64,000 bases of DNA, taken from positions 32,621-96,620 of the forward strand of contig NZ_CAMLSE010000029.1 of assembly GCF_946482605.1 (NCBI RefSeq). Reading direction: 5' to 3'. Shown here one piece after another: positions 1 through 64,000 of the stretch. Position 1 is the first letter of the stretch; every line of letters begins with the position of its first letter. Source of the DNA: an uncultured Dyadobacter sp. GTDB lineage: Bacteria; Bacteroidota; Bacteroidia; Cytophagales; Spirosomataceae. Below the pieces are notes generated by a model. The model was not told where the DNA came from, ran no database searches, and was given only the letters and a program-made list of their open reading frames with translations. A program made the translations under genes and the position numbers.

Positions 1-1
1 A

Positions 2-82
2 GTCAGTGATTTTGTGACTAAACCGAGTACATTCGACGAGTTTGCGGAACTCGCTGCGGATATCCGGGACCGTTACTTATAG
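2..82 (+). CDS. C-terminal end of a response-regulator receiver protein (partial)
   Basis: The window opens inside a gene. Frame 2 reads 26 residues (VSDFVTKPSTFDEFAEL and on to IRDRYL) and then TAG. The D-F-V-x-K-P segment is the conserved beta5/Lys-Pro turn of CheY-like receiver domains, where the lysine contacts the phosphorylated aspartate, and the rest is the last helix. The protein is therefore probably a stand-alone receiver domain that ends here. The upstream part is outside the window, so the partner kinase is unknown. Confidence 0.6.
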   Translation, partial: VSDFVTKPSTFDEFAELAADIRDRYL

Positions 83-144
83 CCTGTCGCTTTTGTTCTA
101 TTTTCCTTTCTCCGGTCATCCGACCTTTGAAAGAAAAAAACGAT

Positions 145-636
145 ATGACAACGATGAATCTGATCCTGATTGCCTCCGCATTGGCCAGCGGCCTGATTGC
201 CGGTTTATTTTACAGCTATTCCTGCTCGGTCAATCCCGGGCTGGGCGCATTGCCCGATGTGGGCTACCTGGCCGCCATGCAATCGATCAACCGGGCCATA
301 CTCAATCCTGCTTTCTTTATCAGCTTTATGGGCACTCTTTTCCTGCTACCGCTGAGCACTTACCAGCATTTCGGAAGCGGCCAGCGGTTCTACTGGCTCG
401 TGGCCGCTACGCTGGTGTATGCGATCGGGACCTTTGGCGTAACGATTTTCGGGAATGTGCCGCTGAACGATGCTTTGGACAAAGTAAATCTCACTTCCTC
501 AACTGCGCAGGAACTGGCACAATTCCGGTTGCGTTTTGAAATTCCCTGGAACCGCCTCCATTTGATCCGCACCGTTGCATCGGTCGTTTCTTTTGCGATC
601 GTAGTGATTGCTTGCGTGACCAGCGGGAGCCGTTAA
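145..636 (+). CDS. DUF1772 (anthrone oxygenase-like) membrane protein
   Basis: A protein of 163 residues with four hydrophobic segments, roughly residues 4-24, 50-70, 80-103 and 137-158. The layout, with a conserved N-x-P-L-N-D loop between helices 3 and 4 (here VPLNDALDK) and an F-R-x-R-F-E-x-P-W-N-R-L-H region, fits the DUF1772 family of small integral membrane proteins. That family includes fungal anthrone oxygenases, but most bacterial members have no known role. I chose the ATG at 145; an upstream in-frame TTG at 127 would add six charged residues. The GNAT gene starts 14 bp downstream on the same strand, so the two may be cotranscribed. Confidence 0.75.
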   Translation: MTTMNLILIASALASGLIAGLFYSYSCSVNPGLGALPDVGYLAAMQSINRAILNPAFFISFMGTLFLLPLSTYQHFGSGQRFYWLVAATLVYAIGTFGVTIFGNVPLNDALDKVNLTSSTAQELAQFRLRFEIPWNRLHLIRTVASVVSFAIVVIACVTSGSR

Positions 637-650
637 TATTAGCTAAAACA

Positions 651-1142
651 ATGACCATCCGCGCCTACAAGCCCACCGATTACGCCGAATGCATTGAGGC
701 ATTCCACAGCAATGAACCCGAGTTTTTTGCGGAACAAGAACTGGAAGAGTTCCGTACGTTACTGGAAGATCTGGCGGATATTAAAAAAGGCGATTTTGCG
801 TCATCCACCCACTATTTTGTGGTTGAAACAGCGGGCCGGGTGGCTGCCTGTGCGGGTTTTTATCTCCCACCCGACGGCGGGCCAGCAATGCTCGTATGGG
901 GAATGGTAGCGCGACGGTTTCACCGGCAGGGTATCGGAAAGCTGCTGCTTACATTTCGGCTGGATAAAATACAGGAGCTGCACCCCGGCACACCGGTTAT
1001 CCTGGACACCACGCAATGGAGTTACCCATTCTTCGAAAAACTGGGTTTTCGCATTACCAAAATCACCAGCGACTTCTACGCCCCCGGCCTGGATCGCTAT
1101 GATATGGTGCGCGATGCACCCATTGTTACCAATCCAGCTTGA
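651..1142 (+). CDS. GNAT-family N-acetyltransferase
   Basis: A protein of 163 residues with the GNAT fold order. It opens with MTIRAYKPTDYAECIEAF (beta1-alpha1). The acetyl-CoA pyrophosphate loop is R-R-F-H-R-Q-G-I-G-K, the Q/R-x-x-G-x-G/A signature. The C-terminal W-S-Y-P-F-F-E-K-L-G-F is the usual beta5 'Y-x-x-x-G-F' element. Such enzymes move an acetyl group from acetyl-CoA to an amine; the substrate cannot be read from sequence. The start is the ATG at 651, because an open extension to 612 overlaps the upstream gene and adds no family sequence. The last 17 bp overlap the 3' end of the convergent glycosidase gene. Confidence 0.85.
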   Translation: MTIRAYKPTDYAECIEAFHSNEPEFFAEQELEEFRTLLEDLADIKKGDFASSTHYFVVETAGRVAACAGFYLPPDGGPAMLVWGMVARRFHRQGIGKLLLTFRLDKIQELHPGTPVILDTTQWSYPFFEKLGFRITKITSDFYAPGLDRYDMVRDAPIVTNPA

Positions 1143-2817
1143 TGAGCGATACCGCCTGACGGGGCAATGCAAGCGATAATTCGGTCTTTCCTCCCGAGAT
1201 TTTCACCTTACGCGGCGCGCCTGTCATCTCTAACTGGCCTGCCTTTTCCAACGTCGCGATCTGGGCGGCGGTAGGCTGCTGTGGCGAACCCATTTTCTTC
1301 CAGACTTCGTAGGAATTACTGTGGCTATTGTCGATCCGGTATTCAGTGACGGTTACCGACGAAACCGGTATACCATTCAGTACTAATGTAATCGGTTCCT
1401 CAGGCCCCTGCCTGTCATCGTCGTGGTAGTTCCACAGCATGACAGCAGCCGAGCGCGACCCTTTGGAGCCCAGCGCCCCGATATCGGTCTGCGCACCGCG
1501 GATACTCGAGTCCAGCACCATTTGCAGCGGGTACATGCGGTCGCTTTTTACCCGCACGCGGTCGCCGCCCATCTTGCCAAACATCCGGAACACATTCAGG
1601 ACGGGTTTGTCGACGCCGTTGGTAGCCAGATCGCGGAAGCCGTAAAACCAGGGTTGGTTTTCAAATTCAAACGACCAGGACACGGCCCCCAGAAAGTTAA
1701 CACCGTATTTGTCTTCCAACTCGTACTTGCGCGCGAATGTGGCCGCGGTGTAGCTCGAATACATCGTCCCGTTGCGATAAGCGTTCGAAGGATTGGTAGC
1801 CATGCCGCAGGCCGCACACCCTTCCGGATCCGACTCGCCTACGATCAACGGCAGGTTTTTGAACTGCGGATAGACCAGTACCGATTTAAAGCCGGTCTGG
1901 ATATCGCGTAACTGCGGGCTCATATTCATCCGGACCATACCGTCGATGAGCTTGGGCGAGCCTTTGGCATGGAACAGCACCGCATCGAGCGGCGCGCCGG
2001 TTTTGCCGGTAACATAGTTGGTCCCTTCCGCACAATGCTTTAAGAACGCTTCCAACCATTGGGTCCCTCCCTTACTGGATGTGCCTGCAATGTTCAGGCC
2101 GCCGATCTTCGCCGTAGGCAATGCCCGCTTGACGGCATCGGCAGAATAGTCGTATAATTTAAAAAACTCCTCCATGGACCCTTTCCAGTAGCCATTCGGC
2201 TCATTCCAGACCTCCCAATACCAGCTTTCCACTTCTTTCTGACCATAGCGCTCCACGCTGTGCTTCACCCAGTTGTAAACCAGGTCTGCCCATTTCTGAT
2301 AATCCTTGGGCGGATAGGCCCAGCCCGTCATGATGCGGCTGTACGGGTCGCCGGGCTTCCAATCGTGCTGGTAAGGCTGCGGGTGTGTGGATAATGCTTC
2401 GGGCATAAAGCCGATTTGCGCCAGCGGCTTCATCCCCCTTTTGACATATGTATCAAAAATACTGTCGACAATCGCCCAATTGTAAACCGGTTTACCGTTG
2501 CTGTCTTCGGTGTAGGCATTGGTGGAGCCCCATTTGAGGGCGGGGGTGCCGTCTCCTGTGCACAGCAGGCAATGCGCACGCACATATACGGGGACGGGGC
2601 TCAATGCCGCAATTTCGGACAGCAGTTTTTGACCGTCCTTCATGTAAGTATAATTGGGTTCATCGTAGCCAAACCACGCCCAAACCGGTTTCATAGGAGC
2701 TATTTTTTTGCTGAAATCTACCTCGACGCGTACCGGTTGCCCTTGCGCAAACAGTGCATGCAGATTCGGGAATACCAGACATAAAAATAGCGATGCAGCG
2801 CGAAAACGGAAGGTCAT
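1126..2817 (-). CDS. Secreted GH39-like glycoside hydrolase
   Basis: A protein of 563 residues with an N-terminal signal peptide ending around LHALFAQ, so it is exported. The body is a TIM-barrel glycosidase of the GH-A clan. W-E-V-W-N-E-P-N-G-Y-W places the acid/base Glu near residue 206, and L-I-V-G-E-S-D-P-E-G gives a plausible nucleophile Glu near 328, as in GH39 beta-xylosidases. A beta-rich C-terminal part follows (from about residue 400), as in GH39 enzymes. The substrate is probably a xylosyl or similar beta-linked sugar, but this is inference. I chose the ATG at 2817 because it begins the signal peptide; the reading frame is open a further 63 bp upstream. It is transcribed alone, convergent with the GNAT gene. 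Confidence 0.8.
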   Translation of the reverse strand: MTFRFRAASLFLCLVFPNLHALFAQGQPVRVEVDFSKKIAPMKPVWAWFGYDEPNYTYMKDGQKLLSEIAALSPVPVYVRAHCLLCTGDGTPALKWGSTNAYTEDSNGKPVYNWAIVDSIFDTYVKRGMKPLAQIGFMPEALSTHPQPYQHDWKPGDPYSRIMTGWAYPPKDYQKWADLVYNWVKHSVERYGQKEVESWYWEVWNEPNGYWKGSMEEFFKLYDYSADAVKRALPTAKIGGLNIAGTSSKGGTQWLEAFLKHCAEGTNYVTGKTGAPLDAVLFHAKGSPKLIDGMVRMNMSPQLRDIQTGFKSVLVYPQFKNLPLIVGESDPEGCAACGMATNPSNAYRNGTMYSSYTAATFARKYELEDKYGVNFLGAVSWSFEFENQPWFYGFRDLATNGVDKPVLNVFRMFGKMGGDRVRVKSDRMYPLQMVLDSSIRGAQTDIGALGSKGSRSAAVMLWNYHDDDRQGPEEPITLVLNGIPVSSVTVTEYRIDNSHSNSYEVWKKMGSPQQPTAAQIATLEKAGQLEMTGAPRKVKISGGKTELSLALPRQAVSLIKLDW

Positions 2818-2824
2818 AGTTGAG

Positions 2825-2860
2825 CAAAGTATTTGATACGCGGTGAAAAACGACATTTGT
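2825..2860 (-). promoter_or_regulatory. Candidate Bacteroidota-type promoter for the GH39-like gene
   Basis: On the minus strand, TACTTTG (2831-2825) matches the Bacteroidota -7 consensus TAnnTTTG just upstream of the ATG at 2817, with a T-rich stretch about 20 bp further upstream in place of the -33 TTG box. The leader would be very short. This is a sequence match only. Confidence 0.3.
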
Positions 2861-2892
2861 CTCCGATCTACCTGCGGCATTTGATTTTTTTA

Positions 2893-2924
2893 CAAAAACA
2901 AAAACCTCCCGGAAACCCGTGAGG
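2893..2924 (-). terminator. Rho-independent terminator of the receptor gene
   Basis: On the minus strand an eight-base stem with one mismatch (CCTCACGG / CCGGGAGG) is followed by a T-rich tract. It lies about 30 bp past the stop codon of the TonB-receptor-like gene, in the right orientation to end its transcript. Confidence 0.5.
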
Positions 2925-2955
2925 CTTTGCATTCCTGTGGCGCCGTGGCGCTGCC

Positions 2956-5400
2956 TTATTCTACCCTTCCCTTTTCGTCATCCGACGCGTTGTTGCTGTG
3001 CCTTCGTTTCCGGGCAAATGTATCCTTGCCAAAACGATAGGAGAATGCCAATCCGATGCGCCGGGTATCCGATTCGCTCACCTGGCGATAATCCGACCGG
3101 CGGATGCTGATCGATCTGTTGTGATAAACCCAGGAATGGAACAGGTCTTCGAAATTCAGGGACAATGCACCTTTTCCTTTCCATAACTTCTTCTGAATAC
3201 CCCCATTTACGCGATACATGCCTGATGTGAGTGCCTGGCCGTTCACGTCCCGGCTTGCATAATAGCCTCCCAGCTCCGCATTCCAGCCGTGGCCAAGGTT
3301 GAAATAGTTGTTGACCTCCAACCGCGCGAGGTTATAACTAAAATTGAGCTCCTCGGTGTAAACCGGCCCGCGGGTCTTGATACGCGACAAGCGAAGTGTT
3401 GTATTGATATACCACCATTTCGTGAGGGAATGGGAAACGGTCGTGTTCAGCAGCACCATATAGCCATTGGCGATGTTCTGCGGACGGGTAGTAAAAATAT
3501 CTCCTTCCGCTCTGGTAGTCGTGAAAATTACATCCGTAAAGTGGTTGTAGCTCAAACCCATGTTCAAAAGCTGCTTGTGCTGATATTTCAGCTCTACACG
3601 GTTCTGGTATTGCGGGGTCAATGCGGGGTTACCTGAACTGTAACTGTACTGATCCTTGTACAGCACGAAGGGGTTCAGCAGTTGGTAATTGGGACGATTG
3701 ATACGTCTTACCGCCATGAGCACGAAGCTGTTGTTACCTTGCTCATCGAGCTTGTAATTCAGAAATACGCTCGGAAACAGCCTGGTGTAATTTTTGGTAA
3801 AACGCATGGCCAGCACCGAATCGTTGCCCAGCTGATTTCCCCTGGCAACGGTATTTTCCACCCGCAGCCCCAGCTGCATGCCGAAACGCTTCCATTTCTT
3901 CTGCCCGCTCACGTAAGCGGCGCTGATCATTTCACGGTATTGAAAATGGTTCGATCTGCGGTTATCGATCACCGGGTTACCGTCGATGACATTGTAATGG
4001 TTGAATACAAAATCGTTGTCTACAAAACTTGCTTTGATCCCGGCTTCAATCCGTGCATTGTTTTTCAGCGGATGTACATAATCAGCTTTGGCGGTATAAA
4101 TGTTGATATCCGAGGGAATCCGGTAGAGGAACAGCGCATTGGCAGTCGTTACCGCTTCCGGGTTGAACGTGGTGCTTCGCAGATCCTGGTTGCCGCGGGT
4201 GTGGTAGTTAAGATAATTGGCATCTGCGGCCAGCTCGCGACCCTTGTCATTGAACTTGTGAAGCATGTTGAGGTTAATGCCCGTGTTGTTGCGGGTATCT
4301 TTGGATGCGGTGCTGCCTGTGCCGGAGCCGTCGGGCTTGCCTGCTGCATTAAACTGGTGGCTGCGGTAAGCGAAATCTCCGTTGCGTCCCGAACCGTTCA
4401 GGTTTACGATCATCCCGTAGGTCGTTTTTGAGGTGGCGGCAAAGTCGAGTCCGGCATTGGCATTGTAACCACTGCCTCCATACTTCAGGTCGTTGGTCAG
4501 GTCGACGGTTGAAGTAAGGCCTCCATTTTCATTATAAAACCTGCGGTTGAACCGGTCGAACGTATAGTTTTTTTCATAACTGTACCCCAGGTTGGCGAAT
4601 AAATTGACTTTTCGCCGGTTGTAGTTGAGGTTAATGACGTCGTTGCTTCGTGCATAACGACCCTGGCTAGCGCCCAGCGACACGTTGCCGGTCAGGCCAC
4701 CAACCCGCGTCTTTTTCAAGCGGATGTCGATGATCGCATTGCCTGCCGCATCGTATTTCGCGGGTGGATTATCCAGCAGTTCGATCTTGTCCAACACGCC
4801 GCCGGGAAGCGATTTCAGATAGGCTGCCAGGTCGGCACCCGACATGTAGGTGCTACGGCCGTCGATCAGCACCAGTACCCCACCCTTTCCATTGAGGCTG
4901 ATTTCACCGTTGGTCGACACGGAAACGCCGGGCGTTTTCCCCAGTACTTCCAGCGTGTTGCTCGTGGCACTGCCCAGCATGGAACCTACATGCACGATCG
5001 TGCGATCCATTTCCTGCTCAATCAGCGGCTTTTGCGCCTTGATGACCACTTCTTTGAGCTCAATGCTTTTTGCCGGCAACAGAATGATAACGGGCAAGGC
5101 AATAGCCGGATGCGCATCATCGATCGTCAGTGTGGTACTTACATAATCTTTCTGCCCCAGAGCCGTGACGGCCAGCAGGTAGGCATTGCCCGGAAGATTG
5201 ACAAACCGGAAGTTACCGGCGGCATCGGTAGCGTCGCCGGTGACGAAGGTCGAGTCGGAGGCCTTTAAGAGCCGTACCGTGGCACCAGGCAGTGTCTGAT
5301 TGCCCGAATCTTTGACGGTACCTGAAATGGACCTGCCCGACTGGGCCAATGCGGCGGAGAGGGCAAAAAAGAAGATCAGGGAAGTGATGAGCGTTTTCAT
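2956..5400 (-). CDS. TonB-dependent receptor-like outer membrane beta-barrel protein
   Basis: A protein of 814 residues. The signal peptide (MKTLITSLIFFFALSAALAQ) is followed by a CarboxypepD_reg-like beta-sandwich at about 23-105 (GRSISGTVKDSGNQTLPGA). A plug-like domain at about 115-235 contains L-G-K-T-P-G-V-S-V and G-G-V-L-V-L-I-D-G-R. A long C-terminal barrel ends in a R-I-G-L-A-F-S-Y-R-F-G strand. This is the architecture of the Bacteroidota OMP_b-brl_3 branch of TonB-dependent receptors, smaller than SusC proteins. No SusD partner is adjacent, so uptake of an iron chelate or peptide, or a non-transport role, is as likely as glycan uptake. The gene is divergent from the LytS/LytTR pair across a 243-bp spacer, which suggests that pair may regulate it. 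The hydrophilic tail of about 25 residues is unusual for a barrel. Confidence 0.85.
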   Translation of the reverse strand: MKTLITSLIFFFALSAALAQSGRSISGTVKDSGNQTLPGATVRLLKASDSTFVTGDATDAAGNFRFVNLPGNAYLLAVTALGQKDYVSTTLTIDDAHPAIALPVIILLPAKSIELKEVVIKAQKPLIEQEMDRTIVHVGSMLGSATSNTLEVLGKTPGVSVSTNGEISLNGKGGVLVLIDGRSTYMSGADLAAYLKSLPGGVLDKIELLDNPPAKYDAAGNAIIDIRLKKTRVGGLTGNVSLGASQGRYARSNDVINLNYNRRKVNLFANLGYSYEKNYTFDRFNRRFYNENGGLTSTVDLTNDLKYGGSGYNANAGLDFAATSKTTYGMIVNLNGSGRNGDFAYRSHQFNAAGKPDGSGTGSTASKDTRNNTGINLNMLHKFNDKGRELAADANYLNYHTRGNQDLRSTTFNPEAVTTANALFLYRIPSDINIYTAKADYVHPLKNNARIEAGIKASFVDNDFVFNHYNVIDGNPVIDNRRSNHFQYREMISAAYVSGQKKWKRFGMQLGLRVENTVARGNQLGNDSVLAMRFTKNYTRLFPSVFLNYKLDEQGNNSFVLMAVRRINRPNYQLLNPFVLYKDQYSYSSGNPALTPQYQNRVELKYQHKQLLNMGLSYNHFTDVIFTTTRAEGDIFTTRPQNIANGYMVLLNTTVSHSLTKWWYINTTLRLSRIKTRGPVYTEELNFSYNLARLEVNNYFNLGHGWNAELGGYYASRDVNGQALTSGMYRVNGGIQKKLWKGKGALSLNFEDLFHSWVYHNRSISIRRSDYRQVSESDTRRIGLAFSYRFGKDTFARKRRHSNNASDDEKGRVE

Positions 5401-5643
5401 GGCGGTTTGTTTGAATCGTTGTTCGACGGGTCAAATATTGCCCGGCTGTGTAACCTCCTGAAATAAATGTGTCGTAACTTCCCGGAACCCTGACGGAACC
5501 TGCATTTAGCCTGTCCAACGGGTTTGACACCCTTCCGCATCTGTCTGTCATGAAATTGGGTAAATCCGGCCGTCTGATTCCGTGCATTCCTATGATCCCG
5601 CCATATTTGTCAACCGATTTACGGGCTTAAACCGAATGGAGCA

Positions 5644-6684
5644 ATGAGTGTAATCATCAGCAATAAAGACAAGGAAGCGACCCGCAACGCCATTTATGTG
5701 GTGCTGACCGCCGCAGCCGCGGTACCGGCTTATCTTGCCATTAACACTTACCTGCGGACAATCGGGACGCATGAGGACGAGGCTTTGGCCACCGCCGGGA
5801 CTATCGCGCTGCTCGGGTGTGTATTTACGGGACGTCACCTGGCCACGATCTGGTCGGCCAGGCAGCGGGCGATTCCCAGGAACGTGCTCAATGGCCTGGC
5901 CGTCACCATTGCGGTATGTTTCTTGTGGCTCTTCATCCATGCCGATTTCCAGATTCACTCCTATCAGGCTATTAATCTCCTTTTGTACTGGCTGCCGTTT
6001 CTGGCCATCGGGTTATGCCTGGGCGCATTGATCAAGTTGTTCAGGATCAGCACACAAAAAGAACTGGAAGCAGCGCAAAGCCAGGCCGCGCACAGCCAGA
6101 GCGAACTGCATTTGCTGCAATCGCAGCTGAGCCCGCATTTTCTCTTCAATACCCTCAATAACATGTACGGGCTCTCGATTACACAGCACGAAAAGATTCC
6201 GCCCCTGCTGCTGAAACTCTCAGACCTGTTACGCTACTCGGTATACGAGGCCAACGAAACCTATGTGCCGCTGCGGGACGAGATCGCCTATATCCACAAT
6301 TACATCGACTTCGAAAAGCTGCGGATTGGCGATCGCCTGGAATTAAAAGTTGATATTGAAAATCCGGATGACAATGCGGTCCATATTGCGCCGATGCTGT
6401 TGATCGTATTCATCGAAAATGCATTCAAGCATTCCAAAAACACCGCCGAGCCCAGGATATTTATTGAAATAGGACTAAAAATCTGGGGCAACTCCATACT
6501 TTTTTACCTGAAAAACTCGCATAGCAGAACCGATCCGACACATAGTTCCGTCGAAAAACACAGCGGCTTCGGGCTGACCAATGTCGCCAAGCGGCTGCAA
6601 TTGCTTTATCCCAACCAGCATGATCTCTCGGTTGAGAACGAGGAGACGAGCTATTCCGTTAATTTACGCCTGAACATCCGATGA
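5644..6684 (+). CDS. LytS/YehU-type sensor histidine kinase
   Basis: A protein of 346 residues. Four transmembrane helices lie in the first 130 residues (about 16-36, 50-68, 82-100, 110-130). A short coiled linker leads to the His_kinase domain (PF06580), whose motif Q-L-S-P-H-F-L-F-N-T-L-N-N carries the phosphorylated His at about 165. The ATPase domain has an N box (F-I-E-N-A-F-K-H) and a late glycine motif (G-F-G-L-T-N). It should phosphorylate the LytTR regulator encoded 1 bp downstream. No extracellular sensor domain is visible, so the signal is probably sensed in the membrane. The ATG at 5644 gives the full first helix. Confidence 0.92.
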   Translation: MSVIISNKDKEATRNAIYVVLTAAAAVPAYLAINTYLRTIGTHEDEALATAGTIALLGCVFTGRHLATIWSARQRAIPRNVLNGLAVTIAVCFLWLFIHADFQIHSYQAINLLLYWLPFLAIGLCLGALIKLFRISTQKELEAAQSQAAHSQSELHLLQSQLSPHFLFNTLNNMYGLSITQHEKIPPLLLKLSDLLRYSVYEANETYVPLRDEIAYIHNYIDFEKLRIGDRLELKVDIENPDDNAVHIAPMLLIVFIENAFKHSKNTAEPRIFIEIGLKIWGNSILFYLKNSHSRTDPTHSSVEKHSGFGLTNVAKRLQLLYPNQHDLSVENEETSYSVNLRLNIR

Positions 6685-6685
6685 T

Positions 6686-7402
6686 ATGACCCAGATCGAC
6701 TGTCTGATCGTAGACGACGAGCCCATTGCACGAGACATTATCCGCACCTATTGCGGACATCTCCCCTACCTGCGTGTAGTGGCGGCATGTGCCACCGCAC
6801 TGGAGGCCAAAGCTGCATTGTTACAGAACCGCGTAGATATACTGTTCCTCGATATCAATATGCCGGTCATCGACGGCATTTCGTTTCTGAAAACACTGAA
6901 AAGCCCCCCACAGGTCATATTCACCACTGCATACAAGGAGTATGCGATCGACGCTTTCGATCTGGCAGCCTGCGACTACTTGCTCAAACCGTTTTCACTG
7001 GAACGGTTTATGGTAGCGGTGGACAAAGCGATGGAGAAAATACAGCCTGCCGGCGGTGCGACTGCCACCGGGATTCCGGAGCAGAAGGAGGAAGACTTTC
7101 TGTTCCTGAAAGCCGACGGAAAAATTTACAAGATCCTGCACGATGACCTTTTGTATGCCGAAGCAAATGGCAACTACACCAAAGTCAGGACGGTACAGCA
7201 CACGCTGCTCCCGGCCATGACTTTCTCGGGCTTCGAGGAACTGGTGCCCAAATCGCGCTTTCTGCGGATTCACCGTTCTTTCATCATCAACAAGTCCAAA
7301 ATAGACCATATTGAAGGCAACCGGGTTTTGATAGACCATACCGAAATACCCATCGGCAGTAATTACAGGGAGCAGTTTTTGAAACAGCTCGGATTAGCAT
7401 AA
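6686..7402 (+). CDS. LytTR-family response regulator
   Basis: A protein of 238 residues. The receiver domain spans 1-120, with the acidic pair D10/D11, the phosphoacceptor D56 in I-L-F-L-D-I-N-M-P, and the K-P at Y-L-L-K-P-F. A LytTR DNA-binding domain follows from about 135 (F-L-F-L-K-A-D-G-K-I-Y to the end). The ATG lies 1 bp after the kinase stop codon, so the two are translationally coupled and form a two-component pair. LytTR proteins bind short direct repeats; likely targets are the divergent receptor promoter or the pair itself, but I see no convincing operator. Confidence 0.93.
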   Translation: MTQIDCLIVDDEPIARDIIRTYCGHLPYLRVVAACATALEAKAALLQNRVDILFLDINMPVIDGISFLKTLKSPPQVIFTTAYKEYAIDAFDLAACDYLLKPFSLERFMVAVDKAMEKIQPAGGATATGIPEQKEEDFLFLKADGKIYKILHDDLLYAEANGNYTKVRTVQHTLLPAMTFSGFEELVPKSRFLRIHRSFIINKSKIDHIEGNRVLIDHTEIPIGSNYREQFLKQLGLA

Positions 7403-7425
7403 AAAAAGCAGGGATTGCTCCCTGC
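7401..7425 (-). terminator. Rho-independent terminator of the small porin gene
   Basis: A perfect 7-bp stem, GCAGGGA-TTGC-TCCCTGC, is flanked by seven A residues on the plus strand, which become a T run after the stem on the minus strand. It lies 29 bp beyond the porin stop codon and overlaps the last codon of the LytTR gene. Confidence 0.75.
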
Positions 7426-7453
7426 CCTATGGTTTGTGCTGCCGGCCGATGTA

Positions 7454-8032
7454 CTACTTACGTGCCGGAATCGCAAAGAAAAGGCTGACCTGGATCACGC
7501 TATTTTTGAAATCGGGATTCTGAGCCGCGGTCTTATCAAAGTCTCCCACTTTCGAGAAGCCTGCAATGTAACGCGCACCGAGACCTAATCCGAAACCGGC
7601 CTGGTAACCAAGTCCTACCGCTCCTGCGAGGTCCAGATTTTTGGCAAAATGGTCGATTGTCTGATCAGGAATATCTTCGCCGGTTTTGAAGGAAGCCTGC
7701 GGACCAAACTCAAAGTAGAAGCCGCCCTTGGTGCGGAATTTGAGCATTACCGGAACCGTCACGTAGGTTGTTTTGAACTTCGGTTTCTGGCTTCCGTTGT
7801 CGATTTTGGCTCCCTGGGTAGAGAAAAGCACCTCCGGCTGGATCGAAAATACCTGCCCGACCCCAAAATTCAGAATACCTCCCAGATGGTAGCCAACCAA
7901 TGCTTCGGATTCAAAGTCGCTGCCTGTATAGTTGCTGACGTTCACGCCCACTTTCGGACCAAAAGAGAAGGATTGCGCAAATGCGGCACTACTGAACACC
8001 GACAGCAGGATAAACAAAGAGATCTTTTTCAT
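7454..8032 (-). CDS. Small outer-membrane beta-barrel protein (porin family)
   Basis: A protein of 192 residues with a clear signal peptide (MKKISLFILLSVFSSAAFAQ) and repeated alternating strands such as F-S-F-G-P-K-V-G-V-N-V and F-G-L-G-L-G-A-R-Y-I-A-G-F, as in the Bacteroidota OMP_b-brl_2 (PF13568) family. These eight-stranded barrels sit in the outer membrane; most have no assigned function. The last strand is S-V-I-Q-V-S-L-F-F-A-I-P. The gene is transcribed alone, with its own terminator. Confidence 0.85.
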   Translation of the reverse strand: MKKISLFILLSVFSSAAFAQSFSFGPKVGVNVSNYTGSDFESEALVGYHLGGILNFGVGQVFSIQPEVLFSTQGAKIDNGSQKPKFKTTYVTVPVMLKFRTKGGFYFEFGPQASFKTGEDIPDQTIDHFAKNLDLAGAVGLGYQAGFGLGLGARYIAGFSKVGDFDKTAAQNPDFKNSVIQVSLFFAIPARK

Positions 8033-8189
8033 GTTTTTGAGTTTAAATGGTTTTTAAAATGTGGATTCGAAAACCTGAATTCAAAAATCATGCCAAATAC
8101 AGAACGGGCTATGCTGCGGTTACTAATAATGCTACTAAATCCTCTATCCGTCCTGCTTTTGCGCAGAAATCAGCACCCGCCTCAAATTA

Positions 8190-9161
8190 CTAAGGCAATC
8201 GAAAAAGGCGGAAATACATCTGCGCCGGTGTTCCATTTTTAAGTTCCCCCAGGCCGAATACCTGCGTAGGCGTGACTTTCAGGACACTTCCGCCATTGGA
8301 ACCGATATCGGATTTCAGGTCAATAAACATAATCTGGGCGCGGTTCATGAAGTTATTGATGGCGACAGGCTCCTGCAACGGATTGTTTCTTCTCCTGCTT
8401 TTCTTACGCTGTTCCCGGTTGTATTGTTCGAGGTTCACATACGGGTCCACATTGGTTTTTGCCGAGTCGGCGGGATCTGCCTTTTCATGTGTCAACGACT
8501 GAAACAAATCGACGGACAACGAAATTCGGTCTTCCCTGGCTTTCAGCGTTCTTCTGTCACCTTGCACATGCTTCTTTTTGAAAAGCCGCCTGGTCCTCAC
8601 AGGCGCATACAGATCGATCTTAATTTCCGCTTTCTTATTCACCTCATCCTCATCGCCCACTAACCGGAACCGGCCAAATTTGATCTTGTTTTTCTTGACA
8701 TACTTCTTCGAACTGTTCAGCAAATCCATTCGAATTCCGTAACTCCTTTTCCAGTTCACCTTTCCCGGCTTTTTGGTATGTTCTTCGGGGAAAATGATCG
8801 AGCGCATCAAAGCTCTTCCATCGCGGTACAGATATAATTCCACATTCTGGATCAGAGAGTCGGTCGCGCGGTTGGGATCATTGTCATAAGATGTAAACCA
8901 CTTGTAGGTAAAATCCTGCATTTCTCTATTACTCCTGGTATTTGGTGTGATCTCGATCTGCCGCCAGTAAATGTTCATCCTGAAAAAGTTACTGTCGGGA
9001 ACATCGTAATAGAGAAGATTCCTGCTGATTTGGGCAGGCTTACCCAGTTCATCATTAAACGACTCCCAATGCCCTTTTTTCTCGACGACTTTGCAGCCCG
9101 CCAATTTGATCGCCAGGGCCACAAACAGGCATACACCGATCACTGCTTTCAGAGTTCTCAT
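8190..9161 (-). CDS. Putative lipoprotein of unknown function
   Basis: A protein of 323 residues. The N-terminus MRTLKAVIGVCLFVALAIKLAGC is a lipoprotein signal with the lipobox L-A-G-C, so Cys23 should be lipidated. The mature part is charged and has no domain I recognise. A basic segment (K-K-S-R-R-R-N-N-P) lies near residue 265, and K/R-rich strands suggest a beta-rich fold. I chose the ATG at 9161: it creates a 4-bp ATGA overlap with the upstream gene and begins the signal peptide, whereas the frame extending to 9242 overlaps that gene by 85 bp. It is the second gene of a two-gene unit. Confidence 0.7.
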   Translation of the reverse strand: MRTLKAVIGVCLFVALAIKLAGCKVVEKKGHWESFNDELGKPAQISRNLLYYDVPDSNFFRMNIYWRQIEITPNTRSNREMQDFTYKWFTSYDNDPNRATDSLIQNVELYLYRDGRALMRSIIFPEEHTKKPGKVNWKRSYGIRMDLLNSSKKYVKKNKIKFGRFRLVGDEDEVNKKAEIKIDLYAPVRTRRLFKKKHVQGDRRTLKAREDRISLSVDLFQSLTHEKADPADSAKTNVDPYVNLEQYNREQRKKSRRRNNPLQEPVAINNFMNRAQIMFIDLKSDIGSNGGSVLKVTPTQVFGLGELKNGTPAQMYFRLFRLP

Positions 9162-10156
9162 TGATTTGCAGGGCCAATTTTGCTTTGATAATTGTAAAAC
9201 ACATCTGCCCCAAATGACCATTTGTGCAATGTGGTGTGCCATGGATAGCCCGACAGGCTATGAATCACATTCTGAATATCCAGGTAGTCGCTATCGTTAA
9301 CGGCAAATGCCGCGGTAAGTCCGTTAATGCCGGCGAATTCCACCCCGCCATAGAAGCGACCCTTGTTGTAGAAGGATTGTTGCTCGTCCTTATATGGCAC
9401 CCGCTTAAAGCCCAACCTGTTGGCAGCCTCATAAGCGTGTGGAAAAAAACCTGTAAACCGGTCGAAGCCGATAAAGAAACGCCGGATTTCATTTTTTGCC
9501 TTATCGGGATGGTCATACTTATTTTTTAGCAAGATGCTGGCAAACCCGCCTCCCGTGTAGTAGCGGTCTTTTCCATCACCGAGGGGAATGATGTTGAAAG
9601 GCGGTCCGTCATTGTAATAATGGACGTCCCAATACCTTCCACCAGCCGAAAAGCTCCCCACCGCTTGTCCAAAATTACCCAGGTCATCGTCGTTAGCTCT
9701 AAAAATAAAATTGGTAGCAAATCCCAGGTAACCATCTGTGTATGGGTTCTTTAACGGTGTCGAGTTAAGAAACCCCATTGTGTACACCTGCTTCAAATAC
9801 CGCGCCGTGTCGATGCCCCTTTCGTGGAGATAGGGATTTGAGCGTTGTCCTCCCACCAGAATGCCCATCGCTACACGGGATTCGAGGCTTACTTTTTTTC
9901 GCTCCTTTTTGCTGAATGAGCTTCCAAGCCCGCCCTGAAACGTCGCCAGGGTGTATTGCAGATAGGGCATCGTATGCTTTGTCACCGCACCGGCCCCGGC
10001 GGAAGCGCTTAGCCGGAAGTTGGAGAGATATACATACTTGAATACCAAACCGATCCGGGCGTCGACGCTGAACCCATATTGCACTTTGAACTGCGCCGAA
10101 ACCCTCGCACCAGTCAGTGTGAGACAAAAGATAAGTATGTAAAATGTCCTTTTCAT
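9158..10156 (-). CDS. Secreted protein of unknown function, weakly like polymorphic toxin type 23
   Basis: A protein of 332 residues with a signal peptide (MKRTFYILIFCLTLTGARVSAQ) and a beta-strand-rich body full of G-x-G-F and aromatic strands. A segment with N-D-G-P-P-F followed by G-D-G-K-D-R-Y-Y-T-G-G resembles, from memory, the conserved core of proteins annotated as polymorphic toxin type 23 in Bacteroidota. The match is loose and I cannot confirm it. An outer-membrane barrel is the main alternative. It is translationally coupled to the lipoprotein gene downstream, and a metallophosphoesterase gene ends 31 bp upstream, so the three may form one transcript. Confidence 0.55.
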   Translation of the reverse strand: MKRTFYILIFCLTLTGARVSAQFKVQYGFSVDARIGLVFKYVYLSNFRLSASAGAGAVTKHTMPYLQYTLATFQGGLGSSFSKKERKKVSLESRVAMGILVGGQRSNPYLHERGIDTARYLKQVYTMGFLNSTPLKNPYTDGYLGFATNFIFRANDDDLGNFGQAVGSFSAGGRYWDVHYYNDGPPFNIIPLGDGKDRYYTGGGFASILLKNKYDHPDKAKNEIRRFFIGFDRFTGFFPHAYEAANRLGFKRVPYKDEQQSFYNKGRFYGGVEFAGINGLTAAFAVNDSDYLDIQNVIHSLSGYPWHTTLHKWSFGADVFYNYQSKIGPANQ

Positions 10157-10186
10157 AGTCAGAAGGGAAGTCTTTCAACCGATCTT

Positions 10187-11509
10187 TTAGATTTTGTCCT
10201 TTATCTTTTTCTGAAAAATCACCTCCATGCTTTCATCGCCACGCTGGGATTTTTTTCCCTTTTTGAATCCATAAAAAGTAACCCAGGTCTCGCCGCCTTC
10301 GAAAAAACTCAGTGTACTATATCCTACCGAGGCAGAGGAAAACAATGATCCCTTACCCATTCCAACCGGGTTCGACTTAGAGCCACTTCCGCTCACGATA
10401 AAATGATGGTCATCATTTTCAACGTATTGCAAAGTATGCTCATGGCCGCTCACAAATATGGCGTTCCTTTTCTCCAGGAGGCCCGTCAGCATTGCATTCT
10501 TAAACCTTCTGTAATAGCGGTTTCTGACATCCTGTTTGGGCCGGATAAGGTAAGTTCTTTCCAGCGGATAGAAAATGGTCGCAGCCGCCAGCACACCTCC
10601 AAAGATCTTTGACCAGACACCGGGAATTAGCATCAACAAACCCAATGTAGGAGACGGGATATACGCCCATCGCGAGACTTTTTCCAGTTCAGTAACCGGA
10701 AATGCGTACTGTTTCAGACTATATCGCCCACCATGCGGACCATAAGTGTACGGTGGATGGTGCATGGCAACTACAATGTTTTTCGATCGGTGCGCATCGA
10801 TCATTTTACTAAAATCTGTTGTAAACCTCTCTCCAATGGTTCCTCCGCCAGCCACCTGGGTATCCCATTGCGTAATGACCTGATGTGAATCGATAATTAA
10901 AGCGGTAATGCTGTCACTCAAATCAACCATAACCGGTCCCCTGGAAAAGTCCTTCGGCAAAAAATAATCCTTTTTTATGTCCTTGCCGGCATTCAGATAA
11001 TCGTTAACAAACTTTTGCTGCTCTTTCACTCCGACCGAGTCGTGCTTCCAGTCATGATTACCGGGGACAAAGATCCGCTGCCCCTTGAAATCTTTTAACA
11101 CATCGAGCTGCGTGGTCAAACGATATTCAGCATTCTCGCGCTCACGGGATGCGATTCTGAATTTACGCGCAGAAAGTTGCTGTCCGGTATCTGGCCTGGC
11201 GGGCATGCCACTGGGATAGATGTTATCACCCAAAAACAGAATGGCGCTACGCTCTGATTCTTTGGAAAGCACCTTTTTCAAATGTTTCAAAACCGGCACA
11301 GTATCAGGAGCTTCTGAATTTCCCGCATCCCCCACCAAATAAATCACATAACTGGGATTTCGTTTCATATCAAGCGGTTTCGCTCCCTTCATTTTTTTTG
11401 AATCAATCTTTGTCTTATACCCCGCACAGGAGCATAATCCCAAAATCAGGGCAAATTGAATTAGCATCCCGACATAAAGCTTGCTATCGAATGAGCTTTG
11501 TATTTTCAT
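10187..11509 (-). CDS. Calcineurin-like metallophosphoesterase lipoprotein
   Basis: A protein of 440 residues. The N-terminus has a hydrophobic stretch ending in L-C-S-C (lipidated Cys about 28), so it is probably anchored on the periplasmic or outer face. Metallophosphatase motifs come in order: G-D-A-G-N (metal site 1, about 60), F-L-G-D-N-I-Y (about 95), P-G-N-H-D-W (about 150), M-H-H-P-P-Y (about 265) and S-G-H-E-H-T (about 375). A hydrophobic segment (about 300-325) may touch the membrane. The overall design resembles purple acid phosphatase-like enzymes, which hydrolyse phosphate esters with two metal ions; the substrate is unknown. Confidence 0.85.
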   Translation of the reverse strand: MKIQSSFDSKLYVGMLIQFALILGLCSCAGYKTKIDSKKMKGAKPLDMKRNPSYVIYLVGDAGNSEAPDTVPVLKHLKKVLSKESERSAILFLGDNIYPSGMPARPDTGQQLSARKFRIASRERENAEYRLTTQLDVLKDFKGQRIFVPGNHDWKHDSVGVKEQQKFVNDYLNAGKDIKKDYFLPKDFSRGPVMVDLSDSITALIIDSHQVITQWDTQVAGGGTIGERFTTDFSKMIDAHRSKNIVVAMHHPPYTYGPHGGRYSLKQYAFPVTELEKVSRWAYIPSPTLGLLMLIPGVWSKIFGGVLAAATIFYPLERTYLIRPKQDVRNRYYRRFKNAMLTGLLEKRNAIFVSGHEHTLQYVENDDHHFIVSGSGSKSNPVGMGKGSLFSSASVGYSTLSFFEGGETWVTFYGFKKGKKSQRGDESMEVIFQKKIKDKI

Positions 11510-12042
11510 TGTGATTGGCTTAAAGCATTGTCACTTTGAGTTTTTATCAACATCGGATAAATCCATAAGCCGGCATGCAATGCATTGGCTTAAAACGTAA
11601 ACGCGGCATTACAATAAATGCGGACTGGTCGGGAAAAACAATCGGGACTGCCAAACGGAGCACCATAAACGTTTACAACCCGAGTTAAACACCCATTCTT
11701 TCGAACCACCAGAATGCGACCGGAACAATCGCAGAAGCGACCTGCTCAACAGAAGCACATCGATGGAAGCAGGCACATCAATATTTACAAGTTTTGATGG
11801 CAGTAATCCGTCGGCAAAAATGCGTATTTGGCGGTTAATAATAAGAAGACACTGATCTGCTTTTCTGCGGGGCGAGCTGTCCATAACGTTGAGGATTAGC
11901 GGTAAGAAAAGACATCCTTAACTAAGCTATTCCAAAAACAACGATATAGCAAACCGGTTAATAAGTTATTGGAATGCAGCAGTTTGAAATGCCATGGCCT
12001 GGCACAGGAATGACCTGAATGCGCATCACGCATTGGTCCTTA
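11510..12042. other. Intergenic region with no recognised gene
   Basis: About 530 bp between the metallophosphoesterase start and the end of the FHA-protease gene, both on the minus strand. It must hold the promoter of the metallophosphoesterase and probably the end of the signalling operon. One open stretch on the minus strand (11609-11884) has no protein-like composition. I see no strong terminator or RNA gene. Confidence 0.5.
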
Positions 12043-13461
12043 TCAGTTATTTAGCAGCCTGCTGACATGGGTGGCAATGATCCCGAAATTATAACCCTGT
12101 GCCTTTTCAATGCCTGCGTAATTAACGGCAATCAACTCGCCATGCTGGTTAAAGACGGGCGAACCGCTGGCACCGTGGAAAGAGGGTGCATTATATTGAA
12201 TTTCAAACCGATCCGATATTTTACTGACCTTTCCATGATCCAGGGACGCTTTTACTTTATTCTCCACATTCTTCGTCGCGAGATCAAAACCAAACGGGTA
12301 ACCGAAAACCGTCACTTCGTCGTCCTCGGATATGTCTTCTCTTTTGGAAATGATGTCTTTTACGGGAGTACATCCGTTAGCTATCTTTTTCGATTCCAGC
12401 TGGATCAGCGCCAGATCAACTTCCTTCTCACTGGCCACCTTAATGAGCCTGCATGGCAGCATGTTCTTGAAAAAATCATTTTTCTCGATCGTCGAGCCGT
12501 TCGGGAATATGCCTATCCTGACCGGCACACCAACTACATCCGAGCTTAGTGAATACTGACCAACAGATGATCTGGCAATGTTGATCGCCTTCTCCATAGC
12601 CTCCTTGTCGACGGAAACCTCGCTTACCCAGGGTGCTGCAACGTGTTTGTTTGTGATAATTTCTCCTTCATTGCTTACATAAAAACCCGATCCCGTAATT
12701 TCAAAGGGTTGGATTTCCTCCTTACGGGGGGAAATCGAATTGCCCGCACCAATAAAATACAGCGTGTCACCATTATCGACATACGCCAGGTAATAGGAGT
12801 TGTAAATCAAACCAATGCTGTTTTCGTACCTTTTCGAAACGGTTTCCCTGTAAAGTTTTCTTCTGAACTCATCCTTATACAATACACCGAGGAACATCAA
12901 AAGAACGGCGATCGGAACAATGAAGGCAACAGGGCGTCGCGAGGCCGCCTTCGGGATTTTTTTCCAATCCAGGTCTTGTACCTGGGCAAAACTCACTCTG
13001 TCGCCACGTTTTACCGGAAAGTCGGTAGTTCTGGGGATCTTATGACCGTTGACAAAAACCCCATTGGTGCTCTGGTCGCTGACGAAAATGCGCCCGCGCT
13101 TGTCGACCTTGATGATGGCATGGTACCGGCTGATATTCTGGTGATGGATCTGGATCGTGTTATCGGCATTTTTACCGACAGTGATCCGGTGTTTGATATT
13201 CGGACCGTCAGTTTGAACTGGTGACACGAGGTTCCAATCCAGTTTCACTGCATTTGCAAACATCACTGTGTCACCGCGATGGAGAGAAACCTGCCCCTTG
13301 TGAATGCGCCTGCCATTGACCCACGTTCCGTTCCTGCTGATGTCGGTCAGAGACATTGACCCGTTCGTTTCTATATTAAGTTCAGCGTGAGAACTACTGA
13401 TATGAGGGTGGGTCAGCACGATTTTATTGCTGGAATTACTTCCGATGGTAATGATAGTCAT
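12043..13461 (-). CDS. FHA-FHA-TM-trypsin-like serine protease
   Basis: A protein of 472 residues with a striking layout. FHA domain 1 covers about 3-75 (SSNKIVLTHPHISSSHAEL, R-N-G-T-W-V-N-G). FHA domain 2 covers about 92-165 (N-I-S-R-Y-H-A, S-T-N-G-V-F-V-N-G). One transmembrane helix lies at about 178-195 (FIVPIAVLLMFLGVLY). A trypsin/DegP-like S1 domain covers about 220-470, with His273 in T-N-K-H-V-A-A-P, Asp349 in E-V-D-L-A-L-I-Q-L and Ser432 in H-G-A-S-G-S-P-V-F. The FHA domains should read phosphothreonine in the cytoplasm while the protease acts in the periplasm. It is the last gene of the FHA/kinase/kinase/phosphatase operon, 45 bp after the phosphatase, so it is a likely effector or reader of that phosphorylation. 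Confidence 0.9.
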   Translation of the reverse strand: MTIITIGSNSSNKIVLTHPHISSSHAELNIETNGSMSLTDISRNGTWVNGRRIHKGQVSLHRGDTVMFANAVKLDWNLVSPVQTDGPNIKHRITVGKNADNTIQIHHQNISRYHAIIKVDKRGRIFVSDQSTNGVFVNGHKIPRTTDFPVKRGDRVSFAQVQDLDWKKIPKAASRRPVAFIVPIAVLLMFLGVLYKDEFRRKLYRETVSKRYENSIGLIYNSYYLAYVDNGDTLYFIGAGNSISPRKEEIQPFEITGSGFYVSNEGEIITNKHVAAPWVSEVSVDKEAMEKAINIARSSVGQYSLSSDVVGVPVRIGIFPNGSTIEKNDFFKNMLPCRLIKVASEKEVDLALIQLESKKIANGCTPVKDIISKREDISEDDEVTVFGYPFGFDLATKNVENKVKASLDHGKVSKISDRFEIQYNAPSFHGASGSPVFNQHGELIAVNYAGIEKAQGYNFGIIATHVSRLLNN

Positions 13462-13506
13462 GATAGCGGATGGTTACGGGAGTCAACGTTTTGATAAGGA
13501 GGGAGT

Positions 13507-14778
13507 TCACGACTCTCTGGGAACCTTTATGGATTTCAAGACCTGGTCTTTTTGCAGTCTTTCCCACTTTATATGTCTGTTGGCCTCTTTGAACTTGCGG
13601 AGCTGGGAGTCTTTGACACCCAGTTCCTTTGCGATCTTATTCATCGTATCGTCCTCTTTGACCGTGTAGTCGGGCGCCACCGTATAGTTAGAGTCCCGCT
13701 CCGACACATTCTGTCCGGCGTTTTGACCAAGCCTTTCACTATCACTCTGACTTGCGGTAACCTTTTTCCTTTCATCATTTGACGCCGGGGCTTTCACTGC
13801 TGATGGTCTGGCAGTCAATTTTACACTATCCAGTTTCGACCTGATTTCGATCAGATCACTGGACAATCTCGCTTGCTGAGTGGCCAAACTATCGGTTTTC
13901 TCCTTCGTTACAGGAAGTGTCCGCAAACCTCCCCAAAAAATGATGTAGCATAGCGCAACCGTGAGCAGTGCAACCCAGGCACTCAATATGTTCATGATGA
14001 TTCTGGTCTTCATATCGATACGGACTTTTAGTTTTGAATTAATTAATGGCTGCACGAAACTCACTGTAAGGTTATCGTGCCCTCCGCCTTGCCGGTTACC
14101 CGTCAAGTCGATTTGCTCGATCACTTTTTGGCTAAGTTTCTTCACATCCTGACTTTTGGTGAGCAATTGGAGCAGGTCTTCTTCCGGTACAGCCCCACAT
14201 ACGCCGTCGGTACACAGCATGAACAGATCCCCTTTCCAGAAAGGAATGTTGTCGTTGATCTCCACATCGACCTCCGATGCGATACCTAATGCACGTTGAA
14301 TGATGTTGGACTCTTCGGATAACCGGGCTTGTTCTTCTGTCAGAATGCCCCGTTTTACCAGCTCGAATACTTTTGAGTGGTCATCCGTGCGAAATACCTT
14401 TTCCCCGTCCCTCAACTGATACACCCGGCTATCTCCTACATGTGCGACAATGGCCTTATCGATGTTAATGATAACTGCGATCGCCGTGGTACCCATCCCA
14501 CGTAGTTCCTGCTGCTGCCGGCCACGGCGATAGATTTCATGATTCGCTTTGGTGATCGCACTCCTTAATGCCGCTGCCGGATCGGCATAGCGGGCATTGT
14601 TCAACTCATGTAAGATAATGTCAACGGCCATGGAAGAAGCCATTTTACCGCCCGCCGCGCCGCCCATGCCGTCACAAACTACGGAGGCAAATCCAAACCT
14701 GGTCAGCATACTTCCGGCACTATCCTGGTTTTCCTTTCGTCCTCCAATCGCGGATTTCAACGCATAGTTATATTTCAT
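13507..14778 (-). CDS. PP2C-type Ser/Thr phosphatase with TM helix and LysM-like domain
   Basis: A protein of 423 residues. A PP2C domain covers about 1-240: K-E-N-Q-D (16-19), V-C-D-G-M-G-G (34-40), V-G-D-S-R-V-Y, L-C-T-D-G-V-C-G and G-G-H-D-N-L-T hold the metal-binding aspartates. One transmembrane helix follows (about 262-285). A low-complexity Ser/Ala/Glu region leads to a C-terminal LysM-like domain (Y-T-V-K-E-D-D-T-M-N-K-I-A-K-E-L-G-V). The phosphatase would face the cytoplasm, where it reverses phosphorylation by the two kinases encoded just upstream, while the LysM part would bind peptidoglycan outside. The PASTA-kinase/PP2C systems of other bacteria offer a precedent, with the wall sensor on the kinase rather than the phosphatase. 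Confidence 0.92.
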   Translation of the reverse strand: MKYNYALKSAIGGRKENQDSAGSMLTRFGFASVVCDGMGGAAGGKMASSMAVDIILHELNNARYADPAAALRSAITKANHEIYRRGRQQQELRGMGTTAIAVIINIDKAIVAHVGDSRVYQLRDGEKVFRTDDHSKVFELVKRGILTEEQARLSEESNIIQRALGIASEVDVEINDNIPFWKGDLFMLCTDGVCGAVPEEDLLQLLTKSQDVKKLSQKVIEQIDLTGNRQGGGHDNLTVSFVQPLINSKLKVRIDMKTRIIMNILSAWVALLTVALCYIIFWGGLRTLPVTKEKTDSLATQQARLSSDLIEIRSKLDSVKLTARPSAVKAPASNDERKKVTASQSDSERLGQNAGQNVSERDSNYTVAPDYTVKEDDTMNKIAKELGVKDSQLRKFKEANRHIKWERLQKDQVLKSIKVPRES

Positions 14779-14785
14779 AAATCTT

Positions 14786-15691
14786 CTAGCTAAAAATTGC
14801 TTTTAACTTGTTCCACCACCCGGCCCCGTGGTCTTTCGCCTGCAATAGCGCTTCCTTGAATTCGATCGCACTTTGGTAGCGGTCGCTTTGCTTCTTTGCC
14901 GTAGCTTTTTTAAGCACATTGTAAATACGCGGCGGGATTGCGTTCGACGCCGGAATATTGTATTTCACCTGCATCTCCATAATCGAGTATTCGTTGGACC
15001 CGTTGAATGGGGGATTCCCGGTAATCAGTTCGTAGAAAGTGATCCCCGCAGCATAGATATCCGTGGTCGCATTGATGTGGTTACTCTCCCCTCTGATCTG
15101 CTCGGGCGGGGAATACTGCGGCGTGCCAATAACGATGCCGACGGATGTCTGGCGTTTGCCGCCGGTCACCTTAGCTACACCCAGGTCCATTACAATCGCT
15201 TTACCGTTCTCTACCATAATATTATCCGGCTTGATGTCCCGGTGGATGATAGCGGGCGTTTGTGAATGGAGGTAATGCAGCGCGTCCAGCACCTGGCAAA
15301 ACAAATCGATTCCGATCATCCGGGAAGTTGCCCTCTGATCCGTCGCTCTCTGCCGCTCCGTCGCCAGGTATTCCGCAATCCCGACTCCATTGATCAGCTG
15401 ACTGATGATGTGGTATTTCCCATTTGCGACGACGAAGTCATAACTGCTGATGATATGGCTGTGCCTTAACCTCGTCTGAATGAGGCCTTCGGTTTCGAAC
15501 CTTTCTACGAACTGCTTATCAGCGGCAAGCTGCCCGAACAGGATCTTGATGGCAACGGGGGTGCCGTCCGACCTTGTTCCTGCGTATACCTTGCCCATTC
15601 CGCCCTCCCCGATCGGCCGATTCGGTGGAAACGGGTTGAATGCGTACAATCCCTTCGGCCCTCTCAGATAAACTCCCTGTGAAGCTGTCAT
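14786..15691 (-). CDS. Hanks-type Ser/Thr protein kinase
   Basis: A protein of 301 residues that is essentially one kinase domain. It has the glycine loop (G-E-G-G-M-G-K-V-Y, about 32-40), V-A-I-K-I-L with the ATP lysine, the catalytic loop I-H-R-D-I-K-P-D-N, a metal site written D-L-G rather than D-F-G (M-D-L-G-V-A-K), and the A-P-E-like S-P-P-E-Q-I-R-G. No membrane helix is visible, so it is cytoplasmic. It overlaps the preceding kinase gene by 4 bp and is followed 7 bp later by the PP2C gene. It therefore belongs to the same operon and probably acts on the same substrates. Confidence 0.93.
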   Translation of the reverse strand: MTASQGVYLRGPKGLYAFNPFPPNRPIGEGGMGKVYAGTRSDGTPVAIKILFGQLAADKQFVERFETEGLIQTRLRHSHIISSYDFVVANGKYHIISQLINGVGIAEYLATERQRATDQRATSRMIGIDLFCQVLDALHYLHSQTPAIIHRDIKPDNIMVENGKAIVMDLGVAKVTGGKRQTSVGIVIGTPQYSPPEQIRGESNHINATTDIYAAGITFYELITGNPPFNGSNEYSIMEMQVKYNIPASNAIPPRIYNVLKKATAKKQSDRYQSAIEFKEALLQAKDHGAGWWNKLKAIFS

Positions 15692-17937
15692 TCTCCGCGA
15701 CGATTCATATAGACGACATTTCCGGCTGCTGCGGTATTCCCCTTGGCGGCTGCAAGGCCGAAATATCTTCGGGCGCTCACGTACAGGCCTTCCTGATGCG
15801 CTTTGATGCCTTTCTGATTGTAATAGACGCCAAGCACCTGTGCCGCAGAAGTATTCCCGTGCTTTTCAGCCAAATCGCAGTATTTCACAAACTGGTCCTC
15901 GCTCCCAACAACTCCGAAACCTCCAACCTCGTACAGATAGGCGATGTTCAGGTAATTTTTCGCGGCAGTGGTACTGTCGTTCTTAATCGCTTTCAGATAG
16001 CATGCCTCCGCTTCCTTGTAGCTTTTAGCAGTCCCCACGCCGTTACGGTAATCATAAGCGAGGTTCTCAATGGCGACAATATTGTCATTATCGAATTCTA
16101 CGGCCTTTTTGGTGTTGGTGAAGGATTTAACGTCGTCTTTGCCAACAATGTCCCCCATGAAAAACAGGTAGCCCAACCGGGATAGTGCGGGGGAATAATT
16201 CTGATTGGCCGCTTTGTAAATTAGCTTCATCCCCTCTGCAATGCTCTTGCCCACGCCCGTGCCTGTCAGGTACATATTGCCTAACGCCAGCTGGGCCGCG
16301 GGATGCCCTTTTTGTGACGACGCTTTGTACCAACGGACTGCCTCGCCGAGGTTGACATCTGTCCCGGAGCCATACTGATAAGCCTGCGCCAGGTTGGATT
16401 GTATGAATGCGTATCCGGTCTTAGCCGATCTCAGCAGGTATTCCAGCGCCAGTTTTTCGTTTTTAGGCACACCTTCGCCATTTGCGTACATCATGCCCAG
16501 GTTACCCAAAGCCTCCGGATCATCCGCTTCGGCCAGTTTTTTCATGGCTTCGATGGCTTCCAGGTAATACTTATCCGATTTGTAAACGTCTCTCTTTACC
16601 CCTTTTCCGGTTTGATATGCGTTGGCCATGCGCCAATAAGCCATTCTGAAACCGCGTTCCGCGGCGCTTGTCGAGTATTTCCATCCTTTCTGATAATCTT
16701 TGACCGTACCCAGACCATTATACGTCAATTCACCCAGATAATAATCGGCGTCCCCGGAACCCAGCTCGCTCGCCTCTTTCAGCTTTTGAAATGCCGACTT
16801 ATACTTTGCGCTGTAATAATCCTCCATACCCGGCACCAACGCGTGGAGCATTGTGATCCGCTGCGCCGTGGAGTCGGTACTCAGGTAATCATCCGCTTTT
16901 TCAAAGTAGTATTGAGCGCTGTCGTATTGGGCGATGCCCATAAAATGGACTGCTTTTGCCGCATTGGCCTCGTAATTCCTGACGTTGTGCCGGTACCATA
17001 AAAAGCCGGACAATCCCAACACGACGACAACCAGGACGGCCGCAGCTGTTATCCGCATTGATCTTTCTTTCCACCAGACTTTGCTCAGTGCGAGTTCGAA
17101 CGCCTGCCGGAACTCCGCCACCGTCTGATAGCGCTTTGCCTGGTCCTTGGCCGTCGCTTTTTTCAGGAATTGGTACAATGACTGAGATAGATGCTTGCTG
17201 CGGGGCAAAGGATCGTTTACCTGCGCCTGCATGGTATCGAATTCATTGCCTTTTTCGAACGGGGCCGTGCTCGTCAGCATTTCATAAATGGTTACTCCCA
17301 ATGCATAGAGATCGGTGTTCATTTTGATGTTGTCGCTCTCGCCCCGGATCTGTTCCGGCGGGGAATAGTTGGGCTTGCCGATGAGCGTACCGACGCCGGT
17401 CAGCGATTTGGTTTTCCCTCCCGTAAGCCGGGCAATGCCAAAATCCATCAGCTTGGTACTCCCATCCACGCAGATCCGGATATTGGATGGATCGATATCC
17501 CTGTGAATGATACCGCGCTGGTGCAGGGTTTCAAGCCCGTTCAATACATCGTCGATGATGAGCTTGGCTTCATGGTAAGAATAGACCTTCCCTTGTGCCT
17601 TCTTCTCATCGATCAGTTTGTTCAGGTCCGTACCTTCGATGTAGGCGCTTACGTCGTGACAAATGCCGTCCTGTTCGATAAAATCAAGCATTTCGATCAG
17701 GTTGTTATGCAAGATCCTGATTTCACTGGAGCGCCTTACCCGCTCCACGACGCTAATGTTTTCAGTCAGGTCCCGGAAAAGGATCTTGACCGCCACCGGC
17801 CTGTCTTTTCCCGTTTCCTTGCTAATGCCTTTTCCCCTGAAAACCACGCCCATTCCGCCCGTTCCCAGGTAATCTGTCTGATTCTTCGGATCAAACAGAT
17901 AGGTTGCTTTCGTACCGCTTAGTTGGATCTGTGCCAT
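15688..17937 (-). CDS. Membrane Ser/Thr kinase with periplasmic Sel1 repeats
   Basis: A protein of 749 residues. The N-terminal kinase domain (about 8-285) has G-T-G-G-M-G-V-V-F, V-A-V-K-I-L and M-D-F-G-I-A-R. Its catalytic loop reads H-R-D-I-D-P-S-N, so the usual lysine two residues after the catalytic aspartate is an aspartate. A transmembrane helix follows (about 293-315, VLVVVVLGLSGFLWY). Then come many Sel1/TPR-like repeats (A-x-x-x-L-G-x-M-Y-x-x-G-x-G-V) to the end. The repeats should lie outside the inner membrane and bind proteins or peptides that control the kinase. The altered catalytic loop may mean weak or altered activity, with the second kinase doing most of the catalysis. Confidence 0.92.
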   Translation of the reverse strand: MAQIQLSGTKATYLFDPKNQTDYLGTGGMGVVFRGKGISKETGKDRPVAVKILFRDLTENISVVERVRRSSEIRILHNNLIEMLDFIEQDGICHDVSAYIEGTDLNKLIDEKKAQGKVYSYHEAKLIIDDVLNGLETLHQRGIIHRDIDPSNIRICVDGSTKLMDFGIARLTGGKTKSLTGVGTLIGKPNYSPPEQIRGESDNIKMNTDLYALGVTIYEMLTSTAPFEKGNEFDTMQAQVNDPLPRSKHLSQSLYQFLKKATAKDQAKRYQTVAEFRQAFELALSKVWWKERSMRITAAAVLVVVVLGLSGFLWYRHNVRNYEANAAKAVHFMGIAQYDSAQYYFEKADDYLSTDSTAQRITMLHALVPGMEDYYSAKYKSAFQKLKEASELGSGDADYYLGELTYNGLGTVKDYQKGWKYSTSAAERGFRMAYWRMANAYQTGKGVKRDVYKSDKYYLEAIEAMKKLAEADDPEALGNLGMMYANGEGVPKNEKLALEYLLRSAKTGYAFIQSNLAQAYQYGSGTDVNLGEAVRWYKASSQKGHPAAQLALGNMYLTGTGVGKSIAEGMKLIYKAANQNYSPALSRLGYLFFMGDIVGKDDVKSFTNTKKAVEFDNDNIVAIENLAYDYRNGVGTAKSYKEAEACYLKAIKNDSTTAAKNYLNIAYLYEVGGFGVVGSEDQFVKYCDLAEKHGNTSAAQVLGVYYNQKGIKAHQEGLYVSARRYFGLAAAKGNTAAAGNVVYMNRRGE

Positions 17938-17974
17938 TTCAATGATCGGTGATGGGTAGAAGTGAGAGGTGATT

Positions 17975-18559
17975 TCAGGTATTGAAATTCATTGGACGGG
18001 TGCCGTCCGTGTAAAAATCCCGGGAAGCGTAATCGTAATCGAGCACTTCCTTGAATACTTCACTTTTATGCAGGTTCTCGGCATACCGGTCTGCTATCAC
18101 GATTTTCATGGTGTAGTTCCCGATCTTCAATTTGTCGGCGTCCTTGACGACGATCCCATTGTAAGCCAGGAGTTTCTTGCCGTTGAGGAACGTGCCATTG
18201 GCCGATGTGGTGTCGATCAAAATGACGTCCAGCCGGTTCTCCTCTGCATTGACGGTGATGTTCAGCGTGGCGTGCTTCCCCGAGACGGTCACTTCGTTGA
18301 GCCTGACCGTGCAGTCGTGGTCCCTACCGAGGAAGTTGTTTCCCTCACGCAAGACCCAGTACTCACCGGATTCTGTTTTGGAAAACGAAACCAGAAACCC
18401 GACTATCGGGTTTGCAGCGCTGAGCTGTCCATCGGCGGGACTATTCTCCTGCCCGGAAACGATCGTTCCGCCTTTTTTGGGCGCAGCCTCATAATGGTAA
18501 TTGTTCGAAACCGTACCCTCGTGGGCAGACGGGAGGTTGTTGGGGACTGTTTTGTTCAT
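17975..18559 (-). CDS. Cytoplasmic FHA-domain protein
   Basis: A protein of 194 residues. The first 60 residues are polar and Ser/Gly-rich. An FHA domain follows at about 70-165: L-G-R-D-H-D-C-T-V-R-L, V-S-G-K-H-A-T-L and T-S-A-N-G-T-F-L-N-G-K-K-L, the loops that bind phosphothreonine. No membrane segment is seen. It is the first gene of the FHA-kinase-kinase-phosphatase-FHA/protease operon, 37 bp before the Sel1 kinase. It is likely an adaptor or a kinase substrate, as small FHA proteins such as GarA are in actinobacteria. Confidence 0.88.
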   Translation of the reverse strand: MNKTVPNNLPSAHEGTVSNNYHYEAAPKKGGTIVSGQENSPADGQLSAANPIVGFLVSFSKTESGEYWVLREGNNFLGRDHDCTVRLNEVTVSGKHATLNITVNAEENRLDVILIDTTSANGTFLNGKKLLAYNGIVVKDADKLKIGNYTMKIVIADRYAENLHKSEVFKEVLDYDYASRDFYTDGTRPMNFNT

Positions 18560-18689
18560 TTTTGAAGGTTGATTTCAGGTTAAAATTTTTGAAAAGGCAA
18601 TGAGGGTCCTGATGCACCGGGGACCGGGCAAAGGCAAGAGAAATCGTTTTCGAATGTTGTTAGTTCGGGTTGGGAATAAATTCTGGAAT

Positions 18690-19184
18690 TTACTCTCCCG
18701 CGAGGAGGTACCTGATCACATTCCTAGGAAACTCTGTTTTCAACGTTTTTCCAGAGTACTTTTTGTCGTACATTAAGAACTTCCAGGTTTTGCCGCCGTC
18801 CTTTGAAATAGCGATGAGCTTGTCGTCAAGTGGCAACGCTTCCACTGCCTCATCGTCGGCGACCTCTCTCTTGATTGAATGATACTGTGTAACATACAGC
18901 TTATTTCCGCGAAAACTGCTTCTTTTCAATATCTCGATATTCGTCGTATCCAGTTCAACGTAAAACTTATAACCCGCTGGCATATCGTAGGTCAGATCAT
19001 ATATCTTCTCAAAGTCGAAGGCGGAAACATAAGCGATCAAATGGCGATTAAGGCTGCCGTCCGCCAGCAAATCGGCAGTAGTATCGAAAGGCATGTCTTT
19101 GATTTTCATCGAATGTCTCATCGTTTTTTGCGTACAAGACATCACAGCTATCATCATTAGCAGCGTAAAAAAATATACTTTCAT
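18690..19184 (-). CDS. Putative lipoprotein of unknown function
   Basis: A protein of 164 residues. The N-terminus MKVYFFTLLMMIAVMSC ends in a lipobox-like M-S-C, so Cys17 is probably lipidated. The rest is a compact alpha/beta segment with several aromatic and charged strands (L-D-T-T-N-I-E-I-L, G-G-K-T-W-K-F-L). G-G-K-T-W recalls the Asp-box turn of beta-propellers but occurs once. I do not recognise the family. It lies between the FHA protein and the repeat protein on the same strand and may belong to the envelope side of the signalling island. Confidence 0.6.
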   Translation of the reverse strand: MKVYFFTLLMMIAVMSCTQKTMRHSMKIKDMPFDTTADLLADGSLNRHLIAYVSAFDFEKIYDLTYDMPAGYKFYVELDTTNIEILKRSSFRGNKLYVTQYHSIKREVADDEAVEALPLDDKLIAISKDGGKTWKFLMYDKKYSGKTLKTEFPRNVIRYLLAGE

Positions 19185-19246
19185 AGGGATGGCATTTAAC
19201 TCTCTGAATTATACGTAATCACTTTCGGAATTGGGCAGTCTAGCTC

Positions 19247-20041
19247 TCAATGAAAGATCGTTTTAACGCCACCCACAATGATATCTTTCGCAGCCGCCTC
19301 CCTCATGTCGTCCGTGATATCGTTTTTCCCAAACAGCCACTCGCCTACATTGGCAAATATCACCCCAACTACCCCGTCCATTACCTGATCCGGGCCTTCT
19401 GAGGAGGCGATAGCAGCACCACTGTCGATCCACTCGCCTTCCGTAGTTGCAGCGATGAGGCTTGGATTCGCAGGGTCAGGCAGGCCGGGAGTCCATCTAA
19501 CATTAAGATTTTCAGTAGGATTCGAGAAAGTATATCCCGGGAAAGCTTCGAACCGGTCCACCATATTCGACGCCTTGATTTTGAAATCGCTATAAGCCTT
19601 CCCTGCGTCCCATACGGTGCTGATTGCGTTTCCATAAGCATCGAACGTAAATTTATAACCTATCTGCGGAAGCCATTCTCCTTCTGTGGCAGACGAATAC
19701 GCCTTCATATCCGGATGCTTGAGGTTCTCGGTCCAGGTTGTGGACAAATCGGCTTCACGGGTATTGGTGAACCGATATCCCGCCCGCGGAGTCCATTTCC
19801 CCTCCTGTTCGGCAGACTCGACATTGTAATCAGGATGATCCTTGCCGGCTTGCCAATGTGCATCCGTATTTCCCCAAAATGCTCTTGCCTCATCGGTCTT
19901 ATCATCAGTCCAGATATAACCTAATTTAGGCGATGCTTTAAATATTCCGGTAACTTCTTTTTGATCCGAGAAGAAAACATGCATATGCCAGATAATGGCT
20001 GCTAATAAGATGATTCCGAAGATGTCTGTTATGGTTTTCAT
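19247..20041 (-). CDS. Membrane-anchored repeat protein of unknown function
   Basis: A protein of 264 residues. One N-terminal hydrophobic helix (about 7-25, IFGIILLAAIIWHMHVFF) is followed by four or five degenerate repeats of about 35 residues. Each has a G-Y-x-F/W core (L-G-Y-I-W, A-G-Y-R-F, I-G-Y-K-F, P-G-Y-T-F) followed by a Trp and a H-P-D or Y-S-D element. The C-terminal 50 residues are different and Asp/Gly-rich. The repeats look like short beta modules, outside the membrane if the helix is a signal anchor. No family recognised. Confidence 0.6.
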   Translation of the reverse strand: MKTITDIFGIILLAAIIWHMHVFFSDQKEVTGIFKASPKLGYIWTDDKTDEARAFWGNTDAHWQAGKDHPDYNVESAEQEGKWTPRAGYRFTNTREADLSTTWTENLKHPDMKAYSSATEGEWLPQIGYKFTFDAYGNAISTVWDAGKAYSDFKIKASNMVDRFEAFPGYTFSNPTENLNVRWTPGLPDPANPSLIAATTEGEWIDSGAAIASSEGPDQVMDGVVGVIFANVGEWLFGKNDITDDMREAAAKDIIVGGVKTIFH

Positions 20042-20107
20042 GATCTTGTAGTTTAAAAATTTGATAGCTCAATTCGAAATGTGTTTAATCGTAACATTTT
20101 GAATATT

Positions 20108-22276
20108 CTAGTTTGAGTCTTCCTTTTTTAACGATTCCAGATGTTGATAGACTTCATTGATAGCCTCGTTGGAAGGTGTGATATAGTTTTTGATGCTGCC
20201 ATTCTGAATTGCTGTTTTAATACCATTCAAAACTTCGACATCGCACACCTGATATCTCGCCGCAGTAGTAATCACAAAATCGTTGTATGACTTTTCTGTT
20301 TCGTGATGTACAGCAAACGAGCGGTTTTTGGAACTTGGCGAAACATTACCAGCCTTAAAAGCACTGACGAACGTCGTAATTTCAGAACGATGGCTTTCAG
20401 ACAAACCGTTCAGCAACGATTTTAACCCGGCAACTTCGCATTTTTTCTTACCTATTAATTCCTCCACTTTCAGGCATGAGTTAATTTTAAATCCTTTGTA
20501 ATTCAAAACGGTTCGATCCTTCGAGCTCAGCTTCAATTTTATTTTTTCATATGAAGTACTAAATGCCTTATCAAGATTGTATCGTTTGGCATACTGCCTC
20601 AGCTGCTGCTCGAACAGCTTTTGCTCAGCCGCCCGCATTTCATCGTCCGCCTTCTCCAATATCTTCGCCAATTCGATTTTCCCAACAAAAGATTTTCTTA
20701 TAAGTTCGGGATCTGAATAGTAAAGATTTACATAACCATTGAGCAATTCGAAACGCTTCACATGAGACGGGTGTGTCTTTAATTGACCATTAGAGTACAG
20801 TGCTTCGTCATTCAACGCACCCGACTTTTTCTTCAACTGATTCTTGAAAAAGTATATACCAACTTCCGATGCACTGGGTGGCTTCCGATAGCGATCGAAC
20901 ATTTTTGAGAAACTGCTAATCTGCGAGCCCGATACAAGTCGCTTCTCTTCACTTGAAACATTCTCAAACTTCCCAACAAACAGATTTCGCCAAAACTTCA
21001 TTGCCTCTCTCGGATCATATCCGGATTTGGTAAGCAGATACAGACCAACACGATCGCTCTGAGATTCGTTGTCGACCGAATACTTCGAATAAACGCTTAT
21101 TTCTTTGGCCTTTTCGTAAGTCTTGAATGCGTCAGAGAGGGAATCGATGTTCAGCTTAAAGGTTCTTTTTGTGACATTTGGAATCTTCATTTTGGGGAGC
21201 TTAACCCAGTCAGCAGACACTTTGGCAACGTCCTTGGCGACATTTATTATTTCTTCGTTGGACTTCTTTCTATTTTCAGTATCTACCTTATTTTTAGACT
21301 TATTTGCACTATGTTCATATATTGCGTGAGTTATTTCATGTCCAATAATGGCCGCTAGTTGCGCTTCATTTTCAACCGCCTTCAAAAGACCTGTATTCAC
21401 TATTACCAATCCGTCCGGCTGAGCAAAGGCATTCACTTCCGGGTCGACAAGGGTAACAAACATGAATTTTATCTTATCCTTAATAAAATCAGGAATCATT
21501 TTCGAACCCATATTTTGAACATAGTTTTGCAGTGAAATGCTATTGGCAATTGGATTTCCATTGTATGTTTTCCCTAAAAACCATGACCTTTGCACAGGAT
21601 CCATCCATTTGTCATAAAACAAATTATGGAAAGTAGAATCATCGTTAACAGATCTCATATCCCGATCCAATTTGGTTTCAAGATCGGGTGAAATCTTTAC
21701 TTCCGATGCCAGCGCGAAGCCCTTTGGGTCATAGACTCCTTCCACAGTCGCATAGTCTCCTAATTTGAGTTGCTTGAAATTTTCGAATACTTTACCTTTA
21801 TAAAGTGTCTTCCTGTCGCCCGATATTTTTCCACCTACTTTCATTTTCACTTTGTTTCCATCTATAATGGCGAAGTCGCCCGAAATGTCATCCAATCTTC
21901 CTTTCTCTATCTTAATCTTTTTTGGAATCTCTTTAACCTGAATGTTGCTAGCGATGACGATACCCTGCTTCGGCATTTTATCGCCGACAATCTCAATTTC
22001 CATCCCGAAGCGCAAGGCCTGGAAATCTGAAATTCCCTTTACGAATAATTTTGTTTTCGGATTGACTGCCAGCACGGTCTCAGTGAATATTCCTTCTTTC
22101 GATGAAAAATTCACTACAAGCTCTTTTTTCTCGAAATTGATCTCCTGGATATAGCCGGTTTGTTGGAAGAACAAACCAATCTCATCCACCTGCGCGTGAC
22201 ATTTGTTAATGCAAAAAATGACCAGCGACAGCATAGAAACAAGGTGGATATTTTTATATTTTCTGAATGACAACAT
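20108..22276 (-). CDS. Secreted M48-family metalloprotease with N-terminal beta domains
   Basis: A protein of 722 residues with a signal sequence (hydrophobic about 11-28, ending K-C-H-A-Q). Two beta-rich repeats at about 35-115 and 123-195 resemble DUF5666/OB-like modules (E-I-V-G-D-K, Y-A-T-V-E-G-V-Y-D-P-K-G). The M48 domain follows: V-N-A-F-A-Q-P-D-G at about 282, H-E-I-T-H at 313-317 as zinc ligands and catalytic Glu, and the third ligand in D-N-E-S-Q-S-D-R-V-G (Glu404). Periplasmic M48 proteases such as BepA control outer-membrane protein quality. No TPR is seen here; the C-terminal 250 residues are helical and unassigned. A 420-bp spacer separates the gene from the CHAT gene upstream of it. 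Confidence 0.88.
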   Translation of the reverse strand: MLSFRKYKNIHLVSMLSLVIFCINKCHAQVDEIGLFFQQTGYIQEINFEKKELVVNFSSKEGIFTETVLAVNPKTKLFVKGISDFQALRFGMEIEIVGDKMPKQGIVIASNIQVKEIPKKIKIEKGRLDDISGDFAIIDGNKVKMKVGGKISGDRKTLYKGKVFENFKQLKLGDYATVEGVYDPKGFALASEVKISPDLETKLDRDMRSVNDDSTFHNLFYDKWMDPVQRSWFLGKTYNGNPIANSISLQNYVQNMGSKMIPDFIKDKIKFMFVTLVDPEVNAFAQPDGLVIVNTGLLKAVENEAQLAAIIGHEITHAIYEHSANKSKNKVDTENRKKSNEEIINVAKDVAKVSADWVKLPKMKIPNVTKRTFKLNIDSLSDAFKTYEKAKEISVYSKYSVDNESQSDRVGLYLLTKSGYDPREAMKFWRNLFVGKFENVSSEEKRLVSGSQISSFSKMFDRYRKPPSASEVGIYFFKNQLKKKSGALNDEALYSNGQLKTHPSHVKRFELLNGYVNLYYSDPELIRKSFVGKIELAKILEKADDEMRAAEQKLFEQQLRQYAKRYNLDKAFSTSYEKIKLKLSSKDRTVLNYKGFKINSCLKVEELIGKKKCEVAGLKSLLNGLSESHRSEITTFVSAFKAGNVSPSSKNRSFAVHHETEKSYNDFVITTAARYQVCDVEVLNGIKTAIQNGSIKNYITPSNEAINEVYQHLESLKKEDSN

Positions 22277-22697
22277 AGCTTAACTGAGTTGAATGGTTGA
22301 GAAAAATCTTATGATTGATTATCCAGGTAATGAGACTGATATCGCTTCTGTCTTCTGCGTAGCTGCACATCGCTGTCGCCAACAAATTTCAATCTTAGTT
22401 ACCTCTCGTGTCCCCCCACGTTTGCGGGTATTTTCGACAATTTTTGTTTGATTTTTTCGCATGGTTTCTCTTTTTACCCCTTCATCGAAGGGTAAAAGAG
22501 GAATCTCATCACAAGGCGGAAAAAATTTTGAGAAATCTTCCCTGTCGAATGGATCGATTGGGCAATGAGCTGCCTTTCACCTTGGACAAGTGATTGAATG
22601 TGAGCCAATACCGACTCAATACCAGGAAGAATGCAGCGTATTCTTTGAGAAAAAAGGGGCTAGAAAATATGATTTTTACCGATCGCCATTTCAGTAG
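22277..22697. other. Intergenic region with a strong inverted repeat
   Basis: About 420 bp between the end of the CHAT gene and the start of the M48 gene, both minus strand. At about 22469-22500 a near-perfect inverted repeat (CTCTTTTTACCC ... GGGTAAAAGAG around TTCATCGAA) can form a stem of about 12 bp. It has no clean T run on either side, so it may be an end-of-transcript structure for the CHAT operon or an operator for the M48 gene. Nothing else coding-like is seen. Confidence 0.45.
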
Positions 22698-25478
22698 TTA
22701 CTCAATGAGTACAAACGGAGCCCATAACTTAGGTTGCGCGTATTTTTTCTGAATGGCTCTCTGTGCGTCCCTGAATGCCGCGTGAACCTCCATGCCCGAA
22801 GCAATTTTGGCATAAAAGGAAGTCATCAGTTGTTTGGTCACGGAATCATCCACAGGCCACAGGCTTAAAAGCAGTTTTTTTACGCCGGCCATTCTGAACG
22901 CACGCGGCAAGCCAAACGCACCCTCGGAGCCACGTAAATCTCCAAGAGCTGTCTCGCAAGCACTCAATACCAACAGCTGCGTTTGACTCAGGTCCTGGTA
23001 TTGAATTTCATACGCTGTAAGCAAACCATCTTCTCCATTAACCGGGATACTTTTCATCTGCCAAAGTTCATTTGCACCTGAGAGCACCAGAGCACTTCGC
23101 ATGTAAGCTTCATCCTGCGATTGGTCTGTTTGCTTCGCATCCGGCCGAAGGTAAAGACCATGCGTTGCCAAATGCAGGATATCAGGGGAATGTCCCGAAA
23201 ACTGCCTGAATCGCTTTTCCGAAGCCTCCTTATCGGTTATCAGCTCTGATTTAGGCAATGTGCGGTGAATCTCATTCACCTCTTTGATTGTGGCCGCGAG
23301 CGGTGCAAAGGGCCTCAGATGCGCTTTTTCGATCGCAGTTTGCAGGGAGGTTAACGACGCCTTATTCTTTGGGGCGGGAACGCTTTCCGGCCCGGCCGTT
23401 CCGTAGTCCACCCCGCCGAAAAGCACAACCGACATCCGTCGTTCGAAATGGAACGGAGTAATGCCCGCCACCAGCTGCTTCGTGCTGAAAAGCTGATGAA
23501 GCTCGTATTTGCCATCCAGGTATTGGTTAACGACCGGTGTTTCAGAAGTCGTTCCGGGCAGCGGCAATGCGGCAAAGGCTACCCGGGTCAATAATCCCTG
23601 GGCCGAATAATAAACCCGGTTCACCCCTCCCAGCAACTTATCGATGGGTCGCCACACCAGCCGGTACAGCGAATCTCCGTAGGCAATCCTGGCAAACCCT
23701 CTTTCCTGCTCTTTTGCGTAAAGGTCGGGCCGGGCCAACAGCTCATTGAGCTGAACCTCATTGCCGAGCGACACAAAACGCGGGGCGCTGTAATCGGGCC
23801 TGATGACCATTGCGGCATAAAGTATATCTTCCGGTTTATTCGAAAACTCTGTAAGAGGTGAGGCAATGGCGGAGAACGATCTGAACCGCACAAAGCTCAC
23901 CGCTGCCTGATCGGGAGCCAGACTTTTCCTGATCTGATTCCAGCTAATTTCCTCCTGCACCGGCTTTGCCTTAGATACTTTTGTCAGCAACTCTTCCAGA
24001 TCATCCCTTATTTCCTCTGCTTTGGTCAGGGCCGATTCTTTTTGAGCGACGGGCAGGTTTGGAATTCGTTGCCGTTGGATCAACCACGACTCGTACAGCT
24101 CAGTGATCTGCCTGTTGTTTTGTGCTTTAATGAAGTCCCTTTCCCGGCGCGTCTCGTCGAACAACAGGCTGTTCAGATACAAATCGGCGTCATAACTCAG
24201 TTTCGACATGACCGTATCCGGACTTTGTTTCTTCTTTTGAATGAAATCGGTGAACGACAAGGTCATTTGCATACCCATATCCAAGCCGGCATAGGCTTCG
24301 TTGTCATCTTCTGTCCCACCCAAATTGAAAGCGAGGCGCTGCAGGCCCTTGACGAGATTGTGATTTTCTCTGACTTGTGCAGCGACTTTGGCATACTGAC
24401 CCGATTGCATGTACACAAACATCAGTTCTTTCCGACAGCTGGCAGCCAGCGGCGTGTCCAGGGCATTCAGTTTTTTCAAAATTGAAATGGCGTCTTCAAA
24501 ATGCTTCTGAGCTTTGCCGAAATCAACTTTTACTGTCCGGTAAAAATTTCCCGCCGTACTATGACAAACAGCAGACGCCGCGCTCTTTTCTCCATTTTGC
24601 GCTATGCACTGCTCAAACGATTTTTTTAATTCACCCTCGGTCATATTGTTCTTTACTCGCGGCATTTCCGCACCCAGGGCCAAATAGGGGTTGCGGACCA
24701 CTAATGCTTCCTCATTGGATTTCTTTCCCGGGGCGGGCTTCTTGTTACTGCTTTTGTTGTCACTTTTTTCCTCGTTTTTCTGAGGCTTGTCATCATCATC
24801 TTCTTCATCATCGTTGGCCGCATCTTCCTCGTCTTCGTCACGCTGTATTTTTTCCATGAGCGCCAGGAACTTTGAGCGGGCTAAGCGCACCTTACCGGAA
24901 TCACTTCCCTTTTCGAAAAGTCCCGCCGCTATTCCATACAACCGTACCGCCGTAAAAGGCGCATAACTCTCAGGTTTGGCTGGTTTCATCAATTCATCGC
25001 TGATGGACATGTACCGGTCGCCCAGCATGGTCGCACTTTGCACGGATTTTAGTTTTGCCTGCCGCTTTTCCGCTTTCTCGAATTTTTCAAATGAAACACT
25101 TTCATATTCTTCATCGCCCGTTCTCAGGTAGGCGTACCCGAGCGTGACCAGATTGTTGATACTGATCAGGTCCGGGGGGTATTTGTCCAGAATCTTCTCC
25201 GCCTTACCTGCGTACTCGATGCTTTTGAGATATTTTTTCTGACGAAGTTCCAGGTCACCTTTTGTAGCCAGGTAATTCCCCTGGATCCGCTGTTGTGCGG
25301 GCAGTGTCAGGGTTGCAATGGCCTTATCTACGAGGAGACCAGCCTGTTCGTATTTCTTTTTAGCGATCGCATCCTGGATTTGACTGTCGATTTGCTTCAA
25401 ATCCTGGGCGCGTACATGCGTGAGGAGGATGCATAGCAAGATCTGCGATAACGCAATGGTTTGTATCAATCGAGCCAT
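22698..25478 (-). CDS. Secreted TPR-CHAT caspase-fold protease
   Basis: A protein of 926 residues with a signal peptide (ending T-H-V-R-A-Q). TPR-like helices cover about 25-250. A very acidic then Lys/Ser-rich linker lies at about 215-260, and more TPR-like helices follow to about 480. The C-terminal CHAT domain (about 600-926) carries the caspase-like dyad: His in H-L-A-T-H-G-L-Y and Cys in V-L-S-A-C-E-T-A-L-G-D, followed by the typical G-L-P-R-A-F-R-M-A-G-V and W-P-V-D-D-S motifs. CHAT proteins are proteases, for example separase-like enzymes and Csx29 of Craspase. Its gene begins 5 bp after the caspase-like gene, so two caspase-fold proteases are coexpressed and both exported. Confidence 0.92.
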   Translation of the reverse strand: MARLIQTIALSQILLCILLTHVRAQDLKQIDSQIQDAIAKKKYEQAGLLVDKAIATLTLPAQQRIQGNYLATKGDLELRQKKYLKSIEYAGKAEKILDKYPPDLISINNLVTLGYAYLRTGDEEYESVSFEKFEKAEKRQAKLKSVQSATMLGDRYMSISDELMKPAKPESYAPFTAVRLYGIAAGLFEKGSDSGKVRLARSKFLALMEKIQRDEDEEDAANDDEEDDDDKPQKNEEKSDNKSSNKKPAPGKKSNEEALVVRNPYLALGAEMPRVKNNMTEGELKKSFEQCIAQNGEKSAASAVCHSTAGNFYRTVKVDFGKAQKHFEDAISILKKLNALDTPLAASCRKELMFVYMQSGQYAKVAAQVRENHNLVKGLQRLAFNLGGTEDDNEAYAGLDMGMQMTLSFTDFIQKKKQSPDTVMSKLSYDADLYLNSLLFDETRRERDFIKAQNNRQITELYESWLIQRQRIPNLPVAQKESALTKAEEIRDDLEELLTKVSKAKPVQEEISWNQIRKSLAPDQAAVSFVRFRSFSAIASPLTEFSNKPEDILYAAMVIRPDYSAPRFVSLGNEVQLNELLARPDLYAKEQERGFARIAYGDSLYRLVWRPIDKLLGGVNRVYYSAQGLLTRVAFAALPLPGTTSETPVVNQYLDGKYELHQLFSTKQLVAGITPFHFERRMSVVLFGGVDYGTAGPESVPAPKNKASLTSLQTAIEKAHLRPFAPLAATIKEVNEIHRTLPKSELITDKEASEKRFRQFSGHSPDILHLATHGLYLRPDAKQTDQSQDEAYMRSALVLSGANELWQMKSIPVNGEDGLLTAYEIQYQDLSQTQLLVLSACETALGDLRGSEGAFGLPRAFRMAGVKKLLLSLWPVDDSVTKQLMTSFYAKIASGMEVHAAFRDAQRAIQKKYAQPKLWAPFVLIE

Positions 25479-25483
25479 TTCGG

Positions 25484-27439
25484 TTATTGTTTAGCGCGCT
25501 CAACCCAAAATTGAAATTCATCCGTACCCGCTTCATCCAGTTTCACAGATTGATCGTCGCTGCCTCTGAGACGGGCCGACAACAGATTACTGATAGGATT
25601 TGATTGGGGCCCGGTTTCGGCAGTAAGTCCCCGGGTTTGAATTGTTGTTTTGATGGAGGCAGGGTTTTTAGAAAGGATTAATTTATAGGTTTCCAAACCA
25701 ATTGGCGGAGCGATTCGCACAGGAATTGAACGCTCTTCTCCCGGCTTCAACCTGAGGGTTTCAGGAAGGTATTTGCTATTGGGCAACCCTACATCTATTT
25801 CCGCGTTGGGAAGAATATCTATCACAGAAAAATAAAACGGCACTGTTCCTGTATTCCGGACGGTGAAAAGCGCATGCTGGTTTGTACGCAGAACGGGAAT
25901 GCCCTGGCGTAATTCTACGGGCAACCGGGCTTCCACATGGTCGTTATCAGGATTCAATTTTACCGGAACAATAGTCATGGAAGCGCGCATAGCCGGATTA
26001 CGCACATCCAGATCACGGAGCCAGCCGGCCTGTGCATAAGCGGTAATGCGGCTGGCGATATCACTTATATTTTCGTTCTCGAATAATTCCAGTTGAATGC
26101 CGTCGGAAGCGCGGCAAAGCTCGACCTGATTTTTGACGGGCCGGATCAGCCAGTCCGCATCGCTTTCAACCAGTTTAAAATTGGGCACGTCCGAAATCAG
26201 CGATGCTATTTCCTGTTTTCGGGCATCGGACCCAAATCCGGATAGCGTAACCCGTGCCGAGCCAGCGGCGAATGCCTGTTTTACCAAAGTAGCTTTAAGC
26301 AAAACGGAGTCGGCTTTGGGCAATGCGCTGGTTAGTTCAATGATCGACTCAAACGGGGTTGCCTCCACCACCCGGCCCTTTACCGGCGCTCCGGTATTAC
26401 TGCCTTGGCCACGCGTCACATTAACCGAGACCTCGGAGCCTTTGGTAAAGCCAAGAAACACGCCCTTCGACAGTCTGAATTGCCGATAAGCCTGATCGAG
26501 CCCTACTTTGATCCAACTGAATAAATCGGCTGGTATAATATCTCCTCCAAGCAGCCTGGCCGTTTTGTTTCCTTCCATCACGGGAATTTGCTTGGGGTCC
26601 CTGAGTGACATCATTTTTTGGATCTGGTCAAAAAGCGTCTGATACGAAGCCCGCTCATCCATTAATACCATTGCCTTGCTGAAACACATGGATATCGGGC
26701 CTACCGGCTCCCGCTCGTCATCGAGTATTTCGGTCAGGGAATCACCAGCCCCTACGCCCGAAATCATCACGACATTTCCAATGCTGTTCGTCGCAGCTGC
26801 CCGAAGCGAGGAAGCTGGCAGATCAAACCACCCCGACTCCGGCTTGCCGTCGGACCTTGTCGGAGCCGGGTCTGATGGCTGAATGTTGTCCGTGCGCGTG
26901 AGCGCCTGCCCACGCATCATGGTGCCCGAATGGCAGGCATCAATGAGTATGAGTACATGCCCCTGCGGCCCCACGGCCGTACGAAGCGAGTCAATGTATT
27001 TGCCTAGTTCATCGTCCCGTATAAACCTGCTATCAGTCGGGTTATTGTCAGCCGGTGCGTCATAAGGAATGAGGGCTTCATCCTTTTGATCGATCACTTC
27101 ATCACCTCCTTTTTCGTCATCCAGCTGCGTACCATGTCCTCCATAATGAATCACTACCTTATCGTTCGGCTTACATTGCCGGATCAGTTCGCTGAATGCC
27201 TTGCGTATGTTGGCAGCCGTTGCCGCCTTATCCTGCAAAACACGCGGAGTCGCAAAACGCTGTTGCAGCAGAGCGCCCTTCATCCAGTATGCATCACGCC
27301 CGGTATTTAAAACCTGCCGCTTGGTTGGGTACTGTCCGATCTCAATCAAAAGCGCTCTTTTTGACGCCAATGCCGATTCTGCGGTAAGCACACAAATCAA
27401 TTGCAACACATGCAATAACAACCTTCGAGATTTCATCAT
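25484..27439 (-). CDS. Secreted caspase-family (C14) peptidase
   Basis: A protein of 651 residues. The signal peptide (to about A-L-A-S) is followed by a caspase p20-like domain at about 27-290: K-R-A-L-L-I-E-I-G-Q-Y, His102 in V-I-H-Y-G-G-H-G-T-Q and Cys169 in L-I-D-A-C-H-S-G-T-M. The middle and C-terminal parts are beta-rich. The stretch V-R-N-T-G-T-V-P-F-Y-F-S-V-I-D-I-L-P resembles DUF4384-like domains that often follow caspase domains in bacteria. Such metacaspase-like enzymes cut after basic or acidic residues, but specificity cannot be told here. The gene sits between an anti-sigma-like gene and the CHAT gene, which suggests proteolytic output or control of an envelope stress response. 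Confidence 0.92.
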   Translation of the reverse strand: MMKSRRLLLHVLQLICVLTAESALASKRALLIEIGQYPTKRQVLNTGRDAYWMKGALLQQRFATPRVLQDKAATAANIRKAFSELIRQCKPNDKVVIHYGGHGTQLDDEKGGDEVIDQKDEALIPYDAPADNNPTDSRFIRDDELGKYIDSLRTAVGPQGHVLILIDACHSGTMMRGQALTRTDNIQPSDPAPTRSDGKPESGWFDLPASSLRAAATNSIGNVVMISGVGAGDSLTEILDDEREPVGPISMCFSKAMVLMDERASYQTLFDQIQKMMSLRDPKQIPVMEGNKTARLLGGDIIPADLFSWIKVGLDQAYRQFRLSKGVFLGFTKGSEVSVNVTRGQGSNTGAPVKGRVVEATPFESIIELTSALPKADSVLLKATLVKQAFAAGSARVTLSGFGSDARKQEIASLISDVPNFKLVESDADWLIRPVKNQVELCRASDGIQLELFENENISDIASRITAYAQAGWLRDLDVRNPAMRASMTIVPVKLNPDNDHVEARLPVELRQGIPVLRTNQHALFTVRNTGTVPFYFSVIDILPNAEIDVGLPNSKYLPETLRLKPGEERSIPVRIAPPIGLETYKLILSKNPASIKTTIQTRGLTAETGPQSNPISNLLSARLRGSDDQSVKLDEAGTDEFQFWVERAKQ

Positions 27440-27505
27440 GATAACGGAAAATTGGCTCTGACAGGAAGGGTTTTAACTTGTTTGAAACAAAGGCATTTAC
27501 ATTGA

Positions 27506-28276
27506 TTAAAACTGGAACCGGAACAAAAGCGGTTTCTTGTCCAGGTCGGATAAGAGGTTCCCGGCATGACTCCTATATCTATGCTCCCCGCCGCCCGAAA
27601 CAATTTTTTCGAGTAAGGCCCTTGCATTCTCCTTCTGATGATCCCCCAGGTAGGCGACGCTCAGATACCACTCAGCATTTTGCCTCAGCCCATCGTCCAC
27701 GGATTTACTCGCGCTCAGGAGAAGCGGAATGGCCTTCGAGGGGTTTTCAAGGCCCAGATAGCTCATGCCTTTATAGAAGTCAAAGCAAGGTCCCTGCGGC
27801 TTTTTATCCAGACTGTCTATTACTGCCTGGTAGGCCTCCATTTGGTCCTGACCTTTATAATAGAGCCGCATAATGGTCAGATCCGGACATTCGTCGATTG
27901 CCTCCCCTCTTGTGGCTCCTTCAACGGGGTTGTACACTGCATTATAAGTTCTCAGATCCAACGTAGTGTCCCGTATAAAAACACCCAGGAGGAAAATCAC
28001 ACATGCCGCTGCCAGATAGCGCATTTTTCTCCATAATGGCCTTATTTTATGTTCCTCTTCTTCTCCGTCCGCAGCTTCGGCACTTTCGATCATTTCCTTT
28101 ATTCTGCCGGCGGTTTCCATATCTTCCAGCGTCTCTAAAATAGGACGAAGTCCTTCCACCCTGGCTTTGAAAGCCTGATCATTTTGCATCCGCTCCTCGA
28201 ATTTCTCCCGTCTGCTTTTTGGTAACGCATCCCGAAAGTATGCCTGGATATCTCTGGTTTCTTTATCTGGAATCAT
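27506..28276 (-). CDS. Anti-sigma-like membrane protein with TPR-type periplasmic domain
   Basis: A protein of 256 residues. The N-terminal cytoplasmic part (1-95) begins with I-Q-A-Y-F-R-D-A-L-P, then a helix of the 'x-x-F-E-E-R-M-x-x-D-x-x-F' type seen in anti-sigma factors. A transmembrane helix lies at about 105-121 (YLAAACVIFLLGVFI). The C-terminal part (125-256) has TPR-like helices (Y-L-G-L-E-N-P-S-K-A-I-P-L-L, A-E-W-Y-L-S-V-A-Y-L). The gene overlaps the sigma factor gene by 4 bp, the usual arrangement of a sigma/anti-sigma pair. The role as an anti-sigma factor is inferred from position and layout; there is no zinc-binding H-x3-C-x2-C motif. Confidence 0.75.
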   Translation of the reverse strand: MIPDKETRDIQAYFRDALPKSRREKFEERMQNDQAFKARVEGLRPILETLEDMETAGRIKEMIESAEAADGEEEEHKIRPLWRKMRYLAAACVIFLLGVFIRDTTLDLRTYNAVYNPVEGATRGEAIDECPDLTIMRLYYKGQDQMEAYQAVIDSLDKKPQGPCFDFYKGMSYLGLENPSKAIPLLLSASKSVDDGLRQNAEWYLSVAYLGDHQKENARALLEKIVSGGGEHRYRSHAGNLLSDLDKKPLLFRFQF

Positions 28277-29289
28277 AGCATGGTCTGATTGAGAATTAAC
28301 CTGAGTTTTTTAAGGCAACCCGGGTGGAGGTTGTCGATAGAGCCTGGTGAATAGCCGATCCGTACGGCAAGCTCTTTCGAACTGAGCCCGTCGCCATAAT
28401 CGCCGCCAAACCATTTTCCGGTCACCACCTCCCGGCAGGGTTTGCTGAGTTGTTCGATGGCCTCGACGATACTGCTGCGCAAATCGCTCTCTTCGCCCGG
28501 TACGTAAACCGCCTGGTCATGATAATCCGATTTCAATTCTTCATACATCTTTTTCTGATGCCTGTGCTCGGTGGCTTTTTTGCGCAGAAAATCGAGCCAG
28601 CGGTAATGGCAGATACTCATAAAATAAGTGAAAATACTGGTTTTGACGAACACTCCAGCGTCGGCGGGTCGCCATTGGTAATAACCCTTATCCGCAGGCT
28701 TCTTATCGAGTTTCCGCCTGAATTCGCATTGGGCAACCGACCACAGCTCCGGCGCTTCGTCTTTTTCCCCGCTGTTTTTGACTACATGGCTCTCCACCTG
28801 ATGGATGGATTTCCTGTACAATTCAATGGTCGCGTCTTTTTCATGACGGAGAATTTTTTTGAAAATATTCCCGGCATCCTCTGCTTCTCCCAGACTTTCG
28901 CATCTCTTAATGCTATGGATATCTTCATCGTCGATCAATACATTGGAGCGTGCCGTCACGTCATTGTAAACCGTTTCGACTTTCTCGCGCCTGCCTGACA
29001 GCATTTCCAGAAAATACCCCGCATACTTTGCTTCGAGCGCCCTGAGCAGGTCGGGTAATGCAGGATTTCCTTCGAGAATAGCCGCCGATTCAAGCGCCTG
29101 CTCTTCGTGCTCTTCCAGCATGTCGCCGTAGTAATAGATAAGGTCCGAGGTAAATGCCGCGATGTTGGCCCCCGGCGGGTTCGCTTTTTCGATCAGATCC
29201 GCCACTCTGGTAGCCAGATTGTCGGCGTACCTCAGGTTGCCCACCATGGCTCCTTTCAATAAACTGGTGTAAAGATTTTTTTCCTCCAT
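28273..29289 (-). CDS. Sigma-70 family (ECF-like) RNA polymerase sigma factor with long N-terminal extension
   Basis: A protein of 338 residues, longer than usual ECF sigma factors (about 190). The first 130 residues are helical and unassigned. A region 2-like segment lies at about 205-235 (I-F-T-Y-F-M-S-I-C-H-Y-R-W-L-D-F-L-R-K-K). A region 4 helix-turn-helix lies at about 275-335 (L-S-K-P-C-R-E-V-V, L-S-S-K-E-L-A-V-R-I-G-Y-S-P-G-S-I-D-N, C-L-K-K-L-R). It should direct polymerase to its own operon and perhaps the kinase operon. The extension may bind the membrane protein encoded next to it. The kinase/regulator pair is encoded directly upstream (17-bp gap). Confidence 0.85.
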   Translation of the reverse strand: MEEKNLYTSLLKGAMVGNLRYADNLATRVADLIEKANPPGANIAAFTSDLIYYYGDMLEEHEEQALESAAILEGNPALPDLLRALEAKYAGYFLEMLSGRREKVETVYNDVTARSNVLIDDEDIHSIKRCESLGEAEDAGNIFKKILRHEKDATIELYRKSIHQVESHVVKNSGEKDEAPELWSVAQCEFRRKLDKKPADKGYYQWRPADAGVFVKTSIFTYFMSICHYRWLDFLRKKATEHRHQKKMYEELKSDYHDQAVYVPGEESDLRSSIVEAIEQLSKPCREVVTGKWFGGDYGDGLSSKELAVRIGYSPGSIDNLHPGCLKKLRLILNQTML

Positions 29290-29306
29290 GAACCTGATAC
29301 AGGGGT

Positions 29307-31130
29307 TTATTTAATGTGAAATTTAACCGATATAATGGTTCCGTTACCCGGACTGCTTTCAATTCTTATGTTGCCTTTGAGCTCATTCTCGGCCCGATGC
29401 CGCAGGTTGCCCAATCCCATGCCTGCTTTTTCGGTCTTTGTAATGTCAAAACCGATGCCGTTGTCTTCTATACGCACCTTTACCAGTTTCTTTTCCTGGA
29501 CGATCGTAATGCCTACTTCTGTGGCCTTGGCATGTTTAAGGATGTTCTGTACCGATTCGCTGATGATCTTGTTCAGGGAATGCTCAACGAAGGGTTCGAA
29601 ATTCGGGTTAGTGTCGGGAAGTGACAGTTTGAACTCCGGATTAGCAATCGACCCGTACCGTTCACGGATCTCTTCGATCAACCCGATTTTGGTAAGCACC
29701 TGTGAGGCGAGTTCGTGTGATAGTCCCCGGACGTCCTTATAGGCCTGCGACAGGTAGGTCATTGCATTCTTAAACTCTATCGAAAAATTCGCCACATCGA
29801 GGTGTTTATCTGAAAACTCGCGCAGCTTGAACATCACGCCCGCAATGGACGCGCCGATGTTGTCGTGCAAATCCTTCGCTATCCTTTCTCTTTCCCGGTT
29901 TTGGGCATTGATTTCGGCAATAAAAAAATCATTCTGAAGTGCCTGATAATCCGCCCGCTCAATGCGGAACCGGTACACGATCCCGATCGTCAGAAAGAAC
30001 ATTTCTATAAATGTGGCCGTATAATAGATGTCATGCAGCGTCTGGACCGGGATGCCGTTGAAATCGGATGTAATTTCCATGACACTCACAATGGCCACCG
30101 GTGTCGTCGCGATCAGGAAATACCAGGAAGGTGAATATTTCTTTTGAATGCTGGTTATGAGGTGGTAGTACATCACCATGGTGTTCATGCCAAAAAGGGG
30201 GTAGAAAAACATTCTGTAGTAGAACAATTCTTTTCCCAATAGGAGCATGACAGCCAGCAAAGCAAGCAACAGCCCCATGACAATCCGGCTGAACCGGATC
30301 ACCAGCGAGTTTTGCCTCGCATCGATCCGAAGGTATTGCTCCGCAAACAGCAGATAAATGATGTTCAACAGCGTGGTAAGAATGGCGAATATGTTCTTGT
30401 TCTTGATAAAAACAGGTGTGTCGTCAAACAACAGGTAATGATAATCGTTGACCACTGCTGCCATTATAAAAGATCCGATAAGGCAGAACAAGTAAAACAG
30501 GTACAGCCTTTCCTGAAAAAAAGTAAAGAGGATAATGCTGAACAAGATCATCAGAAAAATCCCGCCTAAATACAGGTTGTATCCCAGTTCTCCTTTTTTT
30601 ATCGCAACCTGGGTGTAACCCCGGTTAGAGATGGTCAGGTAGGGTAATGACAAATGATAGTTTTGATTGTAGATTCTGACATAAATCGTAGTCAGGCTGC
30701 GCGGTGGCAACATCACGGGCACGACCAGGAACTGGCTGGTGAAATGCCTTTGGGAAATGGGCACATTTTTCCCGGTGTAATATGTATGCCGGTTGTTCCG
30801 GTTATCCGCCCAGAACGCCCGCAGGTCGTCTATACCCTTGGTAAAAATCATTGCCGAAGCAGGCAGGGATGAGTTATTGGCCAGCTTTGTCCTCAGCCAT
30901 ACCACCTTCGTGGCGGCGGAGAATGTCACCGGGAAAGCGTCGATGATGTGCCAGTTACGGTTCTCTTTCACAGCCTCCAGCGTCGAAGTATTCGTTGGTT
31001 CTTCAATGGCTTCCCAAACATCGGTAAGTCTGTCCGATACAAGCGCAGGGTCCCACACGACGGTCCTCTGCGCGTTCAGGATCCCGCCATTGAGTAATAT
31101 CAGGAAGAGAATTGTAAAAAGTTTAATCAT
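29307..31130 (-). CDS. 7TMR-DISM sensor histidine kinase (HisKA_3 type)
   Basis: A protein of 607 residues. A signal peptide precedes an extracellular 7TMR-DISMED2-like beta domain (about 25-175, with W-L-R-T-K-L-A-N-N-S-S and I-Y-V-R-I-Y-N). Seven transmembrane helices follow (about 188-375). A HisKA_3 domain has the phospho-His in R-I-A-K-D-L-H-D-N-I-G-A-S, and a HATPase_c domain ends with D-N-G-I-G-F-D and G-M-G-L-G-N-L-R-H-R. DISMED2 domains are thought to bind carbohydrates or similar ligands. It overlaps the LuxR-type regulator by 4 bp, so they are a pair, and the sigma gene follows 17 bp later. Confidence 0.93.
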   Translation of the reverse strand: MIKLFTILFLILLNGGILNAQRTVVWDPALVSDRLTDVWEAIEEPTNTSTLEAVKENRNWHIIDAFPVTFSAATKVVWLRTKLANNSSLPASAMIFTKGIDDLRAFWADNRNNRHTYYTGKNVPISQRHFTSQFLVVPVMLPPRSLTTIYVRIYNQNYHLSLPYLTISNRGYTQVAIKKGELGYNLYLGGIFLMILFSIILFTFFQERLYLFYLFCLIGSFIMAAVVNDYHYLLFDDTPVFIKNKNIFAILTTLLNIIYLLFAEQYLRIDARQNSLVIRFSRIVMGLLLALLAVMLLLGKELFYYRMFFYPLFGMNTMVMYYHLITSIQKKYSPSWYFLIATTPVAIVSVMEITSDFNGIPVQTLHDIYYTATFIEMFFLTIGIVYRFRIERADYQALQNDFFIAEINAQNRERERIAKDLHDNIGASIAGVMFKLREFSDKHLDVANFSIEFKNAMTYLSQAYKDVRGLSHELASQVLTKIGLIEEIRERYGSIANPEFKLSLPDTNPNFEPFVEHSLNKIISESVQNILKHAKATEVGITIVQEKKLVKVRIEDNGIGFDITKTEKAGMGLGNLRHRAENELKGNIRIESSPGNGTIISVKFHIK

Positions 31131-31789
31131 TTCTCGATCAGATAACCGTTTTCTCCGGCGATTTTCACGAGGTTCACAGAGTTTCTGGCCCCGAACTTTC
31201 TGATCAGCGTGTCGCGGTAATCCCGGATGGTGTCGTGCGCCAGATGCTGTTTTTCGGCGATCTGCTTGCTGGTCAGTCCCTCCGCAATGTCGCGCAATAT
31301 GCTCCTTTCCCTGTGGGTCAGTACAATCCCGTTGGGGTTCTCGACAATCAGAATTCTGGACAACAGATTCTTTTGAATGTATTCTTTACGTTCGTGATAA
31401 ACCTTCCGGATCGCCTCTCTGATCTCCGCCTTATCCGCCTTTTTGGAGAGGTACCCCATGGCCCCTTTTTTCTGGGCTTTGACGATAAAACTGGGTTCTT
31501 CGTGTGTGGAAAGGATAATAGCGCGGGTTGCAATGCCCTTTTCACTCATAAAATCCAGTATTTCGTATCCCGAAACTACCTGCGAGTACTCGGTTCTGCT
31601 CAGGCTCGGCAGGATCAGGTCGAGTAAGAGAATATCAACCTTTTGGAATTTCAATTGATAGTAAACTTCCTGAACAGTGCTTGCAATCCCGACCACATGA
31701 AAATCTTCCGTGTCTTTAAGCAGGTTTGCGTAACCTTCGGCTACGACCGGATGGTCCTCAGCAATGAGAATCCTTATAGCTGCGCACAT
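31127..31789 (-). CDS. NarL/FixJ-type response regulator
   Basis: A protein of 220 residues. The receiver domain (2-125) begins I-R-I-L-I-A-E-D-H-P-V-V, with the phosphoacceptor Asp in D-I-L-L-L-D-L-I-L-P and a G-Y-L-S-K-K turn. A LuxR-type HTH domain follows (about 150-215; L-T-H-R-E-R-S-I-L-R-D-I-A-E-G-L-T-S-K-Q-I-A). I chose the ATG at 31789, which begins the receiver domain; a start 45 bp further upstream is open but adds unrelated residues. This is the first gene of the regulator-kinase-sigma-anti-sigma-caspase-CHAT operon. Confidence 0.92.
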   Translation of the reverse strand: MCAAIRILIAEDHPVVAEGYANLLKDTEDFHVVGIASTVQEVYYQLKFQKVDILLLDLILPSLSRTEYSQVVSGYEILDFMSEKGIATRAIILSTHEEPSFIVKAQKKGAMGYLSKKADKAEIREAIRKVYHERKEYIQKNLLSRILIVENPNGIVLTHRERSILRDIAEGLTSKQIAEKQHLAHDTIRDYRDTLIRKFGARNSVNLVKIAGENGYLIEK

Positions 31790-31924
31790 AGGGGTTAGAT
31801 TATAGTTTGAGGAGGTAAAATTGGCCAGACTCATCCAAAACCAAACCCCGCAAATGAGGGGTATGGCTCAGATTCTTGCGTAAGATAAAAAATTCACTTC
31901 GTGTGACCGACGGCTACTCGACTA

Positions 31925-32554
31925 TTATTCCATGAATGCCACCACCTTAACCGTACCCCGCACCAGATAGCTTTCAAATCTTCGGAATGAATCTTCGGTT
32001 TCTCTTAATGAAACGCCAAACAAGTGCAGGGCCGCATCGCTTCCCACATAGCCCATGAGCGGATCATTTCCCAGCAGCTTCGGCGCCTGTTCGATGCAGC
32101 GCAACGGAAGCGCCAGTTTTCGCAGAAAGCCAAAAATATCATCCTTTACAGTGGCCACCCAGCCGTCGGCTCCTACACTTTGAAGACGCCTGAGTGCTCC
32201 GAGGAACAAGGATATCACCACGGCATGGTTTCTCTTCCCCTCGTCCGACGTTGCAAATCGTCCGATCTCCACATACTTCCCAAATGAAAGCCTGTAACTG
32301 GAAAGGTCGAAACCAAACAGCGATTCGCATGGAAAAACGCCATTGCGGTCGGGATACATCACACTCATCGTTCCGAGGATTTGTTGATTATCAGAGTCGA
32401 ATGCGATCAGTACATCAGCGTTGAATTGATGCGTGTGGATTACGTTGAGATCGTTAATGTCCAGTTGGAAGGCTTGCATGTAGGTGTCCCGAACCAATTG
32501 ATGCGCCATTGCAAGTTTAGAAATACTATCGGCGAGTGTTACGGTAATTGCCAT
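31925..32554 (-). CDS. FeeM/LuxI-like N-acyl amino acid synthase-type protein
   Basis: A protein of 209 residues with a GNAT-related fold like FeeM and autoinducer synthases. It has an early helix A-H-Q-L-V-R-D-T-Y-M-Q-A-F, a strand with I-L-G-T-M-S-V-M-Y-P-D, the conserved K-Y-V-E-I-G-R-F-A-T-S segment, and a later helix A-V-V-I-S-L-F-L-G-A-L-R-R. Enzymes of this type join an acyl chain from acyl-ACP to an amino acid or homoserine lactone. The start is uncertain. The ATG at 32554 fits the family, but an ATG at 32611 overlaps the upstream methyltransferase gene by 4 bp and would add 19 hydrophobic residues. Confidence 0.6.
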   Translation of the reverse strand: MAITVTLADSISKLAMAHQLVRDTYMQAFQLDINDLNVIHTHQFNADVLIAFDSDNQQILGTMSVMYPDRNGVFPCESLFGFDLSSYRLSFGKYVEIGRFATSDEGKRNHAVVISLFLGALRRLQSVGADGWVATVKDDIFGFLRKLALPLRCIEQAPKLLGNDPLMGYVGSDAALHLFGVSLRETEDSFRRFESYLVRGTVKVVAFME

Positions 32555-32607
32555 TCTGACAGTGATTAAGGTGAAACAACTCTTAATCGCCGTCAGAAAA
32601 AGCAATC

Positions 32608-33267
32608 TCATTTTTCCCGGAAAAATTTTATTCTCGGCACCAAAGACCCGGTCTTTGCCCGGTATGCTTTGTATTCATCTCCAAAATGAACGGTCAGAAG
32701 GGACTCCTCTTGGGAAATGCGGTGATAATAAGCCAGAGCGATCAGCAGGATGGAAAACGGAAGACTTGCAAAGGCGTGCAGCCAGAGAATCGTACCCAAA
32801 ATGGTCATGATCGCACCCGTATAGCTGGGATGCCGTATGAATCCGTAAATGCCCGTGTCGATCAGTTGATGATCCGATTGAATTTTGACAGGATTGCTGA
32901 AATAACGGTTGAGGGACACGATTGCGTAAATCCTCAATGCCAGCCCGCCCCAGATCAGACAGAACCCTGCAACGTCGACCAGTTTCGGGAAGCGATGCGC
33001 ATTCATTCCTGCGGCCCATTCCATGGCACTCAAATTAGTAACCAGCACGGCCATGACCGAAATGCCCAGCATGGAATACTTATCGGTCGGATTGAATAAA
33101 TCGGCCTTGGTCAAAGGCGGCTGGGACGCGAAGATCACGATTGTTGCCAGCACCACCATACAAAATCGCCATTGGACCAGCGCAGAAAAATTGATCATAC
33201 AGGCTGGGCCAAACAAAATCAAAATCGTAAAAACGATCGGAAGGGAAACACGCAAAGCTTTGTTCAT
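32608..33267 (-). CDS. Isoprenylcysteine carboxyl methyltransferase-family membrane protein
   Basis: A protein of 219 residues with about five transmembrane helices. The C-terminal signature of the ICMT/PEMT family is clear: T-G-I-Y-G-F-I-R-H-P-S-Y-T-G, then E-E-S-L-L-T-V-H-F-G-D-E-Y-K-A-Y, which form the S-adenosylmethionine site. Bacteria have no prenylated proteins of the eukaryotic type, so members here methylate other lipids or carboxylates. It lies directly before the FeeM-like acyltransferase gene, which hints that it might methylate an acylated product; that is inference. Confidence 0.85.
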   Translation of the reverse strand: MNKALRVSLPIVFTILILFGPACMINFSALVQWRFCMVVLATIVIFASQPPLTKADLFNPTDKYSMLGISVMAVLVTNLSAMEWAAGMNAHRFPKLVDVAGFCLIWGGLALRIYAIVSLNRYFSNPVKIQSDHQLIDTGIYGFIRHPSYTGAIMTILGTILWLHAFASLPFSILLIALAYYHRISQEESLLTVHFGDEYKAYRAKTGSLVPRIKFFREK

Positions 33268-33347
33268 AAGAGTTGAATATTAAGTTCAACGCTTAATCGA
33301 AGCCTGCGGAACGATTCTCACATTATCTCTAACTCATTTCACAGGGA

Positions 33348-34118
33348 TTAAGATGCTTTCTGGTTTTTTACCACCAAAAGGATATTCAACAGCTCTTTCC
33401 TTTTTCCTTCCGGAATAGGGATTTCCTTGTTTTGGAGAAATAGACGGGAAGCGTCAAAACGGTATATTTCGTTTAGATTGATAATAAATGACCGGGTGAG
33501 CTGGTAAAAATAGGACGGGAGTTTCGGAAAGATGGCACCTTTGTTGATCGTTATCAGAACGGAATCATATTTTTTCCCCGGGAAAAGTCTTTCAAATTCC
33601 TGCATGCTCAGATACAACTGCGAATACACCCTTTCTGCCTTGATGTAAAGGATTTCTTTCAGTTTTACACCCACATATCCCTGGCTCGACGGCAAAAAAA
33701 TATGATCGGATTCTAATGGCCGCGTGCCGAAAATATTGCCTGCATGAAAGTTATTCATTGCAAGGTCTATCTGTACCGAGAGCTCCCGGATATTCAGCGG
33801 CTTTTCCAGAAACGCCGAAGGAAACGTCTTTCGTAGTCGTTCCTTTACTTCCAGAGGCGTGTTTCCGGTGATGTAAATGATCGGAATCCATTTGATCCTG
33901 TTCAATTCTTCGGCGGTCGTAACACCGTCCTCAGGGCCGTCGAGTTCAATATCAATCACTGCCAGGTCGACATGCTTTCTTTTCATAATTTCCGTCGCGG
34001 CAGTCAGCGTTGCTGCTGAACCGGCAATTGTAAACCCTTCCTTCTCCAGTCCTCTCGACATACTGGCTGCAAGCAAGGGATCATTTTCTACTATAAGAAT
34101 ATTCTTCCCGGGTTCCAT
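33348..34118 (-). CDS. LytTR-family response regulator
   Basis: A protein of 256 residues. The receiver domain (6-125) has E-N-D-P-L-L, the phosphoacceptor in L-A-V-I-D-I-E-L-D-G, and K-P at F-L-E-K-P-L. A LytTR DNA-binding domain follows (about 148-250, with L-P-S-Y-F-Y-Q-L-T-R-S-F-I-I-N). It starts 5 bp after the stop of the TPR histidine kinase gene and is its likely partner. Target genes are unknown; the nearby methyltransferase/acyltransferase pair is on the same strand 80 bp downstream and could be cotranscribed. Confidence 0.9.
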   Translation of the reverse strand: MEPGKNILIVENDPLLAASMSRGLEKEGFTIAGSAATLTAATEIMKRKHVDLAVIDIELDGPEDGVTTAEELNRIKWIPIIYITGNTPLEVKERLRKTFPSAFLEKPLNIRELSVQIDLAMNNFHAGNIFGTRPLESDHIFLPSSQGYVGVKLKEILYIKAERVYSQLYLSMQEFERLFPGKKYDSVLITINKGAIFPKLPSYFYQLTRSFIINLNEIYRFDASRLFLQNKEIPIPEGKRKELLNILLVVKNQKAS

Positions 34119-34123
34119 AAACG

Positions 34124-35854
34124 TTATGATGCTTTAAGCTTTTCCTGATAATCGGCCGGTTCGGGTTTTGTTTCTGCTTTAAATGAAAGGAAAAAAGCGC
34201 ATCCGTCATCGTTCGTGAATCCGCCTTTTCCTTTCAGTCGGTCGGCCAGTATCTGAATGAGGTCGAGACCGAAGCCCTTATTTTGATCCACTTCAGCCGG
34301 GATCCCTTCACCGTTGTCCTGAAATTCAAAAATAATATCACCATTGCGAATTTTGCAGCCAACATGCAGTTCAGGAGAATAATGGCCGGCGAAGGCATAC
34401 TTACAAGCATTGGTCGTGAGTTCATTTACGATCAAACCAAGCGAAATTGCATAGTCAGTGTGCAGCAATGCCGGATCTATTTCATAATATACTTTCACGT
34501 TTTCCCGCCGGTAAGTCCGTAATACCATGTCAACCAGGTCAGGAATGTATTGGCGCAATTGGATATAAATCAACTCCTTCCCCTGATAGAGGCTTCTGTG
34601 TAAAAGGGCCATAGCCTGCACGCGCAACAGGCTTTCTTCCATTGCTTCGATGGCCTGAGGGTCGGAAAGGCTATATATCTGAAGGCTCAACAGATCGGAA
34701 ACAGATTGCAGGTTATTCTTGGTGCGGTGATTTTGCTCTTTGACCAATATGGCATTTTCCCGGCTGGTTTTCCGGTATTTCACAAAAAGCAGATAAAAAA
34801 GAAAACAACCGATCGCGGTCAGCGCAAACAAGATAAAAAGCGCACCAGTCAATTTTTTCTGCAAATCATTTTGCCGTTTCTGCGCCTCCATTTCAGCCAG
34901 GTTCAGTTCGTTTTCGTAAGCAAGGTTAATATTGACCATCGCTTCCTGCCTGCCGGTGTCCACTTTTTCGGTCTTAATAGCGAGTACCTGCTTATTATAT
35001 GCCATTGCTTTTTCCCACTCCCCGTTCCTTTCGTAGTAAGTGGCCAGTGTCCGTAAAAGCGATTCTTGCACACCCAGGTGCCCTTTATTTTGGGCATCGG
35101 CCAACACGGCCCGGTCCAGCCATCTTTTTGCTTCCGTTAAATTATTCTTCGTAAGGAGGCTCTGTGCGATGCGCGTTGCCAGATCTGCTATATTGTTGAC
35201 CTGGTTGTTTTGTTCGTAAATCAGTATAGCCTTATTAAAATAATCCAGGCTACGGTTTTCATCGTTTTTAAGATCAAATAAAAGTCCCAAAGACTGGTAA
35301 GTAACCGCGAGGTCTAACGAGTCATGCAGGGAAGCGGAGATACGCAGCGACTTCCGGTAGCAATGCGCAGCACTATCCAGTGACTTGTCAGTACCATTAT
35401 CGGGGTTCCAGGAAATCCTTTCCAAATCTCCCAGGTTGCGGTAGGCGGCAGACAGCCCTTTCAATGAATTCACCTTTTTAAAATGAAACAGGGCCAGGTG
35501 CGTGTAGCTCTTTGCCGAAGGGTAATTCTGCAAGACAATCTGCGATTCTGAAAGCCTGAGGTAAATCTTACCGATGCTTTCAGATGGTCCGCGTGGCTGT
35601 CTGATGCTTAGCGATTTAAGAAGCCATTGCTGAGCCCTGGGATAATTCCCAACTCCGATGTAGCGCTTACCAAGCAGATAACACACCTCCGCAATCTGTG
35701 CGGAATCGCCTGTCAGCAAGGCTTCCCGATAATCTTCCTGGGTTTTCAGCAGCCGCTGGTAAACGGTTTCGGCATTACCCTGACCGTAGGCATGCTGATG
35801 CAGCAGTATTCGCCAAAAAATCAGAAAGCAGGTCGAGAAAATCTTTCGTTTCAT
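34124..35854 (-). CDS. TPR-containing sensor histidine kinase (HisKA_2/HWE type)
   Basis: A protein of 576 residues. A signal peptide (ending H-A-Y-G-Q) precedes periplasmic TPR repeats (about 25-310), for example A-E-V-C-Y-L-L-G-K-R-Y-I-G-V-G-N-Y. One transmembrane helix follows (about 330-352, LFILFALTAIGCFLFYLLF). The HisKA_2 domain has E-Q-N-H-R-T-K-N-N-L-Q-S-V with the phospho-His, and the HATPase has N-E-L-T-T-N-A-C-K-Y and G-K-G-G-F near the end. I chose the ATG at 35854; a GTG 15 bp upstream is also in frame. The LytTR regulator lies directly downstream. Confidence 0.9.
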   Translation of the reverse strand: MKRKIFSTCFLIFWRILLHQHAYGQGNAETVYQRLLKTQEDYREALLTGDSAQIAEVCYLLGKRYIGVGNYPRAQQWLLKSLSIRQPRGPSESIGKIYLRLSESQIVLQNYPSAKSYTHLALFHFKKVNSLKGLSAAYRNLGDLERISWNPDNGTDKSLDSAAHCYRKSLRISASLHDSLDLAVTYQSLGLLFDLKNDENRSLDYFNKAILIYEQNNQVNNIADLATRIAQSLLTKNNLTEAKRWLDRAVLADAQNKGHLGVQESLLRTLATYYERNGEWEKAMAYNKQVLAIKTEKVDTGRQEAMVNINLAYENELNLAEMEAQKRQNDLQKKLTGALFILFALTAIGCFLFYLLFVKYRKTSRENAILVKEQNHRTKNNLQSVSDLLSLQIYSLSDPQAIEAMEESLLRVQAMALLHRSLYQGKELIYIQLRQYIPDLVDMVLRTYRRENVKVYYEIDPALLHTDYAISLGLIVNELTTNACKYAFAGHYSPELHVGCKIRNGDIIFEFQDNGEGIPAEVDQNKGFGLDLIQILADRLKGKGGFTNDDGCAFFLSFKAETKPEPADYQEKLKAS

Positions 35855-36043
35855 AAAATGCAGATTCACCAGCCGGGTTGAAAATTACGCTGCTCAGTTT
35901 GTCGAGTGTTTTGCGGGATTCGGAATGATTTTCCGGCGTTTGGGAAATTTATCGCTGGGCGTCTTCCAAGATCAATTGTTTTGAAAATAATTAAGCCCCT
36001 GGCGAAAAAATATCAGCTCGAACCTTATCAGTTTCAACCTACA

Positions 36044-36892
36044 ATGTACAATAAATTTCACCAAACTAATTCCATTGAGGCTACTTGCCGCTCATGTTTT
36101 CGGACGCAGAAATCAGCTCTTTTGTTGGCCGTACTCATGTTTATCGCCTTTTCTGGTCTTGCGCAAACCGCCGGTACTATTCTCACCAACGCCGGCGTCA
36201 TTGAAATGCACAAGGCTGGTCTGGGCTCTGACATCATTTTATCGAGCATTGAAAACTCGGTGTGTAAGTTTAATGTCACATCAACCGGACTGGTGGCACT
36301 CAAAAAGTCGGGCATTGAAGAATCGGTTATCAAGGCCATGATCGAGAAACAAACAACAAAATCAGCTGCGGTTACCACAGCTCCGTCCGCTTCTACAAAA
36401 CCGGAAAAGAAAGAACCCGTCAACAAAAAGAATGAAAATCAATCACTGACGCTGCTGAACCACGTCTATTACTATCCGTCGGCAGCCGCACCCCAAGCCC
36501 TGGAAAAAATGGTGGCCGGCATACGTACGAAGCAAGGCGCATTTGGCGGCAGCATCCTTCTTCAGGCAGAAGGCGCAAAATCGGAGCTACGTCTCGCAAC
36601 CGGTGATAATGTCGTATTTGCTATCAATACCGGCGGCGACGTAATTCCTGAACTTGTATTGTACAGGTTGAAAATCGTAAAGGGAAAACGTGAAGTCGCC
36701 ACCATGAAAGCCGGAACTTTTTCCGGTGTCAAGACCGGTGAGGCTGTGATCACGCTGGACATTTCCAAATTAGGTAACGGAATTTTTAAAATTACCCCCA
36801 GCAAAAAGCTCCTGGCGGGCGAGTATTTCTTCGCTGGTAAGCCATCCACTGGTTCAACTTCCGCCGATGCATTCGCTTTTGGTATCGATTGA
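36044..36892 (+). CDS. Secreted protein of unknown function
   Basis: A protein of 282 residues. A late signal peptide (hydrophobic about 25-40, ending S-G-L-A-Q) suggests export. After it comes a short helical module (V-I-E-M-H-K-A-G-L-G-S-D-I-I-L, then L-K-K-S-G-I-E-E-S-V-I-K-A-M-I-E-K) of a kind often seen in secreted Bacteroidota proteins, then a Lys/Thr-rich linker and a beta-rich C-terminal domain ending G-E-Y-F-F-A-G-K. The function is unknown. I start at ATG 36044 because the open frame before it is neither hydrophobic nor family-like. The gene is divergent from the TPR kinase. Confidence 0.7.
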   Translation: MYNKFHQTNSIEATCRSCFRTQKSALLLAVLMFIAFSGLAQTAGTILTNAGVIEMHKAGLGSDIILSSIENSVCKFNVTSTGLVALKKSGIEESVIKAMIEKQTTKSAAVTTAPSASTKPEKKEPVNKKNENQSLTLLNHVYYYPSAAAPQALEKMVAGIRTKQGAFGGSILLQAEGAKSELRLATGDNVVFAINTGGDVIPELVLYRLKIVKGKREVATMKAGTFSGVKTGEAVITLDISKLGNGIFKITPSKKLLAGEYFFAGKPSTGSTSADAFAFGID

Positions 36893-37059
36893 AAGGGTTT
36901 TGTTTGGTAAGTCCTTACTTATGATTGCTCGCATTGCCACATTTTCCATCCTCCAAAGCTCGTTGCAGGCAAAAGCGCGGTTTGTATGCGGAGCCGAAGA
37001 TCGTTGAGCTGTTTGACAAGGTCATCATATCTCAGTCTCCACAATCAATTAAATAGAAA

Positions 37060-38364
37060 ATGAATACAAACTTTACAACCTCCCCTGACCTTGTTGAAAG
37101 CAGGAATTTAAATGTATTTGCAGTGCTGATTTCGGTACTGCTACTCGCACTGATATCGTCATGTAAAAAATCAGGTTCAAATGATTCGGATCCTACGCCG
37201 GTACAGTCCGGAGAAGTGGTCATTGACGGTGATATTTCGATCAATAAGAATTTATCCAATGAAATTTTCAGCATTACTTCGGCCGACCTTCAAAAAGACG
37301 GAAAAATAATCGTCACAGGTCGTTTGAGCAATACCGGGAAAGATAAAGTCTACCGCATCAATGAAAATGGAAAGCTGGACACTTCCTTTGATATTGACAG
37401 GGATGTAAGCTGGCTCGTTGAAAATTTTCGCGACGTAAAAGCACTGGATAATGGCAGTGTTTTAGTAGCCGGAAAGTTTACTGTGGCCGGTAAGGAACGG
37501 CATTTGATTAAACTTAACAGCGATGGTACTCTCGATAAATCTTTCATCACACCATCTTTCTCTGAAAGCGGCGTTGCTTCAAGGGCATTTTTGAACGGCA
37601 TCTACCTTCAGAATGACGGTAAGATACTTGTTAGCGGAAATTTTTCTTCGGTTAACGGGAAATACAAAACAGGACTGGTCCGGTTGAAACAGGACGCATC
37701 GCTCGACGAAACATTTTCGTTTGGCCCAATCAATTCATACAGTTCTGTAACCCATGTGCAGGTGCTGGCAGATGGCAAAATGTTTGTCACGGGAAGCTTT
37801 ACTACAACTGCCGGCAGCATCCGGCGCTATATCTCAAAAACGAGGGCGGACGGATCACCCGACCCAGGGTTTATTTTCAGGGAAGTGCTTGAAGGGAGCC
37901 CTATCACTGCGCCGTCTATCAATTCAGTAGCGATACAGTCCGATGGCAAAATTTTAATAGGCGGCCTTTTCCACAGTATAAACAATACAGAAATAAGAGA
38001 TGGCCGATACGAATATAGTGGATTTGCCCGACTGAATAGCGACGGTTCGCCTGACCTGTCCTTTGCGACGAATAGTGCATTAGATAACAAGTGGGGGATT
38101 CCCAATCATATCATAAGTCTTCCTGGCGGAAAGATTCTAACCGGACATGAAACTTTGCTGCCTGGTTACGCGGGAGCAAAAGATAGCTACCTCAACATCA
38201 TGGATCACAATGGGAAATTCGAACGTAGCCTAAAACTGGGTTTTCTCTCCGGGGATGTCTTTGAAATTATCAGGGTTTCAGACAAAAAATACATCATTAT
38301 TGGCTTTTTCGGAAAACAGTATGAAGAGAAGACCACGCCAATACTGGTATTGGAGATCAAGTAA
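37060..38364 (+). CDS. Delta-60 repeat lipoprotein (beta-propeller-like)
   Basis: A protein of 434 residues. The N-terminal hydrophobic segment ends in L-I-S-S-C-K-K-S-G, a lipobox. The body has six or seven repeats of the delta-60 type, each with Q-x-D/N-G-K-I-L/I-V-x-G-x-F and R-L-x-x-D-G-S-x-D-x-x-F (for example Q-S-D-G-K-I-L-I-G-G-L-F). These repeats form a propeller-like surface. The protein is probably displayed at the outer membrane; its partners are unknown. Confidence 0.88.
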   Translation: MNTNFTTSPDLVESRNLNVFAVLISVLLLALISSCKKSGSNDSDPTPVQSGEVVIDGDISINKNLSNEIFSITSADLQKDGKIIVTGRLSNTGKDKVYRINENGKLDTSFDIDRDVSWLVENFRDVKALDNGSVLVAGKFTVAGKERHLIKLNSDGTLDKSFITPSFSESGVASRAFLNGIYLQNDGKILVSGNFSSVNGKYKTGLVRLKQDASLDETFSFGPINSYSSVTHVQVLADGKMFVTGSFTTTAGSIRRYISKTRADGSPDPGFIFREVLEGSPITAPSINSVAIQSDGKILIGGLFHSINNTEIRDGRYEYSGFARLNSDGSPDLSFATNSALDNKWGIPNHIISLPGGKILTGHETLLPGYAGAKDSYLNIMDHNGKFERSLKLGFLSGDVFEIIRVSDKKYIIIGFFGKQYEEKTTPILVLEIK

Positions 38365-38634
38365 CGAGATCCATTGATCCAGGCCACTTCAAATTTCTGA
38401 TGATTTCCATTGAAGCCTTTGAAGCAGCAGTGTCCTGGCGTGGCTCGCTAAGTCGCGGGGTAGATGTCTGAGTTGGTACATGATCCCTCAAAACAATTTG
38501 CACCCGTGTTACCTGAATAGTACGTTACGCAAACCGATACGAAACTATCAATGATATACGTCGCATTGTTTATCGCATCCTCTTTTCCTTTAAACTCAAA
38601 CAGCCCCCATTCATGAAACGTACTCGTGATATTT

Positions 38635-38762
38635 CTAATATTGTATAATCCGGTATGTCGTAACAAGCGCCTTCTTTCTGACCTGCAAAAGGTATGTCCC
38701 GGCGGCTAACCGAGACACATCGATAGACATACTCGTGGAAATTGACTTAGCTGTATAGCATT
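38635..38762 (-). pseudogene. Remnant of a T9SS type A C-terminal sorting domain
   Basis: Minus-strand translation of this stretch gives S-M-S-I-D-V-S-R-L-A-A-G-T-Y-L-L-Q-V-R, followed by T-T-Y-R-I-I-Q-Y and a stop. The D-V-S-x-L-x-x-G-x-Y-L-L-x-V pattern is the hallmark of type A sorting domains that send proteins through the type IX secretion system of Bacteroidota. There is no start codon or cargo domain upstream in the same frame, so this is the tail of a deleted gene. Confidence 0.6.
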
Positions 38763-38789
38763 TTTACGTTGGCTATGCATAAAACGACG

Positions 38790-39491
38790 TCAGTTTAATG
38801 CACTGGTCACCCACACCGACAATCCCCCCATCTCACTCATTCCCATTGCTTTGTAGGCTTCCATGTTTTGTTCCCGTTCATAAGTTATAACTTCCTGAAC
38901 TGGCCAGACTGAACGTGCGGCGGCGATGCAGGTTAAATAACAAGCATCAAAATCACTGGCTTTACAGAAGAAGTTAGTAATCCCCGCGATAACCCCACTC
39001 CGGTTGATAATCGCGCCTGAGACCAGACATTCCTGCGAGTAGATAGCGATTATACGCACATCCGGATGAGCCAGCAGGCTCTTCTTGAACACATCGTGAC
39101 CATTACCATCGTTCCAGGCATTTTGCCAACGTGCGAGCTCATCACCAGTCGATACGAAATGGTAAGGTAGCGGCGCATGCGCCACTAATGGGGCCAGCAA
39201 CCAATGAGCCTTGAATAAGCGGGCAAAACCCAACGTCCCCAGGCCAAGCGAATCATATGCGTCTTTGATGGATAAACTGCCTTCCAGCTCAGCAATCTTT
39301 CGCCCGATTGTTTGTAAGTCGCAAATCGGATTTAGCGAAATAATGTTGGGATAAAACATCGGGGGTTGCCTGGCACAGCTCCAAAAGGATGGCTCCCAGT
39401 TCCCGAGAACACCGTGACTGTCGCACACGATGGAACACCACTCCGCATTGTTTCGTACAGCAATGTTTAATAAATCGTTACCGCTGATCAT
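38790..39491 (-). CDS. GNAT-like hypothetical protein
   Basis: A protein of 233 residues. The C-terminal third (V-S-G-A-I-I-N-R-S-G-V-I-A-G-I-T-N-F-F, then V-I-T-Y-E-R-E-Q-N-M-E-A-Y-K-A-M-G-M and a final L-S-V-W-V) has the strand-helix layout of a GNAT-type domain that lacks a clear acetyl-CoA loop. The N-terminal part is helical. I start at the ATG at 39491; the frame runs open for another 255 bp, but that part covers the remnant of another gene read in a different frame. It is isolated among decayed genes, so it may be a recent arrival or nearly silent. Confidence 0.55.
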   Translation of the reverse strand: MISGNDLLNIAVRNNAEWCSIVCDSHGVLGNWEPSFWSCARQPPMFYPNIISLNPICDLQTIGRKIAELEGSLSIKDAYDSLGLGTLGFARLFKAHWLLAPLVAHAPLPYHFVSTGDELARWQNAWNDGNGHDVFKKSLLAHPDVRIIAIYSQECLVSGAIINRSGVIAGITNFFCKASDFDACYLTCIAAARSVWPVQEVITYEREQNMEAYKAMGMSEMGGLSVWVTSALN

Positions 39492-39529
39492 GTGGAATTC
39501 TGGATTATAACAAAAGCGATGGTTAATCG

Positions 39530-39889
39530 GTGGAGCATGCAGCCGGTTCGAAGTTCTGATACTGCAGGTGAAGGTCACTTTGGATCTGGCAGTAACTGTA
39601 CCAGGGCCCCTTCTCCGTGCCTGAGGTAAAAGCGACAAATTTGGCCGGCTTATCGCGCGCCGCATTCTCAAAACGGGAAATGACCGTAGCCGCAGGGTCG
39701 TAGAAAGCCTTGTCCTCTGTAAGCGTTTTTGCGGGCCCGCATTCATCGTAATTATTTTACCTGAACATTGTCAACCACCCAATCGGAAAATACGGCAGAT
39801 AGCAGATCCTTTCGATCAACCGGTTGCTGTGCGTTTACAGGGATCGATGCTGGTGTGAATGAAAGAAGAAAAAAGCGCTGCTTTTGCAT
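39530..39889 (-). pseudogene. Remnant of a secreted protein gene
   Basis: On the minus strand an ATG at 39889 opens a signal-peptide-like sequence (M-Q-K-Q-R-F-F-L-L-S-F-T-P-A-S-I-P-V-N-A-Q-Q) continuing to V-F-S-D-W-V-V-D-N-V-Q-V-K and a stop. After a frame change, a good protein sequence resumes: T-L-T-E-D-K-A-F-Y-D-P-A-A-T-V-I-S-R-F and F-V-A-F-T-S-G-T-E-K-G-P-W-Y-S-Y. The two pieces read like one broken secreted protein. The product is not recognised. Confidence 0.5.
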
Positions 39890-40137
39890 AGTTATTGACG
39901 GAAAAGAAGTGGTCACCGAGGTTTAAGTAAGGCAGATGCCTTCACAATGCGAAGTTCCAAAAACCAATTTTGACCAGAAACAGTGGGCGATGTGAAGTGC
40001 TTAAATTGCGTTTTAAAATGTTAGTCCGACACACTGAGTCGTTTCTACCGGACGTCCACCGGCGTGAGAAAAGAAAGGTGGGTTTATGAAGTATCAATGG
40101 ACTATTGCGATAGATAAAGGGAAGTGAGTCACACGGA

Positions 40138-40425
40138 TTACTCCTGGAAGTGCGCATTGCCGACGACCTTGGTACAAAAGTGGTCCGGTTCGATACCAAT
40201 CTCACCGAATTGCCCCACATAAGCTATTTCCTCGAACCGACCTGTCAATAACGATAGAGCAGGTTGGTAGCTGGGCTGATAAGTGCTTCTAAAATTGTCC
40301 ACAGAAGCCATGCCTTCAATAACGATCAGGTATTTGATCCGGTCGTCCGGAAATTTTATTTTAAGGCTCTCTACGAGCTTCTGAATACTAAGTCCTACTA
40401 GAGACCTTCGGCCTTATAGACGAAG
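40138..40425 (-). pseudogene. Remnant of an OmpA-like C-terminal domain protein
   Basis: On the minus strand an open stretch of about 95 codons without a usable start reads I-Q-K-L-V-E-S-L, then R-I-K-Y-L-I-V-I-E-G-M-A-S, then Y-Q-P-S-Y-Q-P-A-L-S-L-L, and ends F-C-T-K-V-V-G-N-A-H-F-Q-E. The I-V-I-E-G-x-A-S followed by an L-S-Y-x-R-A-L-S-L-like helix is the pattern of OmpA/MotB peptidoglycan-binding domains. The assignment is tentative; the piece is clearly truncated at its 5' side by a stop codon. Confidence 0.4.
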
Positions 40426-40478
40426 TGTGTATCTTTGAGAAACCCTGTCACCTGCCCAATTTTGTTTTTACCATTACT

Positions 40479-40940
40479 ATGAATTTTACCCCCGGACAAC
40501 GCATATCGACGCGTGCTGAAGATTTCCTGATCACAGGCGTGCAAGATGGATACTAAGTGTAGAAGGAATTAGCGAACTTGTTAAAAGTAAGCGATTTAAG
40601 TTCGATACAGCGATTGACAAGGGCATAAAGGTGCTCAATCCCGTCAACACCAAATTGGTGGCCGATACTGACTATGGCTATCGTAAAACTAAGTTGTTTC
40701 TTGAAACGCAACTAAGGAACAGCACTTCTTACAGCAAGAAGGTCACGATTTGCACATAAGGCTGCTTTCAATGTTTCAAATTACCAGTTTGATCCTACCC
40801 TAAAGGCGTTCAAGCAACCTCGACCGCGTATCCTCATTGCTGATGGGGTCGGACTGGGTAAGACCATTGAAGTCGGGGTTTTTCTCGCAGAAATGATCAA
40901 GCGCGGGAAAGGTAAGCGAATCATGGTGTTAGTGGGTATT
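40479..40940 (+). pseudogene. 5' remnant of an SNF2/DEAD-type helicase gene
   Basis: The ATG at 40479 begins M-N-F-T-P-G-Q-R-I-S-T-R-A-E-D-F-L-I-T-G, hits a stop, and resumes in another frame with W-I-L-S-V-E-G-I-S-E-L-V-K-S-K-R-F. A second shift leads to [16 protein letters not shown], a Walker A motif of SNF2-type helicases (usually A-D-E-V-G-L-G-K-T). The frame then runs into the IS21-family element. At least two frameshifts and the truncation show it is dead. Helicases of this type belong to several phage-defence systems (DISARM, Zorya), but nothing here decides which. Confidence 0.65.
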
Positions 40941-40944
40941 TCGG

Positions 40945-40982
40945 AGAAGTTGACCACCTGATTCCGTGGCAAATTGACCACC
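40945..40982 (-). repeat. Left terminal repeats of the IS21-family element
   Basis: Two copies of (A/G)TTGACCACCT lie at about 40949 and 40972. They are inverted relative to the copies at the right end, and are binding sites for the IstA transposase in IS21-type elements. Confidence 0.6.
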
Positions 40983-41052
40983 TAAATGTCTGGCGGCCGG
41001 TAGCAGAAAAAAGCTGTAGAAGCAGTTTCAAATTTAGTTAATTAAGGTCGTA

Positions 41053-41802
41053 TTATTGGTAGCTGTTTTCGGGCTCTATTTTTTTCTTTCTTCTCATCGA
41101 TTCCCCCCTCAGTTCTATCCGGTGCGCGTCGTGGACAATGCGGTCCAGGATAGCGTCGGCAATGGTTTTTTCACCGATCACTTCATGCCATTTGCTGACG
41201 AGCAACTGCGAAGTAATAATCAACGATGCTTTTCCGTGCCGGTCTTCGATGATCTCCATCAGGGCGGCCCTGCTCTGTGCATCGAAGGGCTGGATACCGA
41301 AGTCATCGAGCACCAACAGGTGCTGCCGTTCGATCCTTGCGATTTCCTTGATATAAGAGCCGTCAGCCTTGGCCATTTTCAAGCGGGCGAACAGTTTTGG
41401 GGTACTCGCGTAAAGTACGCGGTACCCCTGGATGCAGGCTTGATGGCCGATGGCAGTTGCCACATAGCTTTTGCCGATCCCGGTGCTGCCGGTGATCAGC
41501 AGGTTCTCATTGCGGGTGATAAAAGAGCAATCAGCCAGGCGCATGACCTGGTTACGATCCAGACTGCGATCAGCATGGTAATGGATATTTTCGACGACGG
41601 CTTTATAACGGAACCGGGCCTGGTAGATCTGCCGCTCTACGCGGCGGTTGTTGCGATCGTCCCACTCGGCGTCCACAAGGTACCCTAATAGCTCATCGGC
41701 CGTATAATCATTAGTTTTCCCGCTTTCCAGGCTGGTTTTGAAGGCATGGAACATGCCATAAAATTTAAGCTTACGCAGCTTCTCCAAAGTGTCATTGTTC
41801 AT
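41053..41802 (-). CDS. istB: IS21-family transposition ATPase IstB
   Basis: A protein of 249 residues. It has an N-terminal helical domain and a DnaC/DnaA-like AAA+ ATPase with Walker A L-I-T-G-S-T-G-I-G-K-S-Y (about 100-111), Walker B L-L-V-L-D-D-F-G-I-Q and sensor I-I-T-S-Q-L. IstB forms ATP-dependent assemblies that choose the target DNA and stimulate IstA. It is intact, full length for the family, and lies directly downstream of istA. Confidence 0.95.
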   Translation of the reverse strand: MNNDTLEKLRKLKFYGMFHAFKTSLESGKTNDYTADELLGYLVDAEWDDRNNRRVERQIYQARFRYKAVVENIHYHADRSLDRNQVMRLADCSFITRNENLLITGSTGIGKSYVATAIGHQACIQGYRVLYASTPKLFARLKMAKADGSYIKEIARIERQHLLVLDDFGIQPFDAQSRAALMEIIEDRHGKASLIITSQLLVSKWHEVIGEKTIADAILDRIVHDAHRIELRGESMRRKKKIEPENSYQ

Positions 41803-41927
41803 TGTATGGATTGTTTAAAAGGTTACTGATAATATTCTTCACCCCTGATATTGTCGTGGTTAGGCATCGGCAGCTCGTCGGCGAACAGGCTGTCCTCGTA
41901 CTGGTCCATCTTCTTTTCCAATATCAT

Positions 41928-43373
41928 CTAGATGATTTTGTAGTTGTAAATACCATAGCTCAACGCGCGCTGGCATGCGCTGATCAGCCGCTGTTCGCCA
42001 GCCTTTTTTGCGAAGGACAAAATGCCGATGCAGGAGCGGTAGGCCTGCTCGGGATGCTGCTTACGGTCCAGTATTTTCAGGATATAAAGCCTTACGTCAT
42101 CGTGGATCGAGGAAGCCCATTCGACGAACTTATCCGGGGTCCATTCGGTCAAAAAGCGGTGCGTGCTGGCCAGGTGCTCTTTATCGGTCGAGTAATTGTA
42201 GGGGCTTTTGACACGCTGGTGCAGTGCTATGCGCTCATAACGATAGTAGATCTCCACCAACGTGCCCGAGAACAGCAATTTGACCTTCTTGCCGATGAAC
42301 CGGTACGGGACGCTATAATAGTGCTTGTCGATGCTCTGGTTCACGTGCCCGTTTTTCATCACGGTCGCATGCGACTGCTTTTTGAACTCGTAGCGGAGCA
42401 GCGGCAGCGGAGAGAGTGCACCTCGCTCGATCTCTTCGAATTGAAGCCTGCGGGTGTAATTGCGACCGCGCAGGAGCTGATTATTATGGACTTCCAGGGC
42501 CGCCCATATGGCTGCGTTTAGCTCGGATAGTGAGTTAAAAACCTGCTTTCTTAAAGGCGCATAGATCCGGCTGTAAACGATTTTAACAGCCCCTTCGACC
42601 AACGCTTTGTCGCGTGGCCGGTAAGCCCTGGTGGGTAATATGGTGGTCCCGTAATGGTTGGCAAAGTCCTCAAAAGTCTCGTTCAGGGTAGGTTCATACC
42701 GGTTGCTCTTGGTGACGGCCGCCTTTAGATTATCCGGGACTACGGCCGCCGGAACGCCACCGATGTAATGAAAAGCATTCTCACAAGCCAGGATCAGATC
42801 TTCTTTTTGCTGGCTCATAACCGCTTCTACATAGGTGAGCTGGCTGGCACCCAGGATGGCAATAAAGACCTCAACCTCAATTACTTCGCCAGTATCCCTG
42901 TTTACGAAGCTCAGCTTTACACCGGCAAAATCGATATAGAATTTATCGCCCGCTTTATGGTCCTGGTGCATAACAGGATTTACCCGGGCCTTCCACTGAG
43001 CCAGGTGGAAGCAGAACTGGGTATAGCCAAAACCGTCAGGGAATTCCTTTTTGTAGCTCTCCCAGAGCGAATAACGCGTCTCGCCGGTTTTTTTGAGCTC
43101 TTTATCTATCCGGGGAAAACAGCGCTGTAAGTTCAACAGCCTATCCTGCGGCGGCATCTGTCTAACTGCACCGAAAAACTCGTCCAGCTCCTTATCGTTC
43201 AGGCCGTTGATCTGCTCGAAAGTCAGACCGCTCGCTTCAAAAGTAGCCATGTACTTCTTGGCCGTATTGCGGGAAACGCCCGTTTGCTCAGCTATAAAAA
43301 GCTTGCTGCGCCCTTGACTGTACATCCTTAGGATCTGTCTTATCTTATTCATGCTGATAGTCGAATTAGCCAT
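41928..43373 (-). CDS. istA: IS21-family transposase IstA, cut short by an in-frame TAG
   Basis: The protein has 481 residues as terminated. It has an N-terminal helix-turn-helix (L-F-I-A-E-Q-T-G-V-S-R-N-T-A-K-K), a DDE integrase core with D in F-Y-I-D-F-A-G, D in V-V-P-D-N-L-K-A and E in K-A-L-V-E-G-A-V, and a beta-barrel C-terminal domain. After the TAG at 41928 the same frame continues for 34 codons (M-I-L-E-K-K-M-D-Q-Y ... N-H-D-N-I-R-G-E-E-Y-Y-Q) to TAA at 41823. That is the usual IstA ending (H-x-N-I-R-G-x-x-Y-Y), so the TAG looks like a nonsense mutation of a native codon. The ATG at 43373 is preferred to a GTG nine bases upstream. Confidence 0.9.
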   Translation of the reverse strand: MANSTISMNKIRQILRMYSQGRSKLFIAEQTGVSRNTAKKYMATFEASGLTFEQINGLNDKELDEFFGAVRQMPPQDRLLNLQRCFPRIDKELKKTGETRYSLWESYKKEFPDGFGYTQFCFHLAQWKARVNPVMHQDHKAGDKFYIDFAGVKLSFVNRDTGEVIEVEVFIAILGASQLTYVEAVMSQQKEDLILACENAFHYIGGVPAAVVPDNLKAAVTKSNRYEPTLNETFEDFANHYGTTILPTRAYRPRDKALVEGAVKIVYSRIYAPLRKQVFNSLSELNAAIWAALEVHNNQLLRGRNYTRRLQFEEIERGALSPLPLLRYEFKKQSHATVMKNGHVNQSIDKHYYSVPYRFIGKKVKLLFSGTLVEIYYRYERIALHQRVKSPYNYSTDKEHLASTHRFLTEWTPDKFVEWASSIHDDVRLYILKILDRKQHPEQAYRSCIGILSFAKKAGEQRLISACQRALSYGIYNYKII

Positions 43374-43436
43374 ACTTTCCACGGTTGGTATCCGCCAAAA
43401 ATATGGGTGATTCTACAGCATTTTTCTGCTTGACAG

Positions 43437-43568
43437 GGTGGTCAGTTTGCTCCGGAATCCACTGGTCAGTTTCCTCCGAAACAGGTGGTCAGTTTGCTCC
43501 GAAACGGGGTGGTCAATTTCAGCCGGAACAGGTGGTCAGTTTAAACTGAAATGGGGTGGTCAATTTCA
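43437..43568 (-). repeat. Right terminal repeats of the IS21-family element
   Basis: About six tandem copies of a box GGTGGTCA(A/G)TTT, spaced 20-25 bp, occupy the right end of the element upstream of istA. They are probable IstA binding sites and may also regulate the istA promoter. Confidence 0.7.
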
Positions 43569-43580
43569 CCGAATTTTCCA

Positions 43581-43668
43581 CCACATACCAAGCTTTCTTC
43601 AAATCGCCGTCGCGGTCGCGCAACACTGCCAGCTTGTAGGGAAGTCCTTCCTTGTGGTCTTTTTCCAT
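43581..43668 (-). pseudogene. 5' remnant of an integrase-like gene
   Basis: The minus-strand ATG at 43668 opens M-E-K-D-H-K-E-G-L-P-Y-K-L-A-V-L-R-D-R-D, continues G-D-L-K-K-A-W-Y-V-V and then enters the insertion sequence. The L-x-D-R-x-G-D-L-K-K-x-W-Y-V pattern resembles the N-terminus of Bacteroidota tyrosine recombinases. The fragment is short, so the assignment is tentative. The gene is cut by the IS; no remainder of it is seen on the other side. Confidence 0.4.
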
Positions 43669-43701
43669 GCCGAAGTTTGGCAAGTTATTTGTCACGACTA
43701 T

Positions 43702-43733
43702 AAAAAAAGCCCCTCCTGCTATCAGGAAGGGCC
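43702..43733 (-). terminator. Rho-independent terminator-like hairpin
   Basis: On the minus strand a 10-bp stem with one mismatch (GCCCTTCCTG / CAGGAGGGGC, loop ATAG) is followed by seven T residues. It would stop transcripts coming from higher coordinates before they reach the integrase-like remnant. Confidence 0.6.
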
Positions 43734-43953
43734 AAAGGCAGAGTAGAGAGGATTTGAAACCTGGTATTTAACGCTCTGTTAAACAGTAAGTTGTAGGATT
43801 TCAAAAACTACTTCCACGATTCACGATATCAGCTCAAAACACCTCGCGAGAAACTTGTATAACTAGCTGATTATCAATTAATAACAAGCCTATTTTTATA
43901 CAAAGTTATGGAATCCCTGTTTAAGGACAAAAATTGGTTTGATTTCTTCTGCA

Positions 43954-44006
43954 CCTTAGGTTCGAATCCCTCGTCTCCGAGGGTTCGAATCCTTTTCCCC
44001 CGGCAG
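43954..44006 (+). other. tRNA 3'-end-like fragments, possible attachment-site scars
   Basis: Two T-arm-like segments lie side by side: AGGTTCGAATCCCTCGTCTCCG and, overlapping its end, GAGGGTTCGAATCCTTTTCCCC. Each has the GGTTCGAATCC T-loop followed by an acceptor-like 3' half, but there is no matching 5' half, anticodon arm or CCA. Such partial tRNA ends are left by integrases that use tRNA genes as attachment sites. Confidence 0.45.
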
Positions 44007-44336
44007 ACTAGTTAATGGCTTTTAATAAGGAATTTGTTCTTCTAGACAAGGACAATTAACTGTTAGCGTCAGTCGCTGAACAAAGAAGATTTGGTCGGTA
44101 CAGCTCCTCTCGCTTTGAGTTATGTATTCTCCAACCGTTTCTCATTGATGGGACGCTTCGGGCCTGGTCAAAACGATTGGCATAGCTTTACCGATTTTCT
44201 AGGGGTCCGGCATGGAGGGTATTGAAGGAGAGATTAGTACTTAAATCAGCGGGGTCTGTGATCCTTTGAACATTGACTTAATCAGAGATTCGATGAAAGA
44301 GCAACAGGGATAGGTGCATAGTCGAAAAATGTCAAC

Positions 44337-44372
44337 AAATGTCCAGTTTTTAAACTAAAAAACTGGACATTT
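44337..44372. repeat. 36-bp palindrome, near copy of an AbiE operator
   Basis: The arms AAATGTCCAGTTTT and AAAACTGGACATTT are perfect complements around a TAAACTAA centre. The same arms occur at 58690-58725 upstream of the abiE genes, with a different centre. No abiE-like gene is next to this copy. Confidence 0.8.
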
Positions 44373-44886
44373 ACTATGTAAATGTATAAGATTGGAAAAT
44401 GAAAGTGTCTGTCTTGAATACTCTGCTAACGTATTTCATCTTTCAGAAATAGCTTTAGCGTGTTCGGTACTGCATCTTCATCTGCTTCGATATCTTCCGT
44501 CCCCTTATCTGTGATCCTGGATATTCTATATCGAAATGCGGGGAAGCTTACATATCCACTGTTGCTAAAATGTATTTTTGCAAACAAGACTATTAGAAGG
44601 GAAGAATCGGGATCACAGTTTCGTCGGGAGCTAAATTTAATTTTATAGTGAATTTGCTGTCAACTAAGAAAATCACATTTTAAAAAAATTAATTAATATT
44701 AATTCAAGCGAGGGAATGGTTGGTTGATTTTATCATGGGATTCGAATTATTATGCCCTTATAACGCGAAGTTTGGATAACTCGGGACGCCTGCTTCATAG
44801 TTGTGAATGTGCTCTGTTTAGACTGTGCAGCCAATTATTGATACACGTGAATGCGTATTTTGCGCGATCCATTTTTAATTTTTCTC

Positions 44887-45777
44887 CTAGAATGCTATCC
44901 TAAGAAGAAGAGTTTTTCCCTCACCCGATTCTGAGCATATTGCGAACGGTGATGTTGCGTTGTCACTAACCACAAAAAAACTATCATTGGTCAAAGCTAT
45001 TCCCTCTATGTTTGTATTGAAGCCGGCATTTTCAAAGGAATTTACTAAGTTAGTTAAATTTTTATAGGGCTGGTACTGAATCAGGTCATCATTAGATACT
45101 TTCTCCATCAGCTTGCTGGAAATCCTTACAATTTCATATGAACCTTTTTGCGACTTTAGCATGTACACATAATCATCAACTGGATTGTAAACGAGGTCAG
45201 TAAGACGCCAATTTTTGCTTGGTTGAGGAAGTCTGATATTTTTCAGGAACGTCAGTACGGGTAGAGATTTACCATTTGCTATTTTGAATACACGCATGAT
45301 GCTCTCACCATTTCCATTACTTTCTTTTAGAATATAACAAAGATCACGAGATTCATCAACTGCTATTCCTTCCATGCCCATATTTCCAATGTCACCGCTC
45401 AAATCATAATCGCTATCCACTACAGACGCTATGCCAGTGCTAGAATCAATGTATAAAATCCGTCCAACTCTTTCATCGGCCAAAAGCATCCCGTTGGAAT
45501 ATAATGTTGCTCCTTCAATCTCAACTTCATCTCCATGAATGTTGTTATCGTCTATTCGTTGGATAGTTTGCCGAGCCCCTGAGAGGTTACAAACGTATAG
45601 TGATTTGCATTTTTCTGGTATCAAAATTAGTCGATTGTCTTTTGTAACTATGCTTGAAACCTCCAGCGCGTTAGAGAAGGTCGAATCGAGAAGTATTTGC
45701 TGAGCTCTAGCGGCAAGTTGAGATAAATGCATAAGCAACGCCACGCTGACAAAAGTAACAGATTGCTTGTAAGGCAT
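44887..45777 (-). CDS. Secreted beta-propeller-like protein (SdiA-regulated/phytase-like)
   Basis: A protein of 296 residues with a signal peptide ending about L-A-A-R-A-Q. The body reads as short propeller blades: V-T-K-D-N-R-L-I-L-I-P-E, G-R-I-L-Y-I-D-S-S-T-G, G-M-E-G-I-A-V-D-E-S-R-D-L-C-Y, T-N-I-E-G-I-A-L-T-N-D-S-F-F-V-V-S-D-N. The E-G-I-A strands are typical of the SdiA-regulated and esterase-like phytase propellers. The function is unknown; it may bind metal and a small molecule. The ATG at 45777 is preferred to a TTG nine bases upstream. It ends the giant-gene module; a 97-bp gap separates it from the next gene. Confidence 0.65.
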   Translation of the reverse strand: MPYKQSVTFVSVALLMHLSQLAARAQQILLDSTFSNALEVSSIVTKDNRLILIPEKCKSLYVCNLSGARQTIQRIDDNNIHGDEVEIEGATLYSNGMLLADERVGRILYIDSSTGIASVVDSDYDLSGDIGNMGMEGIAVDESRDLCYILKESNGNGESIMRVFKIANGKSLPVLTFLKNIRLPQPSKNWRLTDLVYNPVDDYVYMLKSQKGSYEIVRISSKLMEKVSNDDLIQYQPYKNLTNLVNSFENAGFNTNIEGIALTNDSFFVVSDNATSPFAICSESGEGKTLLLRIAF

Positions 45778-45874
45778 AAAGTACAAGTTAGAGGTGGGTA
45801 ATTAGTAAAAGTTCAGTTTGTTCAAGCTGTCAATTTATCCGAAAAAAAGCGGTATTAATTAAGACCGATATTTG

Positions 45875-46630
45875 TCATAGAGATTTAAAATATAATGTTA
45901 ACGAACTTTGATTATTCTTTATAAACGCTTGGCAAACCTCGTTTTCTAAATACTTATTAAAATTTTCAGTTGACATTGCCGAAAACTTGTCGGTTTCTGA
46001 AATAAGTGATGGAGTTTTCAGAAGCGATTTCAAAAGTTTTTTAAGTGGATCCGCTGTGTTTTGTAATGAATCTATTTTACTAGAAATAAACTGTCTTAGT
46101 TTTTGACAATCACCACTAATTGAATATTGAGAAAAAATTAATATTTGACTGCTAGGTTTGTCATTATACACATTGAATGAAAGAATATAAGTCGCCTTCG
46201 GTATATTAGCACCATCTGATTTTATAATCTCGGAGAGCTGTCCCAAAGCTGCGAAAAGCACCTCTTGGCTGTCCGAAATCTGGAGAGAAGGCCTTTCGAA
46301 AACATTATTCTTTGTAGGTGTTAACATCGGAATATAAGCTTGGAAGTAGCGACGTACGGTATCTATATGAACCAATATATTGTATATTCCTTCGTTGGCT
46401 ATTGGCTGCATTTCTATTGTTGAACTTTTTACAAGATTATACTTAGTGTAAGGTGGAATATCCAATATTGCATAGCACTCCGGAGAATCTGACTCGCTAA
46501 TGGGTGGAAGAAGCGTGATTTCTAGTTTAGGAGCAGACGGAATCGCTAATTTCATAGACGTAAACTTTACTGCCTGCGCCGCTATCTGTACGCTTAATGT
46601 CGATAGAATTAATATAAATAATGTTCTCAT
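45875..46630 (-). CDS. Secreted protein of unknown function in the giant-gene module
   Basis: A protein of 251 residues with a signal peptide (M-R-T-L-F-I-L-I-L-S-T-L-S-V-Q-I-A-A-Q-A). The mature part has beta strands in the first 130 residues (K-L-E-I-T-L-L-P-P-I, Y-A-I-L-D-I-P-P-Y) and helices in the last 80. No family recognised. It begins 2 bp after the 1505-residue gene, so it is made together with the giant proteins, yet it is exported while they show no signal peptide. Confidence 0.6.
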   Translation of the reverse strand: MRTLFILILSTLSVQIAAQAVKFTSMKLAIPSAPKLEITLLPPISESDSPECYAILDIPPYTKYNLVKSSTIEMQPIANEGIYNILVHIDTVRRYFQAYIPMLTPTKNNVFERPSLQISDSQEVLFAALGQLSEIIKSDGANIPKATYILSFNVYNDKPSSQILIFSQYSISGDCQKLRQFISSKIDSLQNTADPLKKLLKSLLKTPSLISETDKFSAMSTENFNKYLENEVCQAFIKNNQSSLTLYFKSL

Positions 46631-46632
46631 AA

Positions 46633-49600
46633 TTATCTGATATGGAGTATGTCTGCATGAACTAGTCTTCTTCTTTCCTCATTTGTATCGCCTTCATAAA
46701 CTTCGTATTCTCGTACTAAGGCTATCGAAAATCTGTTCAGATTTTCGATAGAGTCAGTCCATATAAAGCCGTCATCACCGTTCTTTTTCATTGACTGCTC
46801 TTCTCCACCGCTTTTTGCAAATAATGAACTGACACTATTGTCGACATCCGCACCAAAGAATGTAACCGTCGCCAAGCGAGTAAAGCTAGCCTTGCCAAAC
46901 TCACTTACGTTGAGATAAATCGATCGTCGCTGGCCTAAGTCGTCAACTGACAATGATCGTGGACCTTGTAACTGTATGAAGTCAGTTAATATAAACTGTG
47001 ACAAATGTTTTCCGGGTTCTGACGAAGCCTGGTAACGTGCAATCGAAAATCTTACGAACGCGCTGTACGAGGTCGGAACATCTAGCTGAACATCTACAAA
47101 CCATAGACATTCAGTGGAGTCAAACTTCACATCAAATATTCCAATCTGAAAGATTTTGGGTGATATCACTTCTAATTTCTTATTGAGTAAGGAAAAAGCC
47201 TCTTGTGGAACATCTCCTTTATTCACAATCATATTCAAAGAAAGAGGCGATAGTTTCTTGCCCGACACTGTTGCGTCGCGGCCCCATGATGACACATTTT
47301 GATCGTGCATTTTCCAACTATCAGTCGGTATCCTGTCTGGTCCGCATATTATAGCGAGTTGTTCGTTCTGGCCAGAGGAATACCAGGGGCGTTCAAGATA
47401 AATTCGAATGATGTTATTATTTCGAACCCTTTTAGTCGCTGAGTTCAATGTTGCACCGCCTTTGAATTCCCAAGTATACACTGGGAGTGCGAAGGCAAAT
47501 TTCGGCGCGTCTGGATTTTTGCTGCTATTTATAACTACTTCGTTATATGACGTACGAGATTCGATATTGGGTTGCTCGACTAGGGTTCTCTTATGAAGTA
47601 CTTCGCCGGAATTCAAGAGGGATTGGAATCTATTATTTACTTCGAACCAGTAACGACACACTCGATGTTTCGTGTCTGGTAAGGTATGTTCAAATTCAAC
47701 TTGTAATTCATTTATGTCATCATGAACAATTCTCTCCTCCTCACTTATGTAGCGTGCTAGGCCTTCATAGGTTTTTGTCGGAAGCATACGCTCGATGATG
47801 CGCTTCTTCTGTTCAGGAGAATCGCTGAACTCTTTCACAATGCCGGTAGATGTAACAAGACGTATCGGAATGAAATTACTTTGAATACCATCCTTTTGAG
47901 CTTCGTCGAGAATATCTGTCCACTCGGCGTAAAGCTCAAGATTATCTACTGTCTTGCCAGGATAGTTAAGCCTTGTTCGGAAGCGTTTGAGCAACTCGCT
48001 GTCTCCCGGCTTTTTCCTTAAGCGTTCGATCGCCGGTTTTCCTTGAATAATTTTGTATTCAGCAAATTTTTTTAGTTTACGAACGGGATGCACGGCTCGG
48101 AATGTTGCTATACCCACAAGATCAGGTATGTTAAGCTCGCCCTTTGCCTTATTATGGACTAGACTGTCCGGCTTATAGTAGTGATCAAAATCGGAGTTCA
48201 TGTTGGTGTCTTGCCACCATGGATAGGACTGGAGAATGAATTCCACGTCTTCACCTGGACCAAGGCGGATTTCAATTGTTCGGTCCTTTTCCTGGATACT
48301 CACTACCCCTTCATTTTCATCAGCTATTACTTTTAGGGTAATTGGATAAACATTTAACGGATCAAATGGTGTGATATTTTTGATGATGCTGACTGCTTCG
48401 AAAGGCAAGTCATTAAAAATCGATTTTCGATTGCGAGCTGACGCACAAATAAACAGTTGTCGAGACAATGGATCGCTGAGGTACGGAAGAGGTTTTGATG
48501 CATCCTGTAAGAGCTCCGGATATTTACCAGTTTTTCCTGCCCAATAGTAGGTTCCGTCTGATATCTTTTCAATATCAGGCATCAATCTTTGAGAAAAATC
48601 GAAAAGTTTTTCAGGGTCGAGTTTTTTTTCGGTGTCAAAGACACTGGACCACTCACTCAGCTTCCAAGATATTACTGAAGAAGCCAGTACGCGAGTTTGC
48701 GATTTTAATTGGGATTCATATTCGCTATATACAACTATTTGATTAGTTGTGTTCACTTTGGCAGCAAAGGTTGGTATTGAATGAATAGCCGTGGTCAAAT
48801 ACATGTCAGGTGGACAGATGCTCTCTTGTCTAAGATATTTCTTTTTGAGAAAGATGCTCGTTTTAGCAGATAGTTGGTGACTAGTTCCGTCTATACTCAC
48901 AAGCCGAGCTCGGATTGAATAGGTTGAGTCTATTCTTAACAGAGGTAAGGACTTTGCACGGGGTTTCAGCTCGTTTACAAGAAGCCGACATTTTGCAAGG
49001 TAACCTGCTAATGAAATTCCGTTTTCAATATTGTTTCGTATAGTACTATTTCGACTGTTCAGCTGCCTAACTTCATTGGCTAGGCGACTACTAATGGTGA
49101 TTCCTACGCTAAGACTTCCACCCGTTATATTACATAGCGTGCTTGTCGGAAGAAATTGTGATGCTGAAAAGGTATTTTCTGGGGTTTTCGCGCCTAGTTG
49201 TAACACGTTGTAATAAACCTCTCCGTCAAAATTGCTAAGTGAAATTTTATCGCCAATTAACCACACATCAAGTAAGTCATTATTCTTGGTTACAGCAGCT
49301 TCTTTTTCTTCATCCGAAAGACCATTTGTAGTTAACAGTTTAATTTCAGCTGCTAGCGGGTTTTCGCCTACATCGTTTAAATTGTCTTGCATATAAACAG
49401 CGTAGTTAGTGAGAGAAAATTTGGTGGGGTCATTTCCCACTAGCTCAACGATGCGGTATTTTCCAATAGGGGTCGTCGATGTATCTAGTGCCTGCGGTAT
49501 CAGTTTTACTGCTTCTTCATCTGAAACATCACCGTTTACAACATACACCCGTGGCTTTACCTCAACGATTGATTCTCTAGCGGTCCAGCCTTCTTGGTCT

Positions 49601-51150
49601 ATGTTGTAGTTCTTAGACGCAAAGGACACTGTTCCAGTGTATTCGTGTAGTGATTTCCAGACACTGGAGTCTTCGCTAACGTCGAATCGGTAACCTACAA
49701 CAAGATTTTCAAGATACAGGATGCTGCTTGGCGGATTGAGGGACTCTATGATTGCATCAGACGGACGATTACGAACGACAAATAATCCAGTAGTATGATC
49801 AGCGAATCCCGATTTGTTATGATAAATTTGTTGAGGAAGGTTTTGTAGTATTTCGAAGACATTATACGGCTTATTTCTGTAAGTATCTGTAGCCTTTAAA
49901 TTTAGAAAGCCATCTTTAAAGAAGGACTTCGAGCCGGTTGGTTTTGAGGCGGGTCGGAAATGGAAAGGAACTGTATCGTCTTTTGCCTGAGATATCTCAT
50001 AGGCAACGGAATAGTTATTTTCCAGCGTAAAGGTTGAACTTATACGTGCTAGCTCTTGATGACCTTCAAATTTTATACCGACTTCGCCAGAATGTAGGAG
50101 CTTTTGTGCCGAAGAGTCATCGCTATTAAGCGGAAATTTAAGAGTCCACAATAAACCCAATCCCCTACGCAGTGAGTCATAGTTTGAAAAATATCCAATT
50201 ATATCCGATAAATGTACAACCTCAGGTTGATTAAAGTTGGAGGTGTAAGCGGCGTTTTCGTTTACACTGCTTGAAGACGTCTGGCCATCCCTTTTCTTGC
50301 TCATTTCTTCATTCACTACTTGGGTGTCCAGCTGAGCGGATTCTATAATTCCTTTGGTTGTGGCAATTTTTGAAAGAACAGATAGGAAGCGTTTTTTCTC
50401 CAGAATCGAATATTCGTCGGACTTTATATCTGTACTTAGTTTTCTAATCGATTTGCCTATTTCATTCAAACTGTCAACTTCACCTTTCTGTATTCGTTCA
50501 AGTTTATCTGGCAGACTTTTTGCTTCCTTTATACGATTTAGGATTCGTTGCTGAGAGGAATCCAAATTCTTTATATATGAATCAAATTCCTCTTCTAGCG
50601 TTATATTACGTCGCTTAAAGTCATCAATTATACTTGTCCACACTGTTTGCCGGGATCTAAGCTTCTTATCTTGTTGTTCATAGGACAATTTTTTACTTTG
50701 ATTCTCTTTAATTCTTTCAGCGATTTTAGAGATATCTTCTGACGTCTTTTGAATGACATTGTCTATTTTTGTAAGATCAAACCTTGTCTGCCGGGTTAAA
50801 TCGATAGATAGTCGTTGAATAATCTCAGGATCGTTGAGCGGGGCTTTCAACTGTAACCACATACTTTTTAGACCTTCCGGAGGATTGGAAATTTTTGCCT
50901 CAGAAACCAAAAGTGCCGAATGAGAGTCGCTCGACTCGGAATTAACCGTTATGGATATATTCTTCATCAGTCCTGTAATCCAGGCAGGGAACTCGTCAAA
51001 TCCTTTATCCTTGTCGAAGTCAATTAGAGATATCTTTTGAGTCGGATCACTGCCGTGGCGAATTGAAACAACTAGATTTATCTCACCAATATTTTTTCCG
51101 TTCTGAACGGAAATCTTTGAAGGGACGGGTATTATACTAACGTTATACAT
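46633..51150 (-). CDS. Giant protein of unknown function (1505 aa)
   Basis: No known family is recognised. The first 120 residues form a beta-rich module (M-Y-N-V-S-I-I-P-V-P-S-K-I-S-V). Residues of about 125-300 are strongly helical and charged, coiled-coil-like (I-A-E-R-I-K-E-N-Q-S-K-K-L-S-Y-E-Q-Q-D). The rest, about 320-1505, is a mosaic of beta domains with conserved-looking motifs V-V-G-Y-R-F-D-V, I-Y-L-E-R-P-W-Y-S-S-G and a final T-V-T-F-F-G-A-D. There is no signal peptide or membrane helix. The gene begins 5 bp after the 1598-residue gene and so is translated with it. The composition is AT-rich, unlike the left half of the window. The size, tandem beta domains and coiled coil suggest a structural or surface assembly, but that is inference. 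Confidence 0.7.
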   Translation of the reverse strand: MYNVSIIPVPSKISVQNGKNIGEINLVVSIRHGSDPTQKISLIDFDKDKGFDEFPAWITGLMKNISITVNSESSDSHSALLVSEAKISNPPEGLKSMWLQLKAPLNDPEIIQRLSIDLTRQTRFDLTKIDNVIQKTSEDISKIAERIKENQSKKLSYEQQDKKLRSRQTVWTSIIDDFKRRNITLEEEFDSYIKNLDSSQQRILNRIKEAKSLPDKLERIQKGEVDSLNEIGKSIRKLSTDIKSDEYSILEKKRFLSVLSKIATTKGIIESAQLDTQVVNEEMSKKRDGQTSSSSVNENAAYTSNFNQPEVVHLSDIIGYFSNYDSLRRGLGLLWTLKFPLNSDDSSAQKLLHSGEVGIKFEGHQELARISSTFTLENNYSVAYEISQAKDDTVPFHFRPASKPTGSKSFFKDGFLNLKATDTYRNKPYNVFEILQNLPQQIYHNKSGFADHTTGLFVVRNRPSDAIIESLNPPSSILYLENLVVGYRFDVSEDSSVWKSLHEYTGTVSFASKNYNIDQEGWTARESIVEVKPRVYVVNGDVSDEEAVKLIPQALDTSTTPIGKYRIVELVGNDPTKFSLTNYAVYMQDNLNDVGENPLAAEIKLLTTNGLSDEEKEAAVTKNNDLLDVWLIGDKISLSNFDGEVYYNVLQLGAKTPENTFSASQFLPTSTLCNITGGSLSVGITISSRLANEVRQLNSRNSTIRNNIENGISLAGYLAKCRLLVNELKPRAKSLPLLRIDSTYSIRARLVSIDGTSHQLSAKTSIFLKKKYLRQESICPPDMYLTTAIHSIPTFAAKVNTTNQIVVYSEYESQLKSQTRVLASSVISWKLSEWSSVFDTEKKLDPEKLFDFSQRLMPDIEKISDGTYYWAGKTGKYPELLQDASKPLPYLSDPLSRQLFICASARNRKSIFNDLPFEAVSIIKNITPFDPLNVYPITLKVIADENEGVVSIQEKDRTIEIRLGPGEDVEFILQSYPWWQDTNMNSDFDHYYKPDSLVHNKAKGELNIPDLVGIATFRAVHPVRKLKKFAEYKIIQGKPAIERLRKKPGDSELLKRFRTRLNYPGKTVDNLELYAEWTDILDEAQKDGIQSNFIPIRLVTSTGIVKEFSDSPEQKKRIIERMLPTKTYEGLARYISEEERIVHDDINELQVEFEHTLPDTKHRVCRYWFEVNNRFQSLLNSGEVLHKRTLVEQPNIESRTSYNEVVINSSKNPDAPKFAFALPVYTWEFKGGATLNSATKRVRNNNIIRIYLERPWYSSGQNEQLAIICGPDRIPTDSWKMHDQNVSSWGRDATVSGKKLSPLSLNMIVNKGDVPQEAFSLLNKKLEVISPKIFQIGIFDVKFDSTECLWFVDVQLDVPTSYSAFVRFSIARYQASSEPGKHLSQFILTDFIQLQGPRSLSVDDLGQRRSIYLNVSEFGKASFTRLATVTFFGADVDNSVSSLFAKSGGEEQSMKKNGDDGFIWTDSIENLNRFSIALVREYEVYEGDTNEERRRLVHADILHIR

Positions 51151-51155
51151 AGTTT

Positions 51156-54100
51156 CTAAAAAAATGAGGCGTATTTTATTGCATCGTCTTTTGAAATATT
51201 GTAAGAAAATAAGAGTGATGGGTCATAAACAGGAATTGGTTCAGAGTTTTTGGAATTTCTAAAACCGTACGGTGCGTCATGCTTTGGCGAGATGCCAATT
51301 GTTGGCTCATTTTTGGACGACGCTAGCAAGGTATCTAAGCCAGGCGCGATCAATCCCGTAATGGATGCATTGTTTCCGCCGATTGTCTTTTCAAAGCTGA
51401 GTGTATAGGAAGCGGACCAAAACAAGACACTGACGCTTACCGTGACACTACATCGGCCAGTTAGTACACCGTTCATGTATCCCATACCAAGATAGAATAC
51501 GACCGATACATTTATAATTCCGATTATAGATAGATTACCTCCACATACGATATATGCTTCGACGTAGGGTCTATTGTCTCGAATGCGAAAATAGATTCCT
51601 GCCATAAGATAAGCCTGACCACTTGCAACGCCGAAGTTGAGCCCTAGATAGCCCCCGAATTCTAATGACGCTTCAAATTTTTTCATTCCCATTGCCGTCG
51701 CTTCGAGAGCAATAAACCCTCTTCCGCCAAAAATTCCTGCGGCCAAAGTGAATGGGTTAGCTCTCTCGGAAAAACTAAATCTAACAGACGGGGTTTCACC
51801 AGATTTGAAAGGTATTAAAACACCCGCAAATAACGCAGCATTGGCGATGGTAAAAGGTCCTGTCGATATTGGGGGAATAGTTATACCAATACTCAATTGA
51901 ATTCCATCACTCCGAAGATCCATTAAGAAACCTTTTAGACCAAGTAGATCCTGGAGCTGCTTTACCAGCGAGAGATAGTGATCGAATTCAACATTAGCAA
52001 TGCGGAAGTCGACATTGGTGGCAGATGACGTGGACTGACCGGAAAATAGCGTCTTTTTTTCTAAGACTATTTTCTCAAAATATAACACAATTAAATCCGC
52101 GGTGCCGATCTGTATGGCTATTCCAAAGTTTCCAATTTTAATCTCAGATTTTATCTCGCTCTTCTCATTTGTATTTAGAGGTAATGTTGAGTTAATGTCA
52201 ATTGATATTGTCGGGGCATCTTGTTGGGTCTTAGATGTTCCCCATCGGAATGGTGAAGTATCATCTTTTTTGAATATTGGCCTTGCCGGGTTCCATTTGT
52301 AAGCCATCTGGACGGCAACTGGAAGCTCCAGGCCAGAACTACTTTTCTTGTATACTTTGGTGATTCGTGTTTCCGGAAGAATCTGAGGAGAAAGTGCATC
52401 CTTATTAATTATGTCAGATAGTCTCAGGCCAAAAATAGATATCTCGGAAAAAATATTCAAGACTTCTGCCTTCGCGCTTTCGGTAAATTCATGTACTTTT
52501 TGCTGGCCGACACCTTCAACCTCTTTAATTGAATTCTTGATAGTTCCATCGATCTCGTTTACAAGGGCTTTGGTCATGTAGTACGTGTTTTTTGACAGCG
52601 AGAGAACCTTGCAAACGGGGCTTGGATCGATCAGGTTTCCGGTTAGACTGCCAGCTGAGCTTAGGAGCCCTCTCATTTCTCCTGCGACGAAGCTATTTAC
52701 TTCTTGATACTTATTATGTATAACATCCTTGGTTAGTGACCTCGTTTTTTCGAGATACTCTCTTAACTGGACATAATTATTTGATGCTATTGATTCCAAC
52801 TGCGCCGTTAGCAATTGCGAATTTGCAATATTGATTAAAATATCGGATTCTATATCCTTTCTAGTCTTTTGTGAAATATAGCTATATTTCTGAACATCAA
52901 ATAAAATTCGCTCTTTATTTGCACGTCCTGCACCTTGGATGTCATATAGTTTTGCAAGAATTGGATTTTGCTGAACCTCTTCGTGATGAATTATTTCGGC
53001 TCCGGCTTTTATGAAGGCGTCGCTGTAACTAAGAAGGATTGATCGACCATCATCTGAAAATTCTTTTTGTATCGGAAGTTGAACCGACGCCACCGAAAGC
53101 TTTGGAAAAAAATGTGTTTTTTCAAGAAGTGCCGATTCGTACAACTCTTGGCCCTCTGGGATGAGTTGTGATCGAAGCATAGTCAATTCTGCTGATCCGG
53201 CAGCGGTGAATTCCATGAAGCGGGTTTTTAGCTTTGAAATACCTTCTTCTGCACTTGACGATGCTGTGTCTATTTCAGATTTGTAAAACGCAATGGTTTG
53301 ATCATTCAATCCAATTTGACGTAACGGCTTATTTATCGGACTCTGATAACTTTCCATAATAGCGGAATCGAGTTCCAGAGTTTTATTGACCGTTCCTGTT
53401 ACCTTCTGATATAGTTCATTGAGTTTTGAATAAGCCAGGAAATTCTGGCGAAATCGATCCAGTTCGGATGAGCCGGCGTTTAAACTTTCTTGCAAATTGG
53501 CACTGTGCGTATTGACATATTTATCTAGTTCTATAGCAGTAGACTGAAGAAACTTTTTTGTATCGTTTAACTTTAATTTATCCCCCGGTAAATCTAGGGC
53601 ACCCAAATATTTTTCCGCTTGGGTTTGTAAACCCACAACTTGTCGTTGCATTTCTGATCTTACAAATATAAAAGGAGCCTTGAATGCAACTTCATTCCCA
53701 TCCCAATCAACGCCGATAAAGTCGAACAACACCTCTTTGTTTGTCGCTGCTATATTCTTGGAAGCCAGACGGGGCCAGTATGCGAGAACGTGTTTGTTTG
53801 AATTTATTATTTCGGTATGTGAGCAAGCGACGATGCTGGTCGATATTGATCTGATTGCGGCTACCTGTTCGTTGAATTTGTTCTTAATTTTTTCTGAAAC
53901 ATTAATATTGTTCTCCAAAATATTGATGCATGATCCCAAAATTACGTTTATCAAACTATCAAGTATTTTCCGCTTTTCACTTGGGTTTCGAATTAAACTG
54001 GCCTCCGTATCGTTACAGTATTTATGGAAATTTGAAAGGCACTCTGGAACCTTGCCGGAATCTGATAGTTTTGCTATTTCCTGAACAATACTCGAAAATT

Positions 54101-55952
54101 TATTTTTGATAAGCTGTACTGATAGCTCTGAAGTAGAATAATATAGCGACAGAATTGGTTTGGTCACTTTGTTGTGAATCTCGTTAATCAATTTGTCACA
54201 TATATTCGATGAATCGGATATGAGATTTCTGTTCTCTTCTGAGATGGTATTAAAATTTATAATTTCTCGTAGAAATTTTTTATAATCATGTATATATTCG
54301 ACGTAATCTAAGTAGTTGTTTCGGTCTATTTTGATAGTATCGGAGGATATAGAAACTTCGGTTTCGTCTTTTACGAGTTTGAGAAACCAATCTGGAGCAT
54401 TTATTGATTCATTATTAAGAATATTTTCAATGTTTGGACGTAAAACTGAAACAAGATTTTTGATTGCCGACCAGGATCCATCTATATTGGATTTTAACAG
54501 ATTTTGTATATTCGCATCTATTTTAGCAACATTAGGCTCCTCTTTTTGAATTATTTTTTGAAATTCGGTATCGGAATTTTCAATGGGCTCTGATATTTCC
54601 GTTACAATGCGAATTTCCGAAAATGGTGAAGATCGTTTGAGGGAATGAAGTTGATCCTGCTCAAAACGGTCACTGGCATATAGAATGGAATTTAATTTAT
54701 CTTCCACACTTTTGTTAGACTGATCTGATTTTGATCTGTAGTAGGCCAAAGAGTCAAGAGTTTTTAGGACCGTTTTTCTTTTGAGAATGGATACACCATC
54801 AATATTTACTCTTTCTATTATTTCAACTTCTGCCATTGAGTGCCCAAACGGGAAGCAACTGCCTGGGTACTCGATTTCAATTTTCTGATCTCTTCCTAAT
54901 ATAATCTCCTGCGCCCACTTGCTAATTCTTGCATCCCGTTTTTTTGTTTGATATTCAAGCTTGGTGTATGCACCAAGGCCGGTAATCATTGCCCGAAGAG
55001 AAGTTGTGTCTACAAATTCGCTATTATTTGGATCTTCTCTGAATTGTTTAACAAGATCGTATTTATTTTTTCGACTAGGAAGTGAAGCTATCCTGTCATC
55101 AATAGTATCATTTACGGAACCGATGATTTTAAATTTTGGTGATGTATCACGAGATTTGTCAATCTGTTGAATCAACGAATTGTTCCATATTGGATATGCG
55201 TTCGAAGGTAGTTGGTAAGTGGAAACTATTCCGTGTTGTCTTAATTGTCTGGGTATGTATCTGTTCCGGTCGAGAATCTGATTGTTATATAGTTGTCTGT
55301 ACTGGACTTCTATCTGTCCAATTAAATCAAGGAAGGACATGCCTCTATTGAGCAGATGACTGTCGTTGTTATTTGAAAATATTATAGGCTTGTTGTTTTC
55401 GGTATATGGAGAGATATACAGTCCTTTTGGAACTTCTAATGTTGTTACTGGGCGGCTTTGTTGATCTGTGATCCAAGGTATTGATTTGGTTGGTGATATG
55501 AAAAATCTACTCTGTTTGTCTACACATCTGAGCTTCATATATCTACTGTCGTTCCACTTTAGTAATTCTTTAATTGTGAACGGCATGCCTGTTTTTACAT
55601 CAAACACTAACCACGATGATGATGCGATCGATGATATTGACATGGTAATGTCACTAGGTTTTATCTGCCCTGAAAGGGGTGATTCACTTTTATGTAAGGG
55701 TGGTATTTTGATTAGTAATGTTGGAGGCGAGGTTAGACCGACTAATTTGTTGTTTACAACTTTGCCGCCATAAATAAAAAATTCGAGGTGGAAAAGGTTT
55801 TCGTGGTTGACATAGATATAATGCTCTATGTCAACTTGGGAAATTGTAGTATTTTGTTGTTTATTCTCAATTAGTCGAAGAATTTCTGGCGCGTCTGCAG
55901 CGAAGAGGGTCGATAGCTTTATGAAAAGCCTCCTAGAAAGATCAAAATCCAT
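51156..55952 (-). CDS. Giant protein of unknown function (1598 aa)
   Basis: No known family is recognised. Residues 1-300 are mixed alpha/beta (M-D-F-D-L-S-R-R-L-F-I-K-L-S-T). A long helical centre of about 330-1150 has many heptad-like stretches. A region rich in beta strands and glycine follows at about 1290-1530 (E-F-G-G-Y-L-G-L-N-F-G-V-A-S-G, A-Y-I-V-C-G-G-N-L-S-I-I-G-I-I-N-V-S-V-V), with alternating small and hydrophobic residues as in pore or barrel strands. The last 70 residues are polar. No signal peptide is present. The gene is the first of a tight four-gene run to 44.9 kb and is preceded by a 525-bp empty spacer and the amidase-like gene. Its role is unknown. Confidence 0.7.
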   Translation of the reverse strand: MDFDLSRRLFIKLSTLFAADAPEILRLIENKQQNTTISQVDIEHYIYVNHENLFHLEFFIYGGKVVNNKLVGLTSPPTLLIKIPPLHKSESPLSGQIKPSDITMSISSIASSSWLVFDVKTGMPFTIKELLKWNDSRYMKLRCVDKQSRFFISPTKSIPWITDQQSRPVTTLEVPKGLYISPYTENNKPIIFSNNNDSHLLNRGMSFLDLIGQIEVQYRQLYNNQILDRNRYIPRQLRQHGIVSTYQLPSNAYPIWNNSLIQQIDKSRDTSPKFKIIGSVNDTIDDRIASLPSRKNKYDLVKQFREDPNNSEFVDTTSLRAMITGLGAYTKLEYQTKKRDARISKWAQEIILGRDQKIEIEYPGSCFPFGHSMAEVEIIERVNIDGVSILKRKTVLKTLDSLAYYRSKSDQSNKSVEDKLNSILYASDRFEQDQLHSLKRSSPFSEIRIVTEISEPIENSDTEFQKIIQKEEPNVAKIDANIQNLLKSNIDGSWSAIKNLVSVLRPNIENILNNESINAPDWFLKLVKDETEVSISSDTIKIDRNNYLDYVEYIHDYKKFLREIINFNTISEENRNLISDSSNICDKLINEIHNKVTKPILSLYYSTSELSVQLIKNKFSSIVQEIAKLSDSGKVPECLSNFHKYCNDTEASLIRNPSEKRKILDSLINVILGSCINILENNINVSEKIKNKFNEQVAAIRSISTSIVACSHTEIINSNKHVLAYWPRLASKNIAATNKEVLFDFIGVDWDGNEVAFKAPFIFVRSEMQRQVVGLQTQAEKYLGALDLPGDKLKLNDTKKFLQSTAIELDKYVNTHSANLQESLNAGSSELDRFRQNFLAYSKLNELYQKVTGTVNKTLELDSAIMESYQSPINKPLRQIGLNDQTIAFYKSEIDTASSSAEEGISKLKTRFMEFTAAGSAELTMLRSQLIPEGQELYESALLEKTHFFPKLSVASVQLPIQKEFSDDGRSILLSYSDAFIKAGAEIIHHEEVQQNPILAKLYDIQGAGRANKERILFDVQKYSYISQKTRKDIESDILINIANSQLLTAQLESIASNNYVQLREYLEKTRSLTKDVIHNKYQEVNSFVAGEMRGLLSSAGSLTGNLIDPSPVCKVLSLSKNTYYMTKALVNEIDGTIKNSIKEVEGVGQQKVHEFTESAKAEVLNIFSEISIFGLRLSDIINKDALSPQILPETRITKVYKKSSSGLELPVAVQMAYKWNPARPIFKKDDTSPFRWGTSKTQQDAPTISIDINSTLPLNTNEKSEIKSEIKIGNFGIAIQIGTADLIVLYFEKIVLEKKTLFSGQSTSSATNVDFRIANVEFDHYLSLVKQLQDLLGLKGFLMDLRSDGIQLSIGITIPPISTGPFTIANAALFAGVLIPFKSGETPSVRFSFSERANPFTLAAGIFGGRGFIALEATAMGMKKFEASLEFGGYLGLNFGVASGQAYLMAGIYFRIRDNRPYVEAYIVCGGNLSIIGIINVSVVFYLGMGYMNGVLTGRCSVTVSVSVLFWSASYTLSFEKTIGGNNASITGLIAPGLDTLLASSKNEPTIGISPKHDAPYGFRNSKNSEPIPVYDPSLLFSYNISKDDAIKYASFF

Positions 55953-56478
55953 TTTTGTATAACTTAAGGTTTAAGTATTGCTTGCCCATCGGTAAGATTT
56001 AACGTACGATTCGTTTTTTTGGCGCCAGTTATGCGGCCGTTTTAACACTACTCAGCGCATAATTTCAGTTACAAACATTTATTTTTTTGCTGGTTTTCTG
56101 ATTATTTTTGAATCGTAATTGTAGAGAGTTGTAATTCTATTTGAAGTCAAATGTTAGTCTTTGTGCTGGATTGAATCTATGTACGAGGGTGCTTACTGTT
56201 GTTGAACGATTATTTTTTGTAGCCCTGTAGAGGTATATGTTACTTTTATTCGTGCCGTGTTTTTTATCCTACTCGTGCAATTTTTCTTAAGTGCGGAAGC
56301 AACGAGTAGCTCTCGCTATTTGATTTTATATTGAAGATCATTCACGACGACCTGTTGAGTATGAGGGTTCTATTGGCTTTTTGGTATGCGTATTTTTGCT
56401 ACGTCGCGATAAAGTTTCTATGCCAATATGGTGTGCGGACAGCTTTTAGGGTTGTATCTCTATATCATAACTAATAGA
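55953..56478. other. AT-rich spacer upstream of the giant genes
   Basis: About 525 bp between the amidase-like gene and the 1598-residue gene. I see no gene, hairpin or repeat. It is long enough to contain a separate promoter for the giant genes. Confidence 0.4.
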
Positions 56479-57039
56479 TCAATAGTTGCGCCCGTAGAGC
56501 AGTACGTTGTCTTTCTTATTTGCTCCAAACGCGCTAGATAATGGCTTTGAAATGTAGGCGCCTTGGGGGTTATCTAGAAAAAATGACGCTGAATTCGGGG
56601 TCTTTAGCTGCCAAGATGAAGAGCTCGTGGTTTGGCCAGGTAGTATAAGAGCAATATGTCCATAGCCTGAGCTGTTTTTGTAGATCGCAATGACGGCTTT
56701 TTTGACGTTCGCGTAGCCCTGAGCTTCGTCTAGTGCTTTTTGAGAAGAGCCGGTGCCAAGCAGGGTCCATTTGTCGGTGTGGATACTGACGTAATCAGCT
56801 ATTTCGTTTGAAACCATATATTTATCTGCCGATTTTTCGAAGTCTTTTACCTGGTAAACCTTCATAAGTGACTTTGCTACGAATTCGTTGCAGGGGGTGT
56901 TTGGAGCTGTCGGCCCCCCACAGCTCATAAATTCGTAAAGCATACTCTCCAATTCCTTTTTCCACTCTTGGTCCTGTTGCGATCGGAGGGAGACCAGAGA
57001 CGACAAGATGATTAGCCAGTAAATTTTGGTCGTTTTCAT
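56479..57039 (-). CDS. Secreted NlpC/CHAP-like putative peptidoglycan amidase
   Basis: A protein of 186 residues with a hydrophobic N-terminus (M-K-T-T-K-I-Y-W-L-I-I-L-S-S-L-V-S-L) acting as signal peptide. Cys50 in N-T-P-C-N-E-F-V-A-K-S-L at the head of a helix, followed about 75 residues later by the strand G-Y-G-H-I-A-L-I-L-P-G with a His, is the Cys-His arrangement of papain-like CHAP/NlpC amidases. These cut peptide bonds in cell-wall peptidoglycan; some are interbacterial toxins. The family is inferred from these two motifs only. The gene lies on the same strand as the giant genes and is transcribed first. Confidence 0.5.
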   Translation of the reverse strand: MKTTKIYWLIILSSLVSLRSQQDQEWKKELESMLYEFMSCGGPTAPNTPCNEFVAKSLMKVYQVKDFEKSADKYMVSNEIADYVSIHTDKWTLLGTGSSQKALDEAQGYANVKKAVIAIYKNSSGYGHIALILPGQTTSSSSWQLKTPNSASFFLDNPQGAYISKPLSSAFGANKKDNVLLYGRNY

Positions 57040-57686
57040 AGTTTTTGAGATTTTGGATTCTGAGAGTTGTATTACGGGGGATACCTAACGCTTACTAATA
57101 TACGGCTTGTTTCTTATCGAAGTTGTTTTGAGTGGACAGGCGGATATCCGTCCGTTGTCTATGTATTTCTTTCAAAATGGAGTTTAAATTTTAATTTATT
57201 TTTGTTTGTTGACGAATTCTTATTGACGACAATAAACGTATGGACAACTTCGTATTTTGTTAAATGAAGTATGACCGAACTTCTCTCTTTATGTTTCATT
57301 TATATATAAGTAGAACTTGTGATTGTTAGATTTCCGATGAAGCGACTGCCTTTAAATGGGTAATATTCGCCAATATTTCGGTATCGATATAGTGTTAATA
57401 CTTCAACACATACTAGCTAAAAATTCTCGCCGCTTTCGATCATATTTTTTGGGGAATTGCTGATGAAATGTGGCTCGCCTTGAAAGCGAATTTAAACAAC
57501 TTAAAAATAGCTTTACTTTTTAATTTAGAGTGGGTTTTTAGGGCTGAAAAGTACAGTTAATAGGCCTTTAGATGGCATTGTTGAAATTTATGCTTCAAAT
57601 TATCGATCTTCGCGAAAAAAGACAATACCGTTTAATAAGAAATTGTCAATTGTGGTAAAATGGTTGCAACTGTTATTTCGACTGTA

Positions 57687-57829
57687 TTACGAAATCGAAA
57701 GAGCTAGGACATTTTGGCCGCCTAGGGACATTTGCTCTGGGTCTAAGCCTTTCCGATAAAACCCTCCGCAGTCTTCGCTGAATTCGTAACGGTGTGTGTA
57801 TTCTGTTAGGTCAAGCTATCTGCTAACCA
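57687..57829 (-). pseudogene. Short coding remnant, product unknown
   Basis: On the minus strand a 45-codon open stretch without a start reads T-E-Y-T-H-R-Y-E-F-S-E-D-C-G-G-F-Y-R-K-G, then L-D-P-E-Q-M-S-L-G-G-Q-N-V and a stop. Its composition is protein-like and unlike the AT-rich surroundings. It is likely the tail of a deleted gene. Confidence 0.35.
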
Positions 57830-57920
57830 TGTTGTACTAGCCATGTATGTTCGTATAGCTTAGGAATACTTAAATAGCACCTCATGATTGAATGGCATTT
57901 GAGTTGCTTTGGCCGTTGCT

Positions 57921-58082
57921 TTGTGCTGAGGGCATTTGCAGCCTATCGCCCCCGGTTGAAGCCCGTCTGGCGATTCAATGTACGGTTGGCAATTGCTTGG
58001 TCAGCCAAAAAGCCGGGTGATGAAGTGCGGGCTTGCGACCGTCAGTTTTTACTTTGTACCTTTCGTAGTACGGGCCTCGATC
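57921..58082 (+). repeat. Degenerate interspersed repeat, copy 1
   Basis: A segment of about 160 bp shares an ordered series of blocks with 61421-61612: (T/C)TGTGCT(G/T)AGGGCA, GCCCCC, GGCGGTT-like, AGC(C/T)AAAAAG, GA(T/C)G(A/C)AGTG and GCTTGC(G/A)ACCGTCA, then CTTTGTA(C/A)CTTTCGT. The two copies are in the same orientation and flank the AbiE and ArdA genes. Confidence 0.55.
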
Positions 58083-58186
58083 TAACAAATTTCCGCCGCG
58101 AGGCCAACGTTTCTAGTGATTACCGCAAGGAACTTCGTTGGGACGGCCAAGACCGGGCCGATTAACTGCACTAGGAAGCATTCCGG

Positions 58187-58399
58187 AATGACATTATGGG
58201 TTTCCCAACTCAGCAAGTGACTTTAAAACAGTCAAGGTGGAGCTCCGCCCAAAGTCTGGGCGCATGCATGAGGATTTTTTGCTGTTTTCAGAAAAGTCAC
58301 GCTATTCGGAAAGGGCAGTTTCTATCAGAGAAGCAGATGAGAGAAAATCTTCAAAATGGCAACAAGTTTTTTTTAGCGAGGGTTTCGAACGATTGATCT
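58187..58399 (+). pseudogene. Coding remnant, product unknown
   Basis: A plus-strand frame of about 70 codons with no start after a stop at 58184 reads G-F-P-N-S-A-S-D-F-K-T-V-K-V-E-L-R-P-K-S, then H-E-D-F-L-L-F-S-E-K-S-R-Y-S-E-R and ends E-G-F-E-R-L-I. It looks like the 3' part of a real gene whose front has been lost. The terminator-like hairpin at 58405 would be its terminator. Confidence 0.4.
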
Positions 58400-58404
58400 A
58401 GTAG

Positions 58405-58436
58405 TTTGAAAATCAGTCTTAAGCTGATTTTTCAAA
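58405..58436 (+). terminator. Terminator-like hairpin
   Basis: The arms TTTGAAAATCAG and CTGATTTTTCAAA pair over about 12 bp with one bulged T. The hairpin lies directly after the coding remnant ending at 58399. Confidence 0.45.
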
Positions 58437-58689
58437 ATTCCCTTCCATGGTGAACGTAGTAGCCAAGTTTTCGGTGAACGAATCTTGTATAAGTACTTTA
58501 TTTTCAGTGATTTAGTATATCATTTTTGTGATTTGAGTGGTTGGTTTTTTGCCTTCACGAAGCCTTGATGCGTCAAGTCGGTTGTTTTCCTTTAGCCTAC
58601 AAGCGGTTATGTCAAGACTTTAATGTTAACTGGCCGCGTCATTTTTCGGAGTGATGCTCGCTGCCGCTCAGTGATCTTGAAACCTTAAT

Positions 58690-58725
58690 AAATGTCCAGT
58701 TTTTTGTCTAGAAAACTGGACATTT
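58690..58725. promoter_or_regulatory. Upstream 36-bp palindrome of the abiE operon
   Basis: AAATGTCCAGTTTT and AAAACTGGACATTT pair perfectly around a TTGTCTAG centre. It lies about 100 bp upstream of the abiEi start and is followed by a second palindrome of related sequence. AbiEi antitoxins bind inverted repeats in their own promoters, so it is a likely operator. Confidence 0.65.
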
Positions 58726-58760
58726 ATGTTAGCAGACCCGGGGCAATACTTGGACCTTTG

Positions 58761-58794
58761 AATGTCAAGTTTTTTGATCAAAAAACTTGACATT
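58761..58794 (+). promoter_or_regulatory. Perfect 34-bp palindrome at the abiE promoter
   Basis: The sequence is a perfect palindrome centred on TTGATCAA, with outer arms AATGTCAAG and CTTGACATT. Its right arm contains TTGACA, and TATATTTAC follows about 18 bp later, so it overlaps the probable promoter just before the ATG at 58823. AbiEi binding here would repress the operon. Confidence 0.7.
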
Positions 58795-58822
58795 TTATCC
58801 CGAAGGCTGGTATATTTACGAT

Positions 58823-59551
58823 ATGAGCAACTTATCTGCGAGCATACAACGGCAAATACAGAGCATACCTGAGGATACCAGCTTCGGGTATGGACAACTG
58901 ACTATACCCGAGCAACAGTTCCCATCAGCAGCGAAAGTGCTGGAACGATTGCAAAAGAAGGGGGTAATCAGGAAACTATCAAAAGGCATCTTTTATAAAC
59001 CTAAGAAGACGGTTTTCGGCGAAAAGCGTCCAGACGAGGAGCAAGTTTTGAAGCCATTGTTGTTTCGTGACGGACAAAGGATTGGGTACATCACTGGCAC
59101 TTATCTTTACAACCGAATGGGGTTGACCACCCAGATTCCAGCCATCATCCAGATAGCTAGCCGCGAAAAGAGAGTCTTTGTCAACCGAGGTACTATACGC
59201 GCCACGGCGGTTAAAAGCTATGTAGATGTTACCAACGACAATTACCAACTTCTTGGGCTGCTGGATGCGTTAAAGGATTTGAAAGATATTCCTGACATCG
59301 ACATGCGAGAGGCACTCGAGATTATTGTGAGACAAATTCAGCAGTTAACAGGAAGTGAATTAATTAGTATAGTCGAATACGCTTTAAAATACCCGCCGCG
59401 TGTCCGCGCATTATTTGGTGCGATTTTATCTTCCATAGAGAAAGCCGTCACTGCAAAGGCTTTAAAGGCAACCCTCAATCCGTTAACTGTATTCAGATTG
59501 GGAATTAATGATAACTTGCTGCCCTCGGCAGCGGAATGGAATATTCAATGA
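58823..59551 (+). CDS. abiEi: AbiEi-like antitoxin (DUF6088 family)
   Basis: A protein of 242 residues. The N-terminal winged-helix part (about 1-75: F-G-Y-G-Q-L-T-I-P, A-K-V-L-E-R-L-Q-K-K-G-V-I-R-K-L-S-K-G-I-F-Y-K-P) binds DNA. The middle part, with Y-I-T-G-T-Y-L-Y-N-R-M-G-L-T-T, matches DUF6088/AbiEi antitoxins. AbiEi represses the operon and opposes the AbiEii toxin in type IV toxin-antitoxin pairs. I start at ATG 58823, after the promoter palindrome; the TTG at 58787 lies inside the operator. The stop overlaps the toxin start by 4 bp. Confidence 0.88.
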   Translation: MSNLSASIQRQIQSIPEDTSFGYGQLTIPEQQFPSAAKVLERLQKKGVIRKLSKGIFYKPKKTVFGEKRPDEEQVLKPLLFRDGQRIGYITGTYLYNRMGLTTQIPAIIQIASREKRVFVNRGTIRATAVKSYVDVTNDNYQLLGLLDALKDLKDIPDIDMREALEIIVRQIQQLTGSELISIVEYALKYPPRVRALFGAILSSIEKAVTAKALKATLNPLTVFRLGINDNLLPSAAEWNIQ

Positions 59552-60525
59552 GATTGCATGAAGATAGAGAACTGTTTCGCGATGCAGTGGCCATTACGGC
59601 TCAGCACAAAGGATTGCCCGAGATTTACATTGAAAAGGATTATTGGGTCACATTCGCACTCAGGCTTATTTTTGGGGGGCCTTCTGCCAAACACACCGTT
59701 TTCAAAGGTGGCACAGCACTTTCAAAGTGCTTTACTTATATTAATCGCTTCAGCGAGGATATCGATCTGGTCGTTGTCAAGGACACGGGTGTATCTGCTA
59801 ATGGCTTGAAGGGGCGGTTGAAATATATCAGTGATGCTGTTTCGAAACGGATACCAGAAATCGAAGTGTCGGGTATTACCAATAAGAAGGGAATGATCCG
59901 TAAAACGGTGCATTCCTATTCAAAGGTTTTTGATGGGAGCTTTGGACAGGTAAGGGACACAATCATCCTAGAAACCAGTTGGCTAGGATCCTCCGAACCT
60001 GCCTCCCAAGGGAACGTTTCTTCATTTATTTACGAGATGATGGTGTCGCGTGGACAAGTTGATTTAGCAGAAGAATATGGGCTTCTGCCTTTTGACGTGT
60101 CGGTGCTCGCGCCGGAAAGGACCTTATGTGAAAAAATCATGAGCCTTGTTCGCTTCTCGTGTACCGAAAACGCGATTAGGGACTTGCGCTCTAAAATCAG
60201 ACATGTTTATGATCTTCACCAGATGCTGCTCCAGGATGACATTTCTCGGTTTTTCAATTCGCTTAATTTTGATCTGATGTTACACAAGGTCGCAGAGGAT
60301 GACCAGCAAAGTTTCCGAAATAACAGTGACTGGTTGTATAACCATCCATCCAGGGCATTGATATTTTCGGATTTGGACAACGTTTGGCCGGAGCTCGTGG
60401 CTGCCTACAACGGAACGTTCCGGACTTTGGTATTTGGGGTATTGCCACCAGAAGATCATATCAAAATATCAATGAAGCGTATCAGCGACCGCGTAAACCA
60501 AGTGGATTGGCAACTCGCAAAGTAA
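59548..60525 (+). CDS. abiEii: AbiEii/AbiGii-family nucleotidyltransferase toxin
   Basis: A protein of 325 residues. The nucleotidyltransferase core has K-D-Y-W-V-T-F-A-L, V-F-K-G-G-T-A-L-S-K-C-F (the G-G-T helix) and F-S-E-D-I-D-L-V-V with the metal-binding aspartates, followed by the usual helical region with P-E-R-T-L-C-E-K-I-M-S-L-V-R. Toxins of this family transfer nucleotides to tRNA or other targets and cause abortive infection or growth arrest. The ATG at 59548 makes a 4-bp ATGA overlap with the antitoxin gene; an ATG 12 bp upstream is less likely. Confidence 0.92.
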   Translation: MRLHEDRELFRDAVAITAQHKGLPEIYIEKDYWVTFALRLIFGGPSAKHTVFKGGTALSKCFTYINRFSEDIDLVVVKDTGVSANGLKGRLKYISDAVSKRIPEIEVSGITNKKGMIRKTVHSYSKVFDGSFGQVRDTIILETSWLGSSEPASQGNVSSFIYEMMVSRGQVDLAEEYGLLPFDVSVLAPERTLCEKIMSLVRFSCTENAIRDLRSKIRHVYDLHQMLLQDDISRFFNSLNFDLMLHKVAEDDQQSFRNNSDWLYNHPSRALIFSDLDNVWPELVAAYNGTFRTLVFGVLPPEDHIKISMKRISDRVNQVDWQLAK

Positions 60526-60709
60526 GAAGAAGAAATTTTTGTGACTTCATAGCACATCCAACTCTCGCTTCGGAATCTTGATAGCATATAATGGATTGCG
60601 TTGCTGTCATTCTTAATTGTACAAAAAACACGGCGCTCCTAAAATTAGCCAAATTATTGAGTGCGATAGCCCACTGGTCTCATGCCATTAACTGCTACCA
60701 TACTTTGAA

Positions 60710-60746
60710 GGGGTTTTCTGTTCGCGATTTGAAAACAGAAAACTCC
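60710..60746 (+). terminator. Candidate terminator after the abiE genes
   Basis: A stem of about 13 bp, GGGGTTTTCTGTT with AACAGAAAACTCC (one G-T pair), lies 185 bp after the toxin stop. The T run after it is weak, so it could also be an operator or unrelated hairpin. Confidence 0.35.
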
Positions 60747-60776
60747 AATTTCTAATCTGTCGTCACATTCGTCCTC

Positions 60777-60820
60777 AAAAAAATCGATGGAATAACTGTC
60801 ATTGACTGTTATTCCATCGA
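60777..60820 (-). terminator. Rho-independent terminator of ardA
   Basis: A perfect 13-bp stem, TCGATGGAATAAC and GTTATTCCATCGA, lies 8 bp past the ardA stop codon. On the minus strand it is followed by seven T residues. Confidence 0.85.
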
Positions 60821-60828
60821 AGAAATTA

Positions 60829-61386
60829 TTAGTAGTCTACGAAAACATGACCTTCATATTCACTGTATCCATCTAAAAACAGGTCTTTCGCGAAAGCTTC
60901 GTAGTCAAAATAACGTTCGAGAGCTTGTGGAACACCTGACAACAAGCCTGTCTCCTCGACGTATTGGTAAGCGTATTCAAGCTCAGGATCTTTCATCGAT
61001 CCACCAAAGAATCCACGGTAGCTTTCCCGGAATCCTTCAAGTTGGTCTTCCAATTCGTACCCATTGGATGGCCAGTAGTTAATCTGTTTACAGTAAATCT
61101 CGAATGCTTCGACAGTCTCTTCGTTCATTTCAACCGTAGCCTCAAAGTAGGCGAAAGCTTCTTTGTGAAGGCTGCATTCTGAAATTAAAAAATCCGGAAT
61201 GTTCTCCCAGTCCTGGAACATCAGCTCAGGATCCAGTTCATTACGATGAAACTCAAAACAGTCTTGCAGGAATTCTTTGAGGTCTGCAAATTCAGTCAGG
61301 TCAAACCATTTGCCGAACAGTGATCCACTGTTGTACTGACCATAGGTCCCAACGTAGATTTTAGGAGCATTTTCGAGATTTCTCAT
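60829..61386 (-). CDS. ardA: ArdA-family antirestriction protein
   Basis: A protein of 185 residues with many acidic residues. The N-terminus has the ArdA pattern I-Y-V-G-T-Y-G-Q-Y-N-S-G-S-L-F-G-K-W, then E-L-D-P-E-L-M-F-Q-D-W-E and A-Y-F-E-A-T-V-E-M-N, and E-E-T-G-L-L-S-G-V-P near the end. ArdA is a DNA mimic that blocks type I restriction enzymes and is carried by plasmids and integrative elements. Length and motifs are complete. The gene has its own terminator, and its upstream region overlaps the second copy of the interspersed repeat. Confidence 0.93.
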   Translation of the reverse strand: MRNLENAPKIYVGTYGQYNSGSLFGKWFDLTEFADLKEFLQDCFEFHRNELDPELMFQDWENIPDFLISECSLHKEAFAYFEATVEMNEETVEAFEIYCKQINYWPSNGYELEDQLEGFRESYRGFFGGSMKDPELEYAYQYVEETGLLSGVPQALERYFDYEAFAKDLFLDGYSEYEGHVFVDY

Positions 61387-61420
61387 GATTGAAAGGTATT
61401 TAAGTAGCCTGGGCCCCGGC

Positions 61421-61612
61421 TCTGTGCTTAGGGCAATCGCTGCCTTCCACTCAATGAAAAAATGACGGGGCTTGCCCCCTTGGTTGCATGCCCATCCGGC
61501 GGTTTAAGGCGCGGCTGGCAGTTGTGCGACCAGCTAAAAAGTCGGATGACGCAGTGCAGGCTTGCAACCGTCATTTTTGCTTTGTAACTTTCGTTTGCAC
61601 TGATCACGATCC
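61421..61612 (+). repeat. Degenerate interspersed repeat, copy 2
   Basis: This is the partner of the repeat at 57921-58082, in the same orientation, with an extra insert of about 40 bp after the first block. Shared blocks include AGGGCA, GCTTGC(G/A)ACCGTCA and CTTTGTA(A/C)CTTTCGT. It fills the spacer between ardA and the nuclease-like gene. Confidence 0.55.
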
Positions 61613-61697
61613 ACCTAATGCCCTTCCTGTGGCCTGCGGCATTATTCCGGTCTTCCTCCCAAAAAGATCCTGATTTTTAGGGCCTTTTTTATGCTCT

Positions 61698-62612
61698 TCA
61701 AACTGGAGTCAATGCCTGTTTCACCAGACTCATAATGTATTCCAAATTGGTTGTGTCTGAAACCCTCAATTCATAGTCTCCATTGCCCCAGTGTCCGGAT
61801 TCGGAAACGTCTCTGGTCAATCCCTTTTCATCCAGAAGCTGGCCCTTCTTTAAGTTAATCCACATTTTCAGTGACTCAGACTGAATGCGGACGTCCACTA
61901 TATTCCTAGGTTTTTTGAAAGCTAAATACAGCTTCTTTGCTTCTACCTCTATATCTGGCGACAAAGTGAGAATTGCCGCCTTGTAAGCCTCGTAAAGCTC
62001 CCTTACATGATCGCTTTTTCCGGCCAGATGATCTTCCTCGGTATATACTTTGATTTCCTCCGTCACCTTCCCGATTTCCGTATCGTCATCTTGCTGCACT
62101 TGCCGGATGCTGGGTGCTGACTTGGATTTCTTTACATGGCTGATGGTTACGATGTCATTCTCAAACCGTTTGATCTCCCACAGCTCAATAGCGAGGTCCC
62201 TGAAATTCGTAGATTGCTTCTGGAATTCCGTAAATGAGGGAGAAACAAAAATAATGCGGCTCTGCGACCAGTCCACATCACTACGTTTCAAATTGGCCTG
62301 CTGCACCTCGTTGTATTCGACGATGAAATCGGCTTTGTATTCCAGCATGAGGTTCAGATAAGAAACACCCTGATCCACGACGCTGTAATTTTGGCTGCGT
62401 TTGTATTCGATAATCACAAATGCCTTGCTTTCCGGATCAAAAGCCAGAGTGTCAATGCGCGACTGCTTGATCGTAAACTCCGACCTCACCAGTTTCAGGG
62501 AAGTGAGATCTTCCAGATTCTGTTCGAAGAGGTTTTGAATTTCCCTTTCGAGCTTGAAAGGCATTTCACGAAGCGCGGCGAGGGCTTCTTTGTTGTTTTT
62601 AAAAATCTGCAT
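61698..62612 (-). CDS. PD-(D/E)XK-like nuclease-fold protein with DUF5655-like C-terminus
   Basis: A protein of 304 residues. The N-terminal domain (about 1-150) has S-R-I-D-T-L-A-F-D followed by F-V-I-I-E-Y-K-R-S-Q, the D-x(n)-E-x-K pattern of restriction-like nucleases, then V-D-Q-G-V-S-Y-L. The C-terminal 100 residues (H-V-R-E-L-Y-E-A-Y-K-A-A-I-L, then V-D-V-R-I-Q-S-E-S-L-K-M-W-I-N-L) fit the DUF5655 domain. Proteins of this build are widespread in bacteria and often lie in defence islands; a role in DNA cleavage is plausible but unproven. It is transcribed alone. Confidence 0.75.
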   Translation of the reverse strand: MQIFKNNKEALAALREMPFKLEREIQNLFEQNLEDLTSLKLVRSEFTIKQSRIDTLAFDPESKAFVIIEYKRSQNYSVVDQGVSYLNLMLEYKADFIVEYNEVQQANLKRSDVDWSQSRIIFVSPSFTEFQKQSTNFRDLAIELWEIKRFENDIVTISHVKKSKSAPSIRQVQQDDDTEIGKVTEEIKVYTEEDHLAGKSDHVRELYEAYKAAILTLSPDIEVEAKKLYLAFKKPRNIVDVRIQSESLKMWINLKKGQLLDEKGLTRDVSESGHWGNGDYELRVSDTTNLEYIMSLVKQALTPV

Positions 62613-62702
62613 GAAGAACTGTCAATAAAGCGGTCACTTATTTGCGCAAATATCTGAAAATTAAAAAGGACTGCCACCGCTGCAAACCTTCTCTCCCATC
62701 TT

Positions 62703-62955
62703 TTAGAAGCCTTCCCAAAGCACTTTCGAATCAAAGAGCGCTGGCTTCTCTTCTGCATTAAACGGGACGTTTGAATGATAAAGCGCCAGATCATGGACTA
62801 GTCTTAGCGAATGCGACAGCTGTGTGCAGCCTTGCGATTCGATGAAATACCTAAACTCGGCTTGGGAATCTGTCAGTCGTGCGCTGACATCTGATACGTG
62901 ACGTGCATCATTCGTTGGGTTGACTGAATCTTCGTCCGAGACAACACCGTGACCA
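62703..62955 (-). pseudogene. 3' remnant of an unrecognised gene
   Basis: A minus-strand frame of about 83 codons with no start reads G-H-G-V-V-S-D-E-D-S-V-N-P-T-N-D-A-R-H-V, then F-R-Y-F-I-E-S-Q-G-C-T-Q-L-S and L-V-H-D-L-A-L-Y-H-S-N-V-P-F, and ends K-V-L-W-E-G-F. Composition and continuity look like real coding sequence; an upstream stop replaces its front. The product is unknown. Confidence 0.4.
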
Positions 62956-63098
62956 TTTGAAGTTCACATCTCCTAAATGGATGATGGTGAAACGAAGCGA
63001 ATACGAAGGATCTAAAAATGGAAAATCTCAGCTGGTTATCGTCCTACCTCTTGGAAATCCTGCTTGGAAGGTTTACATTACCTTGACGATCTGCGCAA

Positions 63099-63644
63099 AT
63101 GAAAAAAATACAGCTCTATATTATCTCTTTGTGGCTGCTGTTCATGCTCATAGCAGTAAAGGAGTTCGTGTTGGTCTCTTGGGAGTTTGACTTTACGTGG
63201 GTTGGCATCAAAACTTTTGCATTGGCTAACATACCAGTCATGGTATCAATGTTCTTTCTCCTTCTTGGAGCTTTTTACTATCTCCGGTTCACTTATCTTC
63301 TTAAAGGCGCAACAAAGTTGCCGAAGAAGATAACTAAAATTGAGGATCAGAATTACGAACATCTCACTTTTCTCACGACTTATATTATTCCTTTTATTCG
63401 CGTAAAATTGGAAGGAAGAGATCTTGTTGTTACAATTTTGCTTCTTATTATAATTGGTGCAATTTTCGTAAAAACGAATCTATTCTACAAAAACCCGACG
63501 CTAGCTCTGCTCGGTTATAAGTTATATAAAGTCGACACAGAGAAATCAAGCAATTTGATCTTTATATCAAAAGAGGATTTAATTCTGGGAGACGTTGTCC
63601 ATCATATCCTTCTTCACAATAACGTATATTTCGTCAAAAAATGA
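63099..63644 (+). CDS. kwaA: Kiwa anti-phage membrane protein KwaA
   Basis: A protein of 181 residues with about four transmembrane helices (about 6-24, 37-60, 92-107 and 109-126). Its pattern L-Y-I-I-S-L-W-L-L-F-M, then Y-L-R-F-T-Y-L-L-K-G-A and K-I-T-K-I-E-D-Q-N-Y-E-H-L-T-F-L, then T-N-L-F-Y-K-N-P-T-L-A-L-L-G fits KwaA proteins. The KwaB-like gene overlaps it by 4 bp. Kiwa is a two-gene defence system in which membrane KwaA works with KwaB to block phage. Assignment rests on recalled family motifs and on the partner. Confidence 0.85.
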   Translation: MKKIQLYIISLWLLFMLIAVKEFVLVSWEFDFTWVGIKTFALANIPVMVSMFFLLLGAFYYLRFTYLLKGATKLPKKITKIEDQNYEHLTFLTTYIIPFIRVKLEGRDLVVTILLLIIIGAIFVKTNLFYKNPTLALLGYKLYKVDTEKSSNLIFISKEDLILGDVVHHILLHNNVYFVKK

Positions 63645-64000
63645 ACAGAGAGCAGCTTATCGAACGACTTTCCTTTTTTCTCAATGCTGAGAACGGCATC
63701 GGCTTAGCATTGTACTTCGTTTTGCATGAAGGCAATGAAAGTATTATTCGTTTCGCCGATATCGAGGATGAAGCGAAGAATGAACTACTCGGTCGTTTTC
63801 TTGATCATGTTAGAGAGCGGTTTATTGACGATCAGGAGTTTCATTACCAAGAAGTTAGCCAGGCTGATGAGCGGAGAAATGCGATTTATAGGTATGATCT
63901 TGATGAAAAGCCAGCCACTTTAAACATCCAAGCGAAATACTTAATTGGAAATTCCGGCGAAACAGAGCCACTATTCCGGCAACTTGAGCCGATCGGTGGA
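63641..64000 (+). CDS. kwaB: Kiwa protein KwaB (partial, cut by window end)
   Basis: The first 120 residues are present. The ATG lies in an ATGA overlap with kwaA. The segment V-S-Q-A-D-E-R-R-N-A-I-Y-R-Y-D-L-D corresponds to the S-E-A-D-x-R-x-N-A-I-Y-x-Y-D-L motif of KwaB (DUF4868) proteins, and the N-terminus (I-G-L-A-L-Y-F-V-L) has the expected strand. KwaB is the cytosolic, DNA-binding part of Kiwa. Full KwaB proteins are about 310 residues, so most of the gene lies beyond the window. Confidence 0.85.
   Translation, partial: MNREQLIERLSFFLNAENGIGLALYFVLHEGNESIIRFADIEDEAKNELLGRFLDHVRERFIDDQEFHYQEVSQADERRNAIYRYDLDEKPATLNIQAKYLIGNSGETEPLFRQLEPIGG

Follow-up and report, generated by a model that had tools for sequence, protein, structure and literature searches.

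The window, a 64,000-nucleotide stretch of DNA from an uncultured Dyadobacter species, carries two unusually large genes, here termed A and B, that are accompanied by three smaller genes whose products are designated C, the propeller, and D (Table 1). The initial annotation described the giants (1598 and 1505 amino acids) as back-to-back genes with a 5-bp gap, followed after only 2 bp by the gene for C. These open reading frames were confirmed; all five lie on the minus strand, and A directly precedes B.

The same region had been described as an AT-rich module. Between 44 and 58 kb of the window, the GC fraction is 0.36-0.41 per 2-kb bin, which is below that of nearly all of the left part, where values of 0.45-0.54 are seen in every 2-kb bin from 1 to 44 kb except one (0.39). 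However, the right flank of the AB region is likewise low in GC (0.42-0.44). Because this flank carries DUF6088/AbiEii genes as well as genes for ArdA and a DUF5655 protein, the AB region looks mobile. The proposed setting in a mobile-looking region was borne out, and relatives of AB also occur on plasmids, some of which are conjugative. ArdA is an antirestriction protein and a hallmark of mobile elements, and its gene adjoins the AbiEii pair. Elsewhere in the window, a single minus-strand stretch (12043-25478) encodes an FHA/trypsin-like protein, a Ser/Thr kinase with Sel1 repeats, an M48 peptidase, and a CHAT protein, and looks like a signalling or proteolytic cluster.

Table 1. Features of the AB locus and its surroundings (positions are those of the window).
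Feature	Position	Strand	Description
IS	41053-43382		recognised by eye only
Propeller	44887-45786	minus	299 aa; exported beta-propeller
C	45875-46630	minus	251 aa; exported, signal-like N-terminus; orphan
Giant B	46633-51150	minus	1505 aa; second protein of the unnamed AB family; no signal peptide
Most conserved part of B	46948-48291	minus	residues ~954-1401; Ig/FnIII-like
Giant A	51156-55952	minus	1598 aa; first protein of the unnamed AB family
C-terminal beta-meander domain of A	51345-52355	minus	residues ~1200-1536; most conserved part of A
Twin-arginine motif SRRLFIK of A	55917-55937	minus	residues 6-12; weak alone as a Tat signal
D	56479-57039	minus	186 aa; exported Cys/His protein; ends 526 bp before A
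ArdA	60829-61386		right-hand neighbour
DUF6088/AbiEii			right-hand neighbours (Pfam search)
DUF5655 protein			right-hand neighbour

Neither giant, nor either member of three other A/B pairs, yielded more than sub-threshold matches in Pfam and NCBIfam, judged by the curated cut-offs of these libraries. Comparison of A and B with PHROGs, which have no curated cut-off, likewise gave sub-threshold matches only (best E-value 0.028), and nothing was found for either protein with PDB sequence profiles. Thus, the earlier statement that the giants match no known family holds for Pfam, NCBIfam, PHROGs, and PDB sequences. The family DUF6603, a candidate relative by apparent similarity, is absent from the family-library matches. 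The profiles of A and B are not related to each other. A search of the open-access literature, in which several queries were loosely worded, found no description of such a pair.

Judged by their sequences, A and B are not orphans but diverged members of a two-gene family that has no name. A single-sequence search of 5.8 billion proteins recovered 13 relatives of A besides itself and 11 of B. The phmmer matches between A and its relatives range from 1e-30 to 1e-46, and a single relative (P0002, 35%) is full length. In both giants, the similarity is highest in the C-terminal third (Table 1). Family membership of the window proteins is based on these single-sequence phmmer comparisons. Although the profiles used later contain the window copies, the relationship was already clear from single sequences.

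A scan of 84,980 species genomes based on B confirmed 274 stretches, of which the best 80 were kept as loci. The titles of these 80 records name Bacteroidota, Pseudomonadota, Acidobacteriota, Aminicenantes, Actinomycetota, Chloroflexi, Armatimonadetes, and Myxococcales, among others. A homologue of A is located immediately 5′ of B and on the same strand in 77 of the 80 loci, mostly no more than a few tens of bases away, and in the remaining three B starts at base 1 or 2 of its contig. Among 395 Bacteroidota genomes, B is present in 18 and A in 19, and the same 18 carry both genes adjacent on one contig. The genome with A only (G256) has just the C-terminal domain of A, within an open frame of more than 2100 amino acids. 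In locus L093 (3-6347), this domain ends an unrelated-looking protein of more than 2100 amino acids, and that genome has no B. Among 388 Pseudomonadota genomes, A and B both occur in the same five, again as neighbours. All 23 B-bearing genomes of the 783 sampled therefore have A adjacent, a count that includes the seed genomes G006 and G019, which were picked because they carry the pair.

The distances among A proteins and among B proteins co-vary (Mantel r of 0.964 for 74 pairs, where the highest of 2000 permutations reached 0.18), a correlation that partly reflects host relatedness and that was calculated after excluding L053, L057, L016, L070, short or truncated copies, and duplicates. Most pairs are solitary: 12 of 62 loci have a co-directional gene no more than 150 bp upstream, and 12 of 70 have one as close downstream. 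The pairing itself is close to certain and, within the genomes sampled, it is apparently obligate. The conserved module is A plus B.

The initial annotation had grouped C, the propeller, and D with the giants as one module, and had asked whether these genes travel together. A and B do stay together, but no phmmer match to C, the propeller, or D was found next to the relatives examined, either among the open reading frames of the 80 AB loci (E-values up to 0.1) or in 23 further, partly overlapping AB loci (E-values up to 1). A protein search with C recovered only C itself, and a search for C in the 395 Bacteroidota genomes, run without a positive control, also found none. The description of D as amidase-like was not confirmed, as this protein has no Pfam match and no PDB sequence match, and the propeller has a weak Phytase-like match in Pfam (1.7e-6) that is just over the cut-off. 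On these sequence comparisons, C, the propeller, and D are not conserved partners of AB, and their linkage to the pair is local. The initial description is thus surpassed as regards the pair, which spans phyla, and weakened as regards the accessory genes.

The notion of secreted accessory proteins nevertheless has an echo, because an exported protein is often encoded right behind B in a lineage of very large pairs. In the trees of both A and B, the window groups with this giant lineage (support of 0.94 and 0.99, respectively, on long branches), whose A proteins span 2275-3056 amino acids in L101-L104 and in L096 of S. meliloti. The gene after B encodes a trypsin-like protein in L101, a lipoprotein-like protein in L102, an M35 protein in L103, small exported proteins in L104, L107, and L108, and an M23 protein in L109. 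With a crude export predictor, the next gene was called exported in 6 of 11 giant-lineage loci versus 2 of 69 elsewhere (Fisher P of 4e-5), a post hoc contrast in which the 11 loci were hand-picked and the 69 script-picked, the fragments L111 and L112 were excluded, L096 (where tatA is next), L106, and L110 count as negatives, and L109 contributes a B fragment only. This predictor rejects the L101 and L109 peptidases, and among 832 background genes it accepts 180. In the lineage nearest the window, then, B is often followed by predicted exported proteins that are unrelated to one another, and that are sometimes peptidases. Plasmid members found with the L103 B sequence include those of S. meliloti, Rhizobium, Ruegeria, Ensifer, Agrobacterium, and Bradyrhizobium, and six of seven such plasmid records were typed as conjugative. 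On a Ruegeria plasmid (L107, 5009-27801), A reaches 3311 amino acids, and an M35 peptidase, small exported proteins, and a zinc-dependent phospholipase C are encoded nearby.

The giants were also reported to have no signal peptide. This is true of B, but it is misleading for A, because the A family often carries a twin-arginine (Tat) signal. A strict Tat rule applied to N-termini was passed by 38 of 70 A homologues, versus 1 of 90 B homologues and 78 of 1400 shuffled N-termini. For this count, each A reading frame was taken from its leftmost start codon, and A proteins that were shorter than 850 amino acids or lay at a contig start were skipped, as were duplicate loci. By group, with phylum labels taken from record titles and L038 ("uncultured bacterium") placed with Aminicenantes, the rule is passed by A proteins from Bacteroidota (20/21), Aminicenantes (8/8), Zipacnadia/WS1 and relatives (4/4), one further group (1/1), and Pseudomonadota (5/26, one of them doubtful), and by none of four Desulfo/Myxo, three Acidobacteriota, and three Actinomycetota proteins. 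Some calls differ from visual judgment, as L055 passes yet looks false, whereas L042 and L039 fail yet look Tat-like by eye. All nine full-length giant-lineage A sequences examined pass. The window A carries the motif SRRLFIK and fails the strict rule because the stretch behind this motif is short and charged, whereas its nearest relative, P0002, passes. Tat export of those AB members that bear the predicted signal is likely.

A tatA gene adjoins the pair in four loci (L021, L029, L083/L096, and L103). In L021 and L029 this gene directly precedes A, in S. meliloti plasmid pC it directly follows B, and in L103 it follows B at a distance of about 0.8 kb. The region behind B in L103 (1956-3949) contains an M35 gene, then tatA and a gene for a DUF4403 protein. 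A rough Poisson estimate, based on 3 genes per 4 Mb and 90 loci, puts the chance of four such neighbours at 1e-5. The scan itself, however, took in about 108 partly overlapping loci, and L021/L029 and L083/L103 may represent just two independent events. TatC is encoded in 25 of 25 AB genomes tested, which offers weak support because 11 of 14 controls have TatC as well.

What was computed for this family comprises strict pairing, co-divergence, Tat-like signals on A and not on B, and a tatA gene beside some pairs. Given that the pair is inseparable and that one partner often has a signal for the export of folded proteins, A and B probably form a large exported complex. Specifically, we propose that AB is a Tat-exported two-subunit complex that acts in the envelope or outside the cell in a binding or scaffold role, a reading to which we assign a probability of about 0.5. 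Under this proposal, a conserved bicistron would encode A and B as the subunits of a single large complex. A proteins that bear the signal would leave the cell folded via the Tat translocase, and the window A, by descent, would probably take the same route. We infer that B, which has no signal of its own, associates physically with A and is carried along as a hitchhiker. The site of action of the complex would then be the periplasm, the envelope, or the cell exterior, where it would serve as a large structure for binding or scaffolding, to which B may contribute the tandem Ig/FnIII-like domains seen in predicted models. The amphipathic C-terminal beta-meander of A might bind a hydrophobic ligand or touch a membrane and, in the lineage nearest the window, the varying exported protein encoded just after B may be a partner or cargo. 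Counting against Tat co-export, 32 of 70 A proteins fail the Tat rule, including most of those from Pseudomonadota, all three from Actinomycetota, and the window A. Moreover, A plus B amount to about 3100 residues, which is large for Tat.

These failures, together with the lack of a signal on 89 of 90 B proteins, could instead mean that AB is a cytosolic complex whose twin-arginine motifs are an inherited decoration or are used only in some lineages. We regard this as quite unlikely, given how consistently the motifs occur in Bacteroidota, Aminicenantes, Zipacnadia/WS1 and relatives, and the giant lineage, and given that tatA neighbours are found in at least two distant lineages. Another possibility is that A is an outer-membrane or pore-forming protein whose C-terminal meander is a transmembrane beta-barrel, with its N-terminal part and B on the surface, such that AB serves as a channel or adhesin. 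The meander is porin-like in the predicted model of the L002 homologue, and its best fold matches are indeed outer-membrane barrels. However, only the last six strands are amphipathic and clearly two-faced, and pairs are present in Actinomycetota, which have no such outer membrane (L035, L054, L056, and Streptomyces plasmids). Furthermore, Tat carries proteins that are already folded, which would not apply to a barrel with a hydrophobic belt. We thus consider the barrel unlikely.

The initial annotation suggested a new surface, toxin-delivery, or defence assembly. An exported assembly is supported by the findings above, but toxin delivery and defence have no direct support. If AB had an antibacterial, toxin-delivery, or defence function, the exported proteins after B would be its effectors, and it is true that genes for trypsin-like, M35, M23/lysozyme, and zinc-dependent phospholipase C proteins accompany giant-lineage pairs, that AbiEii, ArdA, and Dpd genes lie near some copies, and that several copies reside on conjugative plasmids. 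Against this, most pairs are solitary, the next gene seldom encodes an exported protein outside the giant lineage, and no PHROG and no phage record matched (the latter searched with A and with the L047 B), while viral structures gave weak FnIII rows only. This explanation seems to us improbable, and we give it the least credence.

A broader version of the Tat-exported complex can also be envisioned, in which AB is an undescribed giant beta-structured machine, present in about ten phyla and on conjugative plasmids, that is exported folded by Tat (with its own TatA in some lineages) and takes lipophilic or enzymatic cargo into the envelope or across it. We offer this only tentatively, as a doubtful extension. 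If AB does exit via Tat, this pathway would be moving a cargo of unusual size, accompanied in some cases by a TatA of its own, and the size limit of folded-protein export would become directly testable. The pairing also offers annotators an easy way to recognise thousands of such entries labelled "hypothetical protein", and a strictly paired, phylum-spanning system with no entry in the libraries searched represents a clear gap in bacterial cell biology.

Several known systems share features with AB. The fold of FnIII/Ig-repeat proteins, including phage tail fibres, is a generic one, and comparisons aimed at a phage origin, or at a phage tail or contractile injection system, gave no phage match for A or the L047 B and no PHROG. 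Large lipid-transfer proteins (MTP, ApoB) and the TULIP protein P47 have amphipathic sheets, as does A, and weak Foldseek rows to these proteins were obtained with A (probabilities of 0.1-0.4). However, they have no sequence match and no row among the 50 best of a second structure comparison of A, in which most of the testing fell on 892-1092 (and, for the B model, on 728-1200). Outer-membrane barrels of the OmpG/CymA type are like the C-terminal meander of A in curvature and strand order, whereas A has about 900 further residues, Tat signals, monoderm hosts, and no sequence relation by PDB profiles. Cases are known in which a partner without a signal leaves the cell by hitchhiking through Tat (PMC10924467; PMC4273604). 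AB differs from hitchhiking systems such as Ni-Fe hydrogenases, formate dehydrogenases, and PaoABC in that it is giant and beta-structured, no cofactor or enzyme family is seen, and many A proteins carry no signal. Nevertheless, those AB pairs in which A bears a twin-arginine signal resemble them in basic arrangement, as the partner has none.
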